Origin: Phoenix dactylifera
Taxonomy: Eukaryota; Streptophyta; Magnoliopsida; Arecales; Arecaceae
DNA: 64,000 nt
Direction of reading: 5' to 3'
Assembly (NCBI RefSeq): GCF_009389715.1
Contig: NC_052395.1
Coordinates: forward strand, 20,312,493 to 20,376,492
Shown: piece by piece, positions 1-64,000 of the stretch
Layout: each line of letters starts with the position of its first letter
Position numbering within the stretch: position 1 is the stretch's first letter
Program-made: the position numbers and the translations under genes
The notes under the pieces: generated by a model
Seen by the model: only the letters and a program-made list of their open reading frames with translations
What the model was told of the DNA's origin: nothing
Databases searched by the model: none

Positions 1-866
1 AAAGAACCCAAGTCTGCAGGAAGATTTTCTCAGATAGGTGAGCAGCTAATGGCATACATGCAGAGGAAGAACCAAACCCTCATAACCATATAGGAGCAAC
101 TTTTCATGGAATCTCATGGATCTTAGCAATTAAGACCAACATATTGTGAAAGGTTGATGTCAAAATTAAGGTCAGTGCACGCTTCATCAACTTAGATCAT
201 TGTCTCTTTATACTGCATAAAGCGCAAAAATCCACATCCAAAATGCTTACAAACATCTATGTAGGCAGCAATCTAATCTTCATTCAACGCACTAAAAGGA
301 AACTTCCAATCAGGATTCAAGGTGAAGAGATTACTTTGGAAAGCTATGAAGATATTCACTGCTGTCCCACAACGACATCAAGGAGTTCTTTTTTTGGTAA
401 ATCTTTACCGGCTGCTACTCCAGTTTCCATGACAAGTATGGGCATATTTATGTTACTGTCAAAATATTAACTTACAACATCACTTTTCTGACAAAGGACC
501 TTAGAGAACAACAAAATAATTATATGATTTTTACTGCTGTTAAAAAATAGACTCTGAAAGTCGCAACACGCTTGACGAGCTCTATGCATATCCTAAATGT
601 TAGAATAAAATAGTCAATTACATTTTTTGGGGGAGAACCATAATATTCTCATGCTCTTTTCTGTATTCAAGCATTTTCCGGCCTGGTTGCAGAGAGAATT
701 GTTGACAGTCAGTGCCCTGGATGACATGGTATGACAAGCAAGCATTTCATCAATTGGGTCTGAGATAACAATGATCTGTGTCCATCTGTTCTCCTGCATT
801 AGTGCCCTCTCTCTCACACAATCAATGTGACCTTTAGATTTCAGGTGGACATTTGTGTGGTTCTGC
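1..866. other. 3' flank of the NAD carrier gene; no gene seen
   Basis: This is AT-rich sequence downstream of the carrier stop codon (867-869, minus strand). The part nearest 866 probably contains its 3' UTR. The open frames here are short and resemble no family I know. No RNA gene or clear repeat was seen. Confidence 0.5.
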
Positions 867-3800
867 TCAGGTTGGAAACACTTGATGTAAAAATCTTTTA
901 ATCATCTCATAACTCGTGAAAGTAATGACTGCAGTTGGGGTAGTTCTTAGCAAATTTGTGCCACAGCCACGATAGAATCCAGGGATGCCTTCCTTTTGAA
1001 ATACTTTCTTAATACAGTCCGCCACACCTGTGTATTGGTTAGCAGTATCCCGTGCCTGGCCCTGCTCTTGCAGCCTGGACCGTACTACCTGATGAAGAGA
1101 AAATAGTAAATTTCATGAAAATGGCTTAAAACACATATAACATAATTTGTAATTGTTTCTCCCCAACATGGTTTTCAACTTGACAGAAAAAAACTTATAG
1201 GAGAACATCAGTTCTCAATCTTTTAGTCTGAGAAGAGAGTTCTTAAACCATCCATTTAATAGGCACATTCTGAATTGGCCTCATGGAAATCAAGTATCAT
1301 AACTTCCCTTTTCCACAAGCTACCAAGCTAGAAACTATCGACTCTTGAGCCATTTAGCTGTGCTCTGAACTTGGAACTATTCTGGGGCTGAGGAGACTAA
1401 ATAGGCGCATTCTAGTAGTAAGTTCTGCATGTAATCTGAGGGCATCTACCAGAAGAAGTCAGGCATACCTCATGAGGATATGTCATTGTGGAGGCAACTA
1501 TTTTAGATAGTGAAGAAGCAATAGCAACACTTCCTGGACTGAGTTTATCCACAGTGGTATTATCTGGGAAATTATAACAGGTCAACAACCAAAATTGGAA
1601 AAAAAAAAGAAAGATAAAAGTTGGACTGGCCAAGTAAAGGCGGTCTAAAATTTTGTAATGCCAAAGATCACCCTACCCCTTCTGGCCAAGTAATACTTGA
1701 TCTTTTCATATGCTGGAAATTGGATTGAAACATGACTAACCCCTGCTAAAGAAGGAAGAAGGCCACTGTGCACCACACAAGAAATAGCATGTCAAGGAAA
1801 GTACAGAACTAAATGGCCAAAAATTGAACAAAATAATTTATATGATCAATATTCATGGATTAGATGAACTACAAAATATCAAGACCTGTATAATCCTTGG
1901 AAACCTTCTTCATGCATAATTCTTCTAAAAGCAGACAACAGACTTCTGTAGGGTACCACTCCAGGCCTCATTGCTTGTGTCTGTCAGAAAAACAACGTAG
2001 ATCATTAAATAAGGCAAAAAAAATTGTTCTACACTTTCAAACTATTATTTCAATTTATTTGCATTATATGTGAATGAGAAGGTATTTGGTTAAATGAAGA
2101 TCATTGAGATGGGTCAACAAGCATGACAGATACATTTATAAGGTAAAACTAATCCAACAATAGACCAACAAGATGCACAAAAAATCAACAAGTCATAGTG
2201 CATAAAAAGCAACTGGATGATCTACTGCATTAAGTCCAATTGTAGGTTCGAACAAGTACCTCACCAACTCTCCTTTAGTCACTGTCCCTCCCCTTCAACT
2301 CTTCTTAAATACATCAATTCAACATTTCCAGCTTAGCCAATGGAGAAGGCGAATGTGGACTCTCCACAGATGATAAGAATCTTTTTAGTTCCTTGAGAAT
2401 CATGGGTCACTCTAATAAAACTCATTGACAAATATACATATTCGAATCCTAAAAGATGACTTATAACAACCCTAAATCATTCTAAGTCCAAAATATAATG
2501 TTATATTGTCAAAGCAACTGTCAAAGACAAGATAGGACTCTTCATTAAACCTCCAAGAAAACTATGTAAGGACTTCCTGACTAAATAAATTCAATATCAA
2601 TTCTTAATTGATAAACACAACTGGTAAGTGGTTATATTAAGTACACATGCCTTCCAATATGACTGTACTCCAAGTAACACAGTCGTGCTTTATAGGGACC
2701 CTCAACTGGATCCTACATCAGCCGGCTTCTGTCACATGTGAATCCTTGAGCATATTTTTATGCAAAGCTGACCTGATTGGAATTTTAGATCTTTGATCAC
2801 AGAAATATAGTTCTGTTTTCAGTTTTGGCCTTTTATTTGCTGTCTTAGAGCTTTTACTTGTACATTTGACATTAGATGATCTGGTCTCATAATGTGAAAG
2901 ATTTAGGTTGTTACATGATATGGAAATAAGGTGCCACATAAAGAGCCATTTTATAAAAACCTGGAAAAGAAGAAGTAGAGACGCAAGAGGGACTCAGAGA
3001 TACTCCACCCTCTTAGGTGTCTTTATGTATGGCCCAACCCCTCTTCTCTCCACAGATCTTCATATGACTGGACAAAGAACAAAAGACCTAATTCAAGGAC
3101 TTTTTGTTTTGTTTGCCTAGGATTTTTATGGTTCCACAGGAAATGAAATGAAAGAGATTGAGTTAGAGAGGAATGCTCTTTATCATTGTCTAGTATAGAA
3201 AAGAATATTCAAGGAGGAAAACAATGAGGAGATATAGGATCAAAATTTTCTCTAAAAGGCCTAAAATTTTTCTTCGCAAAAGGGTAGCAGTTTTGAAAGA
3301 AAATAACAAATAGGCAAGTGGTTCAAGATAACCGCACCTAAATCACTTGCTCTACAATTTAGTTCGACCAAATATGAGAAAACCCTCAAGAGTTCTTTTA
3401 TTTTCTTGCTGATTTACTTATTTTCTTTTTTCTTTCTCGGCAGCTAATAGAGCCTTCGGCTTTAGTTACAGTTATAACTACAACAAGTCCTATGGTTGAA
3501 TTAAGATTTGGAAGATTGAGTATGATCAGAAATTTTTCTATTATTCTGTTGAGCCATTATTCTCTCTTTCTGTTGCTTTCCTCTTAAAGATTATTTGTTA
3601 GGAAAATAGGACACGGAGTAGGACTTTATTTTAGCCACATAATATCGACATAACTGATTCAGGAGGTTCATCGGACTTGATACGGATTACTTTGACCACT
3701 ACGAATATTCAAAAGGATCACCAAACTCGACGTGGAACACTTTGGCTACTACGGATATCCAGGAGGATCAAATTGGTATCAGAGCTATGCTCTTATCTGG

Positions 3801-6800
3801 TGGAATTCCAACTTGATCTAATCAGATCAAGTTGGTATCAGAGCTTCGGTCTTTTACATTATGGGAGCTTTAGCGCATGATCGAGATGCACGAGTAGTAC
3901 AAGTGTCAAGAGAAGGACTATCCGTGCTTGAAGTACATTAAAGGACAAAGGTGAGTACGGCTACTACTTCTACCTCGATGGATGATGAGATGATGGAACG
4001 TCTCACATAACTAGAGGATAAGATAGCCCAACTCCCTGAGATTGTGTCTCGATTGGCGACGCCTTCAACACAAACACCAACAACTCTATCTTCTAGCAAA
4101 ACCAAGTAGTTCATCCGCGAGGCAGGAAAGCAAGCATTTTTCCATCTTCAGTTTTGAATTAGCTAGAGCTAAATCTCCTAAACAAGGGGAGCTCTAATCC
4201 AGGAGGATCACCGGACTCGATGTAAACCACTTTGACTACTATGAGTATTCAGAAGGATCACCAAACTTGATATAAAATACTTTGGACTCTATGGATATCC
4301 AGGAGGATTACTAGACTCAACCCGGAACACTTTGGCCACTACGAGCAGGGCTAGACAGGATTCAAAAGCAAGATCCGCCACATCGGAAAGCCGAGTCACA
4401 GCCAAACTTCCAAAAGCTATAACTTGGTCATACAATGCCCAATTGAGATTATCTTTCTTTTGAAATTGGGTATCTTTTCAAGATCTACAACTAGGAGTTT
4501 AAACTAGGATGAAGTTCCACTGTTAGACTCCGAAATGGGCTGGTCAAACCGAAATTTGTTTTTTCGGATAAGACTTTGACTGGGCGTAGCTTTCTATTTA
4601 AAAGAATCAAGTGGAGCGACAGAAGGCAGAGTTGATGTAGAAGTCGAGATCTGCCTCCTCGAAATTTTTAGCTTTTTTCTATTAGAGATGCCTATTTTAG
4701 AAAAAAGAGTCCTATTAGGATTAGGAAGAGGAATCCAACCCAAATTGTGTTAGGACGGACCTCATATTATAAATAGAGGCTATGTACCATATTTTTTAAG
4801 GGATCAATGAAACAAAAGAGGACTTAAATCCCTACTTTCGAGTTTCCTTCATCTTCTTCTAGTTTTCTCTTGAGAGATGCGAGTTGAGTAGGTTGAAGAA
4901 AATCTTTCTTCTCCCGATTGGATCAATAACTGGAATAAATCTTATAATGAACTATTCCAATCAAACCTCCCTATTCTTGGAATAGCTATTTAATGTAGGA
5001 CCTAGAACAGGGCTACTCTAGGATTTTTTTTTCCTTTTCTATTTTTTATTTGCCTCTTGGTTATTTTTCTCTCCCTTTTCATTCTTCTCTCACCTAATCA
5101 TGGTACCCAATCCACCCCACCTTAGTGGTTGAAGGCCCTTTTTGTGGCTGACAAGCTCCTTCCCTAGACATTTGCATCCGCCAATCATCGACCCGACAGA
5201 ACCCCTTAAGGTGACAGGCCCCTATATCACTGAGGCGCTTGGCATCAACAAGGCACTCCCCTAAAAAAAGCAAGGTGCTAATTAAATTAAAAAAGCTTCA
5301 ATAAATGTAGTACAAGTAAATATTATATCTATCTGAAAACTATAAGAGTATAAGGTTATTTATTCATGTTTCAACTTCAAAAATCACAATTATCTTGTAC
5401 AATAGATATCATGTTTGACTTCTTTCAGAATGCCGCATCAAAATACCACTTCCCATGCTATGCTTTTGAACAAAAGTCAGTAAAAATAAACCACTTGATA
5501 TCCTTCAGTAGACACAAAAGTCAAATATGATAGCATAAATACCACTTCTCAAACATATTTGATGTTTCTAAACAAAATATAATCCAAAAAAGTAAATCAT
5601 TAAACATCCTAGATTAGCCCTTTATTTATAAGGACCCCACTAGACCAAAATAACCTCCAAAGTAAAGTTAATAAAGATATAAAAGAATGGGCAAAAAAGT
5701 TTAGGAAGAATACTGTTAGACATTGGAGAGGCACTTGCCTGAACGTCTCTCGCTTTATCCCAAGCTCTCACCGCATCGCCTTAGTAAACTTTCCTCACAC
5801 GAGAACTACTAAGGCACTTGGGGGCTTCCTAGCATCGCCTGAGTGCCTGGAGAGCCTTTGATGACACTTATTGGGAGGTAGAGATTTCTGAAATAAAGAG
5901 GGAAGGTGTGGATCAACCTAGTGTAGGATTTCTAATATCCTTGAATAATGAAAGCCAGCGACCTTCCCCAACTTCCCTATAAGTCTTCCCTCTCTAGTCT
6001 TCTAAACTCTAAGAACTTCTCAACAGTCCAAGCGATACCGCATGGATAACATGCAGGTGCCCAAATGAGCGCTTAAATAGAAGCAAGATTTTAAAGCTTA
6101 TCCTAAAAGTGACATTCTGGCATCTTTGGACAAAAAGCCCTCTAGTATGGCATTACCAGACACAAACTTCGGCAAAAAGATCACGTAAAGACCATGAAGA
6201 ACTTACTTTAAGCAACACAAATACACACATCATCAGCCCAGTCTTGCATGCATGTCCGAGTTGGGGGTGAGTTGGTGACTCTGGTCACGCATGTGTATAT
6301 GTGATATGGCATGGCAATATCATAGAACAAACCTGAAGTCTGGTTTTAACAACCCACAATGGATTGGTCACAATAGATGTTGCAGCTCCAGCACCAGATG
6401 CAGCTATAATGTTTGCACCAATTGAGAAATGATTATTTCCATCTACTGCACATGCGAAAAATGTCAAAAGTTAAGTTTAGACCATTTTTGAAATTACCTA
6501 CAAACTATAAGTTTTTAAGACTATATTATCTAACATAGGAGCACATTATATAATTTCCAAACTTATGGAAGAAAATAGAAGATTTAATTCTTAAGGAAAA
6601 TCTAATTAAAACAAACCATGTGATTGAAGTAGGCCTTTTAGCTGATCATAAACAGTGAAATATACCTGGAAATGAAACAAAAATGTCGGTAAGGTTAACC
6701 AGATGTAATTACAGGAATCAAGATTCTTATACAGTTATATAGTTAAGTTCAATTGAATATTAGAGAATACTTCTCTCGATAAACTGACCTCCATTATAAC

Positions 6801-9687
6801 TATGTCTACACATGTGAAAGTTTAATATTAGAGTACCACTAAAGCATTAGCTCAAATCATATCAAGAATTAATAAAACAAAAGAAAGAAAAGTACTTGCA
6901 GATTTCTAAGTTTCATAAAAGGAAAAAAGGTAATTCAAGTCTACTGTGTTATTATTAAGAAGCACAAAAGATATACTCACTGCCCAGGTTGGAAGTAGTG
7001 CAGTAATTGTTGGAGAGAGACCACGATACAATCCTTTGACGCCTTCATTTTTTATTACATGTTCTAGGCTTGAAATAATGACACTACCTAATTCATTTGA
7101 AAAAAGAGAAAATATTTTAACATTTTAAAAGATCACAAAAACCAAAGACATAATCTGTGAATCAATATGTGATCATGAGTCTCATTATTCCATATGCATC
7201 CATGTGAATACTAGCAGCTGACAATTCAAAAAAAAAAAAAAAAGCACACAATGTATTGAACTCAGCAAGATCCATGAATTAGCCCCACAATCCTTCATAC
7301 ACAAAATTCTCTAAGCTAATTGTCTAACCTATAGAATGTGATCTACCTTGATTTTGTTGATGTTTACATATAAACATAAGAATTTACGAGTCCCTAGGAT
7401 GCACTAGATAACATGATTGAGAAAACAAACTATCCTACCTATTAAAACAACTGAGAATTCAAAAATCAGCCAAAGCTCAGGAATAATGCTCTGACTTTTT
7501 GAAGATAGGAGGAATTAGAAAGGCCTGAGAGTTATAAAATATATTTTTCTGCTTTTATTCCACAATCTGGGCAATTTCTCAAGCCCAAAAAGAGAATACA
7601 AGTATTATAGACAAATAAGAGATAGATAGAAGGAAAAATCATAAATGTTTATTATTCTTAACCATAACTGTAATTATTTTCTTCTTCTCTTTTTATAGCT
7701 AAGTATGTAATAAAACCTAGGAAACAGGACTGCTTAATTTACTAGCACACCTAGACATTCTACCTAGAAAAGGAATACGAAAAGAAGAAACTAAAATAAT
7801 TTCAAACATTCTAAAAATAGCAAATTATTTATCACTATAGAAGCCAGCAAAAAGAGCAATTACAACTCCCCCTTCAAAATACAATCTTAATAAAGTTTAA
7901 AATTTTCCTAAATTGATTTGTACCTAAAGTGGGACCAGTAGATGCTTATATTTCCTAAAAAAGATGCCAAAAGCGGACAAAAACAACAGCCTTATAATCG
8001 AATTCAAAAGTTAAAAGAGAATATAAAATAACTAAACTATTTATCCTAAAACTAAAAAAGGAAAGAAAACTGAAAATAAATAAATTAACTAAGCCTATGA
8101 ATCATCAAAGTGTCTACAGTTTAGGAAAGATTCAGCTACTCTAGCAGTGTGATTAGATCTTATCCAGTTGTCTTCTTGTTAGGGTTTTACGAGGTCACAG
8201 TGGGTACATATTTAGCTATATGGAGACAGACCCCTTACCATCTCTTTTTTGTTTTACGTTTTCTTCTGCTTTTCAATCATCATGCATATGCATGTATGTA
8301 AGATGTGATTTTTGTGCTGCATCAAGCAGACAGTTCAAAAATTCTCTTAGTTTTAAGCAACTGAATAGCAAAAAGGATACCACATCAAGTCAAGCATTAG
8401 TAGAAGAAGAGGACACGGCAATACATGTGAGTGTGATTATGGCAAGGATAACCACTATAGCTTCTTAACGCATAAAGTTGATGGAGAATTTCTGATGAAT
8501 CCCTCACTCTAAATCTATCATTATTCTCCAGCTGTTGTCATCCAAACCACTAGCTTCCTTAACTATGATTCCTAAGTACTTGCGCTGAAAATCTAGTAAC
8601 ACCTCAAAGTTCTAAGCAAAGGGAGCACACGAACAACTTTGGTGGGGTTTTACTAGAAATGTACCACAATTTGAATTTTGATGGAACATCAGATGATAAT
8701 TAAAATTTAAACTGGATCATCACGTGTTCTTCTTGAAGGCAACTCCTGCTACTGCATTATCCATTTTACTAGCAGCAGAAAGTGAAATGACTCAGCTGCT
8801 CAGTATACCAAGTAACGCAGGGAACATATCTAGCATATTCACTAAATTACCAATAAGGAAACTGAGGGTATTTCAGAATATTATTTAACAAGAGACTTTT
8901 AATATCCATATAGGTGATTGATATACAAAAGGATTTCCTTGACTAAGAAAGCCAAAATGAAATGTCAAAAGATATTTAGTATTCGAAGCGTTGGAGAGCT
9001 GTAGTTTAGGAAGCATGAATGCTTAAAATTGCATGTCATGTTCATATGCAATGCCTGTTGGATACCAATACTTAAATCTGATAATGCTAGGATACGGGTC
9101 AGATAGTTATTTGAACAATCCTGTTCTTAAAAGTTGAAAAACAGGATACTTGTAATTGCAACATGAGATTCTGGACAATTTTGTTTGCGAGATCCACATC
9201 TCAGTGAATTCACTTATTTCGTCGAAACTAGAAACCTCTTTACACCCGCTACAAGCTATCTATTATATCTAGTTTGACACGACAACCAAATCAACATTCA
9301 AAAAATACATATGCCTTCAAATTACTAAATACAGAAACTAGAGAAAGGAAAACGAGAAAGAAAGAAAGAAAGAAAGGAGAAAAGGAAAAAGGAAGCATAC
9401 GCCGAGCAGGAGGGGGCATTTTGGGCAGGCCATGGACCTGAAACCTCGTCTTGATCACATCCAACGGGCATACAAATGTGGCTGCTATCGCCCCTGTAGC
9501 AGCAAACCAATTCGAGCATCACACAAACCAAGTACTTATATACACAAATAATCAAACAAGAAAGGCGAGAATCTAAGAGCACTGAAAGAAAAGAGCGGAA
9601 TTCTGAGAACAAGCCTGCAGAGGCGCCGGCGACAGCATTGAAGATGAGATCTCGGGTGCTGGACCTTCCATGGGATTCTCGCGACAT
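867..9687 (-). CDS. NDT1: NAD+ transporter, mitochondrial carrier family (NDT1/NDT2-like), nine exons
   Basis: Membrane carrier predicted to import NAD+ into mitochondria or plastids in exchange for ADP/AMP. By splice signals and family match I place the exons (transcription order) at 9615-9687, 9401-9493, 6981-7087, 6617-6665, 6333-6445, 1886-1980, 1677-1765, 1469-1563 and 867-1088. They total 936 nt, which gives 311 residues plus stop, the usual length of a carrier. All three carrier signatures are present: [16 protein letters not shown] and PHEVVRSR. The second, with Trp in place of Asp/Glu, is typical of the plant NDT/folate/pyrimidine branch. The start MSRESHGRS gives a short N-terminus without an obvious transit peptide, more like Arabidopsis NDT1 than NDT2. 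Intron 1 appears to use a GC donor (9613-9614). Intron 5 is 4352 nt and hosts an LTR element remnant. All frames join without stops, so the gene looks functional. The NDT1 versus NDT2 assignment is not certain. Confidence 0.9.
3590..4995 (+). mobile_element. LTR-retrotransposon remnant inside intron 5 of the NAD carrier gene
   Basis: Two copies of the tRNA-Met primer-binding motif TGGTATCAGAGC lie at 3774-3785 and 3833-3844, the standard reverse-transcription start of plant LTR elements. About 49-bp modules built on AGGAGGATCACC... lie on both sides (3661-3770 and 4200-4345). Further right, 4740-4990 has LTR-like features: a TATAAATAG box near 4770 and a pyrimidine-rich leader. Between the modules, near 3975-4100, is a short gag-leader-like stretch (MDDEMMERL) with stops. 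No pol domains remain, so this is a non-autonomous or deleted copy, sense opposite to the host gene. The outer boundaries are estimates. Confidence 0.55.
3661..4345 (+). repeat. About 49-bp module repeated in two blocks
   Basis: A unit with the core AGGATCACC-AACTCGA-ACTTTGGCTACTACGGATATCC occurs at about 3661-3711, 3712-3760, 4200-4250, 4251-4298 and 4299-4345. Units diverge by 10-25 percent. The two blocks flank the primer-binding motifs, so the repeat belongs to the LTR remnant. Confidence 0.5.
5000..6330. other. Rest of intron 5; possible MITE-like DNA
   Basis: Non-coding. The segments around 5215-5275 and 5720-5865 share GC-rich words built on GAGGCGCTTGGC / AAGGCACTTGGGG and CGCATCGCC. 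They resemble small non-autonomous DNA elements, but I could not define terminal inverted repeats or a target duplication. Confidence 0.25.
7088..9400 (-). other. Intron 2 of the NAD carrier gene
   Basis: This 2.3 kb intron holds no recognisable gene. A purine-rich AAAG microsatellite lies at about 9353-9390 on the plus strand, immediately inside the donor of exon 2. On the transcribed strand it reads as a CTTT tract. Confidence 0.6.
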
Positions 9688-10108
9688 CTTGAGATCTCAC
9701 GGGGCCGTTCCGGCGATCGCCATCGCAAGGTCCCAAGGTTGAGCCTTAAATCAACGCATAGAAATTAAGGGGGGATGGGTGGGTTGATGAAAGGCGAGAG
9801 CAAAAGATAGAGAGGTGAAGAGGAGGAAGGCTGGAGGGCGGGGACCGGAAGATGAACAGGGGGTTTGCTGCACCGAGAACGCTCCGGCCGAAATTCCTTC
9901 TGTTGGTGAACGATGGGCACCGATCGGAGAGAAAAATGACGCTAACCAGTTGAGGGGCCCCCACGTGTTACCGCACGAGAAGGGAGAATCAATACGCTTC
10001 TATAAAGTAAGTATACAACTCTAATACTGTATAATTTTCAAATGTAATATAGTAATATAATAAAATATAATAACTGAAAAAATTAATAATTAAAATTTTG
10101 CTGCAGGC

Positions 10109-10530
<422 letters not shown>

Positions 10531-10654
10531 TGTACAAGAATTCCATCACTAATATTGATGTCAATAAGCTAGCCCTACACCATATGCAAGGCATCATTTC
10601 TTATTTATTTATTTATTTTAACTATTGTTGAAATGCAACACATGTACCAAATTT

Positions 10655-13112
10655 TATTGGAGGGCGCAGTATCTCCGACAATGTCCTCATTGCACAGGAA
10701 TTTATGTTTGATCTAGGTAGGGCCCCGATGAGGAGGAGTTTGATGGGAGTCAAGCTTCATATGGAGAGGGCCTACGATATGGTGCATTGGGACTTTGTGC
10801 AGCAGTCTTTGCTGGGGTTCGGTTTTCATGAGACATGGATTCAGTGGTTCATGGGCTGTGTTAGGGTTCCATCGTTTGCCATCCTGGTGAATGGCACGCC
10901 ATCTTGTTTCTTCGAGCCCTCGGGAGGGCTGCGACAAGGATGCCCTCTATCCCCCCAGCTATTTATTATCTGCGCGGATGCATTGTCTAGAGCATTGTGT
11001 CCGGCGATGATCACTCAGGAGCTGGAGGTGTACAGACCCGTGGTAGGTGCTCCCCTGATTTCCCATCTATTGTTTGCTGATGATTGCTTGTTGCTAGTCC
11101 GCTCGTCGCGGCAGGACGCCCGAGTCAGGACAGCGGGCCAATTTTTCGAAGTCAGCTATTTGTTTTAGTCCAAAGGCCAGACAGGCGGTGAGGCACTCTA
11201 TTATGGAGATATTAGGGGTGGGTGAGCAGGATGGCACTATGAGATACTTGGGAGTCCCGATTTCAGGCCAGCGGCTGCGAGGTAGGGACTGCTCTTCACT
11301 TGAGCTCAGCATCAGGCAGAGGCTGGAGGGCTGGTAGATGCACTCTCTGTCTATGATGGGCAAGATCACAATGGTTCGATCAGTTCTCTCTTCGATTCCT
11401 ATTTACTTGCTCTCCAATTCCTTCATCCCAGTGTCATTTTTGAGGTCTATTGAGTAGCTTCTTAGAAACTTCATCTGGGAAAGGCATGGAGGCAGAGGTG
11501 GCATCCACTTGTTAGCATGGGAGGTGGTATGTCAGCCTATCAGGTTTGGGGGTCTAGGTGTGCAGTCCTTGTTGGAGAGGCGAGAGGTGTTAGCAGCCCG
11601 ATACGTCGCGAGATTTATTCTGGAACCTGATAGTATCTGGTCCTCGTTGATGAGGGCGAAGTATGGGATGTTGCTGCCTGGTGTGAGAGCTACTCACTAC
11701 CACTCACAAGTGTGGAGGGAGATGTATGCCAGAGCTATGTTGGTCCTTCTGGAGATTAGATGGGCTATTGGTGACGGTCGATCCATCAATGTTTTGGAGG
11801 ATTGCTGTATGACTGTGCAGCCGCTCGACCGTCTGCCGACCTTGGTGGTTTCGGGACGATTGGCGGGCCACACGGTTAGTGATCTGATGTTTTCAGAGGA
11901 GGGCCGAGGGAGGGAGGAGTTGATTCGGGAGGTCTTTGGGGAGCACTTGACGGAGATGGTCCTGGCCCTCCCGATGCCGACTCGAGGGGAGCCTGACAGG
12001 TTAGTGCGGGCGCCGACGGGGTGGTCGCGGGTGCGCGCGAGGGATCTACAGGTTCTGTTCAGGGGAGAGCCAGTTCAACAGATAGAGGGAGGGTGGATTT
12101 GGAGGATGCGGACTCATCCACGGATGGCGCTTTCTTTTAGAAGGTGGCCCGGGGCTGCCTTCCTACCAGAGCATGCTAGTCCGACGGGGTATGCGGATTT
12201 CGTAGTGTTGCGAGGTGTACACGGACATTGAGGAGATCATTGGGTACGTTCTTCTGCAGTGTCCCAAGGCTAGGGAGATATGGAGAAGGTCACCAGTCCC
12301 TCTTCCCCAGTCGGTGGTGTCGGTACATGATCTGCTGCAGTTGTTGAGAGACTCATTCCGGCGGCCTAGTTCATGTTGAGGCAGGTGTACTTAGAGCATG
12401 TCTGGCCTACCACATCTGGTTGGACAGGAATGCAGACTTGTTTGAGGGCAGGAGGTCCTCACCGAGGTTGGTGGTGGTTAGAGCAATGCTTCAGGCTGCG
12501 GAGGTGATCTCATGCACTGCTATGTGTTCTCTTGGGATGGCCGGGGATATCTGAGGTATTCGCTTCGCTGTTACAGCACCCAAGTTTGCTTTTATTTCTT
12601 GGGCGCTCCACCCCCTGGTTTTCTCAAGGTGAACTTTGATGGTAGTGTGGCGGTAGATGGGAGGTCAGGAGGGGTTGGATTTATGATTAGAGACCATCGC
12701 GGTAGCCTGGTTGCAGCAGGGGGTCGTCGTATGCCAGGTCTTATCGTAGTTGGGGCAGAGCTTCGAGCAGCTTGGGAGGGGATATCATACACGAAGCGGG
12801 TGCTCGGTGCCGAGCGGGTGTACATCGAGGGAGACTCATCGACGGTGATCGAGTGGATACGGGGTGCAGACCAGTATGGGGATGGTCATCCACTTATACG
12901 CGATACACGCAGGTTGGTTGTTGAGTTGGGCGAGCATCAAGTTGCTCATGCTTTTCGGGTGGCGAACAGGGCTGCAGACTGGGTCGCCTTCAGAGAGTTC
13001 TTGTAGACATCTATAGTAGAGCTCCCGCCCTCATTGTACTCTTTACTTTTTTTTAAGTTGGCAGGATGTACTCTCGTTAGAGCTATATGAATTGCCATTT
13101 TCACAAAAAAAA
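10655..13112 (+). mobile_element. 5'-truncated LINE (L1-type non-LTR retrotransposon), RT to RNase H
   Basis: The sequence begins inside the reverse transcriptase (GGRSISDNVLIAQEF), continues through GLRQGCPLSP and the catalytic FADD (11073-11084), then the thumb and zinc-knuckle region, and ends with a plant-type RNase H domain (FDGS near 12635, GAELRAAWEG, EGDSS) whose frame stops at about 13006. A short A-rich tail follows at 13104-13112. Several frameshifts break the reading frame (for example near 11160 and 12230). It belongs to the same family as the full-length element at 39362-46026; homology starts near 10660, matching the region at 43510 there. The 5' truncation is typical of incomplete target-primed reverse transcription. 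No convincing target duplication was found. Confidence 0.88.
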
Positions 13113-13142
13113 CTTTTTAATAGCTAAATTTTTATTATATAT

Positions 13143-13174
13143 TAAGTAAAGTGCTTTAATGATGGCCGAGCAAA
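13143..13174 (+). repeat. 32-bp direct repeat, right copy (pairs with 10109-10140)
   Basis: See the left copy at 10109. It lies about 30 bp after the LINE tail. Confidence 0.45.
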
Positions 13175-15990
13175 TGATACGAAGCACATATCTAGCGAAT
13201 GAAAAAGTTGGCAGAAATGGAACCTTTATTTTAGATATATGTGTGCATATAACTTATATAGTGCGCATGATATATCTTTCTTTAATTTTTTAATCTATTT
13301 TTAAAATATAATATAGCAAGATGAAAGTCAACCCAATTGAGCCCATTTATACGATGTACAGGGTTTAGGTTTATAATTTTTGATTTGTTTAATTGTTTAG
13401 ACCTATTGAATGAGTTAAGTCAATATATTCGTTCATGTCAAATGGAGTTAATGGACACATGTTTGACATGTTTTCCTAAACGAGTTGCCCGTGTCATGTT
13501 GCATGACCCATTTATTAAATGAATCAAGTCTGTGTGTCCATTTTTATCCATTTTAATTAACACATCAAGTTCAAATTGATAATGTTTCTCTTTAACTAAT
13601 GTTTCCATCTAATCCAATTCATTGTCACCCCTAACTAAAATTAGTATCATCTTTAGTATAAAGTTCAGCCTTGACAAATGATACCTATACTTCTCTATCC
13701 TTTTTTTCTTCCTTCAAGAAAACATTGCTAGAACAAATAACTTTCAATCTATAGAACAAAGTCCCAACATTATCCGCATCAGTCAGTAGAGTGTACGCAA
13801 GTAGGAAGTTAGAATCACAGAATTTAGCCCAAAATGATTAGTGGAAAGGTATTTTTTTGGTTTCCTTAGTCTTGTATAAGTACCCAAAATTTTCTCAGCA
13901 AATAATCAATATGGGATTAAATACACACCCGTACAAAATCTTACATACTTCCCTCGTTCAACTCCTGACATCCTTATCAGGTTAAGAGTTTAAATCCATT
14001 CAAATCTAATTACAAGCATTACGATCCGCCCAAAGTCAGCCTCTATGAACCTGTACTGCAGTGTCTCCTAATCTACATAGACTATGGGTCGAGTTCGCTC
14101 TAATACTATTTGTCACACCAATGATTTCACTCAAAATGGCTAGCCGAAAGGTAATTTTTGGATTTCTTAGCCCCTTACGGGTACCTAAATTTTTTTCGAC
14201 GAATAACCGATGTTGGACTAAATACACGCTCGCATAAGGCCTCATAGAGAGCCTATTCTTTGGTTCTAATGGAAGGTAATAATTTGGGAGTAACCATTGC
14301 AAAGACATCAATACCATGCAAAGTATTTGTGAAAGAATTAAAAGGTTAAGTTAGTGTCTGTTTTATGATTAATTCCACGAACTGTTTGAGAAGTTGGCGA
14401 GCTGAACTACGGAAGCTTAGCCCTATGACATCGAAAAAATACTCCATGTGTAAATGAAGCGTAGTTTACACTTCGGGGATTTGACAACATAATAAAGTAA
14501 GGTGGTTAAACGAACAACTTGTACTGCTCGACGACACCCTCTTGAATTGACCTCGGCCACGTCCGAAAACCGGACGCCTTGCTGTCTCTTTACATCAGCG
14601 AATATGACTGCCACCGGCAGCCAATCGTAGCAGCATCCTGGGGGCTGGGGACCGTTGTAAAATTTTCAAAATCTAAAATGTTTTACTTTTTTCACATTTT
14701 ATCCTCGGATGACTCTAACCCGTTGCTTAGCCCTAGAGATATTAGTTATCTGACACATCCACCAAACACAAGGATTCTTAATTCCTGCAATGAGAGCATC
14801 ATCCAATAATCCAATCTAATGACCAAATATTCCTTGCAGCACATGAGAGCATTGTTGTTAATGGCTGTAGTTTTGCGAGCCAGAAATTGGCAGTAACTAT
14901 TGGCATTTTTTGTTAAGGGCAAATAAATTAATTTGAACAAGTCCAAGCAATCATATAGAAATCCTACTAGGGTTGATATCCAAAATTTTAATGAAGTCAT
15001 CATTCTATTGGTTAAATTGTATTGATCCATGGAACTTGATATAAAGAAGTCTATTAGCATTAAGCTTACACTAATAATTAAAGAAGTAGATGCAAATCCA
15101 TTTGCCTTGCTATTATCATATAAATGCGTGAACTGCAAGCTCTGGACCACCCTCGTGCATATGCCTACACTTAACTATGGTTGTATAATTGAAACGTTCG
15201 TATGTCTCCATCACTTCGTATTGCTTACCTTTCAATTTTATTTTCTTTTTAAACTGTTTTGCGTAACCAAAACACTAATTTTCATTACTTTTGAAATCCC
15301 ATTTAATCCCAATTTGAACCTTTAATAGAAAAATATTAGAAGTATAAGAATATTCCAAAAAAAAAAAAAATCATAGCAAACGGTCAGCATCTGGTATACC
15401 AAATCTTGACCATTCACTCAAAATTAAAGCACAATGTGCATGGCATATGATGGAATCATAATTATGTATATACTCATGCAGCACATCATCCGTGTCAATT
15501 TTATTTTCGAGGGTGTGATTCAAATAATCCTTTTGATGGCAGAAATGAAACAAACTGTGAACCACAGCTGAGCCATTTATGGACCTAACAAATAATTTAT
15601 GACAGCGACCAAGTAAAAATGAGATGAACACCAACTAATGTAGCTTCACCATCCCCACATTAATTTCATTTTCATCTTAAACACTAAGAGAAACAGTAAA
15701 ATTTCTCATGGTTCGCTCATTGCATTTTACACAGTGAGCATGTGTGTGTCGGTCCCTGTCATCAAGCAATGAACTCATCAGTAGCTTAGAATCAGCTTCA
15801 ATCATTGACTCTGTGGCAAATCTCTGCAAGAAAAAACCAGAATCTTTTACGAAGAAATAGATACAACCACAACGACAGCAACAACAAAAAAGACTCCGAA
15901 TAGAAGAAAAAATAGCGAAAAATACATCCAACGATCTCCCAAGTCCCAACACTATGTTTTTTTCCTGTTTTTTTTTCTTCAAGCAATTCT
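13175..15990. other. Intergenic; repeat-derived, no gene recognised
   Basis: Around 13340-13560 the sequence has the GACCCATTTATTAAATGA-type words common in dispersed plant repeats. A duplicated segment lies at 13811-13950 and 14111-14248. The longest open frame (14746-15150, minus) has no signature I recognise and an AT-driven composition, so I do not call it a gene. Confidence 0.45.
13811..14248 (+). repeat. Diverged direct duplication of about 140 bp
   Basis: 13811-13950 and 14111-14248 align along their length, sharing words such as ATGATT, AAAATG-CTAG, GAAAGGTA, TACCCAAA/TACCTAAA and ATTAAATACAC/ACTAAATACAC. They probably come from one retroelement family. The copies are clearly old. 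Confidence 0.5.
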
Positions 15991-16001
15991 TCTGCTTAGA
16001 A

Positions 16002-16511
16002 TCACTCAGGAATGGTGACGAGTACGGGCCGCCAAGCCCGCCGCAGCAACCGATACCGAAGCCCCCCGGATCCAGACCTCAGGCCGCCGCCGCTGCCGCC
16101 GCCACGGAGCCGGCCGGCGAACCTCCCGACCGCCAGCCCCCCGAACCCGAACCTCCTCGCGACGCCACCACGACCGCCCCCATCCCCGCCACTGACACGG
16201 CCGCCTTCGCCCCCTACTTCCCCTCCCACTGCCGGAGGCGAGGACACGAACAGATCCCTGAGCGTGTGGCTCAGGAGCCCCTTCTTCTCCCCCGGATCCT
16301 CCGTCTCACCAGCGGCGGCTGGCTTCGCCGGGGCGAGCAGCGTCCGGCCACACGACCGGCCGAGGAGCCTCCTCAAAGTCTTCCGCCGACGGAGGCGGAA
16401 TGCCGGGCTCGCGGCCGCGGCCGCCGCGGCGGGGGCGGGGCTCCGGGATGGGCTCCTCGCCGCCGTGGCGCATTGCGTCGCGAGAAGCTTAAATTTCTGC
16501 AACGTCGCCAT
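16002..16511 (-). CDS. Small plant-specific protein of unknown function (MATLQKFKLLATQC family)
   Basis: Intronless frame of 169 residues, read from ATG at 16509-16511 to a stop at 16002-16004. The start MATLQKFKLLATQC, a basic RLRRRKTLRRLL block around residues 40-50, a central LKDLFVSSPP-like motif (here LRDLFVSSPP) and the C-terminus RAWRPVLVTIPE are, to my knowledge, conserved in short uncharacterised proteins across flowering plants. The middle is low-complexity (alanine run near residues 30-36, glycine-rich repeats later). The frame extends upstream to 16856 without a stop, but the internal ATG fits the family. No signal peptide or membrane segment is visible. The function is unknown; the basic, disordered character does not allow a mechanism to be named. 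GC content is far above the neighbours. Confidence 0.72.
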   Translation of the reverse strand: MATLQKFKLLATQCATAARSPSRSPAPAAAAAAASPAFRLRRRKTLRRLLGRSCGRTLLAPAKPAAAGETEDPGEKKGLLSHTLRDLFVSSPPAVGGEVGGEGGRVSGGDGGGRGGVARRFGFGGLAVGRFAGRLRGGGSGGGLRSGSGGLRYRLLRRAWRPVLVTIPE

Positions 16512-16709
16512 CGAATCTCTCCTCTTTACATTGGATTTGGGTTTCGGTCTGGGGAGGCGAAGAAAGAAGCGTCGGAAGAAGATAGGCAGCGTTGAAAGCA
16601 GGAGCTCTGGCTGCTCTTTATGTGGACGGATCGATGAGATGAGGAGGACGAGGAGAGAGGGAAGCGCACGCGCCACGTGGATAGAGGTTGCGGTCGCGTC
16701 GCTTTTCGT

Positions 16710-16738
16710 AAAGAAGAGAGAGAGAGAGAGAGAGAGTG
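16710..16738 (+). repeat. GA microsatellite upstream of the small gene
   Basis: A run of (GA)n on the plus strand (CT on the transcribed strand) about 200 bp upstream of the ATG at 16511, within the probable promoter or 5' UTR. CT-rich tracts are common near plant transcription starts. A regulatory role is inference. Confidence 0.7.
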
Positions 16739-17197
16739 GTGGGGAAGCCGGCCGTCTCAGTAGCCGGGCTGACGGTTGCGGGCTACCATGTCGCGCGCCA
16801 ATAATCGAAATGGACGCTTCAGCCGCATGATTTCGCTGGGCTACCCAAGCATCCACATCCTACAACCGTGAGGTCGTTTTAGCTTCATACCTATCGCAAA
16901 CACAGACCCAGACCCAGTCCGAAGTTATGAGAATTACGGTGGAAAAAATGATCCACAAAACACCATACATACAGATAAGCTGTAAATGCTCACAACTCAA
17001 AAATCATCCAGCTTGAGGGCTTAATCAGAGCATCAACAGAAGCCCTATATACTATATACATCCCCCTTGATCTCAAACTCAATTAGCGAAACGTTATGAT
17101 TACCTTTACACATACACGTCAAAGCCTGCTAAGTTGGAGATACAAGCCTCTGCGGATCATACATAAGAAGTTCTTAAGAAGCAATTCAGAATTTAGA

Positions 17198-20100
17198 TCA
17201 CTCACTGGTGTTAGGTGTGGTAGACTTGCTCACCCACTTGGCGGTAACAGAGTCGGGTGAGAATGGTGCAATGTTCTTGAGCAAGCCAGCATCATCACGG
17301 GCATCAGTCGCCCCTTCCTTCTCGGTCTTGCGACCCTCGCTCTCTATCTCTGTCAGCACCTCGAGGACCTCTCTAATGGGCGGCCTCATTTCTCCGTCCG
17401 ATTGCAAGCACCTGAAAGCCAGTTCCACGACCATGGTTATCATCTTCTTTGTCGCCCAATCCGACTGATACCCAAGATCCGGGTCGACCAGCTCGTCCAA
17501 CTGACAGTTCTGGATCTTGTTGATTGCCATGCTGGCCAAGTTGATCTCATGCCGGCGCCGCGTGATGTCGACGGCCGGCTTCGAGGATATGAGCTCGACC
17601 AGCACCACTCCAAAGCTATAGACATCACTTCTATCGGTGAGCTGGTAGCACTGGTGGTACTCAGGGTCCAGGTACCCCGGCGTGCCCTGAGGAGCGGTGG
17701 ACACATGGGTGGCATCAGTGGGAAAGAGACGTGAGAGCCCGAAATCAGCGACTTTTACATGGAAGCTGCCGTCGAGCAGAATGTTGTTTGTTTTGACATC
17801 GCGATGTATGATCGGTGGTTCGACGGCATGGAGGTAGGCGAGCGCATCCGCGGTCTCGATGGCGATGCTCAAACGCATAGGCCAGGTAAGAGAACGCTCG
17901 CTCGCTCGGGGCCCGTGAAGGTGGTCTGCGACGGTGCCATTGGGCACGAACTCGTACACGAGGAGGAGCTCGCGGCTGCGGCGGGAGGTGCAGCCGTAGA
18001 GGCTTACCAGGTTCTGGTGGCGGAGGCCGGACAGGATGGCGATCTCGTTCATGAACTGCTCGACCCGCTTGAAGTTGTTCTCGTATAAGCGTTTGACTGC
18101 AACAACGCGGCCGTCTCGGAGCTTTCCTGAAGAGAAAGAAGGCAGTGAGGCTAGCAGCAGGCACAAGCAAGGATGAAGAAGGGACAAAGGGGTTGCAGGT
18201 GCTCTGTTGGGAGCCATTTGGAGCTGCCGAGCAAGTACCTTTGTAGACGGTGCCAAAGCCTCCGTCACCGAGTTCTTTGGAGGAATCGAAGTGGTTCGTG
18301 GCCTCCTGGAGCTCCTCGTAGGTGAAGACATGGGTCTGGTAATGGATGCTGCCCAATTCAGGGTCCTTCGATGATGCCTCGAAGGAGGAATTCCGGATGA
18401 GGTCTTTGGAGGACGGGGAATGCTGCTTCCTCTTCTTGTACCTAAACCACAGAACGCAGAGGACGCCCGCTATGAGGACGACTCCGGCTCCAGCAGACAC
18501 ACCTGCTGTTCACAACAATACAAAAGCAGCAAGAGAACTAGTCAAAGGAGGAGAAATAGAAGAACAGAATTAAGAGCTCTGAATTGTTTCAATGCTTCAT
18601 TCACTGCTACAGGAGATTCACCAGCTCTTGGAACGAGCAAGCAGTCTTCTGGAGTGGATTGCTTCCCCCCTAAGAGAAGCAATCCTAAAGTCATGTCGTA
18701 ATTATCTTCTCCAAAAGCCTAGTGACTTGTTCACTGAAGAATACGAGTCCAATTTGTAAATCTCTACAAGCATTTCTTTCTAAAGAAAGCAATATTAACC
18801 TGCAATAATTCCTTAACAATTGCCTCCATCGATATGATTTTCTCTCTTTGATATTCTATGAAGCTCAATATATTGGATACGGATTATAGAATCCGAGATA
18901 GAAATAGGTTTAGGATCAGTGGAATTAAGCAATCAACTCGGCACAGCTTTAGCTTAGAACAATACAGCATCTTCTGTTTTGAACATTCAAACATGAGCAA
19001 ATCCATTGGCTTATGTATTTCCAAAGAACGTTTCCTCTTTTCTGTTATCCGAAATTAATGAGCCATAGTTTTTACCAAGATTTGTCATATCAGTTGCCAT
19101 TTATTGACCTGAATTCATTAGCGTCTTGCTTGCTCAAAACAAATATAAAAAAAGAATTCATCAGTGTATTTGGAAAAAGTTGATATTGGAATTGGCAAAA
19201 GAAAATTCAAATGAACAACTCCGGGAACACTGCATGCCTACCAATCAAATGGGCAACTGTTACTTCATTTGCAGTACAAATAAAGAAGCCTAAGATACGA
19301 TAATTCTCTTAAGAGATGGCAGGTAGAGATGTGTTACCTATTATAATCGTCTTCGTTTGTTTCTTACTTCCTGCGGCATCAGAAAACAATTACCTTCAAA
19401 CTGTTAGAAACTGATCACCATGATTAAAAGAAATACAATCACATCATCCACTTTTCTTTCTACATCCAATTGACAAATTAAATGACTATTTTTCATATAC
19501 AGGCCTTCACATAAACTATTTCTTCAAGAAAAAAAAGAAAAATAAACCAGAAAATATTGCTTAAGTTAGCAGCAAGTGATGCAAATTATAAAAGCATGAT
19601 TCAAGCTACTTCAACATTTACAGGTCAGAAAGCTGAGAGATGTCACTTTCTTTATCTTCACTGAATGACAACTTTCAGGCAAACTGATGGGGACTAGAGG
19701 TATAACAGTAAGCAGGAAGATCATGTTTCGGTCGATCCTTCAAATTTCATGGAACGAATATTAGATTATAGTCTTTGCAAAGAGTGGAACAATGGAACTT
19801 GTCAAGATATTCTGATAATCATGACCTCTCTGCTTGCAATTGAATACAGATTGCTTAAAGCTTATAAGTAGAGAAAGTTTGGTAATTTCGACATGATGGA
19901 TAGCGGAAGAGAAATTGTATAGGAAAAAAGTCGGATCCCCAAGAGATATAGCTGAGATTGAGGTCATTAATTATGCATGCCCCTTCAGGGTATGAGATAT
20001 TTTTCAGAGGGTAAAAGAACCCATGCCGATTGAATTGGATAATAGGTGTCTGATTGATACATTGGATGTAATGAAGTTTTCGGCATTCCAGACCTGTATT

Positions 20101-23100
20101 GTTTGTAAGGAAGGGGTATCTGATACAATGGTGAGATTTCCACAGTGAAACCTGGTTGTAGGACGTGAACAAACAAAGTTAGGAAGAAGTAGAAAAGGAG
20201 AAATGAAAAGGCAGGCATATGAAACAACAGAAACTATTCCAATCATATTTTCCTCCGCACAAAGTAAAAAAAGAAACTTCCAATATATCTTTAAGAAAAC
20301 CGTTAATGAGAAAGGGATTTGATTTTATGTAGCAGGGACAACTACCGACAGGACTAGCAGAGGGGTAAAGATTAAAGTGAACACAAAAGCAAGCCAACTA
20401 AATCCTATGCCGAGAAAGGGAGGATCCTAATGTCTGTGTTATCTATCCTGATTATTTGGGCTTGAAGAAGAGTTGGGTGAACTACGGAGAGAGAAAATGA
20501 ACAAGAGAAAGGTGTGAGAGCTCCTCACTTTTTCTTGCTGAGTGCATAATAAGCCTACTTGGGCCTCATGGAAATATGACCGTCAGAATGTATAATGTGT
20601 TTCTGGAGAGAGAATTTAGATGCATTGAACTGGTATCCAACAATATGGTTCTTTACTAAGATAATTTATAGATAGAGAAGAATAGAACCAAACAGATAAT
20701 AGGGAAGGAAACAAAATGGAAAATTTTTGCAATAATATGCACAGGATCAGGAAACAAGGAGTTTAAAACAAAAATTATATTAACTTAGTATTTCTTTCAC
20801 GGATTGGTCTATCAATTAGTGAAGATAAGCATGATGCTTAATGAGTAATTTGGTTTATTAGATGATAGTCTTGAGTCAAAGTCTTCCCAATTGTCTTTTT
20901 GCACCATGACTCTGTACATGTCACTTTCATTGAATAAGAAAATTTGTATTACATCTAATCTTACAGGAAGATGTTTGTTTGCATCCAGTTCTTACAGTTG
21001 ACTTGAGTGGAGAGTGAAAATGATCATAAAATCGATGAAAACAGAAGGTATTGGTTTTGAAGAACAGGAGAACATATGACACCATTTTCTATTTAAATTG
21101 TTTATGCTACATGGATGGGCAAGATACTAAAAGATATCAGAGCAATTACAGAGAATATAGACCAAGAAATTTTTTGAATATTCAATCAGCCCACAATTTT
21201 CAACAATTTGTTGGGGAAAAGCAATGATATCCCTAGAAGATAAAGTATAATATGAACAAATTTAAATATGCAAGTGAGTTACTTTTGGCAACACAATTTT
21301 ATTCATTGCATTATTTAGTGCAAATGTAACTATGGTATGAAAAAGTTAAAAAAAAATAATTAGAGGATAGAACTTTCAAATTAGATCTATCATGTAGCAT
21401 GCAAAAAGCATTATCGTTTCATGTGCTTTTCCATATTTTTTGATCCAAAAGCAATGGTCAAGTATATTAGTACTGCTCTGTATTATAAGAAAAATAAAAA
21501 TGATAGATTAGTTTCTTTTTACCCTACGATTCAGAACTCCTATCTCACAAAATTCACATTAACATGTGAAGTACTTCGGGCATATTACTAATACTAGATT
21601 TAATCCATGTCATTTCTCTAAGTCAGTGTAACTTCTCATTTATTTCTACTCTTTTCTGCTACGAAGTCTGTTTATTACTGTGACTCCTAGGAATCTCTTC
21701 CTGAAAGGGAAAAAAGGATAGTAGATAGCTCTTATTTTTTCAGTTCGAAGGTTTCTGCTATCTCTTGTGGCCGATTCAGGATTTAGATCACTCATTTCAA
21801 ATATCTGTTTATTGATTGATGACAGATGGTTCATGAATCAAACATTCAGATGAGAGAAAAATTTAAACATATATATCAAGCTTGATAATGACTATGTGTA
21901 GCCAGGCATAAACAATTGAAAAGGTTGAAGAACAAAAATAAAGAAGCAAAGAAAAGCAAAACAATTGGAAAGTAAATTTTAAAAGCCACGGAATAGGAAG
22001 TTGATTACAGTTAAATTCCATTAATAAAACTGACAACCAAAATAAAATACAGATCAAAGGGAAATTAAACTTTTACATCAACATAATATTTAGAAGTAGT
22101 TATGTGTTTCTTCCTTGATTCTATGATTTTGTTTTCACATTTCGAATGCCAGTACAATAGATCAACCAATTGATAATATAATATTTATAAACTAATAGTT
22201 TCTATTATCTGATAATTTTAGAGAACCAAGTTGGTTTCAGGGTTGGTAACTAAAACTACCTTATATCAACTAGGTATCAAGTAAGTTTAACTTCTGAATA
22301 ATTAAATACTACTAGTTATTAATATCGGATTGGGATCTGCCCAAGCTTTCCCTCAAGACAATACTACTAGTTACTTGTTGAATGTACATAAGTATTCTTC
22401 TATATGTCCACAACAGTTTTTCATTTTTTGTTATTGACACCATATATGAAGTGTCTTCTATGCAGCAGAAATGAAAAGCATACAAGAAACCATTTATATC
22501 TGTGATAGTTGTTTTTGTGGATTTTAACATTTAGACATCTGATACTTGGACATTGATGTCAGTCAGTTAGCAAGCAGAGTGCTTAATGGCAGAACTCATG
22601 GACTTCAATCAAAGAAACAGACAAATATCAATAGAAACATTTGAATGGAACAGGAACTGACAAGTGAGAAACAAGGTTATTAAGAAGATATTTGGTCATC
22701 AAATGAATAGAGAAACAGTCATGAGTAAAACAATACGGGAAAAGCCAACCAGACTTATCTCATGTGGTTGACATTCCTTCCTTTAATAGAGAGGTCCTAG
22801 GTTCTTCATCATATCTCTCTCATATATATACATATATATCTACACACACACACACACACATATATATAGCAAGAGGTCAAGAAAAATAAATCTTCTGTAG
22901 ACATGATATTGTCTACACCCTGTCATTATTATTATTCTTTTGAAAAGCATGCACACTCCACACAGAAACATATATAGACACAAACACTAAAGAAGAACTA
23001 TGTATGACCAAGAGGACCAAGCCATGAAGATTAAGTGTTTGACGGGGAATGCATGCTATGCTTATAAGATTGAAGATGCCAGAAGCAGAGAGGTTTTAGT

Positions 23101-24271
23101 CATGATCAAGGGCTTGGTTCCTAGGCTTGAAAACTGTCATGAAACATATAAAGGTATCAATTGATCAACCGAAACCAAGCAGCATCCAAGGAAATACTCC
23201 GAGATCAATAAACTAACTCATCTTCCCATCAATCTCTGTGAAATTCTTACAGCGGAACCGAACAGAAAGTAGTCTGAAAAATGACAACTTCCCAAGTGGG
23301 ATTGATCAGGGAAGATCCACATAAAATAGGCTTCTTGTCATTATATTTGTAGATGCCTAGGAGGAACCAGTCATAAATTGACCGCATGCATCAACCTTAT
23401 AAACTAAACCATGCCATGTATCTGCTACATCTTATGCTTCAAAATGTTCAAATTCGCATGTAAAGATATTATCAGCAGAGAACAAAGGAACTATAAAGTA
23501 ACATCTATCTTGCCATAATCCCTACACGAACTCCTTTAGGTGAGGTGAGGACTCACTGCAACTTCTCAGATGGCGTCTATCAGGGCAGATACACATGAAA
23601 CTCGCCGTGTTGTTATCATATCCACATTGGCCACCGCTTGTGCTGCACTCTGCGCAATCCTCTGCGGTCCAGTCCAACAAGAAACCATGCTTCAAAAGCT
23701 CCGCATAGTTACTGCTGACCATCCCAGAAACCAACACGGGCGCAATAACAGACTCGCACGTACTGTAAAAATTCAGCTGATCTCCGACGAAATACGCCGG
23801 CGTGATATCATTATGACAAGGTATTTCTTGGTAGTTGCGTGGCCTCTCCGAACAATTGAAGAGAAAGAAGAGACTCTTATTAGTTGAGTTAACACGAAAC
23901 AGGGTTCGGCCGAGCGTGAGATTGTAGCGTGGAAACGGGCAATCGCTGTCGAGGAAATCGGCTTGAGTGACAAGAAGTGATCTCCTATCGTAGAAGATAC
24001 GCTTAATACGATAGTCGCGGCCGAGGAGTTTAAGGACAGGGACGGAGCTGTTGCAGGTCACCAGAAAAGACGGAAACCCACAATAAGACGGGTGCTGATC
24101 CTGGATCCAGAACGGGTAGCTTATGTTTAAGCCATTCCCGCAGTTCTTTGGCTCACAGGCTTCTGCTGTTGGGTCGGCAGCAAAGACTGGCCCCTCTCTC
24201 AACAAAGAGGAGATGAGGAAGAAGAAGATAGAGAAGGACCCTTTGGATTGCAGTAAGATTCCGGGATTCAT
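17198..24271 (-). CDS. LRK10L1: LRK10L1-type receptor-like kinase (LEAF RUST 10 DISEASE-RESISTANCE LOCUS RECEPTOR-LIKE PROTEIN KINASE-like 1)
   Basis: Single-pass plasma-membrane receptor kinase, here joined from exons 23557-24271, 18239-18502 and 17198-18126 (1908 nt, 635 residues). Exon 1 has a signal peptide and the galacturonan-binding WAK domain (CEPKNCGNGLNISYPFW), then the WAK-associated C-terminal domain (CAECSTSGGQCGY). Exon 2 has the membrane span (GAGVVLIAGVLCVLWF) and the kinase start with glycine loop GDGGFGTVYKG. Exon 3 has VAVK (Lys about 338), HRDVKTNN (about 434-441), ADFG (Asp about 454) and GTPGYLDPEY, so it is an intact RD kinase. Splice phases agree: exon 1 ends phase 1 at GCA|GTGAGT and exon 2 opens phase 1. 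The three-exon plan is the usual one for this family. Intron 1 is 5054 nt and contains another receptor fragment. Which ectodomain exon is really spliced to the kinase is open; four more lie upstream. The family acts in wall sensing, ABA and pathogen responses. Confidence 0.85.
19855..20246 (-). pseudogene. Lr10-type receptor kinase ectodomain remnant (signal peptide plus GUB_WAK-like part)
   Basis: On the minus strand an ATG at about 20220 opens a hydrophobic leader (MPAFSFLLFYFFLTLFVHV). After a one-base frame slip the sequence continues as HHCIRYPFLTNNT, ECRKLHYIQCINQTP, FYPLKNISYPEGACIINDL and ends at a stop (19855-19857). The C...YPF start and the conserved ISYP...C.I.DL line are what remains of a galacturonan-binding WAK domain of the Lr10/LRK10L2 branch. 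It is clearly homologous, base by base, to the opposite-strand stretch at 53445-53650. It lacks the rest of the ectodomain and its own kinase, so it is most likely a broken gene. An exon that splices across the frame slip cannot be excluded. Confidence 0.6.
22820..22868 (+). repeat. TA/CA microsatellite
   Basis: An alternating (TA)n-(CA)n-(TA)n tract inside the long receptor intron. Confidence 0.85.
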
Positions 24272-25543
24272 CTTATTAGATGAAGAGAATAGAAGAGAAG
24301 AAGAGGAAGGGGAAGAAGAGTTGGAGAAGTGAAGTAGGTGGAGGGGTTCGTTCAGTGGGGTGATGATGTGACACGTTCCCCCTCCCCATTTCTAATTTTG
24401 GAAGTCGCCGTTTGACTAAGCCAACGAAACGGACTGAACAGACATAAAAAAAGAAAAAAAAATCAAAGGATTAGGATTTGGAAGAAGGAAAGGTCGATGC
24501 CGACAACGCGGGTTACTTTCTTTATCGGCTATTCTTGACCCTAATCTGAAACCTTTAACTTCTCCTGGGATACAGACAGAGATATCGGGGCACACAGTTG
24601 CCCGTCACCCACGATTATATGCATAGGTGTCATCACCATCGTCATTCCCAGCCTGATGATTATTTTATGATCAAGCTCAGCTTGACCCAGTCTAAGTCTA
24701 ATCAAAGTTGATTTAAAATTAATTGTAAGCTTAAAAATTCAGATTAGACTCGATTTATTTATTGTTATTTTAAGCTTGATTCAAGTTTAAATTCAAACCA
24801 AGCTAAACGGAAGCATCATTAATGGATGCATCTACAGATTGATTATTTGCAGCGCAAATATAAACATGGACATGAATAAAATAGTTAAACTTTATAAATC
24901 ATCAGATCAAAAATATCACTATATGAAAGATGATTTAAGTTCAAGATATTAAATTTGTCGCTTACTTTATTTCGAAGTTTATAATTAAAGATATATAAGA
25001 CCAAATAAGATTGCAGATATAATTTGGTATTCTAATAGATTGATACAAATCACATGATTGTCTAGTTATATTGGTATCTATTCTTTTTAAACCGATATGT
25101 ATATACAGATATGTTATTATTATCCAATGTTAAAATTTACCCAGTAATAAAAAGATGACTTGAATCAGAAAGACAATCTATTATACTACTTGGTCAAATA
25201 TCAATTACCTATAAATCAACAGGTAACAAGTGGACAATAAGAATCATAGAGGGCAATTTGTTAGGTTATTTTTCATCATGTCTTTATCAATCACCAATAG
25301 GCCCTGCGCTCTGCTCTGTCTCAGCCTCCTCTAAACCGAAACCAGTAAACTTAGAGATTCCGTGATCTTTTAGTTATCAGATTTCAAACCTTCAAATCCA
25401 TTTGAGCCTCTGGATCTGATTCTTTGAACATAACTTTTTGCCCACCGAATTAATATACTTGGTATTAGGAAGAAATAAGATGTAAACCAATGGATTTCAG
25501 GAGGGGGAGAGAGAGTGAGAGAGAGAAGCATCTAAAGGCATAC
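24272..25543. other. Spacer between two ectodomain exons
   Basis: No kinase or membrane exon is visible on the minus strand, although the exon at 25544-26342 would need one. The 24850-25010 part is a dispersed repeat also present at about 57190-57345. Confidence 0.5.
24850..25010 (+). repeat. Dispersed AT-rich repeat (second copy near 57190-57345)
   Basis: Shares words such as ATAGTTAAACTTTAT, ATTGTCGCTTA/TTTGTCGCTTA, and AAGAC(C/T)AA with the copy on the same strand at 57190-57345. The type of element is not known. Confidence 0.45.
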
Positions 25544-26342
25544 CGCTATTTCCTGAAAGACATGACCCAAGAGCCGGCCCATTAGGACAGTAGCAGGTAT
25601 GATCAGCTGGAGAGCTAAAATTATAACCACACCGCCCACCAGAACGGGCGCAATCACCGCACCACCCCCTCCCCGCCGCCCACTTCAAAATGAACCCCTC
25701 CTTTAATGCATCTCCAAAGCTCAAGTTCCCATTCCCCAGCCGCTCCGCTGCCGTTCGGCTCATCGGCACCAGCACCGTGGAGCTGCACTCGCCCAAGACG
25801 TCCACAAAACTTGTGTTGTCGAGCCTGTAGTAAGAGCGGCGCTGCCCAGCGACACCCAACGCGCAACCAATGTCATACAGCGTGGGGATCAAACTCAAGG
25901 CCGTGCAGTTGACATACAAAGTGACATTCTGATCGCGGTCGCAGTAATCGAAAAGGGAGGGATCGATGGTCGTGTTCTCATATGGTTCAGGGCATGACTG
26001 GCTGATGAGGCTCTGCTCCACGACGGTGAGCAAGTGGTTTAAGGTGTCGACGTCCTTCACCAGGTACCCCTTGTTGTTGATGCTGATCATTAGAGTGGTG
26101 TTGTTATGGCTGCAGTTGAGGTAGTAATTGGGGTGCCCGCAGTAGTCATGCCGGCCATCAACGTGGAAAGGGTAGCTTAGGTTGAATTTGATCTTGCCGC
26201 AACCATACACGACCGGTGCGCAATTCTCGTATCGGTGGTAGTAGCTTCCGGAGAAGGAAACCGGCAGCGATGATAATTTTAGGAAGAAGAGGATTGTCGC
26301 TAGGTGATGATGGAAGGGCATGAAGAGAGACGGGGGATGCAT
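25544..26342 (-). CDS. Stand-alone LRK10L ectodomain exon (GUB_WAK + WAK_assoc)
   Basis: Reads from ATG at 26340-26342 for 266 codons plus one base to a donor AGCG|GTATGC (25542-25543). It encodes a signal peptide (HHHLATILFFLKLSSLPVSF), a galacturonan-binding WAK domain (VYGCGKIKFNLSYPF, YCGHPNYYLNC) and a WAK-associated domain ending in CGDCARSGGRCGY and CYCPNG. Many N-glycosylation sites are present (NLS, NCS, NTT, NVT). It ends in phase 1, which fits the membrane/kinase exon at 18502. No kinase follows in the 1.3 kb before the next ectodomain exon. It diverges strongly from the others, closer to the CAPVVYGCG type. It could be an alternative first exon of the 17198 kinase, a secreted receptor fragment (reading on into the intron it stops at 25497), or a relic. 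Confidence 0.7.
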
Positions 26343-29300
26343 TCGGTTCGGTCGATGGTATTACCGAACCAGTGGATGGTATTAGCAAACCAACCGGAAC
26401 AAACTGGAGGAGGAAGAGGGGATAGAGATTGGAAGGTGAATGAGATCTACTCATTGTTAGAGGTCCATGAGTATATCACTTTCTAAGGTCTAACAAGTTG
26501 GGCGGAAAAGATGGTTGAACAGCCACGGCATGCTGTTCAAAGCTTTAACCCATAGTTTGGATCCTTCTTCTTGGAAGAAAAAGGAAGCAAAAATAATGAA
26601 AGATTCTAATGAGCGCGTTACCGTCGAGGAAGAGTTTACCAATAATGGCTTGCTCTTACGTCATGCCGTGGAGAATGGACTGCTTGGTTGTGGCCCTGGA
26701 AAGAGTCAACAAAGGTACAGGGACAGGCCCAAAGTTACAATTTTCTAGCTTGAAATTACAGAGCAGGCGACAGTTTTGCACCCGGTCCAGATAGGCGGCA
26801 GGGAACAGGTAGCAAACGTGATGTCTTCAAATCATGGCGTCTTAACATCCGTCGTATGCATATATTTCCCTCTGCACTTTTTTGTCCTTAACATGCTTAT
26901 TTTGACCGAATTATGTATATTAATTAGACATGATAATGTTTTAATATCAACAGTAGCTAAGCAAGAACACGATCGACTGATTCTGTTCTGCTCAGTTTAT
27001 ATTTGACTTGCAGTAGATTTCACCCATTCCAAATGAAATACTAACCAAGTGCTTGCTATAACAATAACCTCAAGGATGAGCAGATTTGGGGCATTGTTTA
27101 CAATCACTCAGAATCAGCTGGGACTGCCAAACAACAGTCCCAGCTCGGCCAACGAAAGGCCCCACCTAATGTTTGGTCCGCATGCCACTATGATTCAATC
27201 AAGTAGAGTTTAACAATCATACTGAGAGGATGACAAGAGGATTCTGTAACCCGGGATAAAGGACAGGAAATAAGAACCAAAAGAGAAGCATAAGTGGCTA
27301 CGAGTTTCTTTTCTGAACAGACTTGATTTCTACCAATCTTATTATCTTTCAGTCTACAAAGAGTGTGCCTCGGGCGACCTACATACGGTAGCTGTTTATG
27401 CTACTACGAGTATATGCCCAGCAAATTCAGCCAAGCACAGAAAAGTGATCAGATGGCTGAGCTGCACCTTTTAGCTGCCTTCTAAATTTGTCATCTAATG
27501 AGCAAATTATGTAATTCAGAACATCCTATAGTATGATTTAAGGACTTCCAGAATATTGTAGCCTAAGAGTCGGGTAAAAGAGAAGCAGGAACATCGACGC
27601 CCTTCATCTATAACTGTTTCCTTTCGTTTTCAACATATCATGGCCTAAACACTTATGAGTTCCTAGCTAGCAGCCACAGTTCAAGAAATTTTACTCCAGT
27701 TTTTATCCAGTTTGAACCGTGGTCCCTTGCAAGATTGCCCAGTTTGCAGTTACATCCGGGATTAAGTAAACTGTTCCAATAAAACATCATGCAGATAGGG
27801 ACATCGACAATTTACTGCTACTAATTACGGTTCTTGAAATCCCACTAGATCAGTTTCATCTACTTCCACACTTTGCACTTATTTTCATTTATAAGGTCTA
27901 GTCAAGTATAAAATGATCTGCCATGCCATATCTATTGTAGTTATTAAATAAACTCTTCTAGAGCTTTTCATAGATATGCACCATCCTTCAACTGCCTGTA
28001 GTAACCTTTGATTTAGATTCATCTAATTTGGTTACTTTAATTGAATATTTTACTTATGGACCACACGATACTTGAGATAATCAGCCTTTAGAAGTTTTAT
28101 AGCAAATATATATTCCTTATAGCTATGGGCTAACTACTCTCTAGTATAATATGCTACCAGCTTTTCATCATCCTAGAAGCCATTCACCAACAGTGTCAGG
28201 AGCATGGGGAAGCTGGATGATGGTTGTTTTGACCAGAAATCTCTTTGTTTAGTCATTGTCTATGATAGTGATGTTGCAGCTAATGTAGTTTCTAATATCT
28301 AATCTCTGCTTCTTAGCTCTATCTACGTTGAATTTATTTCTATATCTGCCTAGGTCTCCTTAGTCAAAGAATTCTTTGGTAAGTTATTGCTTAACAAATG
28401 ACCACGCCTCCTACAAAGGGGGTCCTTTTCTTTGTTCAGTTTCCTAGAAGCTACTGTCTCTATGGAGCTGACTTAGTACTAATTTGTCTATCTCCACTCT
28501 CCAATATAAAGATTACCTTCGCAGAAACATGAGGTTATTCAAAACTAGTTCACAGTACATCCTAATAAAAATCTCTTCATCTTTGAAGACTTCAAAGCAG
28601 AAGGTTTTGTTGGTTATTTATTTCCTATTAGGTGTAATCTTCATTCTAAAGTCATTCATTGCAGAATAGAAAATTAGTCATCGCGCATAGAAGGCTTGAG
28701 GAATCAATCTAGCTGCAACTCGTCTATGACTAATTCACCTCTACAATTCAAACGAGCACCACAATACAGTGTTCCTAGCCCTTAAATACGCACTAACTCT
28801 TCGAGCTCATTTACTCATTTATTTGTCAGCCACATGCGAGTGCTACTTAGCTGATAATTGAAATTTGCTTTACCAAGAAACAAATCCATGATAATTACCT
28901 TTCCTACACACATGCTACGTAGTCTGGAAATTTACCCTTGCATAAAATTTTTGCTTGATAACCATTAACCATTGCCAAAGTCCAACTGTATTGCATTTAT
29001 AAGCTACGTGAAAACTTTTTTCTTAACCTATTAGTGGATGTAACTCCTTACCTTTTGCAAAGCATTGCCCTAGCTAATAAACACCTAAGGAACTTTAAAA
29101 CACATGTAACAAAAAAAAAATGGGAGTACAACATTTGTAATACAAATCTAGCCCAGAAATCGAAATAAAAAATCTTTTGTTCATCCAAAATAAAAGAAAA
29201 GCTTCACTACCTGCAAGGGAAAAGGAATGGATCAGGAGGGTTGGAAATAGAAACATGAATCAAGCACTGCTGTGTAAGTGGCAGTGGAAACTCTTCAATA

Positions 29301-30248
29301 ATGATGCTGGACTTTGGAAGCAACTATTCTATTTTGTGTCCCCTATCAACCATATAGTTTCTGAAATTCCATGTCCCTAGTCTTACAGAAGAGTTCACAG
29401 TTTTGGAAGGCACAAGCAGAGATATGGAGATTTTTTCCTACCAGGCAGCTGTTTCAAGGCGGGAATTCCGAATGCAACCTGATGTTGGCTCAAAATGTGG
29501 GCAGGGCGGTGCTTGTTTGCTTCTCTATTCCCAGGTCTGTTCAATATTATTTCTTTTACTGAAGCCAGGGTCCCTAATTGCTGGAACTGAAATGGGTGGC
29601 AACTCTGCTTCAACCAAGGGAACTGAGCTTGTGAAGGAGGATGCTTGTAAATTATACAATATTCAGTGGAGAGAACGTAAGTGACTCTTCATGATCCAGT
29701 CACTTGGAGATGGTTCAGGGATGCTAGTTTCTCAACCAAGTCTAGTTCTGCATTCGTTAATTGGATTGAGAAAGATTTAGCAGCCCTTAGGATACTGTAA
29801 ATCCTAAAGAAATCCTGGAAACAAGATGGGATGTTGCAACTCTTTTTCTAGGTAATAGACTCAATAAAATCTGTTACCTTAATGGATCATAGAATTTGAT
29901 TGGGCTCTGCCCAATTTTTCTTACTAAACGGAGAAACAGAAATCATGGACCTGCATGATTGAATTCTCAGCAGCCAATGGTCAGAAAGTAATTTTTCTGA
30001 GGGAAGAAGAAAAAATATCACTGGTAACCCATCATCTTTGTGACACACCAGGCATGAAGTTTCTCCACCTACTACTATTCTATTCGGTTCAACTCTCGTT
30101 TTCCCTTGTTCCTTCAGAAGAAAAAAAAACCTATTGTTTTCCACTGAACCGGTCAGAAGAGGATTTGCTGAGGCCCCTCTCTCTCAGGCTCCCATTTTTG
30201 ACTTCCAAATTGAACTCTTTTAAAGCGGAATCCCTGATCTGTCCTCTA
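26343..30248. other. Intergenic 3.9 kb; one LINE scrap, no gene recognised
   Basis: AT-rich and without conserved frames apart from the LINE fragment at about 29180-29360. I looked on the minus strand for a kinase or membrane exon belonging to the ectodomain exon at 30428-31280 and found none. Confidence 0.5.
29180..29380 (+). mobile_element. LINE reverse-transcriptase scrap
   Basis: The frame reads RNMNQALLCKWQWKLFNNDAGLWKQLF, the pattern N-x-ALL-x-KW-x-W-x-L that follows the reverse transcriptase in plant LINE ORF2. It is only about 60 codons long and has stops beyond. It is a different family from the two larger LINEs here. Confidence 0.55.
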
Positions 30249-30427
30249 GGCTTAGAGGTCAGCATACGTTCGCGTTCCAGCTCCCAGCCGGCCATTGGTC
30301 TAAATTGACCAAATCCACCAAGAAACAAGACCAAAAAAAAAAAAAATCCACCAAGAAACAAGAGGAAAAAAAAGGGAAGGCAGCAGCAATAACAAAAAGA
30401 GGGGGGGTAAAACGATCGACAACATAC

Positions 30428-31280
30428 CGCAAAGGCGGTCGCTCACTCCGTTGGAGCAAAAGCAGGCGAGGGACAAACTCGTCGGGGTTGTCTGGTACCC
30501 GCAGAGCCCGCCGGAGAGCTCGCAGCGATAGCACTCTTCCAATGTCTTGTTAGACCAGCCCAGCTGGAAGCCTTTCTTCAACACCCCTCCAAAGTCACTA
30601 GACAAAGCGCTCAAGTTTCCCCCGTTCGCCTCCTGAGAGAGGACCGGCGCCACCACAATATCTTGGCACTGCCGGACCAAATCGTATTCGTTGATGGCCG
30701 ACAAATCATCGTCGGTGAAGATGTAAGACGAGTTACCGCTGCTTCCGGAAAGGCAGGTTATTCGGTGGTCCGATGGACCGTCGGAGCAGTCGAGAAAGAA
30801 GGTGAGGTTGGTGTCCAAGGAGGTGTAGTTCAGGTAGGAGGTGTAGTTCAGGTTCATGAGGGCGAGGCTGGGGTCCGAGGTGGTGTAGTTCAGGAAGAAG
30901 TTGTTGAGGAGCGTGAGGTTGCGCCGGGGCCTGGGGCAGGTTCCGGCGGCGAGGACATCCGTGTCGACAAGGGAGATGGTTTGGTTGTTGTAATCGACGT
31001 CGGTCACGGTATAATTGTTGCGGCCGAGAGAAAGGATTGGGGTGTCATTTTGGCATATCAGCACAAATCCTGGGTACCCACAGTAGGTGGAAGGGATAGT
31101 GGATAGATTTGGAGCTAGCCAGAATGGGTAAGCGATATCCTGTTTGCCGCAGGTCGAGTTCGGACAGAATCGGGTCGGGGGGTTGTTCCCAGGGTAAGCG
31201 TTGGTGGAGACGAGGAGGGATAAGAGGAAGAGGAGGAAGATGAGGAGGGGAGGAGGTGATGAGGGGATTCTACAAGGCAT
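30428..31280 (-). CDS. Stand-alone LRK10L ectodomain exon, MPCRI type, copy A
   Basis: The ATG at 31278-31280 opens MPCRIPSSPPPLLIFLLFLL, a signal peptide. The galacturonan-binding WAK domain follows (CGKQDIAYPFWL, YCGYPGFVLIC), then a sequon-rich stretch of repeated NYTS units, then the WAK-associated domain (CYRCELSGGLCGY, CFCSNG). There are 284 codons plus one base, ending at donor TGCG|GTATGT (30426-30427), phase 1. If the intron is not removed the frame runs to 30300 and adds a strongly hydrophobic tail (VLPPLFLLLLLPSLFFPLV). No kinase is visible downstream before the next ectodomain exon. It is a close paralogue of 32542-33400 and of the frame starting at 63825. Role: extracellular wall or pathogen ligand sensing in this family. 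Whether it is expressed is unknown. Confidence 0.72.
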
Positions 31281-31895
31281 GGGTGCTACTGGGTGGATTT
31301 AGGGGTACGAGCGTTGAAAGCAAGGTCAGGCCGTCGGCTTTTGGCGGGTTTTTGCAGGAGGATCATGGTGGCGGGAACCGTGGCTACGCGCATCCCCTTG
31401 GGAGAATTCAGAGGGGGTTCTGACTTTCCAGCCGAGATATTTAGTGCGGTCTAATCAAATTGTAATTACCTAATGGTCCTTTTTAAAAAAAAAACGGTGA
31501 CCAATCACCGCACGTCTTATTTATAAACAAATAAAATTAAAAACTTAAAATTAAAAAAATAAAGAAAAGAAGATGGAAGAAAAAACTGGAGAGCTGAACC
31601 GGTCTAAGAATAAAGAAGCCCAATCAAAAAGAACAAAAAAAATCAAACCATCCATAGAATAATCCTAGTTCAAAATGACCGCTAGCTTGGACCAACTTTC
31701 CAAGATGCATGCGTAGCTGGGTCATCATTTCAAAACTCGCGATCGAGTAAGGTTCCTCCCGTGGGCTTTTCGTAAAAGAACGTGTTGGGGTCGGAGATTG
31801 TCCCCCATGCGTGAGCAGAAGCCTCGACTGCCTGCGCCTCCATCCAACTGGACTCTATCTAGCTGGCTTTCTATAAAAAATTATGAATGGGGACA
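31281..31895 (-). promoter_or_regulatory. Upstream region of ectodomain exon A
   Basis: The 120 bp before the ATG are nearly the same as before 33400, and share a shorter GCTGAAAG/GTTGAAAGCAAGGC block with the exon at 37886. Conservation outside the coding region suggests each ectodomain exon carries its own promoter. No TATA box was assigned. Confidence 0.4.
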
Positions 31896-32361
31896 CAAAT
31901 ATAAAGAAGTGAAGTCCCTAGATTTTTCGATGATATCCACTAGATAGAAGTATGATGTTGGTGTCTTACTCTTTTTTCATTATCATTGCATTGTCTTTTA
32001 CATTTAGAAGTGGAATTTCTATTTTAAGTAAAATGATGTCAAACTTTAGCGGAATTTCTACGGTTATCCTTTTGATGCAAGATTGTTTAAAAATGGGTGC
32101 AGGATTGGATAGCAACATATATTTCTGTTCATACAGGAGTTATATTATGGATGTTTGTAATAATTTTCTTTCTTAATTATTAGATATTTTATTTTCAGAC
32201 TTTTATAGATGTATCTATTCTAGAGTTGTTTCATGAATTCGAATTTACCCAGTAAAAAAATGAATCTATGGAATGGAATAAACTATTTTGTGTGATGATG
32301 CTATGCTAATATGCTCTTAATTTTGGACTAGTCGCTAGCGGTGACTTCCAAAATGAATCTA

Positions 32362-34052
32362 GGCCTAGCGGTCAGCATACGTTCGCGTTCCGGCTCTCAG
32401 TCGGCCATTGGTCTAAATTGACCAAATCCACCAAGAAACAAGACCAAAAGAAAAAAAAAAAATCACCAAGAAACAAGCGAAAAAAAAGGGGAAGGCAGCG
32501 GCAATAACAAAAAGAGGGGGGTACAACGATCGACAACATACCGCAATGGCCGTCGGTCACTCCGTTGGAGCAAAAGCAGGCGAGGGACAAACTCGTGTTG
32601 GTTGTCCGGTACCCGCAGCGCCCGCCAGAGAGCTCGCAGCGATAGCACACTTCCAATGTCTCGACTGACCAGCCCAGCTGGAAGCCTTTCTTCAACACCC
32701 CTCCAAAGTCACTAGCCAAAGCGCTCAAGTTCCCCCTGTTCACCTCCTGAGAGAGGACCGGCACTACCACAATATCTTGGCACTGCAGCACCAAATCGTA
32801 TTCGTTGATGGCCGACAGATCATCGTCGGTGATGATGTAAGACCGGTTACTGCTGCTTCCGGAAAGGCAGGTTATTCGGCGGTCCGGTGGACCGTCGGGG
32901 CAGTCGAGAAAGAAGGTGAGGTCGGTGTCCAGGGAGGTGTAGTTCAGGTTGGGGGTGCAGTTCAGGTTGGAGGTGTAGTTCAGGAAGAAGATGTCCGAGG
33001 TGTTGTAGTTCAGGAATAAGGTGGCCATGAGGGTGAGGTTGTGCCGGGGCCTGGGGCAGGTTCCGTCGGCGAGGACATCCGTGTCGGCAAGGGAGATGTG
33101 TTGGTTGTGGTAATCGATGTCGGTCACGGTATAATTGTTGTGGCCGAGAGAAAGGATTGGGGTGTCATCTTGGCATATCAGCACAAATCCTGGGTACCCA
33201 CAGTAGGTGGAAGGGATGCTGGATAGATTTGAAGCTAGCCAGAATGGGTAAGTGATATCCTGTTTGCCGCAGGTCCAGTTCGGACAGAATCGGGTCGGGG
33301 GGTTGTTCCCAGGGTAAGCGTTGGTGGAGATGAGGAGGGATAGGAGGAAGAGGAGGAAGATGAGGAGGGGAGGAGGTGATGAGGGGATTCTACAAGGCAT
33401 GGGTGCTACTGGGTGGATTTAGGGGTACGAGCGTTGAAAGCAAGGCCAGGCCGTCGGCTTTTGTGGGGGTTTTGTAGGAGGATCATGGTGGCGGGAACCG
33501 TGACTGCGCGATCCCCTTGCTTGTGAACTTGTTGGGAGAATTCAGAGGGGGTTCTAACTTTCCAACCGAGATATTTAGTGCGGTCTAATCAAATTGTAAT
33601 TACCAAATGGACCTTAAAAACAAAACAAAACAAAACAAAACGGTGACCAATCACCGCACGTCTTATTTATAAACAAAATAAAATAAAAAAACTTAAAATT
33701 TTTAAAAAAAATAAAGAAAAGAAGAAGGAAGAAAAAACTGGAGAGCAGAACCAGTCTAAGAGTAAAGAAGCCCCAGTCAAAAAGAACAAAAAAATCAAAC
33801 CATGCATAGAATAATCCTAGTTCAAAATGACCGCTAGCTTAGCTAGACCAACTTTCCAAGATGCATGCCTTGTTGGGTCGTCATTTCAAAACTCGCGATC
33901 GAGTGAGTTTCCGTCCGGTGGGCTTTTCGTAAAAGAATGTATTGGGGTCAGAGATTGTCCCCCATGCGCGAGCAGAAGCCTCGCCTGCCTGCGTCTCCAT
34001 CCAACTGGACTCTATCTAGCTGGCTTTCTATTAAAAATTACGAATGGGGATC
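32362..34052 (-). repeat. Tandem duplicate, copy B, carrying an ectodomain exon
   Basis: Partner of 30249-31895. The promoter-distal end is followed by a further partial copy of the GGGGATCAGAGATTGTCC...CCAGCTGGCTTTTCGTAAAAG segment (about 34050-34155), so the duplication process has acted more than once. Confidence 0.75.
32542..33400 (-). CDS. Stand-alone LRK10L ectodomain exon, MPCRI type, copy B
   Basis: The ATG at 33398-33400 opens the same signal peptide as copy A. There are 286 codons plus one base to donor TGCG|GTATGT (32540-32541), phase 1. The domain order is the same: galacturonan-binding WAK domain (CGKQDITYPFWL, YCGYPGFVLIC) and WAK-associated domain (CYRCELSGGRCGY, CFCSNG). It differs from copy A mainly in the number and spacing of NYTS-type glycosylation repeats (here with NCT and NYT additions) and in scattered substitutions. 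With intron retention the frame runs to 32372 and adds an aromatic hydrophobic tail. It has no kinase of its own, and all frame-critical cysteines are kept, so it is not obviously dead. Confidence 0.72.
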
Positions 34053-36599
34053 AGAGATCGTTCCTCCCTTTGTAGACCGAAGCCTCACCAACCAGTTGGA
34101 TTCCATCCAGCTGGCTTTTCGTAAAAGAATGAAGAGGGATCAGAGATTGTCCTCCAAACTTCACTTGCCTTCCCCTCTACTATACTGCAGAATAAAAAAA
34201 ATATCTTTCAACCAGTTTTTTTTTAGTGAGAACTTAGATTGGTGCGAGTAATACTAGCAAATTTGGACCCATGACTCATTTGGATTATCATGTTCACCTA
34301 AAATCCAAGCAAAGCAAGAGGTCCACTAAATTATTCAAAGTATGGGCTTCTTGTGAGATGTCGAGATCAAGTTGATACTAATAAAAATATAATTTTTTTC
34401 TCCTCTCTCTCTCTCTCTCTATCTCTATCTCTCCATCTCTATCTCTCTTTCTGTCTTCTCTTTCATTTATCTTTTTCAATACAGCCTAGGTCCGGAATAC
34501 GTTCCAAAGGACAGCCACGATGGGCCTTTTATAAATTCAAGAGAGACCTTTTTTGCAACTTTCCTTGGGCATGGGGACTAAGCATCAAGTGAGATCGGAT
34601 TCCACTTACCAGCAAGCGACCTGAGACCAACTTGGACCATTTTTTTTTGGGTGGGGATAACTGATAAGGTGGCAAGAATACACGGCACTCCGACTCTTTT
34701 AGTGACATGGCATTGAAGTCACTCTTCTCTTCCATTAGGGTGAAGTACTTATTTTTCAGAAAAATGGCAAAACATCAAATCCATTAGACAAAATATATGA
34801 AGGGATGACAACTGAATCTCTTTACTCGGAGACAGAACAAAAAGAAAAGCCAGATGGTAGATTTTGTTTTGCTGCAATTTGGTAACAAAGGCCAATAAAG
34901 TTGGCGGTTGGAAGCTCTTTAATTGTGGGGAAATGATTAATTGGTGCAGCAATACAATGACTCATAACAAAGGGTGAAAGGTCTAACAAAAGATTGAAGG
35001 GTTTTTTTTATTGAGAGAAACAACATAATAGTTGAAATTTAACAGGCTTTGGATCTGGCAACCATGGTTCTAATAAAAAAGAATGCTTGGTCATGCTGGA
35101 AAACAGAAAACATTCATTATGGGCCGCTATCTGTTAATTAACAAACAATTAGAGTAGTGCTGTGACATGGAGGATCGAGAGAGATTTATTAGTGGATCTC
35201 AGTATCCTACAATCCTTATAAAGAATCCTAGAAACAAGATGACCTTGCAAAGGAATTACAATATCCCATAGATCGAGTTATGCATTCAGAGACTCTAGAC
35301 TTACTGAAGTCTACTACCTTGTTGAAATGATTGAATTTGATAGGGAGACGCCCATTTTTTTGAACAACAACGAAAAAAAAAAGTTTGGTAACTCAGAAAA
35401 ATTGCTCGAAAAAATCACTCAGCTGTCTTCCACCATTCATGTTGCTTCATTATGTGGCACAATAAAAATGCAACAAGAACACACAACACCAGCTGAGTGA
35501 TTTTTTGAGTTACTAAAGCATTTTTGTGAAAACAAGCATACAAACAAGCAGCTTTGTGACATGGTCGCCATTTTGATAGGCTTCTGCTGCACTCGTATCT
35601 ACCGTGAGGGCAACAAGGAGACGACCGTTCTGTTGCTATAGCTACAGCCATACACTCACCAAGATTTTGGATGTCTGACTTTGCTCCATTGATTGCTCTT
35701 TAATTTCAGGCAGTTGTTTTGGTTGTACCCTCTTTCGTTAAAACAATAAACAAACAAACCGACAGACAAAAACATACGTCGCTAAGATTGAATTTCCAGT
35801 ATTGGTTAAATCTGCCCGGTTGAATAAGGAATAAAATGCTCAAAGGCTATTTCCTGCTACAGTACAGTACTTACAGATCTCTTATATTTGAAAAGAAGGA
35901 ATGTGCATGGTAAGAATCACAATGCTATTTTGGTTGGAAGCTAAAAAAAATTCTCACGGCCATTCGTGAGGCTATATTTTATATAGAATGGAAGGAGGAG
36001 TTTGGGTGGATTCATGCAAGAATCTATTTTGAGTCCGAAACTCTCCAAATCATGCGATAGCTATAGAGATTCAGAATATTATTAGGATGATAAGACCCGC
36101 GGGGACTCAATCAAAAACTTGAGGCACGAGTAGTTGAATTCAAATAAGGTTGCAAGTTGGGTCAGTTGAGTGCAAAACTTAACTTTACTCCATATCTCCC
36201 AAATATATATAATCCAACCCGATCTGAACTCAAGTTGAGATTTCTCTAATCCAAACTAACTTAATTTCTATTTTAAACAAAATTCGAGTTGGGTCAAGCT
36301 AGTCATATCAGGTTGTGTCAGAGTTGGATCACATTACTTAGATAACATACAACTGAATAGAAATTTTAAGATAGAGATGGAAGGGTTTCAAATATTTTTA
36401 TTGGGCCAAATTTATGGGATCGAAGAATCAACAATTCATTAATTATGATATATCATATTCAAAGTATAACATAAGTTAAATAAATAAATCTAATTTATCT
36501 ATTTATTTATATATTGAGTCGGACCAGGCTAAGTTAGGCTGGGTTGAGTTTGAGCTGGACTAGCATGGAATTTGAGTTGGCTTGAAGACGAATCCTAAT
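34053..36599. other. Intergenic 2.5 kb; microsatellite, no gene recognised
   Basis: Contains a CT-rich microsatellite at about 34401-34460 and AT-rich filler. Short open frames show no conserved motif. The part from 36100 has GAGTTGGGTTGAG/AAATTTAAATT words typical of decayed dispersed repeats. Confidence 0.45.
34401..34460 (+). repeat. CT microsatellite
   Basis: (CT)n with interspersed ATCT units. Confidence 0.8.
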
Positions 36600-36880
36600 C
36601 CAATTCTATTTCAGATTGATTTGAAATTTTTAGGTTTAAATTTGATTTAAATTTACAAAATTTTAATCTAATTCAATCTAATAAATAGGTTGGATAGATG
36701 GGTTCTGCTTGAGATCAACCTAGCTAGGCCGCATAAAACTTTCCTCAAAGTTGGAATTTGTGGCTTCATGAGATAACAGCAAGGTGGGTGTCACGCGGTC
36801 TTCTTTTCACAATGAAATCACCATCGCGCTATCACGTCTGCAAGGCAGCAGACGTGAAGTTTCTGGGCGACCGAGTCTAC

Positions 36881-36907
36881 CTTTTTTTTTTTTTTTTTTT
36901 TTTTTTT
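36881..36907 (+). repeat. Poly(T) tract in the inverted-repeat arm
   Basis: A run of about 27 T, matched by a poly(A) run at about 48711-48740 in the other arm. It marks where arm identity begins to fall. Confidence 0.85.
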
Positions 36908-37084
36908 CTAGGCTCTTTTTCGCTCTTTTGACTCCTAGTTTTGACTAATAGAACTCATTTACAAGCACGCGATGTAGCTGTGAACCATCCATTGGTCCAG
37001 ACTTCACCAAATCTATGAGTAAAGAAACAAGACAACATGGTAGGTAGCAGTAAAGAGGAAAGGGTTTGAAGGAGGACAACGTAC

Positions 37085-37886
37085 CGCAACTGTGGTCGCG
37101 CATCACGCCGGAGCAGAAGCAGGCGAACACCCAACTAGTGCTGTTTGGTTGGGTATAGCCGCAGCGCCCGCCGGAGCTCTCGCAGCGGTCGCATGCTCCC
37201 GAGATCTCGTCGGGCCAGCGCAGCTGGAAGCCGTTCTTCAACAGCTCTCCGAAGTCACCGAGCAAATGGCTCCAAATATCACTGAGCGGCGGATCATTGA
37301 GGACGGGCACCACCACTATACCTTGACACCGCTGCGCCAAATTGTATTCTATGGCGGTCGAAAGATATTCGTCGGTGAATATGTAGGACGACTTACCACT
37401 GCTGCCTGGAAGGCTGCAGTTTATTTTGTTGTCGATTAGAACGTCTCCGAAGGAGCAATTGAGGAAGAAGGTGAGGTTGATGTCCCAGGAGGTGTAGTCG
37501 AGGACGGAGTTGCCCTCGAAGGAGAGGTTGTGTCTGGGCCAGGGACAGATGCCAGCGTCGAGGAAATCGGTGTCGGCAATTGAGAAGGTTCGGGTGGGGT
37601 AATCGATCTTGGTCACGGTGTAGTTGTGGGAGCCGAGGGAAAGGATTAGGCGGTCATCATCTTCGCATATCAGCATAAATCCTTCATTACCGCAGTAGGA
37701 GGTGGGATTCTGGTGTACCCAGAATGGATAAGTAATAAGTTGTTTGCCACAGGTCGCCGAGTTTGGACAGGATGAGGTTGCGGGGCTGTTCGTGACAGGG
37801 GAACCGTTGATGGAGATTAGGAGGAGGAGGAGGAAGACGATGGAGATGAGGAGGGGAGAAGGTGATGAGAGGATTCTACAAGGCAT
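37085..37886 (-). CDS. Stand-alone LRK10L ectodomain exon in the left inverted-repeat arm
   Basis: The ATG at 37884-37886 opens MPCRILSSPSPLLISIVFLL, a signal peptide. The galacturonan-binding WAK domain (CGKQLITYPFWV, YCGNEGFMLIC) and the WAK-associated domain (CDRCESSGGRCGY, CFCSG) follow. There are 267 codons plus one base, then donor TGCG|GTACGT (37083-37084), phase 1. The frame can run on to 36945 if the intron is kept. Its deduced protein differs from the plus-strand copy at 47731 by one residue (Asp versus Tyr in TKI-D/Y-YPTRTF). It lies about 18.6 kb upstream of the only minus-strand kinase. It could be a distal alternative first exon, a secreted or tethered decoy, or a relic. Confidence 0.72.
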
Positions 37887-38027
37887 GGTTCCGTGGCTGT
37901 GATGCAGGAGTATGAGCGCTGAAAGAAAGGCTTGGCCCTCGGATACTTTTAGGAGAACAATGGAAGGCGGGCGTCTTGACTTGGTGCTTCACTGCTTGCT
38001 GGAAAGATATGCCCATCGCCCTTGGCT

Positions 38028-39343
38028 TGTGAAACCGTTGGCTGGCTCGCAAGGGCTTTTAGTTTCCTTCTACGGGTTATCCAACCCCTCCGTGGCACGC
38101 GTGCCTCGACGACCCCACCGATTGCCTGGATTCGGTGGCTACCTTTGAAACGACGCCCCCTGCTGTCTGACATGGTCCTTACCCTCGGTCTATGTTGGGT
38201 TTTGTACAGGTCCGTTCATGGTGTCCGTGTCTATAGTTAAACGCTAATGTAAGCGTTCTTTCTTATCAAAGCAAAGCAAAGAAAAGAAAAAAAAACAAAC
38301 ATTTCAAACCGAGCCATTTAGTGAGGGCCCAGCAATAGCGAGATGGAGTCCGCAGCGGACTAGTTGCGTAACAAAATGTGGAAGAGACCGAAAATAAGCC
38401 AGCTTTTTCCCCTTCTTCCATCAAACCGATCTGCAAGAGCCTCGAGCCAACATTGAATCCAGACCATCTAATGATGCATTAATTATTAGGTAGGTCAAGT
38501 CTATCACATCAGCGGTACATTAGTCCAATAATAGTTCGATACGTCAACTAATAGGAGATGAAGATTTGGAGCCTTACCTACTCACTTAACCTTGGTTAGA
38601 AGAATAACCAAAAAACAAAAAAAAAGCAAATATGTGGAGGCCCTGGCCCCTCTAGTCCTCTTCGTCTCCAACGTGACCTTTTTGATCTCTTCGTCTCCAA
38701 CGTGACCTTTTTGATAAAATAGAAAGGTGGTGGCTTCCCGAAGAAATAAACCATCCGAGGAGACGCAGAAACTGGATAAAAGAAGCTACAGTTTTCGTGC
38801 CATCAATCAAAGCAGCCGCATGGGTGAATTCTTGGGATAAAGTAAATACTCTGCATCAAAATCAATCTTGGACTCCTCTAAACGCTTTGGAACACATCTT
38901 CATTTCTGACCAACCAAATCTAAGATTGAGCACCTACTTTTAGGTGGCATACGATGCATGCTGAAGTCCAGGTCAAGCATGTTTTTTGAAAGGCCAACCA
39001 AACTACGAATTGTATCACCTCATTTGTTACTCATCATTCTGAAGATTTTCTTTGGACCCAACAGTCCTCTCTTCCTTTTGCTTTATGTAGTCTTCTTTCT
39101 AGTGATGTAGCTGGCTATATTTATGCGAGAACAAAATGAGCAACCGATGTACCAAAAAAAATTAGTAAAATTCTCAAGATAGTGATGGAATAATAGCTGC
39201 ATCAGTAATAGGAGCTTGTCTCTAGATCTAAATAGCCAATTTACAATTCGGAATGGCATGCGAAATTGATTCTTCCATACTCGGGCAAATATCATAATAA
39301 TTAGAAATATGTAAATCATGCTAGTGTAACAAACTATGGCATT
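38028..39343. other. Spacer between inverted-repeat arm and LINE
   Basis: No gene seen. It holds an exact 29-bp tandem duplication (38658-38686 and 38687-38715). Confidence 0.5.
38658..38715 (+). repeat. 29-bp exact tandem duplication
   Basis: The unit CTCTTCGTCTCC...TTTTTGAT occurs twice head to tail without mismatch. Confidence 0.9.
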
Positions 39344-39361
39344 GAAGCAATTTTCAAGCAA
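39344..39361 (+). repeat. Target-site duplication of the full-length LINE, left copy
   Basis: GAAGCAATTTTCAAGCAA, matching 46027-46044 with one mismatch (T versus C at position 8). Confidence 0.85.
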
Positions 39362-39391
39362 ATGGGCTGAAAGAAAGAGACGAGGTGTGAT

Positions 39392-39416
39392 GGGGGTGGG
39401 GGGGGGGGGGGGGGGG
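39392..39416 (+). repeat. G-rich tract at the LINE 5' end
   Basis: GGGGGTG followed by an uninterrupted run of about 18 G. Confidence 0.85.
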
Positions 39417-39433
39417 TTAGTGCTTCAAAGTTC

Positions 39434-40954
39434 GTGCGCTGGTTTGGGCATTTCCACAAACAGGGGGTGATCGACGCGGTGGACGGTATCAGGGCGGGGA
39501 AGGGGAAGGAGCCAATGAAGACTCCAAGGGACGGAGAGGGAAGCTCTGGCCCGGCGGGGGCGGGGCCCAACTTGTCGTGGGCGGAGAAGGTCGGAGGAGC
39601 CCCTCGGGAGACGGGTTGGACCAACTACCGGATGTCGGCCGAGGAGTTGGAAGCTGTTCAACAGCACTTTACGGGGACCGTGAAACCATCATTGGAGAGG
39701 CTGGAGAAGGCGAGTGAAGCTTGGAGGTCCTCGGCAGTGATAGTGAGGAGTCTAGGGAAGCGGGTGCCGGCCGAGTGGATTGGTAGGGAGGCACGTCTGA
39801 GAGGGAAACTGGATTATGAGGTAGAGGCACTTCCAATGGCGGAAGGGCATGTTGTTGTCCGGTTCAAGGGAGAGGAGGATCGGGAGGTGGCGCTGACGAG
39901 GGGGCCTTGGATGGCAGGCGGACAGATCTTGGCTGTGGAGAGATGGCGCCCAGACTTCATCCCATGTGCGAAGATGGTTAACAACGTACTAGTGTGGGTG
40001 CGGCTTCCAGATCTTCCACTGGAGTTCTGGGTGATAGAGTCAATCATGGAGGTGGCCGTGGCGGTCGGCCGCCCCATCGCTGTGGATGGATTTACAGAGA
40101 AGAGGAGCAGAATAGGCTTCGCACGAGTCTTGGTAGAGGTAGATGCAAGTCGTCCTCTTCGGTCCAGGGCCTTCGTCCGAGGACTGACCGAGCGCTTCTG
40201 GCAAGCCTTTGTGTATGAAAGCTTGCCGGCGGTATGCTATAACTGCGGACTCATTGGGCATGGGGAGACTGAATGCTGCTTGCCATACTCGATCCCGGGT
40301 GAGGGTACCGGGAAGGAAGGGCTCGGCGACGCAGAGATGGGGGATGCTAATGGCCTGAAGGGGAATCGGGAGGGGCAGAGCCATGGAGGAGGCGGGTATA
40401 GGGTCTTCGGCCCGTGGTTATCCACCAACAGGGTTCGGGTGCAGCGGCCGACCAAGCCAGGGAATAAGTCGAGGAGCACGGTTGCGAAACCAGCCGGAGA
40501 CGTCGAGGGTCAGCAGTATGTAGTCGGCGAGAAGAGTTCAGGTGTTGATGGTGCGATCTCGCCGGTCTCGCCGCCGGATCTTGAGGGGTGGCAGAAACCT
40601 ACTAAGGTCGCGCGGAGGAGGTCGCCGGTGGCTGGTCGAGGGCTGGGTAACCTGGGGCTCGCCGGACTGGTGGTAGAGGACGCGGGGAAGAAGATGACAC
40701 CAGACCTTGGACTGGCTGGGTCAGGGCCCGAGTACATTCAAGCGGGCCGGAAGCCCAGTGAAGACGGGCTCCAACTCAGGCCTGGTGGAGGACGGGCTAG
40801 GCCCAGGCCCATGCTCGACCGACGATGCGGGCCAAGCCTTCGGGCCGCAGGCCCAGGGCCAGGGCCCAAACAAGGATCCGGCCCGTGCGGTGAACCGGGC
40901 CCAGACAAAGTTAGGCTCATCGAGCGGGCCCAGCCCGCTGAAACGGGCCCGTAG
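39434..40954 (+). CDS. LINE ORF1: DUF4283-like / CCHC zinc-knuckle nucleic-acid-binding protein
   Basis: Open frame of 506 residues. Residues about 100-190 match the pattern of plant LINE ORF1 (VIVRSLGKRVPAEWI, VVVRFKGEEDREVALTRGPW, WVRLPDLPLEFW), a gag-like RNA-binding domain. A zinc knuckle CYNCGLIGHGETEC (C-x2-C-x4-H-x4-C) lies at residues 268-281. The tail is proline- and glycine-rich; a probable frameshift near 40940 moves the rest of the reading into another frame up to about 41743. In this family ORF1 coats the element RNA and acts as a chaperone. The first ATG is used by default; the true start could be the downstream Met near residue 28. Confidence 0.82.
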   Translation: MRWFGHFHKQGVIDAVDGIRAGKGKEPMKTPRDGEGSSGPAGAGPNLSWAEKVGGAPRETGWTNYRMSAEELEAVQQHFTGTVKPSLERLEKASEAWRSSAVIVRSLGKRVPAEWIGREARLRGKLDYEVEALPMAEGHVVVRFKGEEDREVALTRGPWMAGGQILAVERWRPDFIPCAKMVNNVLVWVRLPDLPLEFWVIESIMEVAVAVGRPIAVDGFTEKRSRIGFARVLVEVDASRPLRSRAFVRGLTERFWQAFVYESLPAVCYNCGLIGHGETECCLPYSIPGEGTGKEGLGDAEMGDANGLKGNREGQSHGGGGYRVFGPWLSTNRVRVQRPTKPGNKSRSTVAKPAGDVEGQQYVVGEKSSGVDGAISPVSPPDLEGWQKPTKVARRRSPVAGRGLGNLGLAGLVVEDAGKKMTPDLGLAGSGPEYIQAGRKPSEDGLQLRPGGGRARPRPMLDRRCGPSLRAAGPGPGPKQGSGPCGEPGPDKVRLIERAQPAETGP

Positions 40955-41879
40955 CCCAGCTTGGAGAGGTCCGAACTCGGGGCCCGTGGAGCATGGCACA
41001 GCACATAAGGCACGGGTTCCTTCCGTGCCACCCGTGCCAGGCCTGGCCGACCGGAGGAGGGGGGCCGAATGGCGGAGGTTCCGGAGCCGGAGCCTTTCAC
41101 CGGCGGTCCTGTGGGCCCCTCGGCGGCGGCAGAGGGCGATAGGGGAGGCGGTGTCACTGATGGCCGTCGCGGAGGCTTGGGGGAACCGGCAACTTCTCAA
41201 AGAGACAAGGCACAGCTGGCTGGAAAGGTGGCTCCCTCCCAGACGACGGCGACGGCGGTTCCGGTGGACGGTGTGGGTGGCGTTCGGATAGGGGCGGAGC
41301 TGGTATCCGGATCGTTGGTGGCGAGGGCGGAGCAAATGAGCAAGGTTCCCCCTGAGGTGGGGTCACGGCAGGATGAGGAGCTCCCTGGTAACGGGGGTAT
41401 GGCGGCGCCGGCGATGGTCATGCTGGATGGGGCGGCAACGAAGGGGCAAGGTGGTGGCGCATCGGGGTCCGTTGATGGACAGGGACCCGGCAAGGGGAAG
41501 GCGCCATTGGCTGGGACGGTGCCTCTTCCAGAGGCTAAACCGTGCCATATGGCACGCTCAACCGACCACGGGCCGCCCCTCACTGCACCAAACTTGACGA
41601 AGCCTTTATCTGGGGAATCCAGCAGCGGTGGCAGGGGACTACTTCATGAAGAGCAGGAGGAAAATTCCATGGTTTCAGGGGCGCACTGTGTGGACCCTGC
41701 GTGCCGTTTGGCACAGGGAACAGTAACACTGAGAACCATTTGAAAATCCTGCAGCATCTGATGGCTGCGGTGAAGGATGTGGATCCTGGTGAATTGACGA
41801 AAGGAGGTGCTCCGGTGGTGGAGGCAACTCGTGGCAGCAGCCCCGGGGGTGTGGGTTGTGCCGTTCAGCTGTGTGATCC

Positions 41880-44800
41880 ATGAAGGTCCTTTTATGGAAT
41901 TGTCGCAGTGCAGGGAAGCCTTCCTTTGCCCCGGCATTTAAAAGGTTGGTGCATCAACATAACCCGGATATATGTGTTTTGTTTGAGAAGGCTAGGAGGG
42001 CAGTGCCAAGGTCATGGGGGTTCTACGCGGTGGAATCTCAAGGACTGTCGGGAGGCATTGTTGTTACGTGGGCACAGGGAGCTTGCAAACTTAATGTTTT
42101 CAATGTGTAGGCAAGAGGTGATTATGGTGATTTCGGAGGGTAATCGAAGTCCATGGGTCCTTGCAGCTGTGTATGCTAGTACAAACTTCAGGAAGTGGAG
42201 GATTTTGTGGGAGGAGGCCTCTCAGTTGATCAGTCAGGGCTACCCTATGCCGTTGGCAGGTGATTTCAATTGTATTATCGACGTCTAAGAAAAGATAGGA
42301 GGGAGGGCCTTCACTTACAAGAGGGAGATTAAGGAGTTTGAGGACTTCATCATGTTGAATGGTTTGATAGACTTGAGTTTCTTGGGCCCAAGGTTTACAT
42401 GGTGTAATAATCAGCGGGGGCGTGCTAGAGTTTGGGAAAGACTTGACCGAGAATGTGCTACAGCTGGATGGGTTCAGTGTTTTTCGGATCATCACGTCAC
42501 CCATCTGCTGAGGATCGCCTTGGATCACAGTCCTTTACTGGTTTGCATGGATTCACTGATTCCTTTCGCTCCCCATTTAGATTTGAAAAGTTTTGGTCAT
42601 GTTATCCAAGATCCTGGGAGATAGTGAGGGAGGCATGGGGTGCTCCGGTCAGGGGTGATGCTATGTATCGGGTGTCTTGCAGGTTAGAGCTAACGAGGAG
42701 ATGGCTGAGGAGGTGGAATCGTGAGGAGGTGGGAGACATCTTCAGGAGGATTAAGGAGTCTGAGGAGGCTATTATTAGGTTAGAGTCCCAGGAGGCCGGA
42801 AGGGGAGGTTTATCGGATGAGGAAATAGTGGAGCTCAGGTCGCTTCTAGTGCTGCATGACTCTCTTCTTAGACAGCAGGAGATCTTCTGGAGACAGATTT
42901 CAAGAGTATAGTGGATTCTGGAGGGCGATCGGAACACCAGTTTCTTCTACCGAGCGACAATGATCAAGAGGCACCGGAGCAGGATCAGAGCCATTAGGGG
43001 TGAGGATGGGCAGCTGTCAGAGGACCCTGATACGATACAGAGGATATTGGAGTGCTTTTTCCGGGCTAGATGGACTGAGCAGACAGGGAGCGGGAGTCCA
43101 GCAGATATACAGGCGCCATTAGCTAGGGTGTCGGAGGAGGATACTGCAGCATTGATTAGGCCGGTCACGGAGAGTGAGATTAGGGAGGTGGTATGGTCCC
43201 TCAAGGGAGACAAGGCTCTGGGGTCGGATGGTTTTCCACCACTGTTCTTCTAAAGGTATTGGATGATAGTAGGACAGGATGTGACCGCGGCCATACAGCA
43301 GTTTTTCAGTATAGCTGTGATGTCTACTGACTGGCAGAGGACCTTTGTCACCTTGATACCGAAGCAGCAGGATGCTACTGAGCCATGTCATTTTTGTTCA
43401 ATTAGCCTATGTACCACCTTGTACAAGGTTACCGACGAAGATACTAGCAGTCAGATTGAGAGATATTCTTCCTAGACTTATCAACCCAGAGCAGGGGGCC
43501 TTTGTGGGTGGGCGGAGTATTTCAGATAATGTTCTTATAGCCCAGGAGTTCATGTTCGACCTTGGCAGAGCTTCGAATAGGAAGAGTTTTATGGGGATCA
43601 AGCTGGATATAGAGAGGGCCTACAACAGGATGGGATGGGATTTTGTGCAGCAGTCTTTGCAGGAGTTTGGTTTTCATGAGACATGGATCAGATAGGTGAT
43701 GAGTTGTGTTAGAGCTCCTTCTTTTGCCATTTTGGTGAATGGTACGCCATCTCGATTTTTTGAGTCCTCTAGTGGGCTGCGCCAGGGTTGCCCCCTCTCT
43801 CCTCTGCTCTTTATCATTGGTGCAGATGCGCTCTCTAGAGCCCTTTAGCGTGCAGTATTTACCCAAGAGTTGGAGGTCTACTGGCCAGTGCCGGGGGCCA
43901 CCGCGATTTCCCACTTGCTCTACACCGATGACTGTTTATTGCTGGTTCGGTTGACTAGGCAGGCCGCCCGGGTTATTTGGAGGATTCTTCGGGATTATTA
44001 TGCAGTATCTGGTCAACGGGTCAATGTAACTAACTCAGCAATCTGCTTCAGCTCGAAGACTAGACCGGCTGTGAAGACCTCTATATTGGAGATTTTGGGG
44101 GTGGGAGAGCAGGAGGGCATGCTGAGGTATCCAGGGGTGTCGCTCTCCGGACGACGATTGAGGAGCAGGGACTGCTCTTCCCTTGAGCTCAGCATCAGGC
44201 ACAGGTTGGAGGGTTGGCAGATGCATTCGCTGTCCATGATGGGCAGGATCACCTTGGTGCGGTCTGTCCTTTCCTCGATCCCTATCTACTTGCTATCTAA
44301 CTCCTTCATTCCGGTTGTGCTGGTGAGGACTCTTGAGCAGATGTTTAGGGACTTTATTTGGGGGAGGGGCAGAGGTAGAAGAGGCATCCATCTGTTGGCA
44401 TGGAAGGTTGTTTGTCAGACGATCAGATATGGGGGTTTGGGGGTGCAGTCCTTGGTGGCGAGATGGAAGGCTTTAGTGGTGCGACACGCAGCCAGATTTG
44501 TGTTAGAGTCTGATGGTATGTGGTCCTCCCTGTTGAGGGCCAAGTATGGTGTTTTGGTCCCTGCAGTTCGAGCTGGCTGGCATCACTCACTGGTATGGAG
44601 GGAGATTTGCGCTAGAGCCGCACTGGTGCTCCTGGAGGTCAGATGGGCCATTGGAGATGGTCGGTCCATTGATGTGCTGGAGGATACTTGGGTGACCGAG
44701 CAGTCGATCGGTCAGCTGCCGACTATGGTGGATACTTCGAGGCTAGCCGGCTACAGGGTTAGCGATCTGATGGACCCTGGTGGGGGTCGCTGGCAGGAGG

Positions 44801-45843
44801 GGTTGATTCGGGAGACTTTTGGGGAGCATTTGGCAGAGATGGTCTTGGCCTTACCGGTTCCTTTCAGGGAGAGGTCGGATAGGATGGTTTTGATGCCGAC
44901 AGGGCGTTCGCAGGTGCGAGCCAGGGATCTTCAGGCGTTGGTGAGTAGGGAACCAGCTCGGAGGATAGAGGGTGGTTGGATTTGGAGGTTAAGGATCCAC
45001 CCGCGTGTGGCAATTTTTCTCTGGAAGGTGGCTTAGGGTTGCCTCCCGACCAGATCTTTGTTAGTTCGGCGGGGGGTGAGGATCACTCAGTGCTGCGAGG
45101 TGTGTACTGACACCGAGAAGACCATCGATCACGTCCTCTTGCGGTGTCCCAGGGCCAGGGACATATGGTGCAGGTCACCCGTCTCTCTTCCCCACTCGGT
45201 GGAGTGTGCATATGATTTGATTCATCGACCGAGAGCCTCCATGCGGAGTCCTAGGACTGTGGAGATGGGGATACTATGGGCATACTTGGCTTATTACATA
45301 TGGTTGGATAGGAATGTCAGCCTGTTTGAGGGCAGGAGGTTACTCTCGAAGATGGTAGTGGATAGAGCTGTGCTTCATGCGGGAGAGGTTACCTCGGTTA
45401 CTGCCGTGTTCACTTCTGGGATGGCCAGGGATATCTGGAGCGCTCGATTTGCTGTTTCAGCGCCCACATTTGCCCTTGTTTCTTGGGTGCCCCCACCCAT
45501 TGGTCATCTCAAGATGAATTTCGACGGAAGTATGTCGGTGGATCGGACGTCGGAAGGGGTCGGATTTGTGATCAGATACCACCTCGGCAGGATGATAGCG
45601 GTGGGTGGCCGGCGTACGCCCAGTTTTACTGCAGTTGGGGCGGAGTTACGGGCAGCTTGGAAGGGTATCTCCTTTGCGAGACGGGTACTTGGTGCTGAGC
45701 GCGTATGTCTCGAGGGGGACTCTTCAGTGGTGATTGACTGGATACGGAGAGTGGATAGATATGATGATGGTCACCCTCTTATCCGTGATACGCGCATATT
45801 GGTCCAGGAGCTGAGCTCTTTTCAGGCACTACATGTGTTCTGA
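41880..45843 (+). pseudogene. LINE ORF2: endonuclease, reverse transcriptase, RNase H (broken)
   Basis: Begins MKVLLWNCRSAG, the start of the APE-like endonuclease. After a frameshift near 42100 the motif GDFNCI (about 42259) and LDHSPLL (about 42521) follow. The reverse transcriptase shows GAFVGGRSISDNVLIAQEF, the DIERAY region, GLRQGCPLSP and YTDD (43921-43932) in place of the usual F/YADD. Then come the GLGVQS thumb region, a Cys/His region (CCEVCTDTEKTIDHVLLRC) and RNase H (MNFDGS, GAELRAAWKG, EGDSS). In-frame stops occur near 42286, 42909, 43251, 43693, 43846 and 45034. It is non-functional in cis. Confidence 0.88.
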
Positions 45844-46026
45844 GAGGCGAATAGTGTCGCAGGCTAGGTGCCTCATTTATTGCCCGGCATTTTGAGGAGA
45901 TCATATGGACATCCTCGGAGGACATTCCTTCTCTCTTGTTTTCTTTACTTTCCTTTGATTTAACAGGATGTACTCATATTAAAATTATATGAAATGCCGC
46001 TTTTATAAAAAAAAAAAGAAGAAGAA

Positions 46027-46044
46027 GAAGCAACTTTCAAGCAA
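46027..46044 (+). repeat. Target-site duplication of the full-length LINE, right copy
   Basis: GAAGCAACTTTCAAGCAA, directly after the A-rich tail. Confidence 0.85.
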
Positions 46045-46275
46045 TTTCTACGTAAATACAGCAATTCTAAGATGAGCATTAATCTTCCCTATCCAGCCAA
46101 AACAACGAGGAGATGGAGGTTCCGAGCATTACGAGCTTATAACAGACAACCCTGAAGATGGACCCCACACCAGCCTATCAACACTATTTCCACTCAGTAT
46201 CGGTATGGAAAGAATTCAGTCTGCCACATTTAAAAAAAAAAATGCTGCCTTTCAATCCTGCTCACCATCCACTAT

Positions 46276-46321
46276 AAGGTCTTTCACTTTAAGATTCTAA
46301 GGTCTTTCACTTCAAGATTCT
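46276..46321 (+). repeat. 23-bp tandem duplication
   Basis: AAGGTCTTTCACTT(T/C)AAGATTCT twice in tandem, one mismatch. Confidence 0.85.
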
Positions 46322-46329
46322 GCAACGCC

Positions 46330-46545
46330 CTGACATCTACTGGGACAAGCCATCGTGCAATAGGAATGGATGATATCTATAGGTTCTGAACAATAGGAAT
46401 AAAGGCCCCATTGCCAAAAAAAAATAATATTAAGATTAGAGTATACCAACGGACCCAAAGAACACATCATCATCCAAATAGGGGAACTATTCTGAGTCTG
46501 CACCAGGTAAAAGAAGAGAGACCAAGTTCCATATTTTGCTCTCAT
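46330..46545 (-). mobile_element. Short LINE fragment on the opposite strand
   Basis: On the minus strand MRAKYGTWSL, SSPIW and the following FFWQWG reproduce the KYG...SPIW...VGNG pattern located after the reverse transcriptase in plant LINE ORF2. It is about 60 codons, decayed, and lies next to the full-length LINE but in inverse orientation. Confidence 0.5.
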
Positions 46546-47591
46546 AAAAAAGATCTACTAATCTTCACAGGTCAATATAAATCTTGCAGCATGTGTGCCT
46601 AACAATGCTTTGCTCCTCGTAATTAACAAAGAATTCCCAACCCTGAATTGGTTAGCAAACACAATCCCTGCGGGGTAGTAGATGTACTGAAAAACTCCCG
46701 TATTTACCTCAAATACACCTTTGAGCAATATAAGTGCACAATCATGCTCATCAATAGCCGGTTATGAGTAAACTTGACCAACATTTGCATTTTAAACAAA
46801 CCCCACGTCTAAATTGGTCTAGAAAAACTAGGATTTTGTATGGTTCATCATGTATTTTTAAAGATATCATTATGATTTATAATTCACATCTTTTTAAACA
46901 ATGAAAGAGCCTTTTTTATCCGCAAAATCTCCTAGCTCGATCTATATGCTTTAGGATATATAAAAATTACATTTCATCTAACGTGTATATTTTTAGACCA
47001 CATATCAAATCAAAATGTATTAACATGCCGCTATTTTTTTTTATTTATTTTGCATCCATTTAATACATGAATAAATTATCTCAAAAGTGTAAACTTTATT
47101 TTTGCATCAAAGCATTATATATATTTTAGATAATGGACAACAATGTAGATTTTATTTTGAGAGATATTGATTCTTATTGAAAAACATTTGGTGCCAAATG
47201 CTATAAATACATTCTAGCCCAACCCAACTAATATTTATCTAATATTTATAAGTCTTCTTGCCATGTCCTAGAAATTTTATGGTATTTAAATTATCAATTC
47301 TTTATAGAAAAAGAAATTTTAATTTTTACTAGCTATTCATTATTTTATATATTATTAAAAATGACATATGAGAAAAGTTTAAGATTCTTCGAATTAGTCT
47401 ATTCAATTATAAGAGAAGGCTTGGTTCTGAATCTAATCATTTACTTATCACTCAAAGCAAACTTGAGCTGAAATTTGAACTGAACAAGAGCTAGCTCATC
47501 AACAGTTCACCCGTTTGACAACCCAAGAACTAGTTTCTTGCGGACAATTCTCACCCTCTTTCGTCGAAGCCAACATAAGGCCAAAGATGGG
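46546..47591. other. AT-rich spacer; no gene seen
   Basis: Low-complexity AT-rich sequence between the LINE scrap and the right inverted-repeat arm. No conserved frame was seen. Confidence 0.5.
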
Positions 47592-48709
47592 CCAAGGGGG
47601 ATGGGCATATCTTTCCAGCAAGCAGTGAAGCACCAAGTCAAGACGCCCGCCTTCCATTGTTCTCCTAAAAGTATCCGAGGGCCAAGCCTTTCTTTCAGCG
47701 CTCATACTCCTGCATCACAGCCACGGAACCATGCCTTGTAGAATCCTCTCATCACCTTCTCCCCTCCTCATCTCCATCGTCTTCCTCCTCCTCCTCCTAA
47801 TCTCCATCAACGGTTCCCCTGTCACGAACAGCCCCGCAACCTCATCCTGTCCAAACTCGGCGACCTGTGGCAAACAACTTATTACTTATCCATTCTGGGT
47901 ACACCAGAATCCCACCTCCTACTGCGGTAATGAAGGATTTATGCTGATATGCGAAGATGATGACCGCCTAATCCTTTCCCTCGGCTCCCACAACTACACC
48001 GTGACCAAGATCTATTACCCCACCCGAACCTTCTCAATTGCCGACACCGATTTCCTCGACGCTGGCATCTGTCCCTGGCCCAGACACAACCTCTCCTTCG
48101 AGGGCAACTCCGTCCTCGACTACACCTCCTGGGACATCAACCTCACCTTCTTCCTCAATTGCTCCTTCGGAGACGTTCTAATCGACAACAAAATAAACTG
48201 CAGCCTTCCAGGCAGCAGTGGTAAGTCGTCCTACATATTCACCGACGAATATCTTTCGACCGCCATAGAATACAATTTGGCGCAGCGGTGTCAAGGTATA
48301 GTGGTGGTGCCCGTCCTCAATGATCCGCCGCTCAGTGATATTTGGAGCCATTTGCTCGGGGACTTCGGAGAGCTGTTGAAGAACGGCTTCCAGCTGCGCT
48401 GGCCCGACGAGATCTCGGGAGCATGCGACCGCTGCGAGAGCTCCGGCGGGCGCTGCGGCTATACCCAACCAAACAGCACTAGTTGGGTGTTCGCCTGCTT
48501 CTGCTCCGGCGTGATGCGCGACCACAGTTGCGGTACGTTGTCCTCCTTCAAACCCTTTCCTCTTTACTGCTACCTACCATGTTGTCTTGTTTCTTTACTC
48601 ATAGATTTGGTGAAGTCTGGACCAATGGATGGTTCACAGCTACATCGCGTGCTTGTAAATGAGTTCTATTAGTCAAAACTAGGAGTCAAAAGAGCGAAAA
48701 AGAGCCTAG

Positions 48710-48743
<34 letters not shown>

Positions 48744-49022
48744 TAGACTCGGTCGCCCAGAAACTTCACGTCTGCTGCCTTGCAGACGCGAGAGCACGAT
48801 GGTGATTTCATTGTGGAAAGAAGACCGTGTGACGCCCACCTTGCTGTTATCTCATGAAGCCACAAATTCCAACTTTGAGGAAATTTACATGCGGCCTAGT
48901 TAGGTTGCTCTCAAGCAGCGCCCATCTATCCAACCTATTTATTAGGTTGAATTAGATTAAAATTTTATAAATTTAAATTAAATTTATACTTAAAAATTTC
49001 AAATCAATCTGAAATAGAATTG
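47592..49022 (+). repeat. Right arm of the 1.4 kb inverted repeat
   Basis: Reverse-complement partner of 36600-38027. The left boundary falls at CCAAGGG and the right boundary at GAAATAGAATTGG, after which the two loci are unrelated. Confidence 0.88.
47731..48532 (+). CDS. Stand-alone LRK10L ectodomain exon in the right inverted-repeat arm
   Basis: The same 267-codon ectodomain as 37085-37886 but on the plus strand. ATG at 47731-47733, signal peptide, galacturonan-binding WAK domain, WAK-associated domain, then phase-1 donor TGCG|GTACGT at 48533-48534. With intron retention the frame runs to 48672. On this strand the next membrane/kinase exons are 54504-54539 and 55695-56728 of a different kinase branch, also phase 1, so a transcript joining them is formally possible. 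One amino-acid difference from its partner indicates very recent copying or gene conversion. Confidence 0.72.
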
Positions 49023-49691
49023 GGTCCGTTGTCCTCTACATCTGTTTTTCGGTACTGCTTCCATTTGTCTCTAGTGGATTGGGTGAAATAAGATGACATG
49101 GGGTCAACGGTCTGTTGAGGTCAGTCAACCAGCCAGTAGCCGCTAATCGAAAATTAAGATCATATCAGCGTAACTATCATCACACAAAATAGTTCATTCC
49201 GCACTGCACGTTCTTCACTTCTTCCCTTCTCACCTAAACTTTCCCTTCCGCTTCTACCCAGCTATATCCTTCGTCTCAAATGAATTCCAAAATCTTACTA
49301 GAGTCAAAAGGGATCTTTTTCCATGTTGTTTTTCCTCATCTCCTTTTAGATAGGAAGCGGGCTGCCCTTTGGTGCAAGTCCAGTAATAAACATAGGTTCC
49401 GGTTCAACAGCCATCTTATTGTGGGTATCCATCTTTTACGGTGACCTGCAAAAAGCTTCATCCCTGTTCTTAAACTCCTCGGCCATGACTGTCGTATCAG
49501 ATACATTTTCAAGCAGTTCTTGTCACCGATTTCATCCACAGTGATTCAGCGACTCAGTGAAACCTTTCTCGCATCGACTCAACTAATAAGAACTTTTCTT
49601 TCTCTTCCATTGCTCAAAGAAACTATTCAACTACCAAGAAATATCTCGTCCTAATGATTGCACGTCGGCATATATATTTCATTGGACAGTA

Positions 49692-49696
49692 ATCAA
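49692..49696 (+). repeat. 5-bp target duplication of the solo LTR, left
   Basis: ATCAA immediately before TGTCAGTG, repeated at 52235-52239. Confidence 0.75.
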
Positions 49697-50294
49697 TGTC
49701 AGTGTCACATCTCGAATCTAGCACTCGAGTCTGAAATACCATACGACCGCAAACTTCTTAAAGCAGAGACCTAAAGAATATGCGCCTGAAAAATTTATCA
49801 CAAACCCAATATCCATGAACAATAATGATCTCAATTCATATCTGAAATAAAGTTGATCCAATTATAAAATTTGAATATCCAACCAATATCAGTGATGCTC
49901 TATCTAATCATTTCCTCTACCTATGATTTCAACAATAGCCAAGTACTATGCAGCTTGTAACTTTGGAAAAAAAAAAAGAGAAAGGGGTTGTGAGCTTTAC
50001 AACCCAGTAAGAATCTCAAACCACTACACCATAAGTAAAAAGAAAATAATCAATTAGCAATACTAGATATAATGAAAATTGTATCAATACTCGGAAAGCT
50101 TATACAAATAATAGACACATTAACATTTTATCAAAGGTATATGTGTGTGTATCTCAATATATCCAATTGTTCAACAACAATTTTTTATGTGTCATTTCAT
50201 CTATTTCTCATTAAATTTGATTTTTATTTTTTCTTTAATTATCTTTCGGCTATGGACTAACCAAAATCATGACTCAGTCTAAAATTGATATAAT

Positions 50295-50392
50295 CCCATG
50301 CATCAGCCCATGGTCGCTATACTACATATAAGCTCGTGGAGGTCCCATGCGTCAGCCCATGATCGCTATACTACGCTTAAGCTTGTGGAGGT
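50295..50392 (+). repeat. 49-bp tandem repeat, two units
   Basis: Units begin CCCATGC(A/G)TCAGCCCATG and contain CGCTATACTAC and AAGCT(C/T)GTGGAGGT. Decayed further partial units follow to about 50455. They lie within the solo LTR. Confidence 0.8.
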
Positions 50393-50687
50393 TGTCTCAC
50401 GTATAAGATCGTGGAGGCTATCCTTATGTGTTAGCTCATTGGCGCTATGATGTAGTTAGTTCACACCATATCTTATTTGTCTGATTTATATGTTGCTTTT
50501 GCCAAATTAGTTACCACTTATACAACGACTTTCTTTCAACTTCAAGATATCTTTGTTCACATAATCATATTCTTAATATCCGATACGTATAACAACAATA
50601 TGAATATATTTATGCTGAAAATCATATGAAAGCATATCGTCACATGCCAAATTGATACAAATCTCATGATGCAAATCCAGCGATACA

Positions 50688-50693
<6 letters not shown>

Positions 50694-50725
<32 letters not shown>
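50694..50725 (+). repeat. AT microsatellite
   Basis: (AT)n within the solo LTR; a shorter one lies at about 50999-51011. Confidence 0.85.
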
Positions 50726-50726
<1 letters not shown>

Positions 50727-52234
50727 CGCGTTAGTTTTGAAGCTGCGCCCCTCCATTTTTCACCTTCAAAAGAAGGCGCCAGCGCTTTAGTAGTGACCCC
50801 TCCGGGGGTCCCGGGTTGCTTTGGCGCACCCACAAAAAGTAATTTCCTTCTCCGACTCACTCGGACACCTCGCTCAAACACCTACTTCCAGATTAGATGG
50901 ACGTTACCCCCCTGCCCCCTCGGGGAGATATCCGGTCCATAAATGGACCTGTCACCTGGGAATTGGTCGTTACCCCCCTTCGGCCTGTGGCCTCGTCGTA
51001 TATATATATATGGTGACCGAGTATATGGATTCTTATTTTTATTGAAGACTGATTAAACACAATAATCACTGACCTGCTTCACAGTCTACGAGGAGGGGTG
51101 CAGAGTACCCAATCAAAACCTTCTTGTGCGCAGGATTCTTCCTTTACAGAATCAAACTTGATTATCAAAAAAAAATCAAATACTGGACTAATAACCTAGA
51201 CTGCCTATCGACATCAACCAGGGATCCATCACCAGGTCCCCTGAGTCACTTCTACCACCCACTCAGGTCAACTAGAGAGAGACACTAAGAGACAGAAAAT
51301 CTAGATAGAGGAGAGAGAAAATAAGAGAAAAAGAAGAGAGCTGTGATGCCTTCTCTCTCTCCTTCCTGAAACAGAGGATGACCCTCGATGGCGTTCGTAA
51401 TCGGCGACACCCAACGGTCGACGACCCACAGCGGTGCCGGTGGCTTGCCCGCCTCGCGACGACCGATGAAACAAAAGAAAAAGAGTATCAAAACATGGGA
51501 GACTCTATTACCAGCAATTCAGCGACTCGTCGACCGAATTCAAAGCTAAAACGATGGCTGCGGTGGTTGTTGAGGTCAAGGGGCCCATAGGTGGCCGGCA
51601 GCCGGTGGCTCCTATTTCATCGAAGAAACAGAGGTTCCGACCCCTTAAACCGAAGAAATCAAGCATCGTCATGGTTGGAGCTCTAGTCATGGTCTTCGGC
51701 CACTACGAGGATTCAAAGGAAGACCCCGGCGGCGAAAACAACCAGAACATGGGTTCGACCTGTCAAAACATAGAAAACAGAGCTTTACGCTTCTCAACCA
51801 AAATCCGGCGATCATCAGCCGGTCGTCGAGGCTCCAAAGAATCTGGAGAAGGGAGGGAGAGTAGCTCGAGAGGGAAAGCCATGTCTTTACTTGGTTTTCA
51901 GACGAGGACTAGCTGTGGCGGTGGTGCGGACGGCGATCAACTTTGGGGGAGAAAACCAAAAAAAATGTTGGCGGTGAGCTCCGATCACAGCCGGAACTCC
52001 GGTGGGGGGGAAGAGAGGGTGGGGAGGAGCCTCTAAATAGGCTCGGCCATGATCGGAATCTGACCCAAAGTCGGATTCCATCCGGCGAGATCGGGAGGGA
52101 GAAGACTCCCATCGGGAGTCCTCTTCCTCTTCAGGCACGTGCGCGGCACGCGCTGATATTTTTGTTTTTAGACCAAATTAGCTGGGTAGGTCAAGTGGAC
52201 CAAGCCCAGTTCACTTAAAGGGCCGGGTATCACA

Positions 52235-52239
52235 ATCAA
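52235..52239 (+). repeat. 5-bp target duplication of the solo LTR, right
   Basis: ATCAA directly after the terminal CA. Confidence 0.75.
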
Positions 52240-53386
52240 ATCAGCTGAATTTCTTTTGCAGTATATGTGAGTGACTGATGCTCTCAACGAGACATATAGT
52301 GGTGCTGACTTTTGACATTATGGCCTGAGAGACACTCCACCATTCTTCTTCTTCTTCTTCTTAATTCTGGCCTAATATTTTCCAATAATGGAAGATTGTG
52401 CTTGATTGAAGCACATAATCAAGCAGTCGATTGGATTGGATCTTTTTTTCTTCCTCCTTTCTTTATTAGGAGCATATTGTAAAGATAGATGATACGCCAT
52501 ACAGATATTTAAGCATATTATACCAATATTTGCGTATTTGGTGAAGAGTGTGCACCGTAGGGCGATTGAATATTTGAAGGATTTCTGGGTTTCATACAAT
52601 AAGCGGTTTTAATAGATTAACTGTTTCCATGTGCTCCTTTGTTATTCAGAACCAATTCTTCTACTTTTCATGAATTTCTTCAATCATGTATACCATCCAA
52701 CGAAGTCGGCTAAAAGAGCAGCATACATTCCAAGACCTTCATATCATATTACAATGAAATAAAGATACATTGTATGTATGAAATTGTGAAGATTTTGGCT
52801 CAAAAAATATCACCAAATAGGCTAAATTACTACATCTACATCATGCTTATCTTAAATAATTGGACAAGCCCATCTACGAAGAAAACATGTACTATCTGTA
52901 GCTCTAGTATATTTTTCACTCTAACATGTTTGCTTCATAAATTCAAAGACACCACATTCAGTTATTCTTTTCCATAATCGATCTTTTTCTATTCTTCACT
53001 ACCTGTCTAATTCAACTCGATACATCTTACTTCCATCTCAACAAATCTGTTATATATTATAAGGACAAGCTTGCATGAAGACCACCACTAATCTTACCTT
53101 GATACACCCAGCAGAAAAGGAGCTTTTTATCGCAATTTTATCATTGTCTCTTTTAACAATTCATCCAACTTCTAGTTAAGAAGTCAAGACAGATGACACA
53201 AACCAGGATCTTGTTGACTTTTCTTTTGATCAATCAGCAATACAATTTCATCAAAAAAAAAAGGGGGGAAAAGCTCAGTAATATAAGTAGTTGGCCTACT
53301 CCTGTTTTCCAATATACTTCTAATCCTCTGGCAATCAAGTCTAAAGTTGTCCTTGAAATGCAAAAATAAGTCCATCAACATTAGGT
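52240..53386. other. Spacer upstream of the Lr10-type kinase
   Basis: AT-rich, with no gene recognised. It probably includes the former promoter of the kinase gene. Confidence 0.4.
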
Positions 53387-53466
53387 TTGCCTTGGAAAAT
53401 ATCTAGTGTTTCTTCCTTCCCTCTTCATAGAGGAATATGTTTGCATAACATTTTTTTGTTGCTTCA

Positions 53467-53683
53467 TATGTTTACTTCCTTTTCTTTCTCCTCCGCTACT
53501 TCCTTTATCCAACTTTCATTCCTGTCCTACAACCTTGTGTCCTCCGATGATAGAACCTGTGACATCAGAAAACCCTTCTCCACAAACAATACTGCTGCAG
53601 AATGCCAAAAGTTTCATTGCATCAAGTGTATCAATTTGACCCCTCTAAAAAGCATCTCGTTCCCTGAAAAAAGCCATTCATAA
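53467..53683 (+). pseudogene. Decayed ectodomain exon of the Lr10-type kinase
   Basis: Homologous to the minus-strand remnant at 19855-20246: the same CATATG start, hydrophobic leader, TCCTACAACC block and NNT...EC...C.N.TP pattern. It lacks the later domain and runs into stops. Confidence 0.6.
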
Positions 53684-56600
53684 TTCATATCCTTAATTCC
53701 TCTTGTCAAATCAATGTAGGAAATTAAAGCACCATAAAAGGTCAAATACTTTCTCTGGCTTTCTCTGATGAACAAACTAAGCACTAGGGACATTCCACAA
53801 CCAAAAAACCAGAGAAGGTACTTGGGTGGTTGTGTCTTAAATCAAAACTCTGCACTCTTCAACTGTCACTCCGTTGCTGCATTGAGGGGTCAGTCTTAAA
53901 TATACTCTTCTGCTCGACGACTCTGTTCAAAGGCTGCAACAAACTTTTGGTCTCCAATGGTTGAAGCCAACAAGGACACGAATCTTCTGCAGTAACCTTC
54001 CGGGATTCATATCTCCTAATCCCCTCTTCGTTTCCTTTCCTTTCATATGGGTAGTGTTTGACTCTGTTACATTGTTATCTCCTTTCTCCCTTTTCTTTCT
54101 TTTACTGCATAATCTCTGTTCTTATCTTATACATATTTTTATCTTAATAAATTGGGTGGCCTAACCTCCCTTCATCTCAAACTTATAGATGCAATAGGCA
54201 GTGCAATGATAATAAAAAAAGAGTAGACACCAACATCATACCTCTAGTAGATATCATTGAAAGATCAAGGGACTTCACTTCTTTGTATTTGTGTCCCTGC
54301 TAATTCTAGCAATATTGTCAGGTTTCTCATTCCTTCTTTTCAGTTTTCTCTAAAAGCACAATTCTGTATGCACGTCTTATGTTCATGAAAAATGGTTGTT
54401 TTGACAGAATATTTATAGAATAACAGACGATGTAATTATATATTTTTCTTAATCAAGAGGGTTGAGTTCTAACAGTGGAGGTAATTGTTTTTTGATGCTG
54501 CAGGAAGTCACGATCCAAGGAAGACGGGAATCATGATAGGTAACCAACATACCTCTCCTAAACCTACCATTTTAAGGTTTTCGTCTTCTTCCGTTCCATT
54601 AAACAATATTTTTTCTGGTTTGTTTATTCACGATACTCAATGAAGTAAATGAAACGTTATCCAAATTACCGATTGGAAAATTATCTACTTAATACTTTTT
54701 TGGATAGCCTAGCAATAATCCACCCTCCCCTCATACTAGGGCCTGCCATCTTGCCTAGTTCCCTGAGTCTATAAATTATGAGTGCTCTATGGCTGTGTCG
54801 ATTGATTATACAAGCCTTATGTCGATAAATTATAAGTTCCCTATGTCTCCCTTGCAGCCTTACTCTGAGTTTCAAAAACCTAACTTAGTCATCTTTATTT
54901 CTTTCAGTTAAGTCAACCTAGCCAGTTCCCTAGTAAACTGAACTCAACTCCCAATTATAGGACTGCAAGACGATAACTCTGGGCACTTTAAATTCCTTTA
55001 ATCCCTTCATTGAACCTTATTCCATATTTCCTGGGTTTGCCACCTTATTCATTACGATAATTGCATCAAGATTTCAATGGCGTAACTCAACTTTAAGAGA
55101 ACCCAAGCCTCCTGACATCATGTTAAACCCCTAGAAGCTTTTTTCCTTATGGCCAATTGCTACATAATTTATGGCCAAGAAATAAGTGATAACAAATCCA
55201 AGAAAAGAGTTATGGGTCATCATATTGGAAATGATAAGGACTTCTTCAGATTAAATTGTATAGTTTAAAAAGAGTCATGGCTTAAACACATCTAGAAAAC
55301 TATTGCATAGTCTGCTCAAAATTATTGGCAATTTGCCAAGTGGTCAAAAGCTAAAGTTAAGAGTTATAGCATTCATACGTATGAGAGGTATACCAAAGGG
55401 GAAATAGTGGACCAAGGGGGTGAAAAATCAAATGTTGAGTAATGATAATTAGTTATCACTTTAAAAGCAAGCGCGTGATGGAAAATCTTAAAATCAAAAT
55501 TTCAATCATTGGATAACTTTTTTCTCAAGATTATAGGCATGAATGCTCATAAAATTTTATAGATGTGAAATGATATGTTTATTGTTGCTTGTGTTTATAT
55601 GCAAATTATGAGGTTAATGCTAAATTTTTGAAGTAATGTATGAAATACTTCCATAGAACATTCAAATGGTAGTTATGCCTTTCCTCCTTCGCAGGTGCTA
55701 TTGGTGCCGCCACAGGATTATCTCTGGGGTTCTTATTGCTCTTAGTCTATCTTCTTCGTTACAGAAAGTCTCACTCAAATAATGCACAAAGTGTTGAAGA
55801 CTTGCTACAAAAATATGGATCCTCGATGCCAAAAAGGTACAAATATTCAGAAATTAAAAGGATGACCAAATCCTTTAGTCATAAGTTAGGGCAAGGCGGT
55901 TATGGTACTGTGTTCAAGGGTAATCTTTGTGATGGCCGTCTGGTAGCTGTGAAAGTCTTAGGTGAGTCCAAAGGTAATGGTGAGGAATTTATCAATGAGG
56001 TAGTTAGCATTGGCAGAACTTCCCATGTGAACATCGTTTGTCTGCTAGGCTTCTGTTTAAAGGGGTCAAAGAGAGCTCTTGTCTATGAATTCATGCCAAA
56101 TGGCTCACTTGAGAAATTTATATACACGGAGGTACCAGATGCAAAGATTAAACTTGGTTGGGAAAAATTATATGAGATTGCAGTCGGTATTGCTCGAGGA
56201 CTAGAGTACTTGCATCGTGGGTGTAGCACTCGCATAGTACATTTTGACATCAAGCCTCACAACATCCTACTGGACCAAGATTTTTGTCCCAAGATTTCTG
56301 ATTTTGGGTTGGCAAAACTATGCCCTCCGAAAGAGAGCATCATTTCAATAGTCGGTGCGAGGGGAACGGTTGGATACATTGCCCCTGAAGTCTTCTCTAG
56401 AAATTTTGGAGTTGTCTCCAGCAAATCGGATGTTTACAGTTATGGAATGATGGTGCTGGAAATGGTCGGTGGACGTAAAAATATAGATGCAAGTGCAGAG
56501 AATACTAGTGAAATTTATTTTCCACACTGGGTTTATGACCATCTCAATCATTATGATACCCTAGAAGCTTGTGGAGTGACTAGTGATACTGAAGAGATTG

Positions 56601-56728
56601 CCAAAAAGATGATAATAGTTGGGTTGTGGTGCATACAAATGCTACCTGCAGATCGTCCATTAATAAGTAGAGTAGTGAATATGTTGGAAGGAAGCATCAG
56701 TGACTTGCAAATGCCACCAAGACCATAG
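53467..56728 (+). CDS. Lr10-type (LRK10L2/PR5K-like) receptor kinase; kinase intact, ectodomain decayed
   Basis: The kinase exon 55695-56728 is open from the acceptor TTCGCAG to the stop. It has a membrane span (GLSLGFLLLLVYLL), glycine loop GQGGYGTVFKG, VAVKVL, HFDIKPHN (56240), DFGLAK and GTVGYIAPE. The HFD in place of HRD makes it a non-RD kinase, usual for this immune-type branch. A 36-nt exon at 54504-54539 (GSHDPRKTGIMI) joins it in phase 1, giving the family-typical GIMIGAIGAATGLSLGF. The first exon is represented by a signal peptide (ATG 53467-53469) and the start of the galacturonan-binding domain (NNTAAECQKFHCIKCINLTP), but a stop at 53681-53683 and further decay follow before any WAK-associated domain. 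The gene is probably a pseudogene or encodes an ectodomain-poor membrane kinase. The C-terminus ends early at MPPRP. Confidence 0.72.
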
Positions 56729-57189
56729 TTAATTTCTATTTTAGAATCATCAATGATTCTAATGATTCATTGACCTATATTCCTTATGGTGCAAAACTCA
56801 TTGTATTTTTCAGCTCTGTTAAATAATAATCTCTAAGCTCATATTTTAGCTGCCATGAAATAACATGTTTAATATCATTTATTTTGCTGCTTCTATTGTT
56901 GCAATAAGTATATATTATATTATATTATATAAATGGATCTTAATAATGCTTTTTGAATCTTTGAGTTTGGAGAATATGGCAAGAAAAAAATTGATTTGGT
57001 TTTAGGGCTGAAAACGATCAAATATGGATCAGACATCATTATATTCATATCTATATCCATTTTTTATTTAACATATATAGATAATGATAAAAATATCAAT
57101 TGGATTCTAAAATTCATATCTTATTTGCTTCAAATGGATATAGATGCAAATTGAATATTGATATGGATATAAATGCAGATATTAGTCAG

Positions 57190-57345
57190 ATAGTTAAACT
57201 TTATGAACCAACAAATTAAAAATTTTATTATATCAATGGTAATTAAGTTAAGAAAATGTTTATATTGTCGCTTATTTTCCATTTATAGAAATTGTACAAG
57301 ACTCAATAGGACTACAAACAGAACTGAATATTTGTAAAGTGATTG
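57190..57345 (+). repeat. Dispersed AT-rich repeat (partner of 24850-25010)
   Basis: See the partner; same strand, diverged. Confidence 0.45.
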
Positions 57346-57614
57346 AGGTAGCTACCTACCATATGCATATCTGCGTTCCATTGAGAGAGATATGGATATG
57401 AATAATGATAGTAGAACACCCGAATTGTATCGATGTTCGGTAGTTTCGTATGCAGAAATAAACACAAACAGATATTATCTGCTTTAATTTTTCTCCAATT
57501 TGGTTTGCTACTACCTTGAATAATGTGAATTATAGGTCAGGGCATGTGCTGCAAATCAGAGATATAATGGGTGTTTGCATTATGTTCTCACATATAGACC
57601 TATCTTTTATCTTT

Positions 57615-57695
57615 TCATTCATTCATTCACTCACTCATTCATTCATTTTGAGGTTCATCCATTCATTCAATTCATTCTTCCATTCATTCATTTTG
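57615..57695 (+). repeat. ATTC microsatellite
   Basis: Imperfect (CATT)n, with the longer phrase CATTCATTTTGAGG appearing twice. Confidence 0.8.
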
Positions 57696-59639
57696 AGGCT
57701 AGAAGGGAGTCCCATCATAATCTAGGACTCGGAACCTAGGATTTTTTACCAAGAAGGAACTCCAACCCATATTTCGTGGTGAAATCTTGAGGAATAACAC
57801 CACCCAAGACTCGGACCATGGACCCGCCATTTGAAACGGAGAGGTATGGACAGTGAGCTATTGCTGCGTTCATCTTTTAAGTGATATTCAAAGTTTGCTT
57901 TGCTGGATGGCTCCCTTTTGCCTCCCTTAGCATCAAAAAACGAAATGTTTTTTATCTACCTTGCATTTTCTAGGGATACTCCTCCAAAGAAAAGAAAAGA
58001 AAAACATAAGATGCTCTGCAATAACTTGCTTTCTTTGCCTTCTTTTGCTGTCCAATTCAGATCGGACTCATTATTGGATTGACTCTTATGTTCTACAGTT
58101 TTTATTTGAATATAAGTAGAGAAAAAGAATGAACAGAGAAAATATCAGGAAAAGAAAAGGAAAGTTCAATCCAATCAACTGCTTGATTGTTCTATCTCCC
58201 ATAAATGAGGCAAATCTTCCCATGTGAATTACTACCCTCATCTAATCTAACATGAAAGTCCACTTGCAATTTCCATTCTTCCCACTGCTAGAACTAGAAT
58301 GAATCTAGTTACTCATAAAGCAAGATCACTTGGACTAAAAATAAGGCTGAGGCAATTATAGATAACAGTAGCAAACAGTGAGCATTAGATTCAATTTTTA
58401 AGAGTATTTCCCCCTTTTCTTGTTCATTTCATTGCGATTTACCCTTGGAAAATTATGTTAATGGGGAACAGGCAAGCATAGCAATACTAAAGTGCAACAA
58501 ATGCACTTTTAAGTTTGTAGTATGAAGTTTACAATTTGGAGTTAATACAGCTGTCGGAAAAAATTAGGCATGAGCAAGACAAACCCTACATAAAAATAAA
58601 ATTCTCTCAGCTTTAATATTTCAGCTCTCTCTCGACACGCTTTCATTTCTCTCGCTGGCCAAGGGAGTGTCCCGCTACATGCAAGAGGAGAGGATGAGAG
58701 CAAGAAGAGAGATACTATTCTCTAAGAATTGTTGAAGACTACGATTTAGATAAGCCTTGGTAATGGTATAGCTATGGTGCATTGACTTGGGGTGAAATAT
58801 TTATTAGGAATGAAATCCCCCGACCGAGAACCGCCTTCTGCTTTAGTTGCTTTGAAGACACACCTGAGAACTACATCCCTTGCCTTGTTAGCAACGTAAG
58901 TGGTCTTGCACCTTCACCAACGTAACAACCTTGCAAAAACTAGGTTGACATGATTTGGTAAAATTTCAATTGCACATTGATACCTAAACCCAGATAGTCT
59001 GTAATATAATAAACTCAAAACTAAATATATCCCACAAGATGGGAATGGAAGATGTTGGTACTGACAACTAAGATGCATTTGCCGAATATGACGGCATTAG
59101 AGAGGATGGGTAAAAGCTCCATGATTTCGGTCTATTCTATATCCACCATATATGTGATGATGAACGCGTGCATGTGTTTACTCTCACATCGGCTATGCAA
59201 TAAGCAGATCTTGAATACTTAAACAGAATCAAGAAATCTAAATAATATGTTATGGCTTGCCTTTTTACGTAATATCCTAAGTTGTTACAAATAGTACCAG
59301 AGTGGATCTTGCCAATAAACCCTGTAAACTAAAGGATACTGTAGTATGAGTCTAGATTGAATTTATGATATTTATAATTGGATTTGAATGGATTTTGGAT
59401 TTTATCTTAACAAGGACATCAGAGCTTAAATAGCAGAGTATGTCAAGATCCACATGTGTGTGTATTTAATCTCACATCAGCTAATGGATAGTTCCTAAAT
59501 ACATATATAAGACCCAAAAAAATCAAATGATATTTTTCGGCTAATATTATTTTGGAGAGGCCCTAGTTTGTTGCAATATAAGTCATAATATGAGTATCTT
59601 TTCTACTGGTTTATTGAGCTTCTTCAGAAGTTTCTCTAT

Positions 59640-60650
59640 TTCAGGTCTCTGCAGCTGTCGTCGAAAGAGCTGAAAAAGTCCCGTCTCCTGCCTCTATTCC
59701 CACCGCCATCCGTTTCTTCCACCGCCAAACGCCGGTAACGATGGTGGAGGAGGAGGATGAGAAGGTCAAAGCCCGTGGATTGGGCATTGGGATCTGGGTT
59801 TTCCTTAGCTCCATCTTACCCCACCGAGGGAAATCAATGAATAGGATCTTCACCCTACACGTGGAGATAAACCAGCTGTCCACGCCCTCTGTCACGGGCC
59901 AAAAGCCAGTCGTCTCACGAGACTCTTATGCGGATTTGCATACGTATGGTAAGCTATGCGTACTTCTTTTCGTAATGAGTTTGCAAATATGCGCGCATCT
60001 GCGTAGAACAATAGACACAGACAGATGTCTGCATAGTATTTCAATGCGAATTTACGTCTTCATAGACTATCTATGCGCCCCCCTGCGCGGAATCTCCACT
60101 CCCTGGGACAGTTGTTTCCCGTGGTCGCTTACAGATATTGGCATGTTTTTTTTATATATATACGGATATTGTTCCGGATTTTAAAAAAAAAATTATGTGC
60201 TCCTTGAGCTCATTGTAGATTTTCTTTTCCGCACAAATAGTTTTCTGAGTACGTCCGCATATCTTCACTAAAACATTAAAAATATATGCCTATCCGCACG
60301 TCTTCCCAGGGGAAAAAAAGCCAGAGCTCCGAGCTCTTTGTCCACCGCCGCTTCTCCGCTCACAAGAAATAGTCCTCGATTTGGCCGTTCAGACGGATTA
60401 CCTACTCACCAGTGGAGGGAGAAAGAACTGAAGGAGGACGAAGAGGGAGGAAGAAGGCGAAGAAAACGACGTCGTTTGTGTAAACGTTTCCATCTTAATG
60501 GGTTCAGGGGGGTCGATTCACGGATTCCAATGGGTCCGGTCTGTTTTGGGTCACAAGCATGCAAACGCACGCACAGCACATGCGCGTCGCACACTAAAAT
60601 AAAAATTTTTCTTTCACAGAATTTTTCATTGGGCATGGACTCTTATTTGA
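59640..60650. other. GC-richer island, possible captured exon-like DNA
   Basis: Base composition changes relative to the flanks, and both strands hold frames of 75-147 codons. None has a family signature. The segment near 60470-60480 holds AACGACGTCGTTT, a short palindrome. It may be a decayed promoter/first-exon fragment or part of an unknown transposon. Confidence 0.25.
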
Positions 60651-61447
60651 TATAATTATTTATCAGAATATAACAACATATATAATATCATTAATAAGAA
60701 GCTTAATAATTTATTAAACAATATTGAATAAAAAATATTTTATTAGTACTACTAGATTAATATAGAAATTAGTGATATTATTAATAAGTATATTTATTTA
60801 ATGTATGATGAAATTAATAAAGAGTATTTTTCACTGTTATTATGCCATGATCACGTTTTTTTGCAGGTTATTAGATTATAGTAATGCTTTATTAATTTCT
60901 ATTTTATTTTTATGATCATTAACTTAATTAAAAATAAAAGTATAAACACTACTAATTTCGCTATATTGCATTTAAATATTTTCTAAAACCAATACTGTTG
61001 CTGCTAGATTCCGAGCTGAGGCTGGTATCTACCAGTTGTGTGTTGAGGTCAGTAAGAACCGAAGTGAGCTAAGGTCGGTTGAGATTGAGATAAAGGGGGA
61101 CTGGTTGTAACCGAGGTCAACCTGCAAAAAAGTCCGCTTGTCGGAAAGTTTTTTTTTATACATAGATTAGATTATGATCTTATTATTTTATAATAATATA
61201 CTATTTTACTATATCTATATATATTATTAGAATTTTATATAATAATAATATAATGTAATATTAATATTAAATTTTATTTAAAAAATTAACTAGGCTTTTA
61301 AAAATATTGTACCTATGCATCATATGGGTTATATACTAGTAAAGTCCTAGAATTCTGAATCTAATCAAGGTTATATTTTTCTGCCAGATCAGGCCAAGAT
61401 GGAATAATAGTTCTTTTTCTTTTTTCAAGTCTCCGAGGAGGGGCCTA

Positions 61448-61475
61448 GAGAGAGAGAGAGAGAGGGAGAGAGAGA
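61448..61475 (+). repeat. GA microsatellite
   Basis: (GA)n with one G interruption. Confidence 0.8.
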
Positions 61476-61859
61476 GTTGTTTTCTAGGTTCAGGTGGAAT
61501 AAAGCTTTAGGGCCCCGAAAACTATTGCAAACCCTAGTGTTTTAGGACCGTTACGTGCACATGTCGTTGTTGCAACTACAACCAAACCAGCGACGCTCCT
61601 TGGGTGTTTCAACTACGTCCCACCCAGATGGACCGTGCGACCAGCTTTGCAATTTATTGTCCTTAAGGCATTTTTGACCGTGGCTTCTATTTTATATCTT
61701 GATGGATTAGGTGAAACGGGATGAGTGAATTATTGTTTAGATCTAAGAGCGGAAGGCTGGATGGGAACCTCCCAGTTCATGGCTTCGACAGTTCGGTTTC
61801 TACCATTCTCTATTCTCCAATTGGAATAGTGTTTTCATCACCTTCATACTTGTTGAAAT

Positions 61860-62030
61860 CAAGATAGGATAAGATAGATTTATTTATATATTTTATATTT
61901 TCTTACACTCTTCCTCACATGTGGGCCGGACTTCTCTGATACCAAGTTAAAATCACCATTTATCCTAAAAACTTAAGTTAATAGGATGAAATAGATTTAT
62001 TTATATATTTTATATTTTTTTACAAGACTA
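61860..62030 (-). mobile_element. LTR-retroelement scrap with primer-binding motif
   Basis: Minus strand TGGTATCAGAG (61934-61944) matches the tRNA-Met primer-binding site. Near-identical 45-bp segments (GATAGATTTATTTATATATTTTATATTTT-like) lie on both sides at about 61870-61910 and 61985-62025. No coding part remains. Confidence 0.45.
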
Positions 62031-63824
62031 AATGCATGAAATTCAACTTCAATAGTTTAATGACGACCCTAAGTAGTTCCCTTTCATTAAAATATTATAT
62101 ATTTCTTGTTTCCCAAAAACTAGAATCCATCTAAAGGTTCAGAGAGATAAGGACCAAAAGAGTATAGGCTGTTATATATTATTTGTTCAGTTCAAGAAAT
62201 GCGTTCGGATTACTTTTTTTTTTATCGATTAGGTTGTTTAATATAAGATTTGTGCTTGTATTATTTTATAGGTCGAATGGTGAAAAAGAGTGTCATTTTT
62301 TTTATTATTTTTTGGTACAAGGTGGGAGAGCACATTTTGTACGTCGAGGTAGATGACCGCCGATCCTGATGGGCAAGGTTAGATGATATGAAGGCATGAT
62401 GATTTCTAAAAATGAGAAAGCTTTTCCAAAAGATTCCTTTATGATTTGTGAGAGAAGAAAATGAAGGAGACCAGCTACAATGATTGTATACTGCTGCTGC
62501 TTCATTACATCTGTAGGCTTCTGAGAGTGTGTAGTTCCTATCAGACCATCTAGAGAGGCAAATGATGCTACAGACTCGATTAAAGGTTTTTTTTGGACAA
62601 ACCACGTGTCCATGCTTGAGCCATCGTGCGATATCTTTTTTTTAATTTTGTTGGTCGTATTCACACTTGTTGCGTTTGAGCTACCGTTATAAAAAAAAAA
62701 AAAACAGATGAGATCAGGGTAAATTATTGTAACAAAAATATATGACTTGAAAAAGGAACAAAATAAATGATGAGATGGAAAATAAAATATATTAAAAATA
62801 TGAATATTTTAGATATACTTGGAAAATATTTGACCGTGCTACCCAGCACAGGTGGAAAAGCCATCAAAGGATGTTCATGGTTTTGAGCCCCGCACCCATG
62901 ACTTTTGGCTAGATTTTCCATCCTAGTTCTATTGCCCTGGGAGCTACTAAATTGCTACCGTAAGAATATTGCCTCATTGGGCAAGGTTGTCAATACAACT
63001 GATCTGTGGGTTCTAAATTGCTACGTTTTTTTTTTTTCGGGTACATTCTATATAGCATCTTAAAAAATAACAAATTGCTCCACGTTTAATAGTGTCGGAG
63101 ATCTCGTAGGCAGGCAGGGATTGTCTTTCACATAAAACGGTTTACTTTTCTTTACATGAATCATCATTGGATTGCGCAATAGTGCCTTCAAGACCTGTGT
63201 AGGTAGATGAAAAGAGTTTCGAGACCTATCATCTTTTTTCGTGCCAAAGATTAGAATCCGAATCCATTGATGGTTGGAAAGACCTTTTTTTATTTTTTTA
63301 TTTTTTTGTGTTAGAACCGCGTAGTCTCTAGTCAGACTTTGATCCTAGACTAATAGTGAATAAACTCGGCTGCCTTCGAATACTTTCGACGCTAGACTAA
63401 TAGTGAATAAGACAAATGACTTAAGATACGGAAAATATGAGTCCTTGGGACGCGCATATATCTTTTTTTCTTTTGCTCAATATGTCTATTATTATTGCTC
63501 ATGTTACAGTTAAATCTTGTGGAAGCTCTGCAGTTGCATTTGGTTTCCCAATAGAGAAGTTTTTTTTTTTTTTTTTTTGTGTTAAGAAAAAGAAAAGATG
63601 CTAACTCGTTGGAGCAGTCAAAACTTCGACTAAAGTTCTCTATCGACCTCGTTGGCATGTTTACCTCCTTCAATAATGCCCTTGTTTTCCTCCCTAGCTC
63701 ATCTTCTCAGCAGCTGCTGGGCCCGCCCAACATGACCGATTCAAAATGCAGAAACTATCTGAATGATATAGCTCTCCTCCCCATTAAGGCATCCTTCGCC
63801 CAACCAATTTATCAAGTATCAACC

Positions 63825-64000
63825 ATGCCTTGTAGAATCCCCTCATCACCTCCTCCCCTCCTCATCTTCCTCCTCTTCCTCTTATCCCTCCTCATCTCCA
63901 CCAACGCTTACCCTGGGAACAACCCCCTGACCGGATTCTGTCGGAACTCGACCTGCGGCAAACAGGATATTGCTTACCCATTCTGGCTAGCTCCAAATCT
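63825..64000 (+). CDS. LRK10L ectodomain exon, MPCRI type, cut by the window edge
   Basis: The ATG at 63825-63827 opens MPCRIPSSPPPLLIFLLFLL, then CGKQDIAYPFWLAPN, almost the same as the minus-strand exons ending at 31280 and 33400. The sequence upstream of the ATG differs from that of the other MPCRI exons, so the duplication boundary lies close to the start codon. The rest, and any kinase, lie beyond the window. Confidence 0.7.
   Translation, partial: MPCRIPSSPPPLLIFLLFLLSLLISTNAYPGNNPLTGFCRNSTCGKQDIAYPFWLAPN

Follow-up and report, generated by a model that had tools for sequence, protein, structure and literature searches.

The window described here is a stretch of 64,000 nucleotides of date palm (Phoenix dactylifera) DNA, C4:20312493-20376492, and the genome surveyed for comparison comprises 773 Mb in 2,391 contigs. 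The LRK10L1-type kinase on the minus strand of the window is termed K1, and a second LRK10-like kinase family, found on the plus strand, is termed K2.

Shared kinase exons

The constant part of K1 is made up of three minus-strand exons. The first is a 33-nt micro-exon (RSKKQTKTIIIG) at 19370-19338, which lies between the ectodomain exons and the membrane exon and has phase 1 at both ends, so that the reading frame is kept whether it is included or skipped. The transmembrane/juxtamembrane (TM) exon follows at 18502-18239, also with phase 1 at both ends and with FGTVYK(G) at its C-terminal end, and the kinase exon, stop codon included, occupies 18126-17198. The Ser/Thr kinase domain was called by Pfam (Pkinase/PK_Tyr_Ser-Thr), and the transmembrane segment that precedes it was judged by eye from the exon translation. 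A pattern scan found micro-exon candidates of 33–36 nt, phase 1-1, at all four K1 loci of the genome.

Next to these exons, at about 19645-20223 on the minus strand, lies a kinase-proximal ectodomain exon (the prox class) that is dead, with several in-frame stops. Exons of this class are short; at C8, C9a and C9b, the remaining K1 loci, they have an open frame and a phase-1 donor, whereas the C4 exon is broken. Since the proximal ectodomain on C4 is dead, the constrained K1 kinase needs another ectodomain. The preliminary description of this DNA reported a single membrane/kinase exon pair, which is indeed present, but it missed both the micro-exon and the dead proximal ectodomain.

Five ectodomain exons

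Upstream of the constant exons, on the same minus strand, are five intact ectodomain exons: A (23557-24271, donor GTGAGT), B (25544-26342, donor GTATGC), C (30428-31280, donor GTATGT), D (32542-33400, donor GTATGT) and E (37085-37886, donor GTACGT). Their coordinates had been given exactly in the preliminary description, as had the phase of their donors. Each exon runs open from its ATG to a phase-1 GT donor without an internal stop, over 238–286 codons plus one base, and all five contain GUB_WAK_bind and WAK_assoc domains above the Pfam cut-offs. The further claim that each exon has its own ATG and signal peptide is borne out for the ATG; the N-termini are hydrophobic, and the signal peptides were judged by eye. 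Fourteen cysteines are invariant across 13 chosen cassettes, an alignment that leaves out C8 B1, the C8 E-like exon and the prox class. A PDB sequence search with ectodomain C as query found no relative, with a single match at E 0.9.

Whether or not the micro-exon is included, all five donors join the constant exons in frame, and the predicted isoforms are 646–694 aa long with it and 11 aa shorter without it. The kinase side is in the matching phase 1, as first described, but this match is weak evidence for splicing because related ectodomain exons that face K2 kinases also have phase-1 donors. A common origin of the exons would also lead one to expect the same phase. Matching phase was therefore rejected as proof of splicing.

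It had also been claimed that no other kinase exon lies among A–E, and three kinds of search agree. Over 24–47 kb of the window, tblastn with a cut-off of E 0.001 detected neither kinase nor TM sequence, an HMM scan of open frames of at least 40 aa detected no kinase between the ectodomain exons, and a DNA comparison with the kinase region gave no match at E up to 1e-10. Joining E to the kinase side would need an intron of about 17.7 kb, which counts against an array of first exons. Within 400 nt upstream of the ATG, A, C and D have one TATA-like motif each and B and E have none; such motifs, at three of five exons, are no commoner than in base-composition shuffles, where at least one occurs in 24–62% of trials.

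Related loci in the genome

A second K1 locus, on C8, has a similar organization. Upstream of its kinase, on the same strand and with no other kinase between them, are a prox exon, A, B1, B2 and an E-like exon. The class order prox-A-B-C/D/E is thus common to the C4 and C8 loci, the C4 prox exon being the dead one. In a tree of 24 ectodomains, the C4 and C8 members of each class fall together (A 100%, B 96%, prox 100%, C/D/E with C8 E-like 100%). Two of the C8 exons depart from the usual form: B1 is without the usual CGY motif, and the E-like exon has lost the donor at the usual place and retains a phase-1 GTACGT further on. An assembly artefact was considered as a source of the C4 arrangement and rejected, as C8 has the same arrangement with diverged sequence.

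The K1 kinases of C4 and C8 differ by a Ks of 1.41, with a Ka/Ks of 0.08, compared to a Ks of 0.36–0.40 between C8 and C9. The larger value suggests an old origin for the shared layout, although GC3 is higher in the C4 copy than in the C8 copy (0.73 vs 0.59) and may have inflated this Ks. At each of the two K1 loci on C9, one intact ectodomain (prox) is present among those found, and the B-class pieces nearby are broken.

The frequency of this layout was estimated by pairing 72 listed GUB_WAK_bind matches with 82 + 26 listed kinase matches lying downstream on the same strand. Both lists are lower bounds, and the listing for the K1 query scored the best 128 of 1,818 candidates. Within 25 kb, 53 of the 72 ectodomains find a listed kinase downstream on the same strand; the other 19 find none and were left out. 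Among the matches listed, 46 kinases are paired at this distance, 44 of them with one ectodomain, and more than one GUB_WAK_bind exon is found only at the K1 kinases of C4 (five) and C8 (four). The C8 count is four because prox exons at K1 loci escaped the Pfam model. One ectodomain per kinase is also the rule at 10 kb (40 of 42) and at 40 kb (46 of 48), with C4 and C8 K1 again the exceptions, and the ectodomain-per-kinase count is unchanged when run with 35 of the 82 kinase matches.

K1-like kinases (at least 77% identity) occur at four places among the best-scored candidates, one on C4, one on C8 and two on C9, while the other listed kinase matches have at most 53% identity to K1. The four best matches to the TM exon query are at the same four places. 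The layout of five ectodomains upstream of one kinase is real, rare and apparently old.

Duplication and divergence of ectodomain cassettes

Ectodomain exons at these loci have been copied as short units. The duplication unit of C (30245-31893, minus strand) matches that of D (32358-34050, minus strand) with 90.0% identity over 1,696 columns, and the unit of E (36600-38026, minus strand) has an inverted copy at 47591-49023 with 98.1% identity over 1,433 columns. The C/D unit, 1.7 kb in length, consists of the exon flanked by about 600 bp on its upstream side and about 180 bp on its downstream side, contains no kinase, and is the youngest minus-strand duplication. On C8, prox and B2 have plus-strand copies (93.8% over 1.8 kb and 90.7% over 2.0 kb, respectively). 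The cassettes copied without a kinase thus span 1.4–2 kb, and the absence of kinase exons from the matched units indicates that cassettes were copied alone, and that such copies also passed between K2 and the K1 array.

The C and D exons differ at 71 of 853 aligned sites and by one 6-nt indel. In the 600 nt upstream there are six indels, five of which are not multiples of three, and in 275 aligned nucleotides downstream, where identity is 76%, there are four (1, 2, 12 and 10 nt), three of which are not multiples of three. In a neutral simulation with 72 substitutions and an indel rate taken from the flanks, a C/D exon without a frameshift arose with p of about 0.0004–0.0008, and one without a stop in 11–16% of trials.

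The Ka/Ks of the C–D pair is 1.53, compared to 0.08 for the C4–C8 kinase pair, but it rests on 12.5 synonymous changes, and positive selection on C and D was accordingly dropped as a firm claim. Five C-class cassettes compared with one another (ten pairs) gave values of 0.84–1.53; further values were 1.15 for E and its relative at 20438k, 1.26 for the C8 B2 pair and 2.06 for the C8 prox pair. E and its inverted copy E′ give 0.29, a value that rests on just two changes. Ectodomain pairs of greater divergence range from about 0.26 to 0.69, the comparison of A with the plus-strand A of C8 being saturated. The young kinase pairs on C9 have values of 0.21–0.40 and the C9 prox pair 0.80.

Frames are kept, as are the 14 cysteines in the 13 aligned cassettes, while other residues change fast. 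This pattern fits sensors that would be under diversifying selection or weak constraint. The values near or above 1 in recent cassette pairs are also consistent with relaxed constraint, and gene conversion among the copies could help keep the frames open.

The opposite-strand K2 cluster

The K1 arrays on C4 and C8 lie head to head with plus-strand K2 clusters, which hold at least seven K2 kinase matches on C4 (one with a stop) and at least four on C8. In the window, the K2 gene is an open frame with TM and kinase at 55673-56725. Upstream of it on the plus strand are, in order, E′ (47731-48532), which is intact, 99.8% identical to the E exon and faces the K2 kinase; a broken copy of A (49218-49673); a broken copy of the proximal ectodomain (53453-53644); and a 36-nt micro-exon candidate (54504-54539). 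This series mirrors the K1 array. At the end of the window (63815-64000, plus strand) begins a truncated copy of a C-class ectodomain that continues in L050.

K2 genes thus resemble K1 in their ectodomain classes (A, B, C/E and prox), in their phase-1 donors and, in the window, in the micro-exon candidate. They differ in having one detected GUB_WAK_bind exon per paired kinase, the window K2 gene having relics upstream in addition. These relics suggest that several ectodomains may once have been present in K2 genes as well. If several ectodomains per kinase were once common in this region, the K1 array need not be special.

The plus-strand ectodomains of C4 were read from short stretches and some 3-kb loci. 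All six A- and B-class copies found there are broken, a count that leaves out two shorter A pieces in L046 and L049; L047 was read from residue 83 of B onward, and one broken copy, L048, has 96.4% DNA identity to A. By contrast, the A and B exons of the K1 array are intact, which suggests that these two are the ectodomains most clearly kept for K1. The contrast is limited to C4, because the plus-strand A and B copies on C8, beside K2 kinases, are intact; C8 also has a plus-strand prox member.

C/E-class copies on the plus strand of C4 include five that are intact (E′, L041, L043, L044 and L045) and two that are partial (L042 and L050). The closest relatives of C, D and E are plus-strand cassettes beside K2 kinases. 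Because these classes occur next to the second kinase family in the same cluster, it is less certain for C, D and E than for A and B that they are used with K1. C, D and E may be shared with the K2 side, or may have reached the array recently from the cluster on the opposite strand.

Interpretation of the locus

The locus is likely to be one LRK10L1-type receptor kinase gene with tandem alternative first exons. This was the proposal of the preliminary description, and it is favoured by the layout, its rarity, the parallel on C8, the duplication of cassettes and the retention of frames and donors; the TATA-like motifs give it no support. Each ectodomain exon would probably be equipped with a promoter, a start codon and a signal peptide of its own. 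The phase-1 donor of the chosen exon would be joined to the micro-exon or straight to the TM exon, after which the TM and kinase exons would complete the message, yielding at least five receptors of 646–694 aa that share a single cytoplasmic kinase. A longer transcript that also contained other ectodomain exons would skip them in splicing, since first exons need no acceptor. New sensors would arise by copying an exon with its upstream flank as a cassette, and the receptors may sense cell-wall or pathogen-derived ligands. On sequence grounds, A and B are the best-supported members of the putative array.

The strongest rival, which we regard as unlikely, is that only A, and perhaps B, is spliced to the kinase, and that C, D and E are stranded copies of recent cassettes that have not yet decayed. 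The C/D/E classes do adjoin K2 kinases in the C4 cluster; D is closest to a plus-strand cassette at 20458k (Ka 0.047, Ks 0.048), and the near identity of E and E′ (99.8% in the exon) points the same way. However, C and D kept their frame, donor and invariant cysteines while their flanks gained frame-breaking indels, and the distal end of the C8 array also has a C/D/E-class exon, albeit with an altered donor.

It is much less probable that the distal exons are stand-alone units for secreted ectodomain proteins, each ending within the first intron, by analogy with SLG and SRK. An in-frame stop does occur 11–56 codons past the donor in each of A–E, so that translation of an unspliced message would give a secreted protein. 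This explanation is disfavoured because the tails past the donors are not conserved: they measure 11, 15, 42, 56 and 46 codons in A–E, and those of C and D differ by frame-breaking indels, whereas the donors are kept at a position close after the last cysteine. Least probable of all, despite the tandem arrays of whole ectodomain-kinase genes elsewhere in the genome (e.g., on C2 and C22), is that A–E are non-functional remains of whole-gene tandem duplication from which the other kinase exons were deleted, given that the searches from 24 to 47 kb gave no match to a kinase, that the C/D duplication is a 1.7-kb cassette without a kinase, and that all five frames are intact.

If the locus is indeed an array of alternative first exons on one kinase, the plant would widen its sensing without duplicating the signalling kinase, by means of promoter-bearing ectodomain cassettes on a shared receptor. 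The convergence of different extracellular inputs on one cytoplasmic output by promoter choice would then become testable. Most of the receptors encoded at such loci would be missing from gene models that allow one first exon per kinase.

Comparison with known systems

Mini-exons of Arabidopsis LRK10L1 are reportedly alternatively spliced (Shin et al., 2015, are said to have described them), and the 33-nt micro-exon of the date palm locus is apparently their match. The precedent invoked for the array, alternative promoters at the Arabidopsis gene, is stated in two papers: AtLRK10L1 (At1g18390) has two transcripts, LRK10L1.1 and LRK10L1.2, from distinct promoters (PMC10573068, PMC12479429). An LRK10-type receptor is encoded at both loci, and in Arabidopsis the two promoters and their transcripts belong to a single kinase gene. 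The date palm locus differs in having five intact ectodomains and exon cassettes duplicated apart from the kinase, and is probably an enlarged form of the two-promoter arrangement, with its splicing and promoters inferred from the DNA. Within the titles and abstract openings of a literature that included few subscription journals, no plant kinase with an array of several ectodomain exons was described.

At the S-locus of Brassicaceae, the ectodomain exon of the receptor SRK has been duplicated without its kinase to give SLG. Duplication of an ectodomain exon without the kinase is common to both systems. In the date palm, however, the exons face one kinase in cis, their donors are retained, and there is no conservation of the stops beyond them.

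The clustered protocadherin and UGT1A loci of vertebrates have tandem variable first exons before one constant set of exons. The date palm locus resembles them in its variable first exons, presumably with their own promoters, and in its phase-compatible donors. The proteins are unrelated, the variable exons are far fewer here, and promoter choice and splicing are predictions for the date palm locus. On balance, we lean slightly towards regarding this as a plant locus of the protocadherin/UGT1A kind, an ancient ordered array of ectodomain first exons serving one LRK10L1 kinase exon set, in which promoter-bearing, fast-diversifying cassettes would have been exchanged with opposite-strand K2 genes and in which sensors and kinases may evolve as separate modules.

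Ectodomain cassettes and their inverted copies

Cassette E, the most distal minus-strand ectodomain exon upstream of the LRK10L1-type kinase, belongs to a duplication unit (36600-38026, minus strand) whose DNA matches an inverted plus-strand copy at 47591-49023 with 98.1% identity, or 99.8% for the exon alone. The kinase family differs between the two copies, the plus-strand one facing the other family (K2); one ectodomain is thus found with two kinases. Two long plus-strand open frames, at 10632-13006 and 39371-42288, resemble non-LTR retrotransposon proteins by eye, with putative reverse-transcriptase-, RNase-H- and zinc-knuckle-like features.

Three tightly spaced divergent pairs of GUB_WAK_bind exons occur on contig C39 (772715/773734, 851574/852614 and 1121803/1122848); in two of the three, the plus-strand member has no kinase within 25 kb among those listed. 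On contig C9, the B-class ectodomain of locus L025 (13792.7-13793.5 kb) carries a frame break close to its end, and its closest downstream kinase among those listed is a member of the K2 family, about 14 kb away.

Contig C8 parallels the window, with recent opposite-strand copies of prox (5781586-5783365 against 5835687-5837468; 93.8%) and B2 cassettes (5789554-5791577 against 5845730-5847733; 90.7%) on the K2 side. The exons of both pairs (loci L018, L019, L023 and L024) have Ka/Ks above 1.
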